A stretch of DNA of 64,000 nt, taken from Cymodocea nodosa. Taxonomy: Eukaryota > Streptophyta > Magnoliopsida > Alismatales > Cymodoceaceae. The notes beneath the pieces are model-generated. The model searched no databases. It saw only the letters and a list, made by a program, of their open reading frames with translations, and was not told where the DNA came from. A program made the position numbers and the translations under genes. The DNA lies in contig CM072342.1 in NCBI GenBank assembly GCA_036874045.1, positions 6,532,501-6,596,500 of the forward strand. Direction: 5' to 3'. Shown here piece after piece: positions 1 to 64,000 of the stretch (position 1 is its first letter; each line of letters begins with the position of its first letter).

Positions 1-1951
1 TTGGATATGGTATGGGAGTTAAAGGATACAGAATCTTTGACAAGGAGACAAGAAAAGTAATTCACAGTCGTGATGCCACTTTTGATGAGGCCACTTTGAT
101 ACAAAATGAAGAGTTGCCAATAGTCTTAGAAGAATCTAGCACTCCTGAGCAGGATTGAGTTTGACTTGTCACAATAGAATGTCCTAGAACAAATAGCTTC
201 AGATAAAGACCAGCATTTGGACTCAGATGAAAATGCAAATCAACCTGAGGAGGAATCACAAAAGAGATGTGTTGCTAGAGATAAACCTAGAAGGGTTTCT
301 CAAAGCCCGTAGAAGTATGATTTTAGCAATATGATTGCTTTTGCCTTGCAAGCTGTAAGTGAGGTGGAGGAAGCTATTGATCGCCCAACATATGATGCTG
401 CTATGAAAGATTCAGATGCTGTTCATTGGATGGAAGCTATGCAAGAGGAGCTTCAGTCCCTTCAGAAAAATCAAACATGGGATTTAGTGAAGCGCCCAAA
501 AGATAAGAATGTTGTAGATTGCAAGTGGGTGTTTAAAAGAAAAGTTGGAATACAAGGCAATCTTGGGATACAATTCAAGGCAAGATTGGTGGCAAAATGC
601 TATTCTCAATAGGAAGACATTGATTACAATGAAGTATTTGTACCAGTCATTAGACACACGTCCATCAGAGTTCTTTTGGCTATTGTTGCAATAAAGAACT
701 TAGAACTTGAACAGCTTGACGTGAAGACAGCCTTTCTACATGGTGACTTAGAAGAAGAAATATGGATGGAACAACCAATTGATTTTGCAAAGAAAGGGAG
801 ATTAGATTTGGTTTGCAAGCTTAAGAAGTCTTTGTATGAACTCAAGCAATCTCCAAGACAATGGTATAAAAGATTTGATTCTTTTATTACCAAAGTTGGT
901 TTTTTACGTAGCTTTTTTGACTCGTGTGTATATCAAACACTTAAATGATGACACACATGTATACTTACTCTTATATGTTGATGATATCTTAATTGCATCC
1001 AAAGATATCAATGTTATACAGGATTTGAAAAATACATTGAAGTTTGAATTTGTAATGAAAGACTTAGGAGCTGCAGGCAAGATCCTAGGGATAAAGATAC
1101 ATTGTGATAGAAGTGTTGGAAAGCTGTTTCTTTATTAACGCAGTTATGTGCAGAAGATCTTGAATAGATTTGGAATGACTTCTAGTAAAGCCATTGGAAC
1201 ACCCTATGACAGGAATCTTCGATTATCTTCAGCCATGATACCTCAAACACAATCAGAAATGGAATACATGCAGCGAGTTCCTTACTCCCAAGTTGTTGGG
1301 AGCTTGATGTATGCGATGGTATGTACTCGCCTAGATTTGACCTATCCTCTTAGTGTGGTAAGCAGATTTATGTCAAATCCAGGGAAGATCTATTGGCAGG
1401 CCGTAAAGAGAATTTTCAAATACTTGAAAGGAACTCTAAATGCTGGACTGATATATGATGTTAAACAGAGTTGCAGTATGACGGGATATTCAGATTCAGA
1501 TTTTGTTGGAGATGTTGATCAGAGGAGATCTTTAACAGGATATGTTTTTATAGTAGCAGGTTCAGCTATCAGTTGGAAATCTACACTTCAGTCTACAGTT
1601 TCGCTCTCCACAACCGAAGTTGAGTACATGACAATGACTGAAGCTGCAAAGGAAGGAATCTAGCTAAAAGGGTTACTTGGAGACTTTGGATTACAAGTTG
1701 ACAAAGTTGATATCTTCTGCGACAGTCTCAGTGCCATTTGTTTAGCAAATGATAATGTGTTTCATGATCGTACAAAACACATTGATGTCCAATATCACTT
1801 TCGTAGAAGTGAAGACAGAATAAAGATTTTGAAGATCAACACCAAAGACAATCCAGCTGATATGCTCACGAAAGGGGTAATTGAGAGTAAGTTCAAGCAT
1901 TGTCTTGACTTGCTCAACATATATGGATGCTGCTGACCCTTCTTGGGTCAT
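1..1951 (+). pseudogene. copia pol: integrase tail, reverse transcriptase and RNase H (broken)
   Basis: The first bases encode the copia integrase C-terminal signature (GVKGYRIFD, then KVIHSRDATFDE). RT follows from about 380: WVFKRK near 525, then FLHGDL near 730 and the catalytic LLYVDD near 967-984. RNase H covers about 1480-1910, with SDSDFVGD, RRSLTGYVF, LSTTEVEY and the terminal NPADMLTKG. Frame breaks include an early stop near 157, a stop at 610, a frameshift between about 900 and 945, stops near 1136 and 1661, and the final stop after IYGCC. Normal copia polyproteins are uninterrupted, so this is a pseudogene. The family is certain; the lineage within copia is not assigned. Confidence 0.93.
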
Positions 1952-1990
1952 TGTGATAGAGAACCTTGCTCAAGGTGGAATTAAAATTCA

Positions 1991-2005
1991 AGTCAAGGTG
2001 GAGAT
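1991..2005 (+). promoter_or_regulatory. polypurine tract of the copia element
   Basis: The purine-rich run AGTCAAGGTGGAGATT lies directly before a TGTTGAAT LTR start. This is the usual copia plus-strand priming site just outside the 3' LTR. Confidence 0.75.
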
Positions 2006-2243
2006 TGTTGAATATCTGACTTGAATTAGTGTAAAGGTATTTTGGTCATTTGATCAATTGTATTGTCTATGCTATTTAAGCATGGACCTAGGGCACTCAT
2101 TGTGCTGTTAATCCTTTTGTACTCCATTTGAAATAGAAAATCAGATCACTTTCCATCCGTGGACGTACTCAAGTTGGGGAACCACGTAAATTTAACTTTG
2201 TGTGCTTGGTTTTCATCGCTTCTTTCTTTACTCTCGCACAACA
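2006..2243 (+). repeat. 3' LTR of the copia element (about 238 bp)
   Basis: The LTR starts TGTTG right after the polypurine tract and is best closed at the inverted CAACA at 2239-2243. It contains a pyrimidine-rich end and an ACGTA-containing middle. The right end is inferred from the terminal inverted repeat only, because the 5' LTR is not in the window for comparison. A TATCAGAG motif follows immediately (see findings). Confidence 0.6.
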
Positions 2244-2740
2244 TGTGAATATCAGAGTTCTGGCATTTCCATTCTAGTTCAACAGAATTTTACTGCAATC
2301 CATTGGAGATAGATTTATTTGCCACTATCTTTCATTTTGTTTCCTCCATTAATGAAGTCAATTAAAGAGATGTCTTGATAACTTAAGTTGTCAATTTAAC
2401 TGCACAATAGAAGATAAGCCTTGTCGTTGTGCACCAAAGTAAATGGTTGAAAGTAAATTGGGGGTCCACAAGGAGTTTTGTGGAGTTGGTTGGTACTAAA
2501 TATTTTTATGTGAACTATGGAAGCTGGTTGAGGACGAAGAGTGTGAGTTTCTTGGTTTGATTATAAGAGAGTTGAAATCTTGCCTGTGATTATCTTGCAA
2601 GGAAATGAGGTGGCATAGATGCAAAAGTGCACAACCTTTTGAGTAAAAGAATAATGATCACAACTTGAAAATTTTTCATCTTGTTAATTCATTAGCACCT
2701 AATTGTAAATGGAAAAATATTTTCAAGATAGGAGGTGTTA
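2244..2740. other. intergenic/intronic DNA without recognisable gene
   Basis: No coding or RNA gene is seen. The first 20 bases contain TATCAGAG, which resembles the tRNA-iMet primer-binding site normally found after a 5' LTR. Confidence 0.4.
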
Positions 2741-4272
2741 TGTTGTATTTGGTATTTAAGATCTATTTTGTTAGAACTTTTGTATTTTGATAATGTAAAA
2801 ATCTATGTGAGGTATGATAATGTATTTCATAGGTATAGATGAAGAGTTGGAGACAGAAGAAACCATTGAATTGAAGCCATACGTTATTGTAGACTAAAAG
2901 AACAACTCGATGAGTTAAGAATAACTCAACGTGTTTTTACAAGGAAATAAATAGAGTAACTCGTTGAGTTAAGATAACTCAATGTGTCTTTACAGGTAGA
3001 AGAACTCATTATGTTAGTAGATATCACGTGTACAACTTAAAGATTTCACATAATAAAACTTGTTGAATTGGCATAACTTAATAAAACTTGTTGAATTGGC
3101 ATAACTCAACGTGACTTTACAAAGATTTGAGCAGAATAACTCATTAATTTAGCAGATCAGATATCACGTGTGCAACTTAAAGATTTCACGTGACAAAACT
3201 TGTTGAGTTAGGATAACTCAACATGACTATATAAGGACATGATTAGAACAACTCGTTATGTTAGTAAATATCATATGCAGCTAACTTCAGATATCACGTG
3301 AAAATGGAAAAATTCGTTGAGTTAAAATAACTCAATGTGTTTTTACAAAAGATATAAATAGAATAACTCGTTAAATTAACAATAGCTTAATGACTTGGAA
3401 GAAGATTGACAATTATTAGATTTGGAAGATATTCTATAGTAAATCAAACGATAACTTACTATTTGAGACTATCAAGATCAAGTACAATAGATCAATAATG
3501 TTGGAGAATAAGATCAAGTACAATAGATTAATAACGTTGGAGAAAATATGATTGTTATAGATACATGTATAAATACATTTAGAATAGTTAAATAGAAAAG
3601 TGAGAGAGCATATACATTATACAACGAAGAGTGTCAATGCATAAAGAACACATCTACTTTGAAAATAGGAAATTAGTTCGTGAAAGTACAATTGTAGAAT
3701 TCACAAAAGATCAATAAAAACTCTTTGTATGCCATAAAGTTTAATTCAAGAAGAATTGTTGGTTCGTAACTTCAACCTTAAAGTCTCAAGTAGTTGATTG
3801 TTAAGTTTCGACCTGAAAACTTTAGTTGGTTAGTTGTTGAGCTTTGACTTGAAAGTTTTGTTGTGTGAATTAAGTGTTTCGACTTAAAAGTTCAAGATGT
3901 TGGTTTTTGTTTTGACCTAAAAGTAAGTGTATGTAAGTGTTAAATACTTAGTAAAGCTCAAGTAAAATTTAGAGATAGATTAGTCGTTAGTGGTGAACCA
4001 CTTATAATTTCTTATGTTTATATCTTTTATTTTCATTGTATATGCTTTAATTATATTTATATGATTGCAAGTTAGTTATTCAATTTGTATGACTCAGAAA
4101 TAATTTTAATTTGTAGATTTCTATTTACCCCCTCCTCTAGTGATCCATACGTTCCTAATACATTTATGGATCTATTTATAGATTTAGTTATGCATCACCT
4201 ATATATTGTACTCTTAATTATGTAATAAGTGATTTTTCCTTCCTATTATTTTACTTGATATTAGAGCTTAGG
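2741..4272 (+). repeat. LTR-like relic with primer-binding-like site
   Basis: A purine-rich stretch precedes TGTTGTATTTGG near 2740. The stretch holds the palindrome array (2882-3380), a 36-bp tandem duplication (3475-3510 and 3511-3546), repeated 'cgacttaaaagtt'-like phrases (3780-3930) and a pyrimidine block ACCCCCTCCTCTAGTG near 4129. At 4254-4272 the sequence TTGATATTAGAGCTTAGGTC closely resembles the retroelement primer-binding consensus TGGTATCAGAGC and its usual downstream bases. I infer a decayed LTR and leader. The exact borders and the superfamily are not resolved. Confidence 0.4.
2882..3380. repeat. array of GTTGAGTTA / TAACTCAAC palindromes with CACGTG boxes
   Basis: About seven imperfect units carry AACTCGTTGAGTTA followed within a few bases by TAACTCAACGTG, each able to form a short hairpin. 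They are interspersed with TATCACGTG (G-box core) and TTTCACGTGA. Two copies of AAAACTTGTTGAATTGGCAT lie head to tail near 3056-3110. The same palindrome and the CACGTG core recur in the Athila-family LTRs and spacers 15-50 kb away. Confidence 0.75.
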
Positions 4273-6091
4273 TCTTTTTTTGGTCTAAGGTTTGGTACTC
4301 TTCATTCCTACTGTTGGTCACCTTTGACATTAAAAGAAGGGTAGCATCAGCTCACCTCACTAGCTCCATTGTTTTTGTTCTGCTAGTCTTCGTTGACTAT
4401 GCTTGTGTTGTCCCATTTCCTTCCTGTTATTCTACCAGAGGAAATCTGGTTGTATCAGTTGCATATTTTTTCGGGAGTCATCTTGGTGCTGAAGGTCTTT
4501 TAATGCTAACTTTGATAACCTTAAACCTTAGGGATAATGCTTAGGAATTGGAGAGCAAGTACTCTGGGTGAAGTTGTGTTATATTTTTTTGGGTAGGGCA
4601 TAACATGCAGGTCTAAGATGATGATGAACTTTCTCAAGGACAAAGACAAATTGGTTGCCTCTGTCATTTTTCTTGGATTAACTTCGAAGTTGGGGTAACC
4701 CTTTAAGTTTCTAAATAGGAGGTATAAATTTATGACCGAATTTTGTTATAAACCTGAAGAAACCATTGAGTGATTTTAATAGTAACTTTTAGCCTTTCAA
4801 TGGGTGATTCTGATAATGACTTTTGGCCTTTCCTCGTAATGTTGGGTTTTAATTGGCTTACTTTTAGTAGAAAAAACTATTAAGGTCAGGTTGAGGCAAT
4901 GCGCATTTTGATTGTTTTGAAAATTTAGTGGGAATTAGAAGGCTCTTACTTCGATCATCATTCATCAGGCATGCTTGGAGTGCCATTAGATGCATACGGT
5001 TCAATATAAAGCAGGGGTACTGTTATCTTGGTCTTGTGAATCATTGTGTGATGGGTCCCTAGTTTTGGATCAGATGATGATTCTGATGCCATGAGCAATG
5101 CACTCTCTAGGATGTTTTGTGTTATCCAGATATGTTTGTGTTTATTCCATCATCATCATCATCTTGACTAGGTTTTTTTGTTCTTCTTTATTGAATTTCA
5201 ATGAAAATTTCATTTTTCTGATTCCTATAAAAACTGGGCGTTCATTGTTTTTGATCATTTTGGGCTTGAGCGTGATACTTTCCTTCTAAATAATTGTATG
5301 ATTTCTTTTTCAAATGGTAAATGGGCTTATGATATTGGATTATAAATATGCTATGAATTTGCTAATGTTGAACAAGTTCAAGTGTCATTTGTAAAATACC
5401 ATTTAGGCTACAAGTATTTCTTGTGAGAAACGCTTCAGTTTATGCTGAAGTGAATATGCAATATTCTCACTTGCTAACGGTGAGATCAAACTATGGAGCT
5501 TTTCAGGCATTTAGTTGACTCTTCAAGGGAAATAACGCTATAGGTCCTCAGTATTTACTCTTAACATTGGTGATTGAATTTCCGTAATAGGAAGGAATCG
5601 ATTCAAAGGAATCTGTACAGCCTTCAGAATTCATTTAAAAAATCATAGACCATAAATACAAGTTAAATAAAAAAGAAGGAAATCTTCTCTGTATTGCCAC
5701 ATCTAACAGTTTCCTGAATAATTGTAATAGTGCCCATAAATATAGCCATTTTATCAGCAGAAGCAATGGTGCCAAAGTAATTGAGATTTAAGATTTATCT
5801 TTTTTTTTATTTGGCTGTCATGGTTCATTGTATAAAATTATAAAAAAAAAAAAATGCTTGATTAAGATTTTTAAGGTTTTTATTCTTCTAGCATTTTTTT
5901 AGTTTTTAACCTGGTATCCACATAAATCATTCCTCAAACATCACTACTAATGAAGTTGTTGAAGTTCCACTTGCTCAAACGTGACTGCACCTGGAATATC
6001 CAGTAGTTTGTGTAGCATTCTGTGGAAGTCTATCTTTCCTCTCAGGACAAATTATATCGCTAAACTTTACTGCTGCGATCCTTTGATGTAG
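4273..6091 (+). other. presumed intron of the PAA1-like gene
   Basis: No conserved exon is recognised. The exon expected immediately upstream, carrying the GDGIND hinge motif of P-type ATPases, is not seen here or elsewhere in the window. The stretch is moderately AT-rich and ends in an acceptor TTTGATGTAG at 6091. A poly(A)/(T) patch lies near 5800-5860. Confidence 0.4.
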
Positions 6092-6172
6092 GTGCTTGAT
6101 GCTTTGGAGTTAAGTAAACTTACTATGGGAACGGTGAAGCAAAATCTTGGTTGGGCATTTGCATATAACATT
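6092..6172 (+). CDS. PAA1: penultimate exon of PAA1/HMA6-type Cu(+)-transporting P1B-ATPase (partial gene)
   Basis: This 81-base exon has an AG acceptor at 6090-6091 and a GTAAGT donor at 6173. It encodes 27 residues from VLDALELSK to WAFAYNI. The tail of the hinge domain, LELSKLTMGTVKQN, runs into transmembrane helix 7, whose YN pair is a known Cu(I) ligand of P1B-1 ATPases. It joins in phase 0 to VGIP of the next exon, as in plant PAA1. The family is known to pump Cu(I) across the chloroplast envelope. Whether this copy is expressed cannot be judged, because earlier exons are not visible. Confidence 0.85.
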
Positions 6173-6537
6173 GTAAGTCATGCCATCCATGTTCATCATA
6201 GAATTACTTATTATCAAGATGATTTTTTCTGATCACTTTTTTCACGGGCCGATAGGTCATTTTTTGCTTTATTATTTCCAATATAATAATGTATTAACAT
6301 GGCGTCACCATGTGTTGGACCTTGACTACTACATTTGTTGTACCACAGTTTGTTTGTCATATATAAAATACTCATCATTTTTCAAGTTTAGTGTTAATAA
6401 TAATTCATCTGTGAGTCACACTCAGACCTACATCCATAGTGTAGTATAGAACACTGGTCTTTGATGAAATTTTATTTAAAATTATCATGGAATGTACATC
6501 ACATTTTCTACAATTGATCTTCCCATTCTATGCACAG
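6173..6537 (+). other. last intron of the PAA1-like gene
   Basis: The intron starts GTAAGT and ends TTCTATGCACAG with a pyrimidine-containing tract. It is 365 bases long, AT-rich, and contains nothing else recognisable. Confidence 0.8.
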
Positions 6538-6792
6538 GTCGGGATTCCTGTTGCTGCTGGATTATTGCTGCCGTTAACTGGTACAATGCTTACTCCATCA
6601 ATTGCCGGAGCACTGATGGGTCTCAGTTCAGTGGGGGTGATGGCCAATTCTTTGTTTCTGAGACTCAAGTTGGGTTCAAAGCGAAAACCAATCTACAATT
6701 TTGACATAAATAAAAAATTGGCCATCAATCCAGATGCTGTCTTGGATATTAGTAAACTGGAGAAGCCTGATGTGAAATGGAGAAGCCCCTAA
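6538..6792 (+). CDS. PAA1: last exon of PAA1/HMA6-type Cu(+)-transporting P1B-ATPase
   Basis: The exon encodes 84 residues plus stop, beginning VGIPVAAGLLLPLTGTML. It covers the end of transmembrane helix 7, the short loop TGTMLTPSIAGALMG, and helix 8 with MGLSSVGVMANS. The M-x-x-S-S arrangement is the P1B-1 copper-binding signature of helix 8. The tail after LFLRLKL is basic and then ends KPDVKWRSP. The motif LPLTGTMLTPS separates PAA1/HMA6 from its thylakoid paralogue PAA2/HMA8. No frame damage is seen. The A-domain, the DKTGT site, the ATP-binding domain and the CPC helix must lie left of the window or be missing. Confidence 0.88.
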   Translation, partial: VGIPVAAGLLLPLTGTMLTPSIAGALMGLSSVGVMANSLFLRLKLGSKRKPIYNFDINKKLAINPDAVLDISKLEKPDVKWRSP

Positions 6793-7330
6793 ATTGGGAC
6801 CATAAATCCATTTCTTTGTTACGACAGCCAGCAACAATATGCCAAAGTCATCAACTTTTCAATAGAGAGGGTTAACGTAAAAAATAGTTCAAATGGTTCT
6901 AGAGATGAGTGGCGAAAGATGTGTGGTTCTAGAGATGAGTGGCGAAAGATGTGTGCGACATATTCACTTACATGGCATCAAATGGCTTCTGTTTCATGCT
7001 CTGGTATTCGGATGGTATATGGTCTAGCTTCTCAAGCTATCCCAAGAGCATGTTTTCTGGGCTTCATAAATGGGCTATTACCTAAGTGGTGGTAATAGGT
7101 TGGTTTTCAACAACTGATTATTGGAAATTCCTCAAGAGTGTGATCATCTGATCGCAGCTTGCCATTTGCCAAACATTCTAGTCTTTCTTACTTTACATTT
7201 TGCTTTTGGTAGCCAGCCTTTATTATTTTGGTTGTGCATTGTTCAAGCCCAACTGTGTGCATTTATTAGATTTTATTACATTTTGTTTGCAATTTTATTC
7301 TTGACGTGGAATCTGTAATCTGTGGTAATG
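6793..7330 (+). other. 3' UTR and flank of the PAA1-like gene
   Basis: Noncoding sequence after the stop. It contains an exact 30-bp tandem duplication (6895-6954) and T-rich stretches near 7260-7360 compatible with polyadenylation signals. No precise cleavage site is assigned. Confidence 0.5.
6895..6954. repeat. exact 30-bp tandem duplication
   Basis: GGTTCTAGAGATGAGTGGCG and the next ten bases occur twice in direct succession (6895-6924, 6925-6954) without a mismatch, so the duplication is recent compared with its surroundings. Confidence 0.95.
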
Positions 7331-8012
7331 AACACAATTTCAATTTTTTGTAGTTAGGACAACCTCTGTAATATATATATATATATTTTAAACTTCAGTT
7401 CTACATCCAACTTCCCTTGTGGAGGTTTCATGTCCTGTATAAAGATGGACTAGCATTAGGTAGAGTATTAGTTGAAAAAACTTATCAAATTTAGGAACAT
7501 AAATCTTTAATAAAATTTGTTGAGACAATCTTTTAGTGAAAGAAGAATTTTCAAATATTAATAAACAGGTGTGGCTAAAGCAGTTAGTTTAAAACACTAG
7601 AAGTAGGTTAATGGTGTGAAATAAGGAAATAGAAAATTAGAAAATATAAGAAATAAAAAGCAAATAGAGGAAAAAAGTTAAAATAAAATTTGATGTTTGT
7701 GTTATTATCGAAAAGTTATAAAAATTGTGTAGTTTAATTTTTTGATAAATAACTTAAACTATAATATTAATATTATTGGTTTTATAATAAATTATGAATT
7801 ATTAATAAATAAATAAATTATAATATATATTTAAAATTAAAATAATTATTTAAATAAAATAATAAATACAATAAGTCTAGTTTAATATATAATAATAATA
7901 AATAATAAATATAATGAGTCTAGTTTAAAATATTAATTAATTTGTAATAATAATTTCTCGTAATTCAGCAGACTTTTAGATTTCAGGAGGTTTTTATATA
8001 TAACGGTTATGT

Positions 8013-8013
8013 A

Positions 8014-8041
<28 letters not shown>
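8013..8041. repeat. (TA)n microsatellite
   Basis: Uninterrupted TA dinucleotides for about 29 bases. Confidence 0.95.
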
Positions 8042-8046
<5 letters not shown>

Positions 8047-8389
8047 TACTATTCTAAGTAGTAACTAAGTTTTATAATCTCAAAAAAAAAAAAAGGTTAG
8101 TTGGAATGCCCAGAAAAAAAGTTTTATAATACCAAAAAAATAAATGCAAATATAAAAGGAAATTAAAATATTTTAAATGTAAAATTTAATATTTAAAACT
8201 AAGACTGAAATGAAAAACTTTAGATATGAAATATATAATATAAATTAAAAAATAAAAAGATTAAAATAATTTAAATCCTAAATCTAAAACAAAAAATTAC
8301 AAAGTGATACACTTCAGATATGGAAACATGGATATTTAAAGTGAAGTAAATGGAATTAAAAAAATACAAGAAGAATTAAAATGCTTTAA

Positions 8390-9165
8390 ATTTAATTATT
8401 ATTATTTATTATTTACCATATCATTATTAGCAATATTATCTATTTTTAATATCTATTACTATTATAATACTATATGTATTAATATATATATTAATGTTAT
8501 TTACGTTTCGGTCGGATGCAAGGTCATGTTTAATCGGACAGAACGTACGATTTCAGTGAACTTACTTATAATTAATTTATTATTATTATTTACCATATCA
8601 TTATTAACAATATTATTTATTTTAATATTTATATCTATATTATTAATATTGTAATACATGTATTAATATAAATCTATAATTATATATATATATATATATA
8701 TATTATATTAATGTTATTTACGTTTGATCAGATTAAACGTAACCTTACGTTCGATTCGACTGAACGTAAATAACATTAATATATATAATGTTATTTATGT
8801 TCGCTCGTACCGAACGTAATGTTTGGTCGGACCGAACGTAACCATCGAACTTATTTATAATTAATTAATATTATTATTTACCATATCATTACTAACAATA
8901 TTATTTGTTTTAATATCTAGTATTTATTTTAATATAATATCTATTTTAATATTATTATACAATATTATCTGTTTTTGATATCAATATTAATATCTATATT
9001 ATTAATATTATAATACATGTATTAATATATATATATATTAATGTTATTTACGTTTGCTTGAACCAAATGTAAGTTCGGTTCCACTAAACTTATTTATAAT
9101 TAATTATTATTATTAGTATTATTTACCATATCATTAGTAACAATATTATCTATTATTATCTGTTA
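8390..9165. repeat. four diverged copies of an AT-rich repeat separated by ACGTTCGGTC palindromes
   Basis: The phrase ATTATTTACCATATCATTA, then AACAATATTAT and TTTTAATATCTAT, recurs near 8400, 8583, 8875 and 9118. Between the copies lie GTTATTTACGTTTG-type segments with inverted arms such as TTTGGTCGGACCGAACGTAA near 8821-8840. The spacing is irregular, about 180, 290 and 245 bases. It is either a decayed tandem array or repeated insertion of a small hairpin element. Confidence 0.65.
8680..8703. repeat. (TA)n microsatellite
   Basis: Uninterrupted TA dinucleotides for about 24 bases inside the 8.4-9.2 kb repeat region. Confidence 0.95.
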
Positions 9166-9299
9166 CCTACAACAGCCTGGCTGTTTGACATTCATATTTG
9201 GAATTGAAATAATCATTTGAATAGAAATAATTCAAATACAATTTCATACGTCTAAATATTTATAATGCATCAAAACAATTCCTTAATTAAGAAATTACA

Positions 9300-10690
9300 T
9301 AATATTGTCCATAGTTTAATTATGATGATCACGTCCTATAGATTAATACATAGTTTCATGTATTTAATCTACCATTACTTTCTTCTTGAGTGTTGCTAAT
9401 AACATGTATTTGCTCATCATGTTCAAAATTTAATTTCATTATCACCTTCAACCAATTTTACTTAATCTTCAAAATCTTCAGGTATATCTATTTCATCAAC
9501 TTGACAAATGAAATTTTGAAATAAAAAATAAGTTTGAATAACCTTAACTTGTGTTTTATAAAGAAATTGTCTTATAAAATTGTAAAATTATATTTTACTA
9601 CTTCAAATATACGTTTAATAATTGTTTATAATTGAAATTTTCAATAGCAATATTTAAAAGTTGATCAACAACTCATTTAAGTGATATTGATTATCTCAAA
9701 ATGAAATAATGAATTTTGATTTATTTAAATAACCAACATCAACCAAATAAGATTTTCCTACGTACAAAATTTATGGCAAAATAATCAAAAATCAATCGTA
9801 TGTAGCATAGTAGCATGGTTATCACGTAGGAGTGGTCTTCATATTCATAAGTATCATACTTGGTGAAACTCAAAGATTATTTGGTCGAATTAAAGCATCT
9901 TGGAGTATTTTAGCATCATATGGCAATTCTTTCATCTATTAATATTGTAAATAAATTTTATATCAAAATTACAAGTTGTCATAATATTTTATGATAATTC
10001 TTCTTTCTTATTTTTAAATCTTGCATTTTTTTTCTCTAATACATAATAATTGTTACTTTTACATGTGTGCTATCAATAGTTTTAATACAATCTTATAAAT
10101 ATCATAGTAAAAAAATGAAATAGAATAAAATTTGTAATTAATAATACATTTATAATATAATAAAAAGAACACCTTTACTTTCAAATATGCAAAAATAGTA
10201 GATAAATCCTATTTAGAGTTGATGTTGAAGGTTTTGTTACAAGTATATTACTCAATTTTAGTATAACATTTAGTATTTTATTGAAATAAGTATTGATAGT
10301 CCAAGTAAAATGATGAAAACACTCCTACGTTATTCTATATATTTAATTTTGTTCAAATATTATAAGTTTATCTTCTACTGTTATATATCTACCTTTTGAT
10401 ATAATTCCTTTAACCTTTAATAATGTGAACAATTTAAAAAAAAAAACATCTTCATTCATTCAATATATTTTTTTATAATTATAAATTTGTTTGAATAATG
10501 AGAGATCTAATTTGTTCACACCTTCTTTACTATAAATTCTTTCAATATTTTTTAAAGTAGCATTTTAATATGTCATTAGTCCAACAAGCAAAGTACTCAC
10601 TATCATGAGAACGAGATTTTCTTGCATTTTAGCTTCCTCCTCATCTTCTAACAGCATCTTCAAAAATTTCAAATTGGAGGATGAAGACAT
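9300..10690 (-). pseudogene. HARBI1-like transposase relic (PIF/Harbinger DDE nuclease)
   Basis: A minus-strand start at 10690 gives MSSSSNLKFLKMLLEDEEE. The sequence then degrades through many stops and frameshifts. At about 10093-10052 DCIKTIDSTHVKVT matches the first-aspartate block of HARBI1-type nucleases (DCIGAIDGTHV). At about 9749-9724 YLVDVGYLN matches the second-aspartate block (YYLVDAGY). The spacing and order fit the family. The final E block and the C-terminus dissolve into AT-rich sequence with a weak acidic tail. No functional protein is possible. Confidence 0.75.
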
Positions 10691-10981
10691 TCTTCTAATT
10701 AGTAATCCTTATGTAATTGACATCAATAATGGCAAATGAGTAATATGCACTTTCAACTCTCACAAAAACCAAATTTCAAAGTAAACACATAAATGGTATA
10801 AGGATGACATTATAACAAACACATTCATCATTGCTAACAACTAATATTTTGATGACGTAGTCTCAAGGAAAAAGAATATAACATCATTTCCATTAAAAGG
10901 TTCATAACATTCTTGAAAACACATTTATCATAACATTCATAAAGTTCATAACGTTTATCAAACAAATGTCAATGATGTAAT

Positions 10982-11835
10982 TTATATTTCAGTCATTCTA
11001 TTTTCATTTATGTGCAAAAATTGACATTTATTATCTCCATCTTTGAATATCTTTAGAGCTTTGAATCTATCTTCTATATTAAATTTTGACATAAGCAAGA
11101 GTGCATCCATTACTTCTTCCATTTCCAACTTGTCATTTGCAATTTTTGTCTTCACAAGTGAAATAACCTCTCTCATAACCTCAATGCATTTTCATTTCTC
11201 TTATCTAGCTTTTTAATAAAAGTCAAAAGTGCAGCAGCACTTTTCATAGCTTCTAGCATAACCTCCTATGATTTTACATGAAGTCTTAGGCGCTTTCTAC
11301 TTCTAGTAAACTCATTATATGAATTAAGACCTTTTGAAGAATGAATGCATTTGGCTTTGTCAATGTAAATCACTTAGGACTTGTGCATTGAATGGGTTGT
11401 CTTGTTTCACATCATTTCCTAGGGAATATGCATTTTTTGTATTTGTTCTATATTTTCAGTTGATTGCAACACTTCCTTTCTTGATGTTATATTAGTCTAG
11501 AAAAAAGTATTAAGTTGATTGCAAAATGGGACATGATTTCTTCCTGTATGAATTACATTCTAGATGCGCTTAAATAAAAAATAAATAAATTAGAAAAAAA
11601 AATATATATATAATAAGAAATATTTAAAAGTTATGCAATTATTACTTTAAAAAATTTATCTCACACTTCTTTTGAAATATCTGTATGCATATAACCCTAC
11701 ATTCTGATCCAAAATTAGATGTTTGTTATCCATCAAAAATTTCCATCCTTTGTGGGAAAGCTAGTCCTTTCTAGCATCATCTCCTGTTTGCATTCTGATT
11801 TCGTGTAATGTGTTGAATGATTGGTTGCTTCTTCA
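10982..11835 (-). pseudogene. Myb/SANT-like ORF1 relic of a PIF/Harbinger element
   Basis: A 64-residue open stretch (11176-10982, minus) contains MEEVMDALLLMSKFNIEDRF then KALKIFKDGDNKCQFL. It resembles the conserved C-terminal block of plant Myb/SANT-like proteins, where a short acidic helix is followed by a 'KAL.IF.D.....F' segment. Upstream on the same strand (about 11.77-11.64 kb) GWKFLMDNKHLILDQNVGLY may be part of the same protein. These proteins are the DNA-binding partners of PIF/Harbinger transposases, which fits the adjacent relic. The assignment rests mostly on context. Confidence 0.5.
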
Positions 11836-13451
11836 TGTCTTTGGAGATGGAGATTCATCACTTGTCTTCGTAGGAAACAATTTGAAATTTACGCTGGAGT
11901 TTTTACTAGAGATCTATGCTATGACAAGGCAAAAGTAGAAAATCCGCTGATTAGTTATCAAAAAAAAATAAAAATTCAAAGAGTTCAAAAGTGGTGCATT
12001 ACTTTAGATTCTTGTAATCAAATTCTTATTAAATACTGGTGCAAAAATACTAAAAATAATGCTCTAACACCAAGTACTAAACAACGTTAAATAGAAAAAA
12101 TATATATATATATATTTAATGCTCTAACTCTTCATTGACACTATGAATTTGAGTTCTTGGGTTGCCAACAATTTATCTAATCTAAATAGAGGATTCATGT
12201 TTACCATCATCATTAACTAACGTCCGTTTATTTGTAGTAAATATTGTAGTTGTACATAAATCAGTGTGACGAGCAAATGTGGATGGCAAAATGGTACCTT
12301 CGTGGATTTCCCATAAGCATGAATCTAAAAGTAGCCCATCTAGTCAAGAACCTCAAATCGTATGCAATTATGCATTATGCCCAGAGTCGTTGGAAAAATC
12401 TTACCTTTCTTGGCCAGAGTTGTTTTTTAATCTTACCTTGCAAGTTAATTTTCCTACAAAATGCAAGTTAATCATATGCTACAGTTAATTTAGATGTCTT
12501 TTGTTGCTTCAACCTCTACCATTGTTATTCTAACCATTCAAGTACTCACTATTCTCTTCTCCATTATTCTAACCTCTAAAACTTACTTTTAGACTTATCA
12601 ATTTAATGGTTAAATGTTCGACTAAAAGATTAAAGTCTCGTCTCCCTCATACTATTTACCTTACATGAAGTTAAGCCATTCATTGATACCATGAGATCCT
12701 TGTTTCAGTTTCATTCTACATAGGGTTTGTTGAGATTGACTAGGTGTTAATGGATATGATAAATCTACACAAGTATGATAAAGTAACTCAACAGAAAAGA
12801 AGGTTTTCAACAAGGAAATCAACATAACATTACGTAACCATAAACAATGGTCCAACAGTAGGCCTCAAAGGCAAAAGACAAGAAATCCATGTATTTTTCA
12901 CTTTAGGCAAGCAAAATAAATCTTGCAAAGTACAACAAATGAGGAATCCATTCTATCTACAATTACATGTTATCAAGTAAAAGGGAGTTCATTCTATAGA
13001 ATTTTAGTTTTACAACCATTTGCATTCAAATTTATAAGGAATTAGTCTTTATATATAATACATGTCATGGAAAGCACATTCATCTACTCTTGCTACTTGA
13101 TGAGATCTAAGCATAACAATATCTAAGCACTATTCATTTGACAAGCTTGCAAAGAGGAGGAAAGGAGAGTTGGGCTATCATTGGGTGGGTTTAGATTGTG
13201 TTGACATGGCATGGATTGACTGACCCATGGCATGACAAGGCATCAAGTAGAGTGGCACATTGGTAATAGATTAGCTTAGGGTTTGAAAGTGCTACCAATC
13301 CTATTCACCATCAAAGGGAAATGAAGACGAGCATGAAAGCCTTCGAAGACGAGAGAGGAAGAGGAAGTCATTGACATTGGATTGTTAGAGGAAGGGAAAG
13401 TGATGGGGAAAGGAAACATTCTTGTTTATAAAGGAAATTGATGGTAGTAGT
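11836..13451. other. noncoding stretch, no gene recognised
   Basis: AT-rich to about 12.6 kb with a (TA)n run near 12101-12116. At 12661-12860 the minus strand reads TGTTGGAC ... GAAACA followed by ATGGTATCAATGAATGG, which could be a small LTR plus primer-binding-like site but is weak. From 13.14 kb to the D element the sequence is less AT-rich but carries no recognisable domain. Confidence 0.4.
13447..13451. repeat. target-site duplication of D, left copy (GTAGT)
   Basis: Identical to 55236-55240 immediately right of D's 3' LTR, 41.8 kb away. Confidence 0.85.
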
Positions 13452-14026
13452 TGTTACACCTCACAAGAGGTTGACTCACATGTGGTGAGCTAACACAATT
13501 AAGGGTCGAAGGGAGTGAAGAGTCACAATTGAAGGGACACTTGAACTAACACTATAATAACATCGATTAGAGTTGATCTACTTGCCAGGCGAGCAGCAAG
13601 TAAAACGTTGATGGTTGTAGAAGACCAAGAGTCACTAGGACAGCTAAGGGACGTGATTGTTGGCATCCAAAGTCAACATGTGTTAACGAGAGAGCACCAC
13701 TGTTGAGACATTACAAATGACAAATTATTGTGCCACGTAGTAATGGCAAAGTTTGAGAGACGCAACTCTCAAGCAAGGGGTAAACATCACTTATATAAGA
13801 GGCTCAAGTATGTAAAGTTGAGGTAGATGCTACTTCACACAACCAATGACTCATCATAGGTGAAGGCAAGTCATTAGATGTCAAAGGATCTACTGTTATG
13901 CAAAAGCTCCACTAGTGGATGAGACAATTAACTTTTCAACCAAGGAGTTTGAGATAAGCTAATTAGAGATTGAGTTCTCTAGTGTTAGTAAGGATTTTTT
14001 TGACTTTCAAGAAAAATCCTATGACA
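13452..14026 (+). repeat. 5' LTR of element D (575 bp)
   Basis: Starts TGTTACACC and ends CCTATGACA. It matches 54672-55235 in phrases such as GGTTGACTCA, GTGAAGAGTCA, TGCAAAAGCTCCACTAGT and TTTCAACCAAGGAGTTTGA. Confidence 0.9.
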
Positions 14027-14027
14027 A

Positions 14028-14042
14028 TGGTTTCATGCCGAG
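14028..14042 (+). promoter_or_regulatory. primer-binding site of element D (tRNA-iMet type, mutated)
   Basis: TGGTTTCATGCCGAG lies one base after the LTR and matches the TGGTATCAGAGCCGAG consensus at most positions. Confidence 0.75.
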
Positions 14043-15720
14043 ATGGTTGAAGGAAATTCCTCTTCAAATTATAGTAATGATATTAAGTGATTAATTGAGA
14101 GTATTGAGAGAAGGTTGATAGTCATCGAGCAATAATACAATAGCATCCATAGGTTGTCGGAGAAGATGAACAAGATCGTCTTGAAGGTGCATGTTCTTTA
14201 AGATGAGGTGCACATCCTAAAGAAAGTAGTCATAGGTACCACATCTTCCCTCTCTTTCTCCTCTAAATCATGTGTATTGGAGCCTAGACCTTCTATTAAG
14301 ATATGTAAGATGAGAGAGTTAGAGAACTTTCTTTGAGATATGAAAACTTATTTCAAAGCTTGCCATACTCTAAAGGAGGAGAAGGTGACACTAGCAAGCT
14401 TGTTCTTGATGGTTGACATGAAGCAATGGTGGAAGACGTTTTGTGTATAAGGCATAGACGTTGTGATGATGTGAGTTTTTTAATAAGGAACTTTAACAAT
14501 AATGTTTATCAATCAACACCTCCTAGGTAGCAAGGGACAAACCATGAAAGTTACAATAAACCAACACTACATGTTGAGTTAAGAAGTATAGGTGTGGAGT
14601 ATGCCACAAGTCTTGCCAACACCAGTCGAAAAGTTTTAGTCAAAACGTTCCAATAGATAGGTGCCTTTCAAAAGGTTTTAGTTGGAACATTTTGAAAAGG
14701 AGTTAGGTGGGTTTGGGTGTCTTTAGAAGGTTACACCTGAAAGTATCCAAAGACCTGAAGTAGTTCAAATAGTTTGAAATGAAAGGTGCTGATTCACACA
14801 AAACTTAAAGGGCATTTAGAAGGTTTCAACTTAAACCTTCTGAAATACTTGCTCTTTCAAAGAGTTTCACCAAAAGATCTAAATAAAGTACCCGACAGCT
14901 TTGACAAGTGCATAAAGTGTTTCTTTAGAGAGTTAAGGTCAAAAGGCTTTGAAAATGCTATAATTTTTGGAAGGTTTCGCTGAAAGGTTTCAAAGACAAG
15001 TTGTTTTTGGTGGGTTCCTACACTATTTAAATGACTCTAATGTAATTAAGGTTTTTTAACCCTAAGTTTGGAGTATATAAGCATTGATGAGATTGTAAAA
15101 CATTATAGTTGATTTGCGTCGAAGCTTATAGAAAACATCAAACTCCCATGGACGTAGGCTGCTTACTGAATCACATAAATTCCTATGTTCTTGTGAGTGT
15201 GATTTTCTTTTTTTCCCTTCTCTTTATAGATCGATAAGATTTGAGAGTGCAAGCGTTCAATATTGTGCTTGTGAGTCACTTAGATAGGTCTGTTTGACAT
15301 CAACACTATGCAGGACTACATTAAAAAATTCAACTCTTTGATATTACAAATCACCAACATGGTTGAGGAGGACAAACTCTACAACTTCTTCTTGAGCCTT
15401 TAAGGTTGTGCTCAAGTGGAGCTTAAGGGACAAGGTATTTAGAATTTGCTAAGTGCCCTCACCATTGCTAAAGCACTCATTGACTACAAGGTTAACTCCA
15501 CAAAGAGCGAATGTAAGCCTAACAAGAAGGGCAAGTCTAAAAGTAAGGGTAAGAATGAGCAACCAAAGTTCAATAGGTGTAAGCCTCAAGTAGGTAAAGG
15601 TAGGGAGTAATCCAATGAGTGCTTTATCTACAAGGAATTGCATCACATGAGAGACTATTCGAAGGAGAGACTCAATGCTTTAATCTAGGAGGGCAGCAAG
15701 CCATCAACGTGAGTGGAGTA
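14043..15720 (+). pseudogene. gag of element D, interrupted by a solo LTR
   Basis: The N-terminal part (about 14.3-14.55 kb) shows MRELENF then KTYFKACHTLKEEKVTLASL and MKQWWKTF, followed by a degraded KKEL..QFLP-type segment and VARD. This is the chromovirus capsid pattern. The capsid resumes after the solo LTR at 15306 with MQDYIKKFNSLILQITNMVE and then EEDKLYNFFLSLQGCAQ. A basic linker and a decayed zinc knuckle CFICKELHHMRDYSKE (near 15620-15668) follow. Multiple stops are present throughout. The resumption at MQDYIKKF is what defines the right border of the inserted LTR. Confidence 0.85.
14572..15305 (+). repeat. element E: probable solo LTR inside D gag (734 bp)
   Basis: Starts TGTTGA and ends TCAACA, a six-base terminal inverted repeat. 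The flanks CTACA (14567-14571) and CTATG (15306-15310) could be a decayed 5-bp target duplication with two transition differences. The insert separates two adjoining pieces of D's capsid. It contains a TATA-like GAGTATATAAGC near 15069 and CCCTAAGTTTGG upstream, as in plant LTR promoters. No internal retroelement domain is present, so one LTR remains after recombination. The superfamily is undetermined. Confidence 0.65.
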
Positions 15721-15899
15721 TCATGCCAACCTACTTTGACTCAACATCATGTGGGTAGAGAGAAGCCACTCCTAGAGTAACAACCTAATGTACGTGGACG
15801 TTAGTGTCAATAAGAAGGAGGCATTGACTATGACAGACATTATGCTACCCACAACTTCTTTTTAGAGGAAGATGCTTCAACCTAGATGTGCGAAGAACA

Positions 15900-16080
15900 A
15901 GATGAAGTGTCAAGACCATCAACGCTTGGGCAAGACAAATGAAAGGGAACGTGATGGTTGACATCCACATTGAAGAATGGAAGAGATACTATGAGTTTAT
16001 GGTCATGTCATTTGATGACTTCTAAGTCATCTTAGACAAACTTTATTTGATTAGCAAATGTATCTATAATACCCTATCTA
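15900..16080 (+). pseudogene. protease of element D (decayed)
   Basis: INAWARQMKGNVMVDIHIEE, then FMVMSFDDF and VILDK, resembles the chromovirus aspartic protease C-terminal half (F.VMPMDDFEVILG..FL). The catalytic D-S/T-G triad is not recognisable in the degraded sequence before it. Confidence 0.65.
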
Positions 16081-16289
16081 AATGAGATTATATTTAATGA
16101 TACTACCACCTCTTATTTCGTCAAAGCTTGGAAAGAGTGAGAGGAGCCCACAATATTGTCAACCATGTAACTTAGTGATAGACTATGGAAGGGTAAGTCA
16201 ATGTAAGTCACTTGTGTTCAAGAAGTTACAGAAGAAGCTATTGGAGATGAGGACCAATCTCCACTTGAAGAGATTTAAGGACTCTTGAG

Positions 16290-17115
16290 GGAGTTTGTTG
16301 ACATAATGCCTAATGAGCTACCAAAGACATTACCTTTGATGTGAGACATAGACCATGCAATTAAATTGGTTTTAGGAGCAACACCCCCAACATAATCACA
16401 CTATTAGATGACGCTTACTCATTTAGAGGAACTGAAGAGACAACTCAATGAGCTCATAGATAGTGGACTACTTCGACTAAGTGAGGTACCTTACAGAGCA
16501 CCAATACTTTTTCAAAAGAAGAAAGATGAGAGTCTACAAATGTGTGTTGGCTACCAGATGCTCAATAAGGTCACCATGAAGAATCAATATCTAATGTTGA
16601 ATATAGAAGATCTTTTCAATTGATTAGAAAATGTAGAGGTCTTCATGAAGATAGACTTATAGTCAGACTATTACCAAGTATGCATCAAGGAGGGAGATGA
16701 GTACAAGACAACTTATGTCACATGTTACAAGTATTTTGAATTCCTTGTAATGTTGTTTAGGATAACAAATGACCCAACTATCTTTTATAATCCTATAAAC
16801 ATATTTTTTGAGTACATTGATGATTTTGTAGTAATGTACCTAAATGACATTGTCATCTATAGTCGATCATTATAAGAGCATGTGCAATACTTGCGAAAAG
16901 TCTTAGGGAAGCTATGAGAGTTTTAACTTTACCTCAAGAAGAGGAAGTTCTCATTTGTAAGGAAGGAGGTAGACTTCCTAGGGCACATTGTAGGGCATGG
17001 AGGCATTCGAATGAACCCGTAGAAAGTTATAATGATCATCGAGTGGAAACACCAAAGAATGTCACAAATTTACACTCATTCTTAGGGTTGGCCAACTACT
17101 ATTGCAAGTTCATCT
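16290..17115 (+). pseudogene. reverse transcriptase of element D (decayed)
   Basis: The RT begins near VDIMPNELPKTLPL. It continues with LKRQLNELIDSGLLRLSEVP, YRAPILFQKKKDESLQMC, LNKVTMKNQY, FMKIDL and YYQVCIKEGDEYKTTYVT. The catalytic box reads YLNDIVIYS near 16836-16862, with N in place of the first aspartate of Y/F-x-D-D, which would abolish activity. Stops occur near 16621, 16660 and 16874, among others. LGHIVGHGGIRMNP near 16980-17020 marks the thumb region. Confidence 0.9.
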
Positions 17116-17660
17116 AATGGTACTTGAAGATTATAGTCTCTTTCACAAATCTTTTAAAGAAAGATCATAAATGGAAGTAGTTGTAGGGATGTATGGAGAC
17201 ATTCTAGGCTCTCAAGGAAGAGATCGTCAAGGGACCCATTCTCCAACTACTAGATTTTTAGAAGACCTTTGAGGTATGGACTAATGCCTTAAATCTAGCC
17301 ATCAAAGGTGTTTTGATGCAAATAGGGAGACCTATCCCCTTTGAGAGTTGGAAGTTAAACAAGATGGAGAAAAGATACTCTATCCAAAAGAGGGAGATGA
17401 TAGTAGTCATACATTATCCAATGGTGTAGAGACACTACCTTCTAGGGTTAACATTTGTTGTCTACATCAATAATGTGGCAACAAGTTGTTTCCAGTAGAA
17501 GCTAATGCTGAAGTAGGCTTGGTGGTAAGATTTCTTAGTTGAGTTCAATTTCCAACTCCAATACAAGTTACAAAAATCTAACAAGATTGTCGATACACTA
17601 AGTCGAAGAGTTGACTCAAACCCCAAATGACATGTCACTAGTAGAGGATGACATATACTA
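17116..17660 (+). pseudogene. RNase H of element D (decayed)
   Basis: FEVWTNALNLAIKGVLMQ, then PIPFESWKLNKMEKRYS and REMIVVIHYPMV-RHYLLG, follows the gypsy RNase H order. It ends KIVDTLSRRVD, the usual VADALSR-type end block. At least five stops. Confidence 0.85.
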
Positions 17661-17779
17661 GTGAGTATAAAAGAGGAGACAACACACGATGTTACCTCAA
17701 CCAAACTCCTACAACAAGTCCAAGATAGGAAAATGTGACACTTCTAGGAAGAGGAAGAAGTGCTCTTTACCAAAGGTCA

Positions 17780-18577
17780 ACAATCATACATACTGAAGAT
17801 TAGCAAACTTCGATGGGAGTTATTATGCAAGATACATGATTCACAATGGACAAGTCATCCAAGTTAGGAGAAGACTATGACGCTCTTAAGCTTAAGATAC
17901 TACTAACTGGAAATGGAGAAAGATGTTGATCACTACGTCTACACTTATCTAGTGTGTCAACTAGATAAAATTGAGAGGAGGAGGGTAACTGACTTGCTAC
18001 AACCCTTACCATTCTAGAGAAGTCATGGGAGAATGTCTTCATAGATTTCATATGTAGACTACTAAAAGCATTGAAATGTACATTGATCATAATAGTGGTT
18101 GATAGATTATCCAAGTATACTATCTTTATGGTGGCACCAAAAGAGTGTACTATAGAGACAATGACAAGACCGTTCATGTAGAACATTATCAAGGATTGGG
18201 GCCTTCCTAAGGACATCACGAGTAATAAAGATGTTCACTTCATAAGGAGATTTTAGGCAGCACGGATCAAAATGTTGGGAACTTAACTCAACTTTTCAAT
18301 AGTAAACCATCCATAATGTGATGAATAGACAGAACAGATCACCACTCACTTATAGGAATATCTAAGATACTTTGTAACGACCAACTAGCATAATTAGGTT
18401 GAACTATTGGATGTCCAATTTTGTCATAATCTTCATTTGAACTTGTCGATAGGGAAGAGTCTTTTTAAGTTGGCAATGGGGCATCAAACCTTAACTTCAC
18501 ATGAGCTCACGAAGAGTGTGTAGTATCGGTGTTTGGTAGCCTATTGATTTGTGAGAAGTCAATAAGATAGTTTAAAA
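17780..18577 (+). pseudogene. integrase of element D, N-terminal and core part
   Basis: The zinc-binding half shows DHYVYTYLVCQLDKIERRRV (C-x-x-C near 17940-17960). The core shows an FIDFI-type block near 18036, SNKDVHF near 18220 and DE-TEQ near 18322, giving the D, D and E positions with stops between them. The frame is cut at 18577 by insertion of element A; the protein resumes at 54133. Confidence 0.85.
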
Positions 18578-18582
18578 GAGAC
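18578..18582. repeat. target-site duplication of A, left copy (GAGAC)
   Basis: Identical to 54128-54132 right of A's 3' LTR. Across the two copies D's integrase sequence is continuous. Confidence 0.9.
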
Positions 18583-20514
18583 TGTTTAGAATGAAAAAGT
18601 GCATAATATTAACAGTTAAATGATGGTTAATTGCATAATATTTAGCTTATCATATGAGAATTAAGCCATTATGTTATAATTGCACTATTATATGCTTTAA
18701 TAAAAGAATCTGCATAATTTCAAGGAATTAACGTTAATTTAATACATTTCTGAACTGTCAGTAAGTTGCTGGTTTTTAATTCTTTAGTATCCGAATTTTC
18801 TATTATTTCAGAGAGTTATATTGCATGTACCAGACAATTATGTTTTAAACACTACAAGAATATTTAGGTGAACAGTAACAACTCGTTGAGTTATAAGTTT
18901 AAAGGCATAAAAAGATCACGTGAGAACTCATTGAGTTAGCGAGTAAAAACCTTAAGTTATATATCTGAACTTGTTAAGTTAGATTTATGCACATGTTGAA
19001 TTTAAATGCTTTATTATGTCACGTGAGATGCACATGTTTAACTCGTTAAGTTAGCATAACTATACGTGTTGAGTTACATGAATACACACTAAGGTAACGC
19101 GTTAGGTTAGCAGCTTATTTCTTTATTGCACGTGTTTTATAGTTAAATCAACGAAGTAAGTCCGTTGAGTTATCTGTAACTCCACAGACCATTTATTTTC
19201 TAATATGTTACTGTAGCGGTTACAGAAATAGGACATTCGAAGGAAAACCATGATTGCACGTATCACGCAGGAATTCACTCGTGGAAGGAAGAAGAAATCA
19301 CCATCGTTGATATGAATGAAGGAAATCTAACTGATCATCTAAGCAGAAGTAGTTACCACTAAAGAAATATAAAAGAAAAGGAGAAAAGACGAAGAAAGGG
19401 TGGCTAGTGTGTGCGGAGGAGGACAAACCGAGCAATCTGCAAGCAGCGTCAAAAATTCCCTGAAGTACCACACCAACCACTACAACCACAACCATCACCA
19501 CCATAATCACCAACCATTGGAGGTCTGTGAGGATACTTTCCTGATGTCGGGTCGATTCCGAGCCAAACACAGTGCTTGACAACCACTATGAGGAGTGATC
19601 GCGTCATGGGAAGGGAAGCTGTTTTCACCAAGCACCAACTTATATCTCAGGAGAACGTAAAGCTTCTAGCCTTGGTTTTGGGTTGATGCCAGTATGTTGA
19701 AGAGGAGATCATCTTGCAATTCTAGACTCGCGATTCTATAGGGAGAGGAGGCAGAATTGTAAGTGATTAAGTTTTCAGTAGTGTAATCGTATCGCATGTA
19801 GTGACAGAAATTTTTACTGTTGATAGAAATTACTTTTACATTTTCCCTTTTGCCCATTTTCATGATCATATTAGAACAAAAATACCAAAAACAACTTATC
19901 TGTGTTTATAGTTAGTATTTGAGTGTTGTATTGTTTGTTTTGTATCGTGATTAATGTTATCATTGTTAGTGTTTTGAATGTTTCATGTTTGTTTAATTTA
20001 GAAAATAGAAAATAGTTTTACAGTTTACTGAATTAAATTGTTCCTGATACTTAAAGATTTTAATGGTTACTATTTGAAATATCTGAATGTTAGTATTGTT
20101 GAATGATAAATCTAATATTAACTAGCATTAAAGAGCTTAATTGATGTTATTTACAATTTGTGGAACCACCCAATGGTTGGCCGAATTCCTCTGTAAATAA
20201 CAGTATTAAACTGGATAGATAGCTTCGTTGAGTTACTTCAATTCCACAAGGCTATAACTCAACGAAGTGCTTATTGAATATATAAATTTCATTATTAAAA
20301 ACGGAATAGTATACAATTCTACCTCAATTCTCTATGGGATCGACTTGTACTTGCACACAAATACAATATACACTATGAACTTGCAGTTAAAATACAAATT
20401 GGAATTAATATCTAATTTGTGTGAAAGATTGTTTGTTGACTTCTAAAAAGAAATTATTGATAAGCATAAAGATAAATTAACTAAGTTACAAACGGAAGTT
20501 AACAAACCTAAACA
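18583..20514 (+). repeat. 5' LTR of element A
   Basis: 1932 bp, TGTTTAGAATG to CCTAAACA. It holds CACGTG boxes (about 18916, 19020), GTTGAGTTA palindromes, a TATAAAA at 19368-19374 likely serving transcription, and a C-rich GT/CA patch near 19480-19510. It lacks the 137-bp tandem repeats of element B's LTRs and has no extra primer-binding copies at its 3' edge. Confidence 0.93.
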
Positions 20515-20521
20515 AGTTTTC

Positions 20522-20540
20522 TAGCATCGTTGTCGGGGAA
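20522..20540 (+). promoter_or_regulatory. primer-binding site of element A (tRNA-Asp type)
   Basis: TAGCATCGTTGTCGGGGAA matches the TGGCGCCGTTGCCGGGGAA site of Athila elements with four changes, all C/T or G/A type. Confidence 0.85.
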
Positions 20541-20620
20541 CTGAGTATCTAAGAACCTATGAGTGTTGTTCTGTTTTAACAGTTGAGGAGTGTTGTGTGT
20601 TATATTTTCTAATTGAGAAT

Positions 20621-22354
20621 ATGGCATATGCTTATGCCCAAAGATTTTTGAAATCTGTAGTTAGCATATGTGAATTTTGCAGATTGGAAGGTCACGACAT
20701 CTCTGATTGTTTGAAACTGAGACGATTGCAGATGGTTAGAGCACATGAACAATAGATGAATTATATTCAATATAATAGAGCTGAGTATGAGAATCCTATA
20801 GTTTACCTAATTGATGGTCAGCTTAGAATGTGTAATATGTTGAGAGACAATGAAGTTTGAGATAAGTACGACAGATTGGAGCATAGTTTAGAACGAAACA
20901 TTGACAAACTAGAACAATATACGTGTCAGCAACAAGAAGTTAACCAATTAAACTATAAGGAAGCATATTTAGAACCTAAAATTGATATTATATACGAAAC
21001 TGAAAAAACCATAATGAAAATTGATCAAAAATTGAGTGCAATGAGATTAGATGATTTGGAAACAAAACTAAAAGCATTGGACGAATATACAATGAAAATA
21101 CAAGTTATGCAATAGGACAATGAAAATTATAATGTTATAGATCTACATAATTTGCAAGATATACAGACAAAAGAAAATACTAATGCAAGAGAATTTAAAA
21201 AATGCACTTTAAAACTAAAAACAATTGAAGATCATAATCACGAAAATGATATACAAGAACATCATGAGAGTAATGAAAATATGGAAGATGTATGTATAAC
21301 CCTAAGATCTGGAACTAATACACCACCAAGAATTCAAAATGAAAATAATATGAAGGTGGATAAGAGCAAAAATCAAAATGATAATGAGAATGTAATATCC
21401 GAAAATATAGAAATCAATGAAGAAAAATCTAAATCTAAAAATGAGACTAAAAATAATCAAACAAATCAAATGAAAGAAAAAGAATCTTTTAAATCACAAT
21501 CATTAGCACCCTATCCTGAAAGATTACAACAAACAATACCTAAAAAATAAGAAAAAATTAGAGAAATTTTTGAAAGAGTACAAGTTAACATTCCTTTGTT
21601 AGATTTATTGCAGAAAATGCCACCTTGTGCTAAATTTCTTAAAGATTGGTGTACTAAGAAAAGAGAGTGAAAAGTTCTTAGGAAGGTCTTTTTAATTGAG
21701 CAAAGTAATTCTCTATTTCTGCCACAAATTTCTAAAAAGTTATCTGATCCTGGAATCCTTGTTATATCAGGCACCATAGGAAATACCATTCTAAAAAGAA
21801 CCTTAATAGACCTAGGTGTAGGTATAAATGTTATGCCAAGTGATATATTTGCATCCTTAGGATTAGAAGGCTTAATCCCTACTAGGACTGTTATTCAATT
21901 AGCAGATAGAAGTATAAGATACCCTAGAGGAAAAATAGAGGATGTCTTAATTAAAATCAAAAACTTCATATATCCTATTGATATTGTAATTTTGGATTCC
22001 CAACAAATTAAGCATAAAAATAGTGATACATCTTTCATTTTGGGAAGACCATTTTTAGCAACATCAGGGGTTGTTATAAATTGTAAAACTGGAATTATGA
22101 AGTTAGCATATGGTAATGAGGATTCTCAATTAAACCTTTTTCAACCAGAAAAGTTTGAAGAGTTAGAAATGTCTTTACATACTATAGACTTTTTGGAGGA
22201 TGAAGGAGATATGCTAGATGATGTGATTCAAGAAGAATTAAATAGGCAACTTAATTTTGAGACTTTAGAAGAAAGTGAAAGCATAAATGTAGAAGGAGAT
22301 CAAGAAGAAATTAATGATGTTCAATTAGGAGCTCTAGCTTCTGATCGGCAATAG
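20621..22354 (+). pseudogene. A: nucleocapsid-like, linker and protease part of gag-pol (no capsid)
   Basis: The ORF opens at ATG 20621 with MAYAYAQRFLKSV and at once a CCHC zinc knuckle CEFCRLEGHDISDC. A lysine/asparagine-rich coiled-coil-prone stretch follows (about 20870-21110). Then come ITLRSGT near 21297 and YPERLQ, the Athila gag-to-protease landmarks, and ERVQVNIPLLDLLQKMPPCA. The protease has LIDLG (Asp codon 21809-21811), INVMP and FILGRPFLAT. In-frame stops fall after HEQ, NEV, VMQ, PKK and KRE, but the frame is otherwise constant from 20621 to 23050. The capsid domain that normally starts an Athila gag is absent here and sits at 47.7 kb. Confidence 0.88.
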
Positions 22355-25253
22355 TTAGAATTAAAACCTTTACCTCCTGAATTAACCTATATATTTTTGG
22401 AAGAAAAACGAACATGTCTAATCATTATTGCTTTAGATTTAAAAGAGGATCAAATTGTTAAATTAAAAGATGTAGTAAAAAGTTATAAAGAAGCAATAGG
22501 ATGGACTATGACTGATATAAAATGGTTAAATTCAACTTTATGCTGTCACCACATATATTTAAAAGAAAATGCTAAACCTGTTAGAATTCCTGAGAGGAGA
22601 TTAAATCCAAACCTTAAAGAAGTAGTCAGGAAGGAAATAGTGAAATGGTTAGATAATGACATAATTTATCCGATTTTTGATAGCTCGTGGGTTAGCCCAA
22701 TCCATGTAGTTCCCAAGAAATCAGGATTAACAATTATTAGGAATGAAAGTCAAGACTTGATACCTACTAGAATTCAATCAGGCTAGAGAGTATGTATAGA
22801 CTATAGAAAGCTAAATGTTGTGACTAGGAAAGATCATTTTCCCTTACCTTTTATAGATCAAATGCTAAAGAAATTAGTAGGGCAAGAATATTTTTGTTTT
22901 CTAGACGGGTATTCAGGATATAACCAAGTTCCAATAGCATTAGAGGATCAAGAGAAAACAATTTTCACCTGTCCTAATGGAACTTATGCTTTTAAGAGAA
23001 TGCCATTCGGATTATGCAATGCACTAGCCACCTTTCAAAGGTGTATCTAGGGCATATTCACTAAAATGACTGAAGATTTTTTAGAAATATTTATGGATGA
23101 TTTTACTATTTATGGAACTTCATATGAAGTGTATTAAACAATTTAGACCAAGTATTAAAACGCTGTGTGAAAAAAAATCTGAGTTTAAATTGGGAAAAAT
23201 GTCACTTCATGGTTAATCAAGGAATCATCTTAGGACATGTTGTTTCAAAGAAGGGGTTGGAAGTAGATAAAGCTAAAATAGAAGTAATTTCTAATCTACC
23301 AGAACCTAAATCAGTAAATGATATTAGATCATTTCTAGGACATGCTGGATTTTATAGAAGATTTATTAAAGATTTTAGCAAAATAGCTAGACCTTTAACT
23401 AATCTATTAAAAGATGTCCCATTCAACTTTGATAAAAATTGCAAAGAAGCATTTTTCAAGCTTAAAACTAGCTTAATTTCAACTCCTATAATATAAGCAC
23501 CTGATTGGAGCCATCCATTTGAATTAATGTGCGATGCATCTAATTTTGCTGTAGGAGCAATGTTGGGACAGAAGATAGAAAAATATCCTAGAGTGATTCA
23601 TTATGCAAGCAAAACCTTAAATGATGCTCAAGTCAATTACACAACTACTGAAAAAGAGTTGTTAGCCATTGTGTTTGCCTTAGAAAAGTTTAGATCATAT
23701 CTGATTGGAGCTAAAGTGACAGTGTGCACGGATCATTCAACTTTAAAATACCTAATAGCAAAGAAAGAAACTAAACCTAGATTGATCCGATGGATATTGT
23801 TATTACAAGAATTTGATCTAGAAATTAAAGATAAAAATGGTTGTGAGAATGTAGTAGCAGATCATTTATCAAGATTACAAATAGAAAAATCAAATATTGA
23901 AATTAAGGATAATTTTCCTGATGAACAGCTAATGACCATCAAAACAATGTCTTGGTATGCAGACATAGTAAATTACTTAATTACTGGTTTAACACCTAAA
24001 TATTGGAATAGACAGGATAAGAAATTGTTCTTTTCAAAAGTAAAATATTACTATTGGGAAGACCCATACTTATTTAAGAAATGTCATGATCTGGTTTTAA
24101 GGAGGTGTGTTCTAGAAACTGAATATCAGAGCATATTGTCTTTCTACTATGACCAAACATGTGGAGGGCATTTTGGTTTAGGGAAAATTGTTGCCAAAAT
24201 TTTGCAATGTGGATTTTATTGGCTAACACTATTCAAAGATGCTCATAAATACTGCTTAAGCTGTTTAAAGTGTCAACAAATAGGAAGAATATCAAAGAGG
24301 AATATGCTGCCTCTTAATCCTATTGTTGAGGTTGAAATCTTTGATGTGTGGGGAATAGATTTTATGGGTCCATTTCCTATGTCTAATCAATTTAATTACA
24401 TATTGTTGGGGGTGGATTATGTATCTAAATAGATAGAAGTTATTCCTACAAGAACTAATGACAACAAAGTGGTAATACATTTTATAAAAACCAATATAAT
24501 TGCTAGATTTGGAATACCTAAAGCTATTATCAGTGATAGAGGAACTCATTTCTGTAATAGAAGTTTTAAAGCCTTAATGAAGAAATATGGAGTAAACCAC
24601 AAAATTGCAACATATATCATCCGCAAACCAGTGGATAAGTAGAAAGTGCAAACAAACAAATTAAGTTAATCTTAGAAAAAGTAGTAAATCCTACTAGAAC
24701 AGATTGGGCTAATAAATTGATAGATGCACTTTGGGCTTATAGAACTGTTTATAAGACAAGCTTAGGTATGTCACCTTTTAGGCTAGTATATGGAAAAAGT
24801 TGTCATTTACCAGTTGAAATTGAACATAAAGCTTATTGGGCATTAAAAACTCTGAACACTAATTTGAATCAAGGTGCTGAAAATAGGAAATTACAATTGA
24901 TTGAATTAGAAGAATTTAGGAATGAAGCTTATTCGAAAACTGTAAGAGAAAAAGAGAAAATGAAGTTCTAGCATGATAAGAAAATTATTCCAAAAACCTT
25001 TGAAATAGGACAAGAAGTATATCTTTATATGACTAGACTCTATAACCATTTAGGAAAATTAAGATCTAGATGGGCAAGACCTTACATAGTTTGAAATATT
25101 TATCCCTATGGAGCTATTGAAATTGAAAACCCTAAAAATCAAAACATATTTAAAGTAAATGGACAAAGACTTAGACCTATTTTGAAGATACCACAAAGTT
25201 CTTTTGGAATTATAGAAGAAGTAAGAGTAGAGGACTACTCGAGCTTTACTTAG
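22355..25253 (+). pseudogene. A: reverse transcriptase, RNase H and integrase
   Basis: RT: VRIPERRLNPNLKEVVRKEI, WVSPIHVVPKKSG, VCIDYRKLN, FLDGYSGYNQ and catalytic FMDDF at about 23090-23104 (the Athila form of Y-x-D-D). RNase [12 protein letters not shown] near 23530, [29 protein letters not shown] and VADHLSRL. Integrase: H-x-H and CLSCLKCQQ near 24130-24290, WGIDFMGPF (Asp codon 24358-24360), IISDRGTHF and a degraded GQVE block. It ends near YSSFT with TAG 25251-25253. Damage: stops at 22783-22785, 23048-23050, 24430-24432 and 24969-24971, and frameshifts between 23050 and 23167 and between 24600 and 24717. Confidence 0.95.
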
Positions 25254-25966
25254 TAAGAAATCATTTTATTTTATTAATATATATATATATTTAAACATAG
25301 TTACAGTTAAACCGAAAGGAGTTATCAGTTTTACCGAAGTACAAAAAAATCATTGTGGTTCAACTGATAGGATCCATCGGTCTGACCGAAACATAAAAAC
25401 ATAAAAAAATCTATATATTATTTAGTAAAAATGTCGATTTTACCAAAGCATAGTATCGGTTCAACTGGTAAAAAAATGAAGAAAGAAAGAAAATATTTAA
25501 TTTCGGTTCAACCGAGGAATATAACGGTTTGACCGAATAATTTTTAAAATATGGAAAAAGTAAGAGCGGTTAAACCAGAGCTCTTCGGTCTTGATCGAAA
25601 AAAAAAAAATTTATTATCTTAAGTATTTTTTTTATTAGATATAACTTTACGGAAAGTCCGTTGAGTTACGCTTAACTCAACAAACTTACTCCGTTGAGTC
25701 TAGGATAAGTTAATGAACTTACCTCGTTGAGTTAACTATAACTCAATGGAGTACTGTAGTTAAGTCCACAGACTTAGTCTGTGGAGTTAACCGTAATTCC
25801 ACGGATGAGAGAGCGAGAGTTGGTGTAGGAAATGACCTGATTACCTGCCTAAACTTAGGGTTTATTTATCTTAAACTTAGGGTTTTTGGGGGCATTATCC
25901 GCAGAATCATTTAGAACTTAGAACAGTAGAGATTAGAGCGACTCTGTGCCATTGTGTAACTCCACG
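25254..25966 (+). promoter_or_regulatory. A: spacer before env-like ORF with two palindrome families
   Basis: The first half carries imperfect CGGTTCAACCGA / CGGTTTGACCGA palindromes (about 25300-25600). The second half carries CCGTTGAGTTA/TAACTCAAC palindromes (25660-25790) and two AAACTTAGGG(TTT) telo-box-like phrases (25850-25882) shortly before ATG 25967. In element B the same position has a TATAAA. I infer an internal promoter-like leader; nothing in the sequence proves transcription. Confidence 0.55.
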
Positions 25967-26538
25967 ATGAGGAAGATGACACCTGAGTTCTAGGAAGATG
26001 CGGTTGACACTTTAGAATTTCTTAAAGAATTAGAGGAATAGCACACGAGGCAGAAAATTAGAAATACGACAAGAGAAAAAGAACTACAGAAGGTAGAATC
26101 TGAACTTTTCAACTTCAGAAGAGTTTTAGTAGATTTGGGTATACAAATACCTCAAATAATAGAAACAAGAATAAAGGTTGCTACGGAAATTGCTGTAAGC
26201 AAGGAGAGAAAAATAAGGCCAAACAACGAAGTTGCCCTAGAATTAATCTAATGTAAGTCCCAGCTCTAGTTCAAAAGACGAATATGTGGACGAGCTAAAT
26301 GGGTGATTTGGGAGCAAGAAAGGAAAGAAAGAGAAGAAAAGGCAACTCAAGAACAAGAGGAACCGATTGTTGAAAGAATTGTTCCTGAGGAACAGGAGCC
26401 AGGACCTTCAGTTCCACTACCAAGGCCAATGGAACGAGTAGCAATTTTGGGGCCTTCTACTAAAGAAGAAAAAAGAGAATTTTATGAACTGGTTCAAATA
26501 GGAAGAGACCAAGGAGAACCAGAAGAATTGGTAGTAGC
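25967..26538 (+). pseudogene. A: env-like ORF, 5' part (cut by element B)
   Basis: Begins MRKMTPEF. Stops at 25991-25993 (F-stop-EDA) and 26039-26041 (EE-stop-HT) fall at the same codons as in element B. It continues LFNFRRVLVDLGIQIPQIIE, ALELI, a charged E/K-rich stretch and GEPEELVVA, where element B inserted. The remainder lies at 45044-46721. The N-terminal half has no recognised domain; it is charged and probably helical. Confidence 0.8.
26534..26538. repeat. target-site duplication of B, left copy (GTAGC)
   Basis: Matches 45039-45043. Across the two copies the env-like frame of A is continuous, as judged by element B's uninterrupted version (GEPEDLVVA then KAHLLFDA). Confidence 0.9.
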
Positions 26539-28719
26539 TGTTTAGAATGAAAAAGTGCATAATATTAACGGTTAAAAGATGGTTAATTGCATAATATTTA
26601 GCTTATCATATGAGAATTAAGCCATTATGTTATAATTGCACTGTTATAAGCTTTAATTAAAGAATCTGCTTAATTTCGTGGAATTAATGTTAATTTAGTA
26701 CATTTCTGAACTATCAGTAAATTGCAGGCTATGAAATTCTTAAGTATCCAAATTTTCTGTTATTTCAGACAGTTATGCTTAATGTACCAAACAGTTATGC
26801 TTAATGTACCGAAGAGTTATGTTTAAATTACCGAACAGTTATGTTTTAAAAGAATATTTTATTATTTCCTGAAGTACACGTGTCGAAACCATAATGCATG
26901 ATTTAAGTGAACTTTCGGTGAATTATCTATAACTATCTGAAATTGCAGCTAGGCATCAGATAGTTATATGTGTAACTCTCCGAAATCTCCTTTTATTTAT
27001 AAAATAACTGTGGACACGTGTCATGTTCTAGGAAGTGACTTAAGTGGATTTTCAGTGAGTTATCTATAATTATCCAAAATGCATCTGGGCAACGGATAGT
27101 TAGACTTGTAACTCTCCGAAATGTTTCTTTTATTATTAAATTGCTGCTGACACGTGTCGTGATCTAGTAAATTTACTTAAGTTATATATCAGTGAGTTAT
27201 CTGTAACTATCTGAAATGCACCTGAGCATCGGATAGCTAAATTTAAGTATGTGTTTTTTAGTTAAATCAACAAAGTAAGTCCGTTGAGTTATCTGTAACT
27301 CCACGGACTATTTATTTTCTAATATGCCACTGTAGCGGTTGTAGAAACAGGACAGTTAGAAGGAAAAACCACGATCGCATGTATCACGCAGGAATTCACT
27401 CGTCGAAGGGAGAAGAAATCATCGTTGTTGATATGAATGAAGGAAATCCAACCGACCATTCAAGCAGAAGCAGTTACCACTAAAGAAATATAAAAGAAAA
27501 GAAGAAAAAGAAGTAAAGTGTGTGTGATCGATGGGTATGGCCAGTGTGTGGAGCACCAAACTTTCTACAGTCAGTGTCGAAAATTCTCTGAAGTACCACA
27601 CCAACCATCATCACCACCACCATAATCATCAACCATCGAAGGTCTGTGAGGATATTTTCTTGATGTTGGGTCGATTCTAAGCCAAACACAGTGCCTGACA
27701 ACCACTGTGAGGAGTGATCGTGTCGTAGGAAGGGAAGCCATTTTCACCAAGTGCCGACTCATATCTTAGGAGATTGTAAAGCTTCTAGCCTTGGCTTCGG
27801 GTTGATGCTTGTATGCTGAAGAGGAGATCATCTTGCAATTCTGGACTCGCGATTCTATAAGGAGAGGAGACAGAATTGTAAGTGGTTTAATTTTCAGTGG
27901 TGTAATCGCGTCGCATGTAGTGACAGAAGTATTTACTGTCGATTGAGATTACTTTACATTTCACCTTTCGCCCATTTCCATGTTCATATTAAAACAAAAA
28001 TACCAAAAACAACTTATCTGTGTTTGTATTTTGTATTTGAGTGTTGTGTTGTTTGTTTTGTATCATGATTAATGTTATTTTTGTTAGTGTTGTGATTGTT
28101 TTATGTTTGTTTTAGTTTTACAATTTACTGAAATTGGTTCGTTCAAAAGACTTAAAGATTTTAATGGTTACTGTTTGAATTATCTGAATGTTAGTATTGC
28201 CTAATGATAAATCCAGTGTTTACTAACATTAAAAAGCTTAATTGATGTTATTTACAATCTGTGGAACCGCTCAATGGTTGGCCAAATTCCTCTGTAAATA
28301 GTAGTATTAAATAGGAAAGGCAGACTCATGGAGTTAACTTAAGTCCACGAGGTTAGTCCGTTGAGTTAACCATAATTCAACGAACTTTGTTCGTTGAGTT
28401 AACTGTAACTCAACGAAGAGCTTATTGAATATATAAATTTGATTGTTAAAAACGGAACAGTTCGCAATTCTTAAGCAATGCCCTATGGGATCAACCTATA
28501 CTTGCACACTTATACAATAGACATTGTGCACTTGCAGTTAAAATACAAATTTGAATTAATATCTAATTTGTGTGAAAGGTTGTTTGTTTACTTCTAAAAA
28601 AGGAATAGGCATAAAGATAAATTAACTAAGTAAAAACAGAAGTTAACAAATCAAAGTTTTTCTAGTACGTTGCTGGAGATCCAAACAAGTTTTCTAGTGT
28701 CGTGCTAGGTAACCAAACA
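26539..28719 (+). repeat. 5' LTR of element B
   Basis: 2181 bp, TGTTTAGAATG to AACCAAACA. Three tandem units of about 137 bp, each with CACGTGTC (26877, 27015, 27151), lie in the first third. GTTGAGTTA palindromes are at 27280 and 28320-28420. TATAAAA lies at 27489-27495. The 3' edge contains two primer-binding-like copies (28654-28718), absent from element A's LTR. Confidence 0.93.
26870..27265 (+). repeat. 137-bp tandem repeats in B 5' LTR
   Basis: Three units contain CACGTGTC, GTGAGTTATCT, AACTATC and GCATCGGATAGTTA. The inner ATCCGAAATGCA...GCATCGGATAGTTA arms form palindromes. Equivalent arrays lie at 40800-41222 (B 3' LTR) and inverted at 43480-43930 (C). Confidence 0.85.
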
Positions 28720-28745
28720 AGTTTTATGGCGTCGTTGCTGGGGAA
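28654..28745 (+). promoter_or_regulatory. true primer-binding site of B preceded by two PBS-like copies in the LTR edge
   Basis: Three consecutive segments start AAGTTTT: 28654-28686 (TAGTACGTTGCTGGAGA), 28687-28718 (TAGTGTCGTGCTAGGTA) and 28719-28745 (TGGCGTCGTTGCTGGGGAA). The third is the functional-type tRNA-Asp PBS and lies outside the LTR. The first two are inside it. The 3' LTR (44965-45038) repeats the first two, proving they belong to the LTR. Confidence 0.85.
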
Positions 28746-28820
28746 TTAATATAAGCAACTGTTAGAGCTGTTTTGTTTTAATAGCCAGAGTGTTGTGTGT
28801 TTTCTTTTGTGATTGAGAAT

Positions 28821-29530
28821 ATGGCATATGCTCATATGAGTATTGGTTTTGAGCAAAGTAGTTTCTATTTCTGCCACAAATTCTTAAAAAGTTATCTGAT
28901 CTTGGAATCCCTGTTATATTATGCACCATAGGAAATACCATTCTAGAAAGAACCTTAATAGACTTAGGTGTAGGTATAAATGTTATGTCAGGTGATATAT
29001 TTGCATCCTTAGGATTAGAAGGCTTAACTCCTACTAGTACAGTTATTCAATTAGCTGATAGAAGTATAAGATACCCTAGAGGAAAAATAAAAGATGTCTT
29101 AATTAAAATCAAAAACTTTATATATCCTATTGATATTGTAATTTTGGATTCCCAACAAATTAAGCATAGAAATAGTGATACATCTTTAATTTTGGGAAGA
29201 CCATTTTTAGCAACATTAGGGGCTGTTATAAATTGTAAAACTGGAGTAATGAAGTTAGCATATGGTAATGAGGATACTCAACTAAATATTTTCAAACTAG
29301 AAAGGTTTGAGGAGTTAGAAATGTCCTTACATACTATAGACTTTTTAGAGGATGAATGAGATATGTTAGATGATGTGATTCAAGAAGAATTAAATAGGCA
29401 AATCAATTCTGAAACTTTAGAGGAAAGTGAAAGCATAAATATAGAAGGAAATCTGGAAGAAATTAATTTAGAAAATGATGATGTTCAATTAGGAGCTCTA
29501 GCTTCTGATCGGCAACATTTAGAATTAAAA
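28821..29530 (+). pseudogene. B: protease part of gag-pol with deleted nucleocapsid region
   Basis: ATG 28821 gives MAYAHMSIGF, matching A's start, then joins directly to a segment equivalent to A at 21.70 kb. About 1.05 kb (zinc knuckle, coiled linker, ITLRSG) is missing. The protease LIDLG (Asp codon 28961-28963), INVMSGDIFASLGLEG and LILGRPFLAT are intact. A one-base loss near 28865 shifts the start out of frame with protease. The first in-frame stop is at 29357-29359. Confidence 0.9.
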
Positions 29531-32419
29531 CCTTTACCTCCTGAATTAACCTATATATTTCTGGAAGAGAAACGAACATGTCCAATCATTATTGCTTCAG
29601 ATTTAAAAGATGATCAAATAGCTAAATTAAAAGATGTAGTAAAAAGTTATAAAGAAGCAATAGGATGGACTATGACTAATATAAAAGGGTTAAGTTCAAC
29701 TTTATGCTGTCACCACATATATTTAGAAGAGAATGTTAAACCTGTTAGAATTCCTGAGAGGAGATTAAATCCAAACCTTAAAGAAGTAGTCAGGAAGGAA
29801 ATAGTGAAATGGTTAGATAATGACATAATTTATCCGATTTCTGATAGCTCGTGGGTTAGCCTAATCCATGTAGTTCCTAAGAAATCAGGATTAACAGTTA
29901 TTAGGAATGAAAGTTAAGACTTGATACCTACTAGAATTCAATCAGGCTGGAGAGTATGTATAGACTATAGAAAGCTGAATGCTGTGACTAGGAAAGATCA
30001 TTTTCCCTTACCTTTTATAGATCAAATGCTGGAAAGATTAGCAATGCAAGAATATTTTTATTTCCTAGACGGGTATTCAGGTTATAATCAAATTCCAGTA
30101 GTATTAGAGGATCAAGAGAAAACAACTTTCACCTGTCCTAATGGAACTTATGCTTTTAAGAGAATACCATTCGGATTATGCAATGCACTAGCTACCTTTC
30201 AAAGGTGTATGTAAGGCATATTTACTAGAATGACTGAAGATTTCTTAGAAATATTTATGGATGATTTTACTATATATGGCAACTCATATGAAGTTTGTTT
30301 AAAAAATTTAGACCAAATATTAAAATGCTATGTGGAAAAAAATCTGGTTTTAAATTGGGAAAAATGTCACTTCATGGTTAAACAAGGAATAGTCTTAGGG
30401 CATGTTGTTTCTAAGAAAAGGTTGGAAGTAGATAAAGTTAAAATAGAAGTAATTTCTAATCTACCAGAACCTAAATCAGTAAAAGATATTAGATCATTTC
30501 TAGGACATGCTAGTTTTTATAGAAGATTTATTAAAGACTTAAGCAAAATAGCTAGACCTTTAACTAATCTATTAAAAAATGTCTCATTTAACTTTGATAA
30601 AAATTGAAAGGAAACATTTTTCAAACTTAAAACTAGCTTAATTTCAACTCCTATAATTCAAGCACCTGATTGGAGCCATCCATTTGAATTAATGTGTAAT
30701 GCATCTGATTTTGCTGTAGGAGTAGTGTTGGGACAGAAGATAGAAAAATCTCCTAGAGTAATTCATTATGCAAGCAAAACCTTAAATGATGCTCAAGTTA
30801 ATTACACAACTACTAAAAAAGAACTATTAGCTATTGTGTTTGCCTTAGAAAAGTTTAGATCATATCTTATTGGAGTTAAAGTAATAGTATACATGGATCA
30901 TTCAACTTTAAAACATCTAATAGCAAAAAAAGAGACTAAGCCTAGATTGATCCGATGGATATTATTATTACAAGAATTTGATTTAGAAATTAAAGATAAA
31001 AAAGGTTGTGAGAATGTAGTAGTAGATCATTTATCAAGATTACAAATAGAAAAATCAAATATTGAAATTAAGGATAATTTTCTTGATGAACAATTAATGA
31101 CCATCAACACAATACCTTGGTATGCAGACATAGTTAATTACTTAGTTACTAGTTTAACACCTAAGGATTGGAATAGACAGGATAAGAAATTGTTTTTCTC
31201 AAGAGTAAAATATTACTATTGGGAAGACTCATACTTATTTAAGAAATGTCCTGATCTGGTTTTAAGGAGGTGTGTTCCAGAAACTGAATATCAGAACATA
31301 TTGTCTTTCTGTCATGACCAAGCTTGTGGAGGGCATTTTGGCTTAGGGAAAACTACTGCAAAAATTCTGCAATGTGGATTTTATTGGCCAACACTATTCA
31401 AAGATGCTCATAAATATTGCTTAAGTTGTTTAAGATGTCAACAAATTGGAAGAATATCAAAGAGGAATATGATGCCTCTTAATCCTATTGTTGAGGTTGA
31501 AATCTTTGATGTGTGGGGAATAGATTTTATGGGTCCATTTCCTATGTCTAATCAATTTAATTACATATTGTTGGGGGTGGATTATGTATCTAAATGGATA
31601 GAAGCTATTCCTACAAAAACTAATGACAACAAAGTGGTAATACAATTTATAAGAACCAATATATTTGCCAGATTTGGAATACCTAAAGCTATTATCAGTG
31701 ATAAAGGAAATCATTTCTATAATAGAAGTTTTGAAGCCTTAATGAAGAAATATAGAGTAAACCACAAAATTGCAACATCATATCATCCGTAAACAAGTGG
31801 ACAAGTAGAAAGTGTTAACAAACAAATTAAGTTAAACTTATAAAAAGTAGTAAATCCTACTAGAACAGATTGAGCTAATAGATTGATAGATGCACTTTTG
31901 GCTTATAGAACTGCTTATAAGACAAGCTTAGGTATGTCACCTTTTAGGCTAGTATATAGAAAAAGTTGTCGTTTACCTGTTGAAATAGAACATAAAGCTT
32001 ATTAGGCATTAAAAACTCTGAACACTAATTTAAATCAAACTGCTGAAAATAGGAAAATGTAATTAATTGAATTAGAAGAATTTAGAAATGAAGCTTATTC
32101 GAAGACTATAAGAGAAAAAGAGAAAATGAAATTCTAGCGTGATAGGAAAATTATTCCAAAAAGCTTTGAAATAGGACAAGAAGTATATCTTTACATGACT
32201 AGACTCCATAACCATCTAGGAAAATTAAGATCTAGATGGGCAGGATCTTACATAGTTCGAAATATTTATCCTTATGGAGCTATTGAGATTGAAAATCCTA
32301 AAAATCAGAATATCTTTAAAGTAAATGGACAAAGACTTAGACCTATTCTGAAAATATCAAAAAGCTCCTTTGGAATTATAGAAGAAGTCAGAGTAGATGA
32401 CTACTCGAGCTTTACTTAG
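29531..32419 (+). pseudogene. B: reverse transcriptase, RNase H and integrase
   Basis: RT has WVSLIHVVPKKSG, RVCIDYRKLN, FLDGYSGYNQ and FMDDF at 30254-30268. RNase H has [10 protein letters not shown] and DHSTLKHL. Integrase has H-x-[10 protein letters not shown] (31310-31450), WGIDFMGPF (Asp 31523-31525), IISDKGNHF (Asp 31700-31702) and GQVE (Glu 31808-31810). The longest open piece runs 30692-31792. Stops: 29916-29918, 30212-30214, 30605-30607, 31790-31792, then several to 32137. Catalytic residues are preserved and no frameshift was found, so decay is recent relative to D. Confidence 0.95.
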
Positions 32420-32990
32420 TAAGAAATTAGTTTTTATTTTATTTTATTTTCATATAAAAAAAAAGAATTTTGCGGTTCAATCGACTAGATCCATCGGTAT
32501 GACCGGAACGAAAAAAATCTATATTGATTTAAAACAAAAAATAAATAAATAAATTTGGTTTTACAGAAACATAGTATCAGTTCAATAGGAAAAAAAGTTG
32601 GTCTGATCGAAACATAGTATCGGTTAAACTGGTAAAAACTAAAAAAAAAAAACTATTATCTTAAGTTTTTTTTTATTTTTTTTATTTTATATATATCTGT
32701 TTGTATGGGAAGTCTGTTGAGTTACGCTTAGTCAACGAGCTTATTCCGTTGAGTCTTGAGTTAGTCAACGAGCTTATTTCGTTGAGTTAACTGTAACTCA
32801 ACGGAGTACTGTAGCTAAGACCATAGATGAGAGAGCAAGAGTTGATTCGGGAAATGACCCAATTACCCGCCTATAAAGTTAGGGCTTATTTAAACTAAAA
32901 CCTAGGGTTTTGGGGGCATTATCCGACAAACCATTTAGAATTTAAAACAGTAGAGATCAGAGCGATTCTGTGCCGTTGTGTAACTCCACG
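32420..32990 (+). promoter_or_regulatory. B: spacer with palindromes and TATA box before env-like ORF
   Basis: Contains CGGTTCAATCGA-type boxes (32470-32640), CGTTGAGTTA/TAACTCAACGG palindromes (32715-32808), TATAAA at 32872-32877 and the telo-box-like AACCTAGGGTTTTGGGG near 32901, then ATG at 32991. This layout looks like a plant core promoter and leader within the retroelement. Transcription from it is an inference. Confidence 0.6.
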
Positions 32991-35223
32991 ATGAGGAAGA
33001 TGACACCCAAGTTCTAGGAAGATGCAATGGACACAACACAGTTTCTAAAAGAGTTAGAGGAATGACACACGTGGCAGAAGATTCGGAACACGATAAGAGA
33101 GAAAGAGCTACAAAAGGTAGAATCAGAACTCTTCAACTTGAGGAAATTTTTGGTTGATTTGGGTATACAAATACCCCAGATAGTAGAAATAAAAATCAAA
33201 ATAGCAATAGAAATTGCTTTAAGTAAAGAAAGAAAAATCAAGCCGAACAATGAAGTAGCCCTAGAGTTAATCCAGCGCAAAGTTAAATTATGGTTCAAAA
33301 AGCACATTGCTGGTCGTGCAAGGGGTGCAATAAGGTGGTAGTAACAAGTAGAGGAAGAACAGGAGGAGCCAACTGCTGAAAGACATGTTCTTGAGGAACA
33401 GCAGCCAGGACCTTCAATTCCACCATTTAAGCCGTTGGCACGAGCAGCAATGTTGGGGCCTTTGATTGAAAAAGAATTAAAAGAATTTCAAGGACAGGTT
33501 CAAGTTGGGAAAAACCAAGGAGAACCAGAAGATTTAGTAGTAGCCAAAGCACATCTGCTGTTTGATGCACTACGCAAGAGGAGGGCTATAGAAAAGTTGA
33601 AAGCCCAATATAAAATCAAAGTAGAACAACATCAAGAAGCTACTGCTAGAACTATTGTCAGATTTGTTACAGGAGAAGCTGAAGCTAGTCCCTTGAGACT
33701 AGCAAATATTGAAAAAATTAAACAGGAAGAGCCAGTACCTGTGGCTTAAAGGCGTGCAGAGCCTTTGTTTTTAGATTTAATCTTAGAAGAAGAAGAGGAA
33801 GACCAGGTACAATTAATCAAACGAAGGAAAGGAAAAGAGATAGTGCCTGAATGTCAAAAGGAGATTAAATCTGAAGTACCAATATCAATAGGGCATGTGG
33901 AGCCAATTTTTATAAACCTGCTTTCCGATTCTGAGGAGGAGCAGGAGCAGCAACAACAAGAGCAAAGAGAAGAAGAAAATCAAGCTGAAATTAGTCTACA
34001 ACTTGTACAAGAAGAAGAAATAGAAATTAGGGCAGAAACTGAATTGCCCATGACTCCATCCCAATCTGCCACAGAATCAGAAAGAACAGTGACAGAGTAG
34101 ATTGGTAGTCAGGAGGAAGAAGAAATAACAGAAAATGAACAAGAAGCTAAACAAAGCCATTTGGACAAAAATGACTTTGCAGATTCCACTGAAGAGCAAG
34201 AAACTCTTCAGCAATTTATGGAAAGAATTCAAGATAGAATGTAGACTTCTGACAACTCACCACCACAGACAAAAGTAGAAGCAAATTTTCAGGAATCTGT
34301 AGAACATGTTCAAGTTCAACCTATGGTAGAAGAAGATCAAGAGCAAACCCCTCTAGAACAACAAAGTCACATTCTTGACCCAACTGAAGCAACAATTCTG
34401 AATGAAGTACATTTTTGGAGTCAAAAAGCTTATAATAAATATCAAGAGATTAGGGGTTATGATATTATATACAGTAGACCAGTAAATTAGGACGGAATGC
34501 AAGAAATCAAAGAATTATTTGAATTCCAAGGTCTACTAAATTTTATTTCTCAAGAAAGAGGGCATGCAGTATATGAGAATTTAGTGCCCTGCTTTTATGT
34601 AAACTTAAGAGAAGAAGAAGGAAAATTAATTTCCAATGTGGAGGAAGCTGATGTATAGATAACACCAAAGCTTCTCCACAACATTTTTGGATTAAAGAAT
34701 GAAGGATAAGAAATTTTGGAAAGTACAATTGTCGTTGAATGGATAGAGCAGGAAATCAAGGACAGTTTGGCTATCAATCCTAGTGTGCCATTATTAAATA
34801 GGCTGAAGCATTTAAATGATAAAGCACACATGATAGCCAACATTTTGATTAAGAATGTCTATCAACGACAAGGCCGTGACAGAACTAAGTCAATTTGTCA
34901 AATGAGCCACGTATGCAGTTGTAAATAGAATTCAAATAAATTGGTCTGTAGTTTTTATCTCCAAGTTGAGAACAGTAAAGAAGAAATTATTTTATGGAGA
35001 TTTGATTCCATTGCTGATGGTGGATTGTATCGATTTCACTAAATGGGCATCAAAAAGGATCAGATCAAGAAACATTTCAGTGAAAGAGTACAGGAATTTT
35101 GTAGCTGTAGAGATTGCTGCACCTTCTAGAGGCATTACAAGAGCTGTAGAGAGAATTAACCAATTAGAGCTACCATTAGAAAAACTCCAGAAGGAAGTAG
35201 ATGAACTTAGGAATAGAGACTAA
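32991..35223 (+). pseudogene. B: env-like ORF with plant-transposon-protein-like domain
   Basis: About 740 codons. The N-terminal third is charged (ELFNLRKFLVDLGIQIPQIV). The middle is very rich in E and Q. The C-terminal third has W-stop-DGMQEIKELFEFQGLLN, GHAVYENLVPCFYVNL, ITPKLLHNIFGLK and later YGDLIPLLMVDCIDFTKWAS. This matches the pattern of the 'putative plant transposon protein' domain that follows pol in Athila elements; its role is unknown, and 'env-like' is only a positional label. No signal peptide or clear transmembrane helix is visible. Stops: 33015-33017, 33063-33065, 33339, near 33748, 34098, 34488-34490, plus a frameshift near 34900. Confidence 0.75.
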
Positions 35224-36110
35224 ATTGTATTGTTCGTCTACTTTTATATATTTATATGAAAAATATCTGATTCGATTGTATTGTAATTGATTCATATTAA
35301 TGAATATATATTTTTCAGATATACTTTTCATGCGTGTTTAGAATGATGAAATGGATGAACTATATTGAATGTTATATAATTTATGGAACATTATGAATGA
35401 ATGTTTAATAGATTTACAGTTTGCTGAATGATAGGATTAAAAAATAGAATCTTGAAAATATCAACATGCTGCAAGGTAAAATATAAATTCTGCATAACAT
35501 GAAATGAACTGCAAGTTAAATATTTATATAATGTTCAGATTTAAATGAATTTTGATTAGAATGTTGCATTAATGGCATATATTTAACTTTATTTCAGTTA
35601 GCAGAACGAAGTAAGTTCGTTGAGTTAAACTTAACTCCACGAGGTTAGTAATATAATATAAGGTCACTCCGTTGAGTTATTTGTAATTCAACGAAATTAG
35701 TCTGTGGAGTTAGTAATAGTAACCGACATTGTTCCGTTGAGTTATCTGTAACTCAACGAGGTTAGTTCGTGGATTAAGCAGAACAGTTATTCTTTTAACT
35801 ACGAATGAAACTTTGTTGGTTTAGCGGTTACCAAAATTTGAAATTAATAGTGGTGCACGTACCTATAAAAACAGGAACCACGATGCACGTTGCAAGACAC
35901 GTTCTTGCAACGAGATTTATTTACTTTATGGATGTGCATTATATATATATAATAGAATTTTATTTACGAGTTACCAGCACTTTTAAAAGAAAGGAGAAGA
36001 CGTTGGGGGAACTGGAAGGAGAAGCAACTGATTCGACTTCATCCGTCAACAAATATTTACTGAATGGAAAGCTTCAAACTGGTATGTAATTAATCTTCTA
36101 CTATTTATTT
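35224..36110 (+). promoter_or_regulatory. B: spacer before capsid ORF, palindromes plus TATA box
   Basis: CGTTGAGTTAAACTTAACTC, CCGTTGAGTTATTTGTAATT and CCGTTGAGTTATCTGTAACT blocks (35610-35775) precede GCACGTACCTATAAAA (TATAAAA 35864-35870) by about 100 bases. A (TA)n lies at 35940-35951. A sequence conserved with A ends at a splice-donor-like GTATGTAAT (36082). ATG of the capsid ORF is at 36111. Confidence 0.55.
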
Positions 36111-37453
36111 ATGAGCACATAGACTCGTTCTCTGAGCACTGAAGGATTAGTAAGAACACCTAACCAGAAATATTCAACACAGAGGCGTATTGAAACATTT
36201 TCTGAACTTGACTTTAACGAAATTCTTTGGGGTGTAGCTAACCTTTCTTTAAAAGAGAACGTAGAGATGGCTGCTCCAGTAGAAAAACCATTAGGAGAAA
36301 TTCTGTATCCTAAATTAGTTGATGAACCTTCATGTATTTGATTGCCAAACTTTGAGGGAAATAGGTTTGAACTGAAATCTAATTATATTAGTCAATTGCC
36401 ACATTTTCATGGATTAGAAAGAGAGGATGCCTATTATTTCCTTAGAGAATTTAACGAAGTTTGTCAAATGATGAAAATGTCGAACATGAGTATAGATGCT
36501 ATTAAACTTAGATATATCCCTTTTGCTTTAAAAGACACAGCTAAGAGATGGTTATATACTCTATCGCCTGATTCAATTTTTGAATGGACTGAATTTTGCT
36601 CTATTTTTCTGGAAAAATATTATCCAACGCATCAAACGATTAAAAAGAAAAAAGAAATATTAATGTGTAGTCAAAAACAGGTGAATCATTCTAGAAATAT
36701 TTTGAAAGATTTAAAGATTTACTGACTCAATGTCCACATCATGCAATGAGTAAAGCATAATTAATAGGTATAATTTATGAAGGCATAGATGTTTCAACGA
36801 AATCTTTATTAGAATCTACTTGTCAAAATGGATTTCTAAAACTATGTAGTGAAGAAGCATTGGCATATTTAGAAAACTTTGCAAAAAGAACTGCATAGTG
36901 GGAAAACTCGGCTGAAGCTATAGTAGATAAAAGAATATTGCCAAGAGGAATGCATGAAATAGATTCAAGTACTATGCTTGAAGTGAAATTAACTGAATTA
37001 ACAAAGAAAATAGAAGAGTTATCATTAAATCAAAAGCTAGTAGAAAAGAATGCAAACATTAATGATTTAGATATTATTTATGCTAGAAACCAGAAAGATA
37101 GTTTTGGAAATTCTTATAATCCTAATTGGAGAAATCACCTGAATTTATCTTGGAGAAATAATAATTTCCAGGGAGGAGAAAATGTAAATGAGAAGAATAT
37201 AAGTTATGAAGCATTACTTGAACAAGGATCTAGAATAGAGAAATTAGAAAAGATAATCCAACAATTAAACAATCGTCTGGATTTTGTATTTGGAAATGCT
37301 GCAATTCAAAATCAGAATAGAAATATACCACTTAGACAGAAGGAATCAAAGGAAGTTAGACCCACTAGAGGATTGCCAATACAAGCAATACCTAACCCTG
37401 TCAATAGAACTGTTAATGAAATTGATATCTGTTTTGGGAGGATAGCTGAATGA
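36111..37453 (+). pseudogene. B: capsid-type gag ORF located downstream of pol and env
   Basis: The retrotransposon-gag domain is clear: LPHFHGLEREDAYYFLREF, IKLRYIPFALKDTAKRWLY, FCSIFLEKYYPTHQTIKKKK, and later NSYNPNWRNHLNLSWRNNN, which corresponds to the YNPGWRNHPNFSW landmark of Athila gag. A coiled-coil-prone LLEQGSRIEKLEKIIQQLNN follows. No zinc knuckle is present. Stops at 36339-36341, 36758-36760 and 36896-36898 match those of A; a one-base deletion near 36680 shifts the frame. In ordinary Athila elements this domain precedes protease. Confidence 0.88.
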
Positions 37454-37637
37454 AGCAGTATAACTAAAGTAAATATATATATATAAGTTTATTTATAGTT
37501 AATAGTATCGTAGAGTTAGTCCTTAACTCAATGAACTTAGTCTGTTGAGTTATGCCCTAACTCCACGAGGGTGTGCAGTAGGTATATTAATTTTTGTCTC
37601 TGCTAAAATTTTTATTTGTATTATACAAAATTAACAA

Positions 37638-38774
37638 ATGGAATTGATGTTATTACCGTTGGATGCACTAAGGGAAGTACTGAGTAACTTGTCAGCTAAA
37701 GATCTATGCAGGCTGTGTTGTGTATCAAAGAAAATTAAAGACTGTGTTGGAGAAAAATATTTTCATGGACTATAAGCTGCAAAAATGACTAAGATTAGAG
37801 ATGGATTCATATGGAAGTCATTTAATCGTAGTTCAATTACCCATGAATATCTGAATATGGAAGAAACTATTGGAATTCCACCCAATACATTAGAAGGAAT
37901 AGATCATATTATGGGGATGGATGAAGGATTAATCATGTACAGGACCAGACCAAGGTATGCAAGTCTATTACCTGATATTTTGATAAAAAATCCTATCACA
38001 AGAGAAGAATGGAATATAGGAAGACCTAATAGATATGAAGTACCAACTATAAATTGTGGGTTGGCTTTAATATTTTCTGATAAAAATTCTACCATTCTTG
38101 AAAAATTATATTATTGGAGACCTACAGGAAATTGGGATGAAGATTTATGCTTGAGTGTGTATAATTTTCTGAATAGATCTTGGACTGAAAATACTATGAT
38201 ATATCTAGGATAGAAATCATTAATTAACAACATGCATGTCATACTTGATGGATATATATATCTTGTCACAGATATATCAGTTTCATTTAGATCTGATTTA
38301 TACATAGTAAGCATAGATAGTTATGATGAATATATAGAAATTTTGCCTATACCGAGAGAAATAGCTAAACCACCATCTATAGAATTTGATAAAATTCAAA
38401 TAGGGATGTAGTATAATGAATATGATGATCCTACTTTATGTCTGATAAGATGGTGGGATGAATTGATGAAATTTCAAGTAAGGATTATGAAAGACATAAA
38501 TGAATGGAAGTGGGAAGAGGAATATGTTGAAATAGATGTAGAAATAGAAACTGCTACATTATCTTGGAACCGAAAAAGATCCCTTTCTGCATTTCATTTC
38601 ATTAATGATAATACACTTATATTTAGCATTGATAATATATTGCAAGTTTACAAATTAAGAAGGAACAAGAACTGCATTAAAATAGAATTAATAGCAAGAA
38701 GAATTATACCTAAAAAGTTTGCTTGGACTGACATGTTTATTCCATTTGTTTCTACTTTTCAATCATGTTCTTAA
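37638..38774 (+). pseudogene. B: F-box protein ORF carried by the retrotransposon
   Basis: 378 codons plus stop from ATG 37638 in one frame. The N-terminal F-box reads LPLDALREVLSNLSAKDLCR then LCCVSKKIKDCV (about residues 6-38). The rest fits an F-box-associated domain: NPITREEWNIGRPNRYEVP, YYWRPTGNWDEDLCLSVYNF, HVILDGYIYL, LCLIRWWDE and the terminal FIPFVSTFQSC. F-box proteins are the substrate adaptors of SCF ubiquitin ligases. Three in-frame stops (near 37772, 38211-38213, 38409) disable this copy. Same length as the copy in A. Confidence 0.88.
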
Positions 38775-40498
38775 GCTGTGATTTTGTGTGTTTAATGTTG
38801 TGTGTATTCTACATTTAATTTTTAAAAAAAAGAAAAAAATTTAGTTTTAATTTTATTTTATAAAAAAAAAAAAACAAAATATCAATCCAGTTTGTTGGTA
38901 TCTATTCTAGGAAACCAACTGGCTTGCTTGTGAGCCACCAAAGGCATAGGAGCTTGGGTTCCACACAAGACATTGATTTATCAATATCTGTTAAATGTTA
39001 TTTTGTTATATATTCTGCTTTTATCTGTGAATGAAAAGTTTTTCAGAATCAAAAATCGGAATACGCAGAAGGAGATACAAACGAAACAAGGTATGTAACT
39101 GATTACTTATCCTAAATTTAGATTTAAACTCATTCGTTGAGTTAGGTGTTAAATCAACGAAACTGTATTCATGCCTGCTATAATTATTGCATTTATTGTC
39201 AAATCTTTTACATTGAGGACATTGCAAAATGTAGGTATGGGGGGAGGTAATTAAAGTAACAGCCATGTAAGTTTGTTAATTAAAGGAATTAAAATGGTAC
39301 TACAAAGTTTTATGGAAATTGAAAATTTTTATGAACTTGCTGTAACTATCTGATAATTGAGACTATAAAATTTTTATAAACTATAACTGCTTCAATGTTT
39401 ATGCAAATCTAGATATAGTATCTTATGTTTTTCTGAATTTCATGAGTTTAACAGTTTCACGATTTTAAAATGAAATCAGAATGCTTAATGAAAAATCAGT
39501 AAATTATCTGAAGTCCTGAAGGAGCTGAAATATGAATTCTAGATTAAATGAAACACATATGATTAAAGATACATTTAATTTGACTGATTAAACTTGTAGA
39601 ATGATTTATGTGTAGATCTTATTAAACTATAGAAAAAGTATGAGCTTATTGTTATGGATTCATATTTTCAGTAAATGATAGAAGCAGGACTATATGAGAT
39701 TGGTGTTTACTACATCTATATTAATGAAATACGTACATATACAGTATGTGATTAATGTTTTTGTTGTGATTACTTTAAAAAAAAAAAAAACTTTAAGAGT
39801 TTATTGACTTGTTTGATCACAAGCCTTTTGTACTTGAGCAGATAAGTATGTAAGGATTGTTAACCTGAAAAAGGACTCTTGAAATCTGGCAACCTAAGAT
39901 CCTAATCAGATTTGAGATTGTTGATTGAAAGCTCGTTACATGGGTACATTAGAAAGCTCTTGTATGATTCAAGCTTGTTAAATTAACTTTTAAAGTACAA
40001 AAATACATATACTGTTCTGAAAAGATACAAGTGTTTTGTGAAATACAGATATCTTATTTATCGAGTATATTTTCTGTTATTTAGAATTGCTGAAATATGA
40101 ATCTAAAATTGACTTTTGAAGTTGTTTTAATGGAAATACAATTCTTTATTCTACTTGTCTTAATTATATTGAATTGGATTGTACTTTGATTCGTATGTTG
40201 TTGAAATTTCTTCTAGAATTCTTATTGGATAATTCAGGATGACAAATGATGAAAAGAAGAACAAACGATAATATAATTAATACCTATGTGATGATGATAT
40301 ACTTTGTATGTAATTTGCATATATTCTAAGTATATTTGCAGGTTGATTACTGAAACATACAGAATATCTATATAATAATACAAGTTCTTATGTTGAACAT
40401 AAGAGAAAAAGGAAGAATTAATTGTAGCACTTTTAGAAAGACCAATTAATGAGATCTTAGTTTGCTAAGGGACTAGCAAAATTTAAGTATAGGGGAAG
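38775..40498 (+). other. B: conserved 3' noncoding tail and polypurine tracts
   Basis: No ORF. Shares long blocks with A's tail: AACTGGCTTGCTTGTGAGCC (near 38919), a donor-like AACAAGGTATGTAA (39085-39098), the Athila-type phrase CATTGAGGACATTGC (39211) with a G-rich run GGTATGGGGGGAGG (39234-39247), and TTGACTTGTTTGATCAC (near 39803). The functional PPT AAGTATAGGGGAAG (40485-40498) abuts the 3' LTR. Confidence 0.8.
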
Positions 40499-41878
40499 TG
40501 TTTAGAATGACAAAGTACATAATATTAACGGTTAAAAGATGGTTAATTGCATAATATTTAGCTTATCATATCAAAATTAAGCCATTATGTTATAATTGTA
40601 CTGTTATAAGTTTTAATTAAAGAATCTACTTAATTTCGTGGAATTAATGTTAATTTAGCACATTTCTAAACTGTCAGTAGATTACAGGCTGTGAAATTCT
40701 TAAGTATCCAAATTTTCTGTTATTTCGGACAGTTATGCTTAATGTACTGAAGAGTTATGTTTAAATTACCGAACAGTTATGTTTTAAAAGAATATTTTAT
40801 TATTTCCTGAAATACACGTGTCGAAACCATAATGCATGACTTAAGTGAACTTTTGGTGAGTTATTTATAACTATCCGAAATTGCAGCTACGCATCGAATA
40901 GTTATATGTGTAACTCTCTGAAATCTCCTTTTATTTATAAAATAGCTGTGGACACGTGTCATGTTCTGGGAAAGTGACTTAAGTGGATTTTCGGTGAGTT
41001 ATCTATAACTATCTGAAATGCATCTAGGCATTGGATAGTTAGACCTGTAACTTTTCGAAATGTTTCTTTTATTATTAAACTGTTGCTGACATGTGTCGTG
41101 ATCTGGTAGATTTACTTAAGTTATATATCGGTGAGTTATCTGTAACTATCCGAAATGCATCTGAGCATCGGATAGTTAAGTCTGTAACTATCCGAAATGC
41201 ACCTGAGCATCGGATAGTTAAATTTATGCACGTGTTTTATAGTTAAATCAACAAAGCAAGTCCGCTGAGTTATCTGTAACTCCACGGACTATTTATTTTC
41301 TAATATGGCACTGTAGCGGTTGCAGAAATAGGACAGTTGGAATGAAAAACCATGATCGCACGTATCACGTAGGAATTCACTCGTTGAAGGGAGAAGAAAT
41401 CATCGTCGTTGATATGAATGAAGGAAATTCAACCGACCATTTAAGCAAAAGCAGTTATCACTGAAGAAATATAAAAGAAAAGAAGAAAAAGAAGTAATAT
41501 GTGTGATCGATGGGTGTGGCCAGTGTGTGGAGGAGCACCGAGCTTTCTGCAAGCAGTGTCAGCAATTCTCTGAAGTACCACACCAACCATCGGAGGTCTG
41601 TGAAGATACTTTCCTGATGTTAGGTCGATTCCAAGCCAAACATAGTGCCTGACAACCACTATGAGGAGTGATCGCGTCGCAGGAAGAGAAGCCATTTTCA
41701 CCAAGCGTCGACTCATATCTCAGGAGATCATAAAGCTTCTAGCCTTGGCTTCGAGTTGATGCTTGTATACTGAAGAGATCATCTTGCAATTCTGGACTCG
41801 CGATTCTATAGGGAGAGAAGACAGAATTGTAAGTGGTTTAATTTTCAGTGGTGTAATCACGTCGCATGTAGTGATAGA

Positions 41879-41883
41879 AGTAT
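41879..41883. repeat. target-site duplication of C, left copy (AGTAT)
   Basis: Matches 44247-44251. The intact B 5' LTR shows AGTATTTACTG at this point with one copy. Confidence 0.9.
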
Positions 41884-44246
41884 TGTTTGCATTTTCCCAG
41901 CACTACACTAGAAAAACTTGGATTTGTTACTTCTGTTTTTACTTAGTTAATTTATCTTTATGCCTATTCTTTTTTTAGAAGTAAATAAACAACCTTTAAT
42001 ACAATTTAGATATTAATTCCAATTTGTATTTTAACTGCAAGTGCATAGTGTCTATTGTATCAGTGTGCATGTATAGGTCGATCCCACAGGGAATTGCTGA
42101 AAAGTTTAGAACTGTTCGTTTGTTAACAATCAAGTTTATATATTCAATAAGCTCTCCGTTGAATTACAGTTAACTCAACGGATAAAGTTTGTTGAGTTAT
42201 GGCTAACTCAACGGACTAACCTCGTGGACTTAAGTTAACTCCACGAACCTGTCTTTTCCTTTTAATACTGCTATTTACAGAGGAATTCGGCCAACCATTG
42301 GGCGATTCCACAGATTGTAAATAACATCAATTAAGCTCTTTAATGTTAGTAAACACTGGATTTATCATTAAGCAATACTAACATTCAGATAATTCAAACA
42401 GTAACCATTAAAATCTTTAAGTCTTTTGAATGAACCAATTTCAGTAAACTGTAAAACTAAAACAAATATAAAACAATCACAACACTAACAAAAATAACAT
42501 TAATCACGATACAACACAAACAATACAACACTCAAATACAACATACAAATATAGATAAATTTTTTTTGGTATTTTTGTTTTAATATGAACATGGAAATGG
42601 GTGAAAGGTGAAATGTAAAGTAATCTCACTCGACAGTAAATACTTCCGACACTACTTGCAACGCGATTACACCACTAAAAATTAAACCACTTACAATTCT
42701 GTCTCTTCTCCCTATAGAATCGCGAGTCCAGAATTGCAAGATAATCTTCTCTTCAGCATACAGGCATCAACCCGAAGCCAAGGCTAAAAGCTTTACGATC
42801 TCCTGAAATATGAGTCGACGCTTGGTGAAAATGACTTCCCTTCCTGTGACGCGATCACTCCTCACAGTGGTTGTCAACCACTGTGTTTGGCTTGAAATCG
42901 ACCCGACATCAAGAAAGTATTCTCACAGACCTCCAATGGTTGGTGATTATGGTGGATAAGGTGGTGGTAACGATGGTTGGTGTGATACTTCGGAGAATCG
43001 CCGATACTGTCTACAGAAAGCTCGGTGCTCCTCCTCTGTATACATTGGTCATCCATCGATCACACACCCACTTCTTTTTCTTCTTTTCTTTTATATTTCT
43101 TCAGTAGTAACTGCTTCTACTTGAATGATCGGTTGGATTTCCTTCATTCATATTAACGGCGATGATTTCTTCTCCCTTCGACAAGTGAATTCCTACGTGA
43201 TACGTGCAATTGTGGTTTTTCTTCCAATTATCCTGTTTCTGCAACCGCTACAGTGGCATATTAGAAAATAAATAGTCCGTGGAGTTACAGATAACTCAAC
43301 AGACTTTCTTCGTTGATTTAACTATAAAACACGTGCATTAAAGAAATAAGCCGCTAACATAACGCGTTACTTTAGTGTGTATTCATGTAACTCAACGCGT
43401 ACAGTTATGCTAACTTAACGAATTAAACATATGCATCTCATGTGATATACTAAAGCACTTAAATTCAACACGTGCATAAATTTAACTATCCGATGCTTAG
43501 GTGCATTTCGGATATTTATAAACTTAACTATCCGATGCTCAGATGCATTTTGGATAGTTACAACTAACTCACCGATATATAACTTAAGTAAATCTACCAA
43601 ATCTCAACACGTGTCAACAGCAGTTTAATAATAAAATACCCATTTCGGAGAGTTACAAGTTTAACTATCCGATGCTCAGATGCATTTCGGATAGTTACAG
43701 CTAACTTACCGAAAATCCACTTAAGTCACTTTACCAAAACATGACACGTGTACTTAGCTATTTTATAAATAAAAATAGATTTCGGAGGGTTACACATATA
43801 ACTGTCTGATGCCTAGCTGCAATTTTGGATAGTTAGAGATAACTCACCGAAAGTTCACTTAAGTCATGCATTATGGTTTTGACACGTGTACTTTAGGAAA
43901 TAATAAAATATTCTTTCAAAACATAACTGTTCGGCAATATAAACATAACTATCCGACATGTTCAGTCTGTTAAACATAACTGTCCGAAATATGTTCGGTA
44001 TGTTAAACATAACTGTCCGAAATATCAGAAAATTCGGATACTTAAGAATTTCACAGCCTGCAACTTACCGACAATTCAGAAATGTACTAAATTGACATTA
44101 ATTCCCCAAAATTAAGCAAATTCTTCAATTAAAGCATATAGCAGTGCAATTATAACATAATGACTTAATTCTCATATGATAAGCTAAATATTATGCAATT
44201 AACCATCATTTAACCGTTAATAATATGCACTTTTTCATTCTAAACA
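41884..44246 (-). mobile_element. element C: inverted solo LTR of the same Athila family
   Basis: Reads on the minus strand from TGTTTAGAATG (44246 inward) to TGCAAACA (41884). TSD AGTAT at 41879-41883 and 44247-44251. 2363 bp, longer than the LTRs of A or B because it carries both the block unique to A (minus strand of about 43330-43480) and the 137-bp tandem units of B (about 43480-43930). Its outer edge contains one extra primer-binding-like segment. No internal domain: a single LTR left by recombination. Confidence 0.92.
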
Positions 44247-44251
44247 AGTAT
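44247..44251. repeat. target-site duplication of C, right copy (AGTAT)
   Basis: Pairs with 41879-41883. Confidence 0.9.
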
Positions 44252-45038
44252 TTACTGTCAACTGAGATTACTTTACATTTTACCTTTCGCCCATTTCTAT
44301 GTTCATATCAAAACAAAAATACCAAAAACAACTTATCTGTGCTTGTATTTTGTATTTGAATGTTGTGTTGTTTGTTTTGTATCATGATTAATGTTATTTT
44401 TGTTAGTGTTGTGATTGTTTTATGTTTGTTTTAGTTTTACAGTTTACTGAAATTAGTTCATTCAAAAGACTTAAAGATTTTAATGGTTACTGTTTGAATT
44501 ATCTGAATGTTAGTATTGCCTAATGATAAATCTAGTGTTTACTAACATTAAAGAGCTTAATTGATGTTATTTACAATCTGTGGAACCGCTAAATGGTTGG
44601 CCAAATTCCTCTGTAAATAGCAATATTAAATAGGAAAGGCAGGCTCGTGGAGTTAACTTAAGTCCACGAGGTTAGTCCGTTGAGTTAGCCATAATTCAAC
44701 GAACTTTGTCCATTGAGTTAATTGTAACTCAACGGAGAGCTTATTGAATATATAAATTTGATTGTTAAAAATGGAACAGTTCGCAATTCTTAAGCAATAC
44801 CCTGTGGGATCGACCTATACTTGCACACTAGTACAATAGACACTGTGCACTTGCAGTTAAAATACAAATTTGAATTAATATCTAATTTGTGTGAAAGGTT
44901 GTTTGTTTACTTCTAAAAAAGGATTAGGCATGAAGATAAATTAACTAAGTAAAAACAGAAGTTAACAAATCAAAGTTTTTCTGGTGTGTTGTTGGAGATC
45001 CAAGCAAGTTTTCTGGTGTCGTGCTAGGTAACCAAATA

Positions 45039-45043
45039 GTAGC
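45039..45043. repeat. target-site duplication of B, right copy (GTAGC)
   Basis: Pairs with 26534-26538. Confidence 0.9.
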
Positions 45044-46721
45044 TATAACACATCTGGTGTTTGATGCACGGTGCAAAAAGAGGGCTGCAGAAAAGCTGAA
45101 AGTCCAATATAGAATCAAAGTGGAACAACATCGTGAAGCTACTACCAAACCTGTTGCAAAAGGAGATGAAGCTGGTCCTTCGAGACTAGTAATTATAGAA
45201 AAAGTTAAATAGGAAGAGCTAGTACTTGTGGCTCAAAGGCCTGTAGAGCCTATTTTTGTGGATTTAATTTCAAACGAGGAAGAGGAAGACCAAACACAAT
45301 TAATCAGAAAAAGGAAAGGAAAAGAGATAGTGTCTGAATATCACGATGAGATTAAATCTGAAATACAAATGTCAGTAGAGCCTGCAAAGCCAAATTTTGT
45401 AAACCTGCTATTCGATTCTGAGGAGGAGCAGGAGCAGGAGCAGCAACAGCAAGAACAAAGAGAAGAAGAAAAACAGGCTGATACTAGTCTACAGCCTGTA
45501 CAAGAAGAAGAAATAGAAATTAGGGCAGAAGCTGATTTGCCCATAACTCCATCCCAATCTTCCATAGAATCAGGAAGAATAGTTACAATGCAAATTGGTA
45601 GTTTGGAGGAAGAAGAAAGAATAGAACAAGAAGCTGAACTAGTATATATGGAAAGAAATAACTCTACAGATTCCATTGAAGAGTAAGAAACTCTTCAGTA
45701 ATTTATGGAAAGTATTCAAGACAGAGTGGAGTGTTCTGCCGGCTCACCACTACAGATAGAAGTAGAAGAAAATATTCAGGAATCCGCAGAGCATTTTCAG
45801 CAAGTCCAAGTTCATCATTTGGAAGAGGAAGTTCAAGAATAAACCCCTCTAGAGCAACAAATTCATATTCCTGACCCGGCTGAGGCAACAGTTTTAAATG
45901 AAGTATACTTTTGGAGTCAGTAAGCTTATAATAAATACCAAGAGATTAGAGGTTATGATATTATTTATAGTAGAACAGTAAATTAGGACGGAATGCAAGA
46001 AATCAAAGATTTATTTGAGTTCCAAGGTCTACTACAGTTTATTTCTTAGTAGAGAGGGCATGCAGTATATGAGAATTTAGTGCCCTACTTTTATGCAAAT
46101 TTGAGAGAAGGAGAAAGATGATTAATTTTCAATGTGGAGGAAGTTGATGTGCAGATAACACCAGAGCTTCTCCACAATATTTTCGGACTGAGAAATGAAG
46201 GAATTGAAATTCTGGAAGAAACAACTGTAGTGGAATGGGCTGAATAGGAAATTAAACAGTGCATAGCCATCGACCCTGGTGTGCCATTACTAAATAGACT
46301 GAAGTACTTAAATGGAAAGGCACACATGGTCACAATCATACTGGTAAAAACTGTTTATCAAAGACAAGGCCACGGCATTGAACTTAGTCAATTTGTCAAG
46401 TGGGCTACTTATGTAGTTGTAAACAGAATTCAAGTTAATTGGTACAAAGTATTTATCTCCAAGCTGAAAGCAGTAAAGAAGAAATTATTTTATGGAGATT
46501 TGATTCCACTACTGATGGTGGATAGTATTGATTTCACGAAATGGGCATCCAAAAGGATAAGATCAAGAACCATTTCAGTGAAAGAGTACAGAAATTATGC
46601 TGTTGTAGAAATTGCTGAACCTTCTAGAGTAGTTACAGGAGCTGTAGAAAGAATTAACCTATTAGAGCAACAAGTAAAAAGACTCTAGAATGAAGTAGAT
46701 GAACTTAGGAGAAGAGATTAA
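45044..46721 (+). pseudogene. A: env-like ORF, 3' part
   Basis: Continues from 26538. It opens with HLVFDARCKKRAAEKLKVQY, then an E/Q-rich region (FVDLISNEEEEDQTQLIRKR, EEEQEQEQQQQEQREEEKQA) and the C-terminal domain: VYFWSQ, YDIIYSR, N-stop-DGMQEIKDLFEFQGLL, ITPELLHNIFGLRNEG, VPLLNRLKYLNGKAHMV, YGDLIPLLMVDSIDFTKWAS. It ends TAA 46719-46721. Stops are frequent in the middle (45210, 45684, 45841, 45921, 45984-45986). The last 400 bases are open and better preserved than in B. Confidence 0.75.
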
Positions 46722-47703
46722 ATTGTATTGTTCGTCTACTTGTGTACATTTGTATGAAAAATATCTGAGTTATTGTAATTTATACTATTCATATTAATGA
46801 ATGTGTGTTTTTTAGATGTATTTTTCATTTGTGTTTGAGAATGATGAAATGGATGAACTATATTGAATATTATATAATGGTTTGAACAAAATGCAAGATT
46901 GTTTAAAAGATATAGAAATTTCCTAAATGACAAGATTAAAGGCATGTTAACTAATTAATGCTTAAAAATATCTACATGCTGCAAAGAAAAATTTAAATTC
47001 TGCATAACATAAAATGAACTATAAGTTAAATATTTATATAATGTTCAGATTTAAATGAGTTTTAATTAGAACACTGCATTAATGTCATGTATTTAACTTT
47101 ATTTAAGTTGAAAAGAATGTAGGAGAGAAATTTATATATAGAAGTTAATACGAGGAGTAAGTTTAGAAAACCTGCTAAGTGTTAACTCAACGAAGTAAGT
47201 CCGTTGAGTTAACCTTAACTCCACGAGGTCAATAATATAATATAAGGTCACTCCATTGAGTTATCTGTAACTCAACGAAGTTAGTCCGTGGAGTTAGCAG
47301 CAGTAACCGAAGCTATTCCGTTGATTTATCTGTAACTCAACAAGGTTAGTTCGTCGATTAAGCTAAATGGTTATTCTTTTAGCCACGAACGAAACTTCGT
47401 GGGTTTAGCAGTTACTGAAATTTGAAATTAGAAGTAGCACACGTACTATAAAAGTAGGAACCATACTGCACGTTACAAGTCACGTTTTTGCAATGAGATT
47501 CATTTGCTTTATGGACGTGCATTATAAATATAGAATAAAATGTTGTTTACAAGTTACCAGCATTTGAGAAAAGAAAATTCGTTGGGGAATTGGAAGGAGA
47601 AGTAGCTGATTCAACTTCATCTGTCAACAACTATTTACTGAATATAAAGCTTCAGACTGGTATGTAATTAATCTTCTGCTATCTTATTTTATGTTAAGAG
47701 TTT
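46722..47703 (+). promoter_or_regulatory. A: spacer before capsid ORF, palindromes plus TATA box
   Basis: GTTGAGTTA/TAACTCAAC blocks at 47185-47345 are followed by ACACGTACTATAAAA (TATAAAA 47447-47453), the same position as in B relative to the capsid ATG. A donor-like GTATGTAAT at 47660 is conserved with B. The first 400 bases are AT-rich with no other signal. Confidence 0.55.
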
Positions 47704-49053
47704 ATGAGCACATGGATTCGTTCTCCTAACACTAAACGATTAGTAAGAACACCTACATAGGATTATTCAACATAGAGACGTACTGAAAATTTTTCTGAAT
47801 TGGACTTTAATGAAATCCTTAGGGGTGTAACTAACCTTTCTTTAAAAGAGAACGAAGATATGGCTGCTCTAGTAGAGAAACCATTAGGGGAAATTTTGTA
47901 TCCTGAATTAGTTGATGAGCTTTCATGTATTTGATTGCCAAATTTTGAGGGAGATAGGTTTGAATTGAAATCTAATTATATTAGTCAATTGCCACATTTT
48001 CATGGATTAGAAAGAGAGGATACCTATTATTTCCTTAGAGAATTTAACGAAGTTTGTCAAATGATGAAAATGCCGAATATGAGTATAGATGCTATTAAAC
48101 TTAGATATATCCCTTTTGCTTTAAAAGACACAGCTAAGAGATGGTTATATACTCTATCGCCTGATTCAATTTCTACATGGACTAAATTTTGCTCTATTTT
48201 TTTGGAAAAATATTATCCAACACATCAAACGATTAAAAAGAAAAAGGAAATATTAATGTGTAGCCAAAAACAAGGAGAATCATTCTGGAAATATTTTGAA
48301 AGATTTAAAGATTTACTGACTCAATGTCTACATCATGCAATGAGTAAAGCGTAATTGATATGTATAATTTATGAAGGCATAGATGTTTCAACGAAATCTT
48401 TATTAGAATCTACTTGTCAGAATGGATTTTTAAAATTGTGTAGTGAAGAAGCATGTGCATACTTAGAAAACTTTGCAAAAAGAACTACATAGTGGGAGAA
48501 CTCAGCTGAAGTTATTGCAGATAAAAGAATATTGCCAAGGGGAATGCATGAAATAGATTCAAGCACTATGCTTGAAGTTAAATTAACTGAATTAACAAAG
48601 GAAATAGAAGAGTTATCATTAAATCAGAAATTATCACAAAAAAGTGCAAACGTTAATGATTTAGATATTATTTATGCTAGAAACTAGAAAGATAACTTTG
48701 AAAATTCGTATAACCCTAATTGGAGAAATCACCTGAATTTATCTTGGAGAAACAACAATTTCCAGGTAAGAGAAAATATAAATGACAAGAATATAAATTA
48801 TGAAGCATTAATTGAACAAGGATCTAGAATAGAGAAGTTAGAAAAGATAATTCAACATTTAAACAATCGTCTAGATTTTGTATTTGGAAATGCTGCAATT
48901 CAAAATCAAAATATAAATAGAAATATATCCCCTAGACAGAAAGAATCAATAGAAGTTAGACTTACTGGAGGATTGCCAATGCAAGCAGTACCTAACCCTA
49001 TTAACAGAACTGTTAATGAAGTTGATACCTCCTCTAGGAGGGTAACCGAATGA
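47704..49053 (+). pseudogene. A: capsid-type gag ORF located downstream of pol and env
   Basis: Same protein as B at 36111-37453: FSELDFNEILRGVTNLSLKE, LPHFHGLEREDTYYFLREF, IPFALKDTAKRWLYTLSPDS, GESFWKYFERFKDLLTQCL and NWRNHLNLSWRNNN. The G-E-S-F-W-K-Y-F-E-R-F helix is intact here, whereas B has a one-base deletion. Stops: 47758-47760, 47932-47934, 48352-48354, 48490-48492, near 48688 and others. No zinc knuckle. It lies 0.98 kb after the env-like ORF and 0.2 kb before the F-box ORF. Confidence 0.88.
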
Positions 49054-49268
49054 AACATCATAACTAAAGTAACTATGTATAATATAGTAAGTAGAAAATA
49101 AAAAATAAAAAAATGTAAGTTTACTTATAATTAATAGTATCGTAGAGTTATTACTTAACTTAATGAACTTAGTCTGTTGAGTTATGACCTAACTCCACGA
49201 GGGTGTGTAGTAGCTATGTTAATTTTGTCTCTATTAATTTTTGTTTATGTCATACAGAATCGCAATAG
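49054..49268 (+). other. A: short spacer between capsid and F-box ORFs
   Basis: About 215 bases with CGTAGAGTTATTACTTAACT and CTGTTGAGTTATGACCTAAC, a weak version of the family palindrome, as in B at 37500-37570. No TATA box is convincing. Confidence 0.5.
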
Positions 49269-50405
49269 ATGGAATTGATGAAATTACCATTGGACGCACT
49301 AAGGGAAGTACTGAGTAACTTGTCAGCTAAAGATCTTTGCAGATTGTGTTGTGTATCAAAGGATATTAAAGACTGTGTTAGAGAAAAATATTTTCATGGA
49401 CTACAAGCTGCAAAAATGACTAAGATTAGAGATGGATTTTTATGGAAGTTATTTAATCGTAGTTCAATTAGATATGAATATCTGAATATGGAAGAAATTG
49501 TTGGAATTCCACCTAATACATTAGAAGGAATAGATCATATTTTGGGGATGGATGAAGGATTAATTATATACAGAACCAAACCAAGGTATGCAATTATGTT
49601 ACTTGATATTTTAATTAGAAATCCTCTCACAAGAGAAGAATGGAATATAGGAAGGCCTAATAGATATGAAGTACCAACTGAAAATTGTGGGTCAGCTTTA
49701 ATATTTTTTGATAAAAATTTGACCATTCCTGAAAAATTATATTACTGGAGACCTACTGGAAATTGGGATGAAGATTTATGCTTAAGTATGTATAATTTTC
49801 TGAATAGATCTTGGATTAAAAATAATATAATATATCTAGGACATAAAACATTAATTAATAACATACATGTCATACTTGATGGATATATATATCTAGTCAT
49901 AGATATATCAGTTGCATTTAGATTTGATTTATACATAGTAAGCATAGACAGTTATGATGATTTTATAGAGATATCACTTATACCAAGTGATATACCTAAA
50001 CCATCATTTGCAGAATATGATAAAATTCAATTAGGAATGTGGTATAATGAATATAATGATCTTACTTTATGTTTGATAAGATGGTGGGATGAATTGAAGA
50101 AATTTCAAATATGGATTATGAAAGACCTAAATGAATGGAAGTAGGAAGAGGAATATATTGAAATAGATGTAGAAATAGAAACAGCTACACTATATTGGAA
50201 TAGAAGAGGATCTCTTTCTGCATTTTATTTCATTAATGGAAATACACTTATATTTAGTATTGATAATATACTGTAAGTTTACAAATTAAAAAGGAAAATA
50301 GACTTCATTGAAACAGAATTGATAGCAAGAAGAATTATGCCAAAAAAGTTTGCTTGGACTGACATGTTTATTCCATTTGTTACTACATTTCAGTCATGTT
50401 CTTAA
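49269..50405 (+). pseudogene. A: F-box protein ORF carried by the retrotransposon
   Basis: 378 codons plus stop, exactly the length in B. The first 291 codons are open. F-box: LPLDALREVLSNLSAKDLCR then LCCVSKDIKDCV. F-box-associated region: NPLTREEWNIGRPNRYEVPT, YYWRPTGNWDEDLCLSMYNF, NNIHVILDGYIYLVIDISVA, LCLIRWWDELKKF; C-terminus KFAWTDMFIPFVTTFQSCS. Only two stops: TAG at 50142-50144 (expected Trp, EWK-stop-EEE) and TAA at 50274-50276 (Gln in B). Ordinary F-box proteins of this type are 350-420 residues. No retroelement domain is present, so capture from a host gene is the simplest origin. The cellular target is unknown. Confidence 0.9.
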
Positions 50406-52184
50406 AGTATGATTCTGTGTTTTTAATGTTATGTGTAGTCTACATTTATTTTTAGAAAAAAAAGAAAAATAAAAATATCAATCTAGTTTGTTGGTATCTG
50501 TTCTGGGAAACCAACTGGCTTGCTTGTGAGCCACCAAAGGCATAGGAGCATGGGTTCCACACAAGCCACTAATTAACAAGTTATGTTTTGTTGTTATATA
50601 TTCTGCTTTGAATTGTGAATGAAAAGTTTTTTAGATTTAAAAATCAGAAGATATTGAAGGAGATACAAAAGAACAAGGTATGTAATTAATTACTTATCTT
50701 AAATTTACATTTAAACTCAGTTCGTGGAGTTATTCATTAACTCAACGAATTAAGTTCGTTGAGTTAGGGGTTAAGTCAACGAAACAATATTCATGCCTGC
50801 TGCAATTACTATATTTACTGAAAAATCTTTTACATTGAGGACAATGCAAAATGTAGGTATGGGGGGGAGGTAATTAAAGTAACAACCATGTAATTTTGTT
50901 AGTTAGAAGAATTAAAATAGTACTGCAAAAGTTCTAGGGAAGTTGAAAAATTTTGATGAAGTTGCTGCTATAACTATCTGATAATTGAAACTGCACAATT
51001 TTTAAAAAACTGTAATTACTGAAATGTTATATTTATAATCTTATATAAGATGCTACCAATTTTACTACTCATACAAATCTAGATATAGTATCTTATGTTT
51101 TTGCTGAAATTTATGAGTTTAACAATTTCATGATTTTAAAAAGAAATTAGAATGTTTAACTGAAACTCAGTAAATTATCTGAAATCTTGAAAGAGCTGAA
51201 ATGTTGATTTTTGGATTAAAGGAAATACATATGATCAATGATACATTTAATTTGATTGATTAAACTTGTAGAATGATTTGTGTGTAGATCTTATTAAATG
51301 ACAAAAAAAGTATGAGCTTATTGATATGGATTCATATTTTCAGTAAATAATAAGAGCAGGAATATATGAGATTTGTGTTTTATTGCATCTGTATTAATGA
51401 AATACGTTCATATACTGTGTTGAAAAGAAAAAAGGAGGAAAAAAGAGAAAAATTTTGAGAGTTTATTGACTTGTTTGATCACGAGCCTTTTGTACTTGTG
51501 TAGATAGGTATGTAAGGATTATTGACCTGAAAAAGGACTCTTTAAATCTGGCAACCTAAGATCCTGATCAGATCTGAGATTATTGACTGAAAGCTCGATA
51601 CATGGGTACACTAGAAAGCTCTTGTATGATTCAAGCTTGTCAAATTAACTTTTAAAAGTACAAATACGCATATACTGTTTTGAAAAGATACAAGTGTTTT
51701 GTGAAATACAAATATCTTTTGAATCGAGTATATTTTCTGTTATCTAAAATTGCTGAAGTATGAATCAAGATTAGACTTTTGAAGTTGTTTATTTGAGATA
51801 CAATTCTTTATTCTACTTGTCTTAATCATATTGAATTGGATTGTGTTTTGATTCGAATGTATTTGAAATTTTCTCTAGAAATCATATTGGAAAATTCAAG
51901 ATGATAGATGCTGAAAAGAAAAAAATGATAATATAATTAACACCTATGTGATGCTGATATATTTTGTATGAAATTTACATATATTCTAAATATATTTGTA
52001 GGTTGAAGAGAGAAAAAAAACAAAGTTAAAACAGATTACTGAAACATACAGAATATCTATATAGTAATCTAATTTATTATTCTGAAGAAGAGCGAAATGA
52101 AGAATTAAATCTAGCACTTTAGAAAGACCAATTAGTTAGATCTTAGTTTGCTAAGGGACTAGCAACATTTAAGTATGGGGGAAG
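50406..52184 (+). other. A: conserved 3' noncoding tail and polypurine tracts
   Basis: Parallels B's tail: ACTGGCTTGCTTGTGAGCCA (near 50514), AACAAGGTATGTAA (50673-50686), CATTGAGGACAATGC (50833-50847) with GGTATGGGGGGGAGG (50856-50870), TTGACTTGTTTGATCAC (near 51466), and the PPT AAGTATGGGGGAAG (52171-52184) abutting the LTR. No ORF. Confidence 0.8.
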
Positions 52185-54127
52185 TGTTTAGAATGAAAAA
52201 GTGCATAATATTAATAGTTAAATGATGGCTAATTGCATAATATTTAGCTTATCATATGAGAATTAAGCCATTATGTTATAATTGCACTGTTATATGCTTT
52301 AATGAAAGAATCTGCATAATTTCAAGGAATTAATATTAATTTAATACATTTCTGAACTGTCGATAAGTTGCTGGTTTTTAATTCTTTAGTATCTGAATTT
52401 TCTGTTATTTCGGAGAGTTATATTGCATGTACTGGACAATTATGTTTTAAACGCTAAAAGAATATTTAGGTGAACAGTAACAACTCGTTGAGTTACAGGT
52501 TTAAAGGTATAAAAAGATCACGTGAGAACTCGTTGAGTTAGCGAGTAAAAACCTTAAGTTATATATCTGAACTTGTTAAGTTAGATTTATGCACGTGTTG
52601 AATTTAAATGCTTTATTATGTCACGTGAGATGCACATGTTTAACTCGTTAAGTTAGTATAACTGTACGTGTTGAGTTACATGAATACACACTAAGGTAAC
52701 ACATTAGGTTAGTAGCTTATTTCTTTATTGCACGTGTTTTATAGTTAAATCAACGAAGTAAGTTCGTTGAGTTATCTGTAACTCCACGGACCATTTATTT
52801 TCTAATATGCCACTGTAGCGGTTACAAAAATAGGACATTCGAAGGAAAACCATGATTGCACGTATCACGTAGGAATTCACTCATGGAAGGAAGAAGAAAT
52901 CACCATCGTTGATATAAATGAAGGAAATCCAACCGATCATCTAAGTAGAAGCAGTTACCACTAAAGAAATATAAAAGAAAATGAGAAAAGACGAAGAAGG
53001 GGTGGCCAGTGTGTGCGGAGGAGGACAAACCGAGCTATCTACAGGCAGCGTCGGAAGTTCCCTGAAGTACCACACCAACCACCACAACCATCACCACCAT
53101 AATCACCAACCATCGGAGGTCTGTGACGATACTTTCCTGATGTTGGGTCGATTCCGAGCCAAACACAGTGCTTGACAACCACTGTGAGGAGTGATCACGT
53201 CGCGGGAAGGGAAACCATTTTCACTAAGCACCGACTCATATCTCAAGAAAACGTAAAGCTTCTAGCCTTGGTTTCGGGTTGATGCCAGTATGCTGAAGAG
53301 GAGATCATCTTGCAATTCTAGACTCGCGATTCTATAGGGAGAGGAGGCAGAATTGTAAGTGATTAAGTTTTCAGTAGTGTAATCGCGTCGCATGTAGTGA
53401 CGAAAGTTTTTACTATTGATAGAGATTACTTTTACATTTCCACTTTCACCCATTTTCATGATCATATCAAAACAAAAATACCAAAAACAACTTATCTGTG
53501 TTTATAGTTAGTATTTGAGTGTTGTATTGTTTGTTTTGTATCGTGATTAATGTTATCATTGTTAGTATTTTGAATGTTTCATGTTTGTTTAATTTAGAAA
53601 ATAGAAAATAGTTTTACAGTTTACTGAATTAAATCGTTCCTGATACTTAAAGATTTTAATGGTTACTGTTTGAAATATCTGAATGTTAGTGTTGTTGAAT
53701 GATAAATTTAATATTAACTAGCATTAAAGAGCTTAATTGATGTTATTTACAATCTGTGAAACCGCCCAATGGTTAGCCAAATTCCTCTGTAAATAGTAGT
53801 ATTAAACTAGATAGATAGCTTCATTGAGTTACTTCAATTCCACGAGGTTAGTCTGTTGAGTTAGCTATAACTCAACGGAGTGCTTACTGAATATATAAAT
53901 TTCATTATTAAAAATGGAACAGTACACAATTCTACCTCAATTTTCTATGGGATCGACCTGTACTTGCACACAAATACAATATACACTATGCACTTGCAGT
54001 TTAAATACAAATTGGAATTAATATCTAATTTGTGTGAAAGATTGTTTGCTGACTTCTAAAAAGAAATTACTGATAAGCATAAAGATAAATTAACTAAGTT
54101 ACAAATGAAAGTTAACAAACCCAAACA
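52185..54127 (+). repeat. 3' LTR of element A
   Basis: 1943 bp, TGTTTAGAATG to CCCAAACA; aligns with 18583-20514 throughout, with scattered substitutions. Confidence 0.93.
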
Positions 54128-54132
54128 GAGAC
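54128..54132. repeat. target-site duplication of A, right copy (GAGAC)
   Basis: Pairs with 18578-18582. Confidence 0.9.
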
Positions 54133-54671
54133 CTAAGACTATTTTTAGATGGTACAAAAGAGGATGAAGAAATGGGTAGACCAAAGTCATAGGTCACTAG
54201 AGTTTGATGTGGGCGACCAAGTTCTACTTAGATTAACTGCATAGATCTTGAAGAAGATCCATAAGGAGACATAACACTCATTGGTACAACATTATGAAGG
54301 GTCATTTGTTGTGAAGAGATAGGTAGAGAAGTTAGCTTATTAGTTGAAGTTGTCCGACAAGTTGAAGCTTCAACCCATTTTCAACATTAGTTTCCTTAAA
54401 TCTTTCTACAAGAACTTGGAGGATGCCTTGTGAGGAAAGTCACATTGTGCACCAACCTAAGTTCAAAAGAAGTTCAACAAGAAGGCATAATGATCCTTAG
54501 CAAGGAGGTCGAGGGTCATAGTTGGAAGAACAAACGATCATCCTTCTTGGTGCAATGGGAGGGCCAACCATTAGAGGTTATTTGAGAGGACACCACACTC
54601 TAGTAGATTGAAGGTCTTATTAGAGACTTCATGAAGTCATCAAGGGTAACAACTAGTTAGGTGGGGGAGAA
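54133..54671 (+). pseudogene. element D: integrase C-terminus and chromodomain-like tail, plus PPT
   Basis: Continues the integrase broken at 18577. KKWVDQSHRSLEFDVGDQVL, LVQHYEGSFVVKR and LKLSDKLKLQPIFNISFLKS are the GPY/F-region landmarks of chromoviruses. FLVQWEGQPLEVI near 54538-54576 matches the chromodomain core (YLVKWKGYP..E.TWE), so D is chromovirus-like. Frame shifts and stops are frequent. GTGGGGGAGAA at 54661-54671 is the PPT. Confidence 0.85.
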
Positions 54672-55235
54672 TATTACAACCCACATGTGGTTGACTCATA
54701 CACGGTGAGCCAACATAACTAAGGGTTGAAGGAAGTGAAGAGTCATAATTGAAGAGACACCTAAATTGACACTATAATAAAATCGACTAGAGTTGGTCCA
54801 CTTACTAGGTGAGTAGCAAGTGGAATGTTGATAGTTGCAGAAGATCGAGAGTCACATGCGAGCAACTTAAAGTTGGGATAGCTAAGGGACACAACTATTG
54901 GTGTTTAAAACCAACATGTGTTAGTGGGAGAGCATTGTTGTTGGGATGTTACGAAAGATGAATGTCATGCCAAGTAGTAAAGGTGGAGCTCGAGAGATGC
55001 AACACTTGAGCGAAGCATGCGAAGTTATGGTAAATACTATCTCACATAATTAAGGACTCACTATGGGTGAAGGTGAGTCGCTGGACATTGAAGGACAACT
55101 ACTATTGTGCAAAAGCTCCACTAGTAGATGACACCACTAGCTTTTCAACCAAGGAGTTTGAAATAGTTTGATTAGAGATCGAGTTTTCTAGTATCGATAG
55201 GGATTTCATTGAGTTTTAAGAAAAACCCCATGATA
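54672..55235 (+). repeat. 3' LTR of element D (564 bp)
   Basis: Starts TATTACAACC (TG changed to TA) and ends CCATGATA, corresponding to CTATGACA of the 5' LTR. Confidence 0.88.
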
Positions 55236-55240
55236 GTAGT
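55236..55240. repeat. target-site duplication of D, right copy (GTAGT)
   Basis: Pairs with 13447-13451. Confidence 0.85.
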
Positions 55241-55259
55241 TATTTACATGAAAGGGAAG

Positions 55260-55372
55260 TGTTTAGAATGAAAAAGTGCATAATATTAATGGTTAAATGC
55301 ATAATATTTAGCTTATCATATGAGAATTAAGCCATTATGTTATAATTGCACGATTATATGCCTTAATTAAAA
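55260..55372 (+). repeat. 5'-terminal fragment of another Athila-family LTR
   Basis: TGTTTAGAATG, AAAAAGTGCATAATATTAAT and AGCTTATCATATGAGAATTA are shared with the starts of the A and B LTRs. The match stops near 55372. An internal loss of about 11 bases removed one copy of a short repeat (GGTTAATTGCAT versus GGTTAAATGCAT). A purine-rich GAAAGGGAAG precedes it, as the PPT precedes a 3' LTR. Confidence 0.9.
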
Positions 55373-55675
55373 TTTGTTTTTTAATAAATCATGTTATGGA
55401 AGTAGAGTTGTCTTTTTTCTCAAGCTGAAGTGTCTAAAAGTGATGAAAAGTGAGGGAAAAAAGGAAGAAGAGGAAAAAAATAAAAGAAAATGTAATTTGT
55501 TAAATTCATATGTTAAAAAAAGGATATAATAATAATAATAAATAAATAAATATAATAATAATAAATTTTTATAATATGTTAAATTTATATTAACATTGTA
55601 ATGTATAATATATTCTTATGAAGAATGAAAACATTTTTTATTTTTCTATAATATTTTCGTTGTTAAATCGAAAAG

Positions 55676-57215
55676 AAAATCTACATTGTAATCAAAGTTC
55701 ACAATAAATATGAAATCTATAAAGGTTAACACTATAGTAGTAGAGAAAGTGTATTATAATATTTGTAACGTAGACTTCACTTATGGTGGTACAAATCATT
55801 TAAGTAGATATTTAGTTAATTATAAATTTAAAAATCTTAAAAAAATTAAAATGATTCAAACTTAGTTTAGTTTTTATTTTGAATGTAATATTTTACAATG
55901 ACATGATGCTAGAAATGCCAAAAAATTATATGTTAAGTCTGTTGTTGTTCAAAATTTATCTCTTAGTTTTGATAATAGTTAACATTTTTAAGACTATATT
56001 TCTTAAGTATATTATTCACAATTTAAAACTACTTTTAGGAATACCATTAGACAATGCATTATTGAAGTTTATAATAAGTTTAAAATGAAATTAATTAATG
56101 TAGTGGGTTCTATAAATACTTTAATAGCATGTATATTTGATATTAAGGAAGGAAAAAACTAAAATAGGATATACTACTATTACTACATATTTTATTAATC
56201 ATAATTGAATTTTACAAAAGTAATTAATATAATTTAGAATAATAAATCATTTCTATAATGCTCAAAATATTTGTTCTATTATTATGAAAATTTTTGAGTT
56301 TTTTAGAGTTAAACAAAAAAAAAAAAGGATAGTAGTATTACTTTTGATAACACTTCTAATAACCGTGTAACTATTCGTACGTTCAAAAGTAGATTAAGCC
56401 CACCACATAGTTTTACTTTATTTCATTAAAAATGTATATATCATATAATTAATATTATAGTTCAATTTAGCATTGAAAAAATAAAGTCTTTCGTTGAAAA
56501 TATTAAAACTATATTATCTTATATTATATGTAGTATTAGACATCAACACTAATTTAATCATCTTTGTGATTTATTTAATTTACCACATAAGATATTTAAT
56601 ATAGATGCTCTTTGTATTTAATGTTACAAAATTATTTGCTTTATAAAGAACATATAAAAACTTATTATAATGGTACTGTTATGTTAATACATCTTTAGAT
56701 GAGAATGATTTTGCCATTGTTAATTATTTTGTTATTATTCTATTTCTATTTATATAATATTATAATTTTTTTTAATAATTATGGTAATTATCCATTTTTT
56801 ACACTAATAATTCTAAAAATGGAAGAAATTTTTTTAAAGTATTGGAATAATGTACCTTCATATATATATTAATTACTTATTTAGATCTTAGAACTAAAAT
56901 AAAAATTATTGAAAAAGTATTAAATGTAATAAAAAATATTTAAATATAAAACTTAATGTAACTAATAAAAATGTTGAAAAAAAATTAAATAACATATTTA
57001 ATTTATATACTACAAAGTATAGCATAATAAACATGATATTTATCTCATTTAACCGAACTACCGTAATCATTATCATTATATGATTTAAGTTTATTTGTTG
57101 ATGATTATAATGATACTTCCATCTTAACGATCAGGTAATAATGCTAATAATACCTATTTAGTGAAAAAAAATTCAAATTTCATTAATGAATTTCTACGAC
57201 CATATGAAATTGAGC
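55676..57215 (+). mobile_element. hAT superfamily transposase relic
   Basis: A decayed BED zinc finger lies at about 55755-55815 (YYNICNVDFTYGGTNHLSRY; the first zinc cysteine is lost). Further downstream are VQFSIEKIKSFVENIKTI near 56460 and HLCDLFNLPHKIFNIDALC near 56560, which parallel the hAT block of 'I.KI..SVKYV...' followed by the pre-catalytic region. A later segment (56845-56950) resembles the '..LDPRYK...' block with its core altered. Stops and frameshifts are everywhere. No terminal inverted repeats or 8-bp target duplication were found, so the borders are only those of the coding remnant. Confidence 0.65.
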
Positions 57216-60200
57216 GCTATTGATGTAACAGGTAGAGTGGGGAAGAAACATCGGAATCAAACCCCCTAGACTGATGCCACCTTTTTTATTGACACATCTT
57301 TCCACGCTAAAGTCGTACCAGTTCATGAAAAGACATGTGACTTATATTTAAGTGATTACAACACATACATATATCTTTTATAAAGTTAATTTTTAATATG
57401 ATTTTTCTATAATGGTTATCCTTTATATTTGATTCATAAAAAATGTTGTCGTGAACAAAAGAGACTTAGAAAAGGTCCTATGCTTGTGAAAGGGAGGTGG
57501 GTGAAGAAACCAATCACCACCTAAAAATGAGAGACACATGTATGGGTGATTCTCGACTTATAGAGAGGAGAAGATGGTGGAAAAACTCATGTCATGGTAA
57601 TGCATAGAGACTAGACAAATGTATTGGCCAAATCAGTATAAATTCTCTAGACTTGTTGTGGTTTACATATGATCAATAGATTTGTTTGTTCTTTTTATTC
57701 AATTAACATGTGTGCATGCAATCCTATGCTCACTCTCTTTCCCCCTCTTATCTCTTTCAAGGCTTTCTATAAGATTGCTTGTCAAAACACATGACACAAT
57801 GGTGTGAATGCATGATATGTTAGTCTCTTATCAAGCACTGGGAAAGTGGTATTTGACAAGTAGGACAACAAAAATGAAGTTCAAGGAGAAATAATAATGT
57901 TAGGTGCAAATTTATGACCCTCAATTTTAGAACTTCAAAATCCATGTGTTATGTATGAGCCCTTCCATATACATTTTTGATCGTGTGATGTTTATCTAAT
58001 TCAAACAAGAAAATGAACTTCGCTAAAGTCAAGGAAAAAGAAGCTTTGAGGTGAACTGGAGGATCCTTTAGTGTTGAGTTCTGTGTAAGCCAACTCATGC
58101 CCATCAGCTTGGGACCATAGCTCCTTTTCATATTTTTGTGTTTATGCTTGAATGTTCCTTGTTTATGGTCCACTAGTCTTGAAAGGACGACTAATTAATT
58201 TGCTAATGCCTTCCATGTGTATACCTAAGAAGTACTTAGCTTTAGTTCGTGGAAACTCTCTCTCCTCTTCCTCCTTTGGATCATGTGGTTATAATTATAC
58301 TAAGTATTTGATAGCATCCCATGATTTGAAGATTCAAAATCACTCTCACTTTCATTAAAATACATTTACAACTGAGGAAAAGATGAGCCTTAATCAACCA
58401 TCTTCTCTTTGCTTGGTGGAAACCCTAATGCCTCACTAGTTACTCAGCAATAGAAAACACCAATATCATTGACTCTATTGTTTCCCTACAATCCTCCAAT
58501 TCAAGTCCTCTTATTGCCATCAATAGAATAAAGGAAGCCAGGAGATGTAGAAGGAACTTGCTCTACTGCTCAAATGAACTTGTTGTCTTGGTTCTCCATG
58601 GATGGTTCTTGATTGAGTGTTTTTGATATTCTCAGGTTATCATATAGTCATTCACTTAAGTGTTTAAGTTCTAAGTACTTTAATTGAGCAGATGTAATTT
58701 ATACAATCAATTGTTACTTTAGTCGATTATAGTATAGTTTAAATGATTAAAATGTTGTTTCCTCAAATAATTAAGGATATTTTAATTTTATAGCATTTAA
58801 ATAATTTTTACACCACTTAATTAACCTTATAATGGTAGTAGTTACATAAAATTCTTAAGTTCTATGATTCTGTAATTCTTTGATTTTAATAATTTTACTA
58901 AAATTCAAGGGTTCAATAAATTATATAAGATGTGTTTCAAAATCCTTGATTAGTGATTAATCAAAGAAATTTATCATCTTTAATTAATGTTTTATATTAA
59001 AAGTATAACTTTAGTTAATAATTGATATTTGGCTAGAGGATCATTTATTAACTTTAGTGAATTAATTATTTAAGCACAATCCATTAAATTTTATAAAATT
59101 GGTGACAATTAAAAACTCTAGAAGTAAATTATCTTTAGATAATTAATTTGCAAATTTTAAGGTGAGATATTTGTATATATATATATAGATTTCTTTTAGA
59201 CAACTGCCTAAAATACAAATATTGACTTAATATATATAACTCACGATACTTAAATAACTATTGCAAACACATAAAACACACTTAACACTTGGTTGAATAT
59301 AGAAAGTATTTTTAGAATTTCTACAAGTTCCATGCTACTAAAGAAGTCTTGTAGAAAATTCCTTAAATACATTAAGCATTCAAGTCACTTAACATACAAC
59401 AAATAACTAAGATAAATTTTTGTTAAAGCAATTTGGATAAATTTAGAAAATTTACAAATTGCTAGATGTTGAAGTGCAAGTTTGCTACTAAGTTTATTGC
59501 TCCTTCAGAAGTTAAAATCAGATTGTTGTTCATGTAGGAATCCTTTAAGTCGAAAAGAGGTACCCGCTACTAAGTATGTCACTTTCGTAGAAATCTCTAA
59601 CTCTTCTCTTCACAATTTGGTTTTTAAAATTTCTCAAGGATTTCCCCTAGTCTTCGAGTTTGATGTCCTTTCTATAACTCTTCTCCATGATCTCACATTC
59701 TTCGATCATAAAATAGAAATGTTATTTCTTGTCTTTTAATGTAATTGAGTGATTATGCACTATATTTCAAAATAAAACAATAATAAATAAGAAAGCAAAT
59801 GAAAAACTTAAGTTTCACTTGACTTTCAATAATTCTATGAATTTTTAAGTATAACTTTATGAGTTTTCAAGTATAACCCTACGACCTTTTAAGTATTCTT
59901 TTATAACTCAATAAGATTTATAAGCTTTTTAAGGATATATGTGAGCTTTTAAGTCATGCATATGCTTCTCCTTCAGTCTACAAATTTTCAACATAACTCA
60001 ACAAGTTTTTAAAGCTTCTTTTCCCTAAGTCTACGAGTTCTTTAAGGATTTAGCCATTTTTCTTTAGAATTTCTTAGAAACCTAAACTTTCTCTTAAACT
60101 TAATAACTTATCTTTTCTTCTTAATTTACGTAAATAATCTTTATTTAGTATTTAATTAGTTTATTTCCTTAAAAACATAATTCTTTTCATAATATTGTAG

Positions 60201-60840
60201 AATTAATCTTAATAAATTATCTTTTACTGCAATTATAATCTTTAAAATATATACTTTTAAGTCCTAAACAATTCTCCATTCTCCAACAAGGAAAAGTCGC
60301 AAACGTGCGATTATTTCATTTATAATCATCTAATATTAAAATCTGCATAGTCACTTCTATTTAATTATCAAGAGAAAAGAATATGGAGAGTTTATGGCAC
60401 TCTTAAGGGTAGATACCAAATTTCTAAATCATTACCATTAATTCAAGTATATGGATAATCGAATTTACGTCTAAAGATAAATATTTTTAACTAAAAAGTT
60501 AGTTAATTATTTCTTTGTGAATGGAAATATAGGTACCATAAAAATAATATTAAAAATAATTTTTACTTACATGTCATGGAAAATTATAAAATTATTATAT
60601 ATTACTGAACGTTACTTCTGTACTATTATTATTTTTTTAATGGCATATAATTAATGTTAATAACATGTAAGTAAAATAATTTATTTTAAAATGGAAAAAT
60701 GAAATTATCAGAATTAATTGTTAAAAATATTGTAAATGTTTAAATTATACGTTAATTTAAAATTTATTAAAGATAAAAACTATATTTGTTTCGTATATAA
60801 AATAAATTTTAAGTTGAGGTACTTAAATTAAAAAATAAAT
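57216..60840. other. AT-rich noncoding region, no gene recognised
   Basis: 57.2-58.6 kb is less AT-rich and has short open frames on both strands without known domains. 58.7-60.8 kb is strongly AT-rich. Near 59815-60035 loosely repeated phrases such as AGTATAACTTTATGAGTTTT, AGTATAACCCTACGACCTTT and AACTCAACAAGTTTTT recall the GTTGAGTTA palindrome family but are too diverged to assign. Confidence 0.5.
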
Positions 60841-60849
60841 ATCTATAAA

Positions 60850-60915
60850 AATTACCCTAAACCCTATATACCAAGCTGAACCAGAAACCCTCGTACTCCG
60901 GCACATCCCATCGCC
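60850..60915 (+). promoter_or_regulatory. promoter/leader of the uL23 gene with telo-box-like motif
   Basis: TTACCCTAAACCCTATATA (60853-60871) combines a telo-box-like AAACCCTA, common upstream of plant translation genes, with a TATATA. The ATG is 45 bases further. Base composition switches abruptly from AT-rich to GC-rich at about 60880. Confidence 0.6.
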
Positions 60916-61539
60916 ATGGGAACGCGATTGGGGCGGAGGGTCGTTCACTTGGCCAATCTCCCGATCAAGCTGCTTCTCCCCACTCTTCCCCCAACCGCCG
61001 CCAACTCCACCGCCCGCATCCGAGAGTTCGCCCTGAAGACCATCCCCTCCGCCACGAAGTTCGAGATCAAGAGCGTGCTAGAGTCCCTCTACGGCTTCGA
61101 CGTGGACGAGGTCCGAACGTTGAACATGGAGGGAAAAAAGAAGAAGCTCGGGGGAATCCTTCTCGCCAAGCCCGACTACAAGAAGGCGTATGTCACGCTG
61201 AAGGCGCCGCTGGCGCTTCCTACGAGTCTATTCCCGATCCCGCAGATAAGGGAGGAGATGGAGAGGATTAAGCAGCAGCAGAGGAAGGCGGAGAGGAAGA
61301 GCGTGGTGGAGGAAGTGGAGGGCAGGGGCAGGAGGCATTGGTTAGAGAAGGAGGAGGGTGAGGAGGAGGGGTTTGTGGAGGTCGGAAGGGATCGGTGGGA
61401 TCGGGAGAGGCGTGGGAGGGTTGTCCAGGCTGTGCCTGCGTCTATCCATGCGCACGATAGGAGGCGGGAGAAGGGTGGAGGTGGTGGTGGTGGAAGGAAG
61501 TTCCCTTGGAGCAGCATGCGTGGAGCTAATTTGCGGTAG
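60916..61539 (+). CDS. uL23 family ribosomal protein, probably organellar (207 aa)
   Basis: A single intact ORF. Residues 1-25 (MGTRLGRRVVHLANLPIKLL) hold the N-terminal L23 segment, which in nuclear homologues is conserved rather than a typical cleavable presequence. Residues 30-95 contain REFALKTIPSATKFEIKSVL, ESLYGFDVDEVRTLNMEGKK and DYKKAYVTLKAP, the uL23 RNA-binding fold with its basic loop. The tail (about 115-207) is plant-specific, rich in E, R and G, and ends FPWSSMRGANLR. Bacterial uL23 is about 100 residues, so half the protein is an extension. uL23 lies at the large-subunit exit tunnel. GCCATGGG gives a good start context. Mitochondrial location is inferred from similarity to plant 'L23/L15e family' proteins. 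Confidence 0.88.
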   Translation: MGTRLGRRVVHLANLPIKLLLPTLPPTAANSTARIREFALKTIPSATKFEIKSVLESLYGFDVDEVRTLNMEGKKKKLGGILLAKPDYKKAYVTLKAPLALPTSLFPIPQIREEMERIKQQQRKAERKSVVEEVEGRGRRHWLEKEEGEEEGFVEVGRDRWDRERRGRVVQAVPASIHAHDRRREKGGGGGGGRKFPWSSMRGANLR

Positions 61540-62480
61540 ACTGCGAAAAATTGTGAGCTCTCTTTTCATCTCTTTTTTCTTTTTGCTATGGAATCACTTG
61601 GAACTTTTTCCATTTCTGTCTGCCACCCGTTTGATTAAATGATTCTGAATTGTGTGGGTTTTAGAAGTCGATAGCCTGCTCCTGTTTCCCTAAGATTTTA
61701 TCCAATTTTACGGGGCTGGGAGTGATCCTTTTTCGGCATATGTGGGATATGTTTTTTAACGTTTTCGAATGAGCTGTTTGCGTTTTGATTCTCTTTAGGG
61801 AGATTGTGCAATATGGTTGTAAATTTCATGCAGTCTACCTACGTATTAACGTATCAAGACAAAATGTAACACAAATGTAAGATTTCGAAGACGCGTAGCT
61901 TTTCTTTAATTATGTTGACAAAATCAAATTCTTCTACCTCTAGTTGTCTGTTTCTATGCCAAACATGCTACTTGAGACTTCGGGTTTTTTTAAAAATAAT
62001 ACCTAGTTCCACCAATTACAGCTATAGATTACTCTATTTTTCCTCAAGTGTCTTTGTTGTCATCCACATTAAATTTTGTTCAGATTGCACCACTTTTGGG
62101 GTGGCACTTGCCTTTAAAGAGGTTTTGTAAAAATTATATAAATAAACTTAGTAAAATAATCATATGCATTCAGAAAACTACTATTTACACCCTGTTCTGA
62201 CAGGTTTTATTGCATAAAAGATAAGCTGATATATTGAAATAAACTAGCATAAGATTTTGGGTCTCTTCGGTAATTAATTCAACGTATGAAAGTAAGCCAA
62301 TGTTTTCAGAAAAACTGCAAAACTAAGTTTTTTCTTTATTTGGCAGTTTAAGTTCAAATTATAGTGTTTTAAGTCAGCATATAGAAATAAGTTGGTGTAT
62401 AAATAATATGCCTGGTAACAATTATTGAAAAATAATTGTTATCAAATGCCACCTTTGTTTACCATTTGGGAATAAACAAT
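61540..62480 (+). other. 3' UTR and flank of the uL23 gene
   Basis: T-rich sequence follows the stop (CTCTTTTCATCTCTTTTTTC, 61559-61578). No second exon is evident and none is needed. AT content rises steadily. No other feature is seen. Confidence 0.5.
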
Positions 62481-64000
62481 ATTCATGAATAAAATGGCCT
62501 CAATAATCAATACCAAACTCACCCTCTCTTTTTTAATTGACAGGAAATCCTTCACCCCTACAGATAGAGGTGTCCGGAAACCATGTACATTACCTCAAAC
62601 TATTGAGTTTTGTTCTTCTGTTTTGGTTGGTTTAGTATGGAGTCCCATGATGCAAATGATTCTGAGATTGATGACCACATTGTTGATGCCTACAAATAAT
62701 TGAAAGGAATGCTAGGATTAGAAACCTAGATGGCACTTTATGATGTCCATTTGGTGTTGGGAAGAAAATTAGGGATGTCATTGCAAGGACGTTGTTCAAC
62801 ATGCTATCAGAATAGGAGGCTTGATTGCTCCAAATGTAAAAAAAATGGGTGAATCATTTTGGCTTGACTAGATTTCTTATAATAAATTTACTTGATGAGG
62901 CATGCCTCTCAAATTTATTTCCACCATTCACATGTCAAGAAATAGGGCAAGGGAAAAGTATGCTTTGCCTTGGATGGGCATCCTTGCGAACATCCCAATT
63001 GTGTTGATCAATGAAAGTGAACAAAAATAAATGTATCAATACAATTGTTGCAATAGTCAATTTTTGTGGGACATTAATCCATACATTTTAAGGTGCCTAG
63101 GTGATGCCCAGGTGCCCATAAAAATATTAAATTTTTTATGTTTTTAAGTATATATTATATATTTATACTTATTTAATAATAATTATATATATTTTTGGCT
63201 CTATTATTTCCTAAATAACATTCAATTACATTAATATTCCTAAGATAACATCATAATACGAGGTTTAATAATACTAACATTCATATTTCATTAATATGTA
63301 TAGTTATATATTTTAATAATTATGTATATTTTAGTCGTACTTTATCAAAACATTTATTTTTAATATTTTTGCAAGAACATTTAAAATCTTAAAAACGTAT
63401 ATTTAATTAAATGGATATGATAAAAGATTTGCTCAATCAAAGACAACGTAAGGTGAGTTGCCAAGATGGGACCAATTCACATCTTGTTGCATAGGAAGTG
63501 CCTAGGCACATGTCTTAAAAAATATGCATTACTCAATCTATTGAGAAATGCTTTGGCGTAGTGCAATTAGATAAGTGTGGATTGACTCTAAGGATGCTAT
63601 GACATTTCAAAATCAGTATGAAGCCAAATAATTGGTAGAAGAGATTAAGTTGATTAAGAATGGGGTGGGTCAAAGGTGTATGAATGGAATTGTTCATGTT
63701 GTTGACTATTTTGCTGCTGGTTTTGAAGAACATCTATGACAAAATGGATGTTTAAAAATCATTCATGAAGTTGAAAATGAATTAGAAAAAGGCACAAATG
63801 ATTTTGAAGTCTATTGACAAATTGATGCTAAGAATGAAGCTTTGAGAGTGAAAAAAAAATGCAATGTAGGATCTATGACATCTTTCCTTGTGGCAACCAC
63901 TGGAATATTACAAAATGATCTAAAGGGGTTATAGCTTATTTAATTTGTGGTCAATTTCGTATTAATAAATTGATAAAAGAGCAAGATAAGTTGCATCCTA
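62481..64000. other. unrecognised AT-rich DNA
   Basis: Short open stretches interrupted by stops (for example MESHDANDSEIDDHIVDAYK near 62638, and IVHVVDYFAAGFEEHL near 63690) hint at a decayed coding element, but no domain could be assigned on either strand. Confidence 0.4.

Follow-up and report, generated by a model that had tools for sequence, protein, structure and literature searches.

An Athila-like retrotransposon family that appears to alternate between a capsid and an F-box adaptor by splicing gag out as an intron

Nested elements and their F-box ORFs

The window, that is, the whole 64,000-nucleotide stretch analyzed from the 374.6-Mb Cymodocea nodosa genome, contained two full-length Ty3/gypsy elements of Athila-like appearance, both on the plus strand. 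Element A (18583-26538 and 45044-54127) was split into two parts by element B (26539-45038), which had inserted into it; this splitting was absent from the initial annotation. A was bounded by LTRs at 18583..20514 and 52185..54127, flanked by the target site duplication (TSD) GAGAC at 18578-18582 and 54128-54132, and contained the following plus-strand features: a 5' ORF piece bearing a CCHC knuckle (20525..20752); a broken PRO-RT-RNaseH-INT region (21671..24968) matching RVT_1, RT_RNaseH, and Integrase_H2C2, with Asp_protease_2 below the cut-off; a glutamate-rich ORF with no Pfam match (45044..46715, its start lying before B at 26270-26538); a spacer (46716..47659); a capsid gag ORF broken by stops (47704..49053); an F-box ORF (49269..50405); and a 3' noncoding tail (50406..52184) reaching a purine-rich tract and the 3' LTR. 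The plus-strand features of B were LTRs at 26539..28719 and 40499..45038, flanked by the TSD GTAGC at 26534-26538 and 45039-45043, a broken PRO-RT-RNaseH-INT region (28862..32416) with 92.9% identity to that of A, a broken glutamate-rich ORF region (33345..35220), a broken capsid gag ORF (36111..37453), and an F-box ORF (37638..38774). The 3' LTR of B was interrupted at about 41905-44246 by a solo LTR on the minus strand. The glutamate-rich ORF was missing from three elements, L029/30, L033/34, and L045.

The paired LTRs, the TSDs, and the order of the RT and RNase H domains ahead of INT place both elements in Ty3/gypsy. The Athila family, to which the initial annotation had assigned them, fits the layout and domains but not the position of gag, which in that family is expected upstream of pol, and the assignment is one of layout and domains rather than of placement in a reference tree. 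The piece scanned contained one RNase H domain; an additional RNase H is a mark of Tat elements. After the 5' LTR of B, a putative tRNA-Asp-type primer binding site (PBS) started at 28727.

Each F-box ORF comprised 378 codons plus a stop, as originally described, with in-frame stops at codons 292 and 336 in A and at codons 46, 192, and 258 in B, and each did lie between the capsid ORF (Retrotrans_gag) and the 3' tail. The N-terminal F-box was real, since PF00646 matched above its curated cut-off, with an E value of 1.1e-10 in A and of 4e-11 to 7e-11 in four open copies. The F-box-associated region described with it is putative: FBA_1 matched three of the four open copies, but at E values of 0.055-0.073, which are under the cut-off. 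The F-box of the element lacks the tryptophan that is common in the motif. A structure model of the F-box protein built from window sequences alone had a pLDDT of 38, and solved structures included no useful match to the protein (FBXO4 F-box at an E value of 0.78).

Capsid gag inside an intron and DNA copies of the spliced form

The family comprised thousands of copies, in which the F-box was a fixed gene. The Athila-like elements accounted for 26 of the 27 first-read distinct F-box places in the genome (L005 and L023 are one place and were counted once), and an F-box followed 19 of 20 tested gag copies, with 20 more gag copies lying outside this count. Most family members thus had a sense ORF between pol and the 3' LTR, the position of an env-like or additional 3' ORF. 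The whole F-box ORF was open in 7 of 39 full-length copies.

In A, B, and seven other elements where pol and gag were both readable, capsid gag lay downstream of pol, and the 5' ORFs of L029 included the protease but not the gag-capsid domain. The capsid matches (PF03732; E values of 1.5e-16 in A and 3.2e-8 in B) came from ORFs lying entirely within a predicted GT-AG intron, which spanned 47660..49257 on the plus strand in A (with a GTATGT donor at 47660 and a CATACAG acceptor ending at 49257) and 36082..37628 on the plus strand in B (with a GTATGT donor at 36082 and a decayed acceptor, CAA for CAG, ending at 37628). This intron ended 12 bases ahead of the F-box ATG; its donor was GTATGT in 12 of 14 copies and GTATAT in the remaining 2, and gag with the splice sites in place was already present in the deepest copies read (L045 and L043/L044). 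The sequences strongly indicate that capsid gag was relocated past pol to the interior of a GT-AG intron, the acceptor of which lies just ahead of the F-box ATG. Two other internal deletions, considered as further introns, were rejected, neither having GT-AG ends. A conserved internal promoter in the spacer was likewise rejected, with TATAAAA in only 8 of 17 spacers.

The exact spliced junction, which connects the last part of the spacer, as the upstream exon, to the F-box, occurred as DNA at 205 places in the genome (39 of them without mismatch) versus 3404 unspliced donors, and a reversed-pattern control gave 0 for both. It was present in 5 of the 39 full-length copies, and two spliced copies retained pol pieces, the glutamate-rich ORF, and the spacer upstream. 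In the tree, spliced copies occupied three places: L049 grouped with window element B (support of 98), L016 grouped with the unspliced L014 (support of 100), and the third place was within a young clade. The exact junction in genomic DNA, with controls of 0, strongly indicates that RNA lacking the gag intron was produced and gave rise to new copies through reverse transcription, and it points indirectly to the F-box ORF being made from spliced RNA. The initial annotation missed the displaced gag, its intron, and the spliced DNA copies, features that have not been reported previously.

Selection on the F-box ORF and its age

The F-box ORFs of A and B had, as first noted, the same length, with 0 indels over 1137 sites at 89.8% identity; three stretches of noncoding neighboring DNA showed 11-22 indels per kb between the two elements. 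The earlier suggestion that the ORF was maintained during family activity was borne out by an internal-branch dN/dS of 0.365 (bootstrap, 0.28-0.49) versus 0.75 (standard deviation, 0.10) in neutral simulations, the lowest of 30 being 0.553, and copies carried 2.2 stops each versus 13.9 under neutrality, most sampled copies having been chosen by F-box score and hence biased toward well-kept ORFs. The two observations named beforehand as telling against maintenance, a dN/dS near 1 and the absence of the ORF from most members, were both looked for, and neither was found.

Relative to L045, the deepest relative compared, dS was 0.634 for the F-box, 0.614 for RT, 0.621 for RH-INT, 0.488 for PRO, and 0.466 for gag, and the agreement of F-box and RT implies that the F-box is old and was co-inherited. 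The corresponding dN values were 0.258 for the F-box, 0.168 for PRO, 0.146 for gag, 0.119 for RT, and 0.097 for RH-INT, which made the F-box the quickest to evolve of the five proteins. The sequence data firmly indicate that the F-box evolved under purifying selection, though at a higher rate than PRO, gag, RT, and RH-INT. A tighter constraint on the F-box domain was suggested by an internal dN/dS of 0.19 versus 0.28-0.48, with codons 51-200 near 0.47, but in copies chosen by F-box score; in ten copies chosen otherwise, the signal was gone, pN being equal (0.073 in codons 1-45, 0.068 in codons 46-200) and only pS differing. The domain codons thus do not clearly stand out as better conserved than the other codons.

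Capture of the F-box from a host gene, as originally proposed, is plausible, but the source gene was not found: protein searches at E values of 0.001 and 10 returned nothing from a collection apparently poor in plants, and genome searches using the F-box itself were swamped by element copies. Genome searches with FBA_3 and FBA_1 gave no match, and they are uninformative because control genomes likewise gave none.

Proposed role, alternatives, and known systems

The F-box ORF is probably a long-standing accessory gene of this abundant Athila-like Ty3/gypsy family, occupying the env position, with the gag intron spliced out. Through its location, the gag intron, and the spliced DNA copies, it stands where env does in a retrovirus and follows the same splicing logic. 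The element appears to alternate between capsid and F-box adaptor: unspliced RNA would yield the capsid, and spliced RNA would yield an F-box protein that could dock on host SKP1 through its F-box and whose fast-evolving C-terminal part might recruit some host or element protein to SCF ubiquitination. Judged from the domain, an SCF-adaptor (E3) role is likely; a candidate host target is perhaps a silencing or restriction factor, and the anti-silencing use put forward by the initial annotation is a guess. More tentatively, and with some doubt on our part, this splice-switch lineage (pol first, capsid intron, captured F-box) may aim host ubiquitin machinery at a fast-changing defense factor, with spliced RNA entering particles and leaving gag-less offspring, at about 205 places, that depend on the capsid of relatives.

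Chance transduction could have brought in a host F-box fragment that hitch-hiked without function, as the broken ORFs of A and B and of 32 of the 39 full-length copies might suggest, but this is highly improbable in view of the dN/dS and stop counts below neutral values, the lack of indels beside indel-rich noncoding DNA, and the retention of the F-box in L045 with the same dS as RT; the stops also repeat at a few of the same codons in copies scattered across the tree, which is the expectation for decay after insertion. Even less credible is a gag-less junction that is ancestral, with gag inserted later, or that arose by chance deletion, with no bearing on splicing. Although splicing is deduced here from DNA, gag and its splice sites are already in the deepest copies read, the boundaries of the junction coincide precisely with GT and AG, spliced copies occupy three separate places in the tree, and the two other internal deletions lack such ends.

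A more serious contender, if a somewhat doubtful one, is that all the spliced DNA copies go back to one splicing event and spread through amplification and template switching among co-packaged RNAs: many of the 100 junctions listed have identical letters, and family copies are presumably similar enough to recombine, but the tree sets spliced copies next to unspliced sisters at three supported positions, and the letters of the exon ahead of the junction track each lineage. The target of the F-box protein might also be the element itself (for example, through turnover of Gag or INT, or copy-number tuning) rather than host defense. Capsid and F-box as mutually exclusive products of one intron would suit such a regulatory switch, but the F-box dN, 1.8 times that of gag, also fits a moving host target, and we consider self-regulation rather unlikely. 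The preferred reading, an accessory gene expressed by splicing, has partial parallels elsewhere. P0 and crinivirus p22 are reportedly F-box-like silencing suppressors of plant viruses (PMC6593998, PMC6784205); they resemble the present case, by description rather than sequence comparison, in that a replicating plant parasite carries a gene with an F-box motif, but they belong to RNA viruses and not to a retrotransposon. The extra ORFs of plant retrotransposons are mostly of unknown origin and role; this one combines a recognizable host-machinery domain with a splice signal, a measured signature of selection, and a copy number in the thousands, so that its function is directly testable.

As far as the available parts of the reports on Athila, Calypso, and Diaspora describe them (PMC1142308, PMC6317226), those elements share with A and B the Ty3/gypsy RT, RNase H, and INT, 5-bp TSDs, long LTRs, and extra ORFs between pol and the 3' LTR, and the sequence after the LTR may be a PBS of the tRNA-Asp type, which has been reported for Calypso and Diaspora. 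Unlike them, the present family has capsid gag behind pol and in an intron, and an F-box ORF replaces env. Reverse transcription of improperly spliced RNA was proposed in the Diaspora paper as a possible source of an env-less element (PMC1142308, PMC6317226), whereas here DNA copies of gag-spliced RNA were observed. The AlkB-carrying Gypsy elements of Phalaenopsis (PMC9289625) likewise carry a domain of host type that has stayed fixed in a plant LTR retrotransposon family through many replication rounds, but that domain is an RNA demethylase, no intron switch is reported in the portion available, and the term F-box is absent from the main text. In BARE1, EVADE, and Ogre, introns and alternative splicing also partition element protein expression, according to the sections available (PMC3735527, PMC12786077), but splicing favors Gag in BARE1 and EVADE and takes gag out here. 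DNA copies of BARE spliced RNA were, in the same sections, not amplifiable from barley DNA (PMC3735527, PMC12786077), in contrast to the 205 DNA places with the spliced junction in this genome. Such copies bring to light a route, suggested for a long time, in which a spliced RNA is packaged, the element thereby loses a gene, and a dependent subfamily arises. Given that all but one of the 27 distinct F-box places read first belonged to the elements, F-box gene counts in such genomes will be inflated by element copies.

Layout of elements A and B and position of gag

Self-comparison of the window, which comes from a genome of 374.6 Mb, resolved two nested LTR elements. Element A runs between LTRs at 18583-20514 and 52185-54127, with the TSD GAGAC. 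In element B, which sits in A with its insertion at 26538, the LTRs occupy 26539-28719 and 40499-45038 and the TSD is GTAGC; a minus-strand solo LTR lies inside the 3' LTR of B. Transitions predominated among the differences within LTR pairs (98:7 in A), an excess that fits post-insertion decay mainly by deamination. In both elements, the 5' part holds remains of protease, RT, RNase H, and integrase. Next come a glutamate-rich ORF and a spacer, then the capsid ORF (Retrotrans_gag), the F-box ORF, and a noncoding tail that leads to the 3' LTR. Among elements fetched from the same genome, L029/L030, L033/L034, and L045 (the deepest relative compared) retained gag and the F-box and lacked the glutamate-rich ORF that lies after INT and before the spacer. 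The end of the 5' LTR of B and the adjoining internal start (28640-28750) contain three imperfect repeats of a ~32-base unit resembling the primer site region. Copies of a short motif, TAACTCAACG / CGTTGAGTTA, frequently arranged as inverted pairs, occur in the LTRs, spacer, post-INT region, and tail (e.g., at 47180-47360), and these regions cross-match one another.

The capsid gag lay downstream of INT in A, B, and the seven fetched elements in which both were readable (L029/30, L031/32, L033/34, L035/36, L037/38, L039, and L045). In L029, the two ORFs that follow the 5' LTR and precede RT included protease, and no gag-capsid domain was found in them; the ORF of L030 matched Retrotrans_gag (2.6e-20). 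A CCHC knuckle was present in the 5' ORFs of A and L033 and, with one residue changed, in that of L029; none was found in L037 or L045 or in the 5' region of B, which is very short, and it was absent from all nine downstream gag regions. The knuckle in 5' ORFs and its absence downstream suggest that gag was split, with the nucleocapsid part left with pol.

The F-box ORF as a constrained gene of the family

The F-box ORFs lie at 49269-50405 in A, where PF00646 matched at 1.1e-10, and at 37638-38774 in B. As the initial annotation described, they were equal in length and had two (A) or three (B) in-frame stops; 0 indels were counted over 1137 sites. The adjacent noncoding stretches differed between A and B by 11 to 22 indels per kb, and K2P was 0.11 for the ORF and 0.14 to 0.23 for those stretches. 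With transversions only, the nonsynonymous-to-synonymous rate ratio was 0.46; because transversions are scarce in the LTR pairs, those in the F-box should mostly predate insertion.

Genome searches with the F-box profile and F-box DNA gave 4219 and 4670 first-look candidates, of which 150 and 40, respectively, were scored. The first 27 distinct places to be read all ranked among the best F-box scores, and 26 of them were relatives of the element family, the exception (L005 and L023, one place) being a host F-box gene of ordinary look; all 20 further places (18, plus two dropped by the identical-copy filter) were also relatives. When the search started instead from the 40 best gag matches, 12 had one of a set of 16 F-box starts within 4 kb, and of eight more that were fetched, six were followed by an F-box complete at its start, one by a piece of it, and one by none within the 701 bases read. 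The F-box therefore stood behind 19 of the 20 gag copies checked from these 40 and, as far as these copies show, is not missing from most family members. Capture of an F-box gene by a putatively Athila-like element, the earlier proposal, is plausible.

Two places that are 98.8% identical (L002 and L008) carry a deeper F-box lineage, with 63 to 64% amino acid identity over 182 codons, and the DNA beside them matches other family loci. Among the 40 best DNA matches to the F-box of A, 13 form a row at C2:8752570-9714509; they are all on the minus strand, 93 to 94% alike, and spaced by ~50 to 110 kb, a pattern that resembles tandem repetition of a large segment. Three F-box places with equal score and an open frame (C3:20893634, C26:45275, and C28:34887) may be a single locus assembled repeatedly, since two are on 50-kb contigs.

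In total, 39 full-length F-box copies were collected, mostly from the best-scoring F-box matches, which favours well-kept copies; the whole ORF was open in 7, and the length was divisible by three in 27. Pairwise dN and dS were fitted to a tree of 38 copies, with L045 serving as the root and then dropped. The dN/dS ratio was 0.365 on internal branches (bootstrap, 0.28 to 0.49) and 0.577 on terminal branches, versus 0.748 (standard deviation, 0.103; lowest, 0.553) and 0.716 in 30 neutral simulations on the same tree, and there were 2.2 stops per copy versus 13.9 under neutrality. In this sample, chosen by F-box score, the internal ratio was thus not near 1, which supports the suggestion that the ORF was maintained while the family was active. 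Among context copies, the internal-branch value of gag was 0.28 (12 copies) and that of RT was 0.18 (5 copies). Against L045, median dS was 0.634 for the F-box, 0.614 for RT, 0.621 for RH-INT, 0.466 for gag, and 0.488 for PRO, and dN was 0.258, 0.119, 0.097, 0.146, and 0.168, respectively; the F-box has therefore resided in the element since the split from L045. It is the fastest changing of the five proteins compared, yet constrained (0.38 to 0.44 versus L045).

The gag intron and the proposed working of the element

A splice donor lies just ahead of the gag ATG (among 14 copies, GTATGT in 12 and GTATAT in 2), and a pyrimidine-rich acceptor lies just ahead of the F-box ATG. The resulting intron encloses the whole gag in A (47660-49257); that of B (36082-37628) has a decayed acceptor. 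Gene order and splice logic match a retrovirus in which the F-box stands where env would be: unspliced RNA would supply capsid and spliced RNA the F-box protein. No conserved TATA-like site was found in the spacer (TATAAAA in 8 of 17). Judged from its domain, the F-box protein would most likely bind SKP1 and bring a target to ubiquitination. Candidates for this target are a host defence protein, by analogy with known viral F-box suppressors (PMC6593998 and PMC6784205), and the element's own Gag.

In the portions consulted, a review of additional ORFs (PMC7264820), a plant LTR survey (PMC6317226), and a Retand survey (PMC11963269) name domains other than F-box, and the word does not occur in the main text of any of PMC6317226, PMC11963269, PMC11728184, PMC12786077, and PMC9289625. 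Among titles and abstract openings, no case was recognised of an F-box inside an LTR retrotransposon or of an F-box gene together with gag and env. An orchid AlkB Gypsy family, described in the consulted part of PMC9289625, is a precedent for a domain-carrying element.

DNA copies of the spliced RNA

In 3 of 45 upstream sequences (near-identical ones removed), gag was missing and the exon abutted the F-box leader precisely; the same exact junction occurred in 5 of the 39 full-length copies. Genome-wide, the spliced junction was found at 205 places with ≤3 mismatches, 39 of which matched exactly, compared with 3404 places for the unspliced donor, a ratio that is rough because the two patterns are unlike; reversed-pattern controls gave 0 for each. 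For comparison, the consulted part of a study of BARE (PMC3735527) reports a failure to find the spliced RNA of that element copied into DNA, and that of a Diaspora paper (PMC1142308) proposes env loss via packaging of mis-spliced RNA. Upstream of two spliced copies lie pol pieces, the glutamate-rich ORF, and the spacer, so the copied RNA was evidently long and lacked the gag intron only. The spliced copies occupy three places on the tree, where they may have arisen in independent events or may have spread via template switching.
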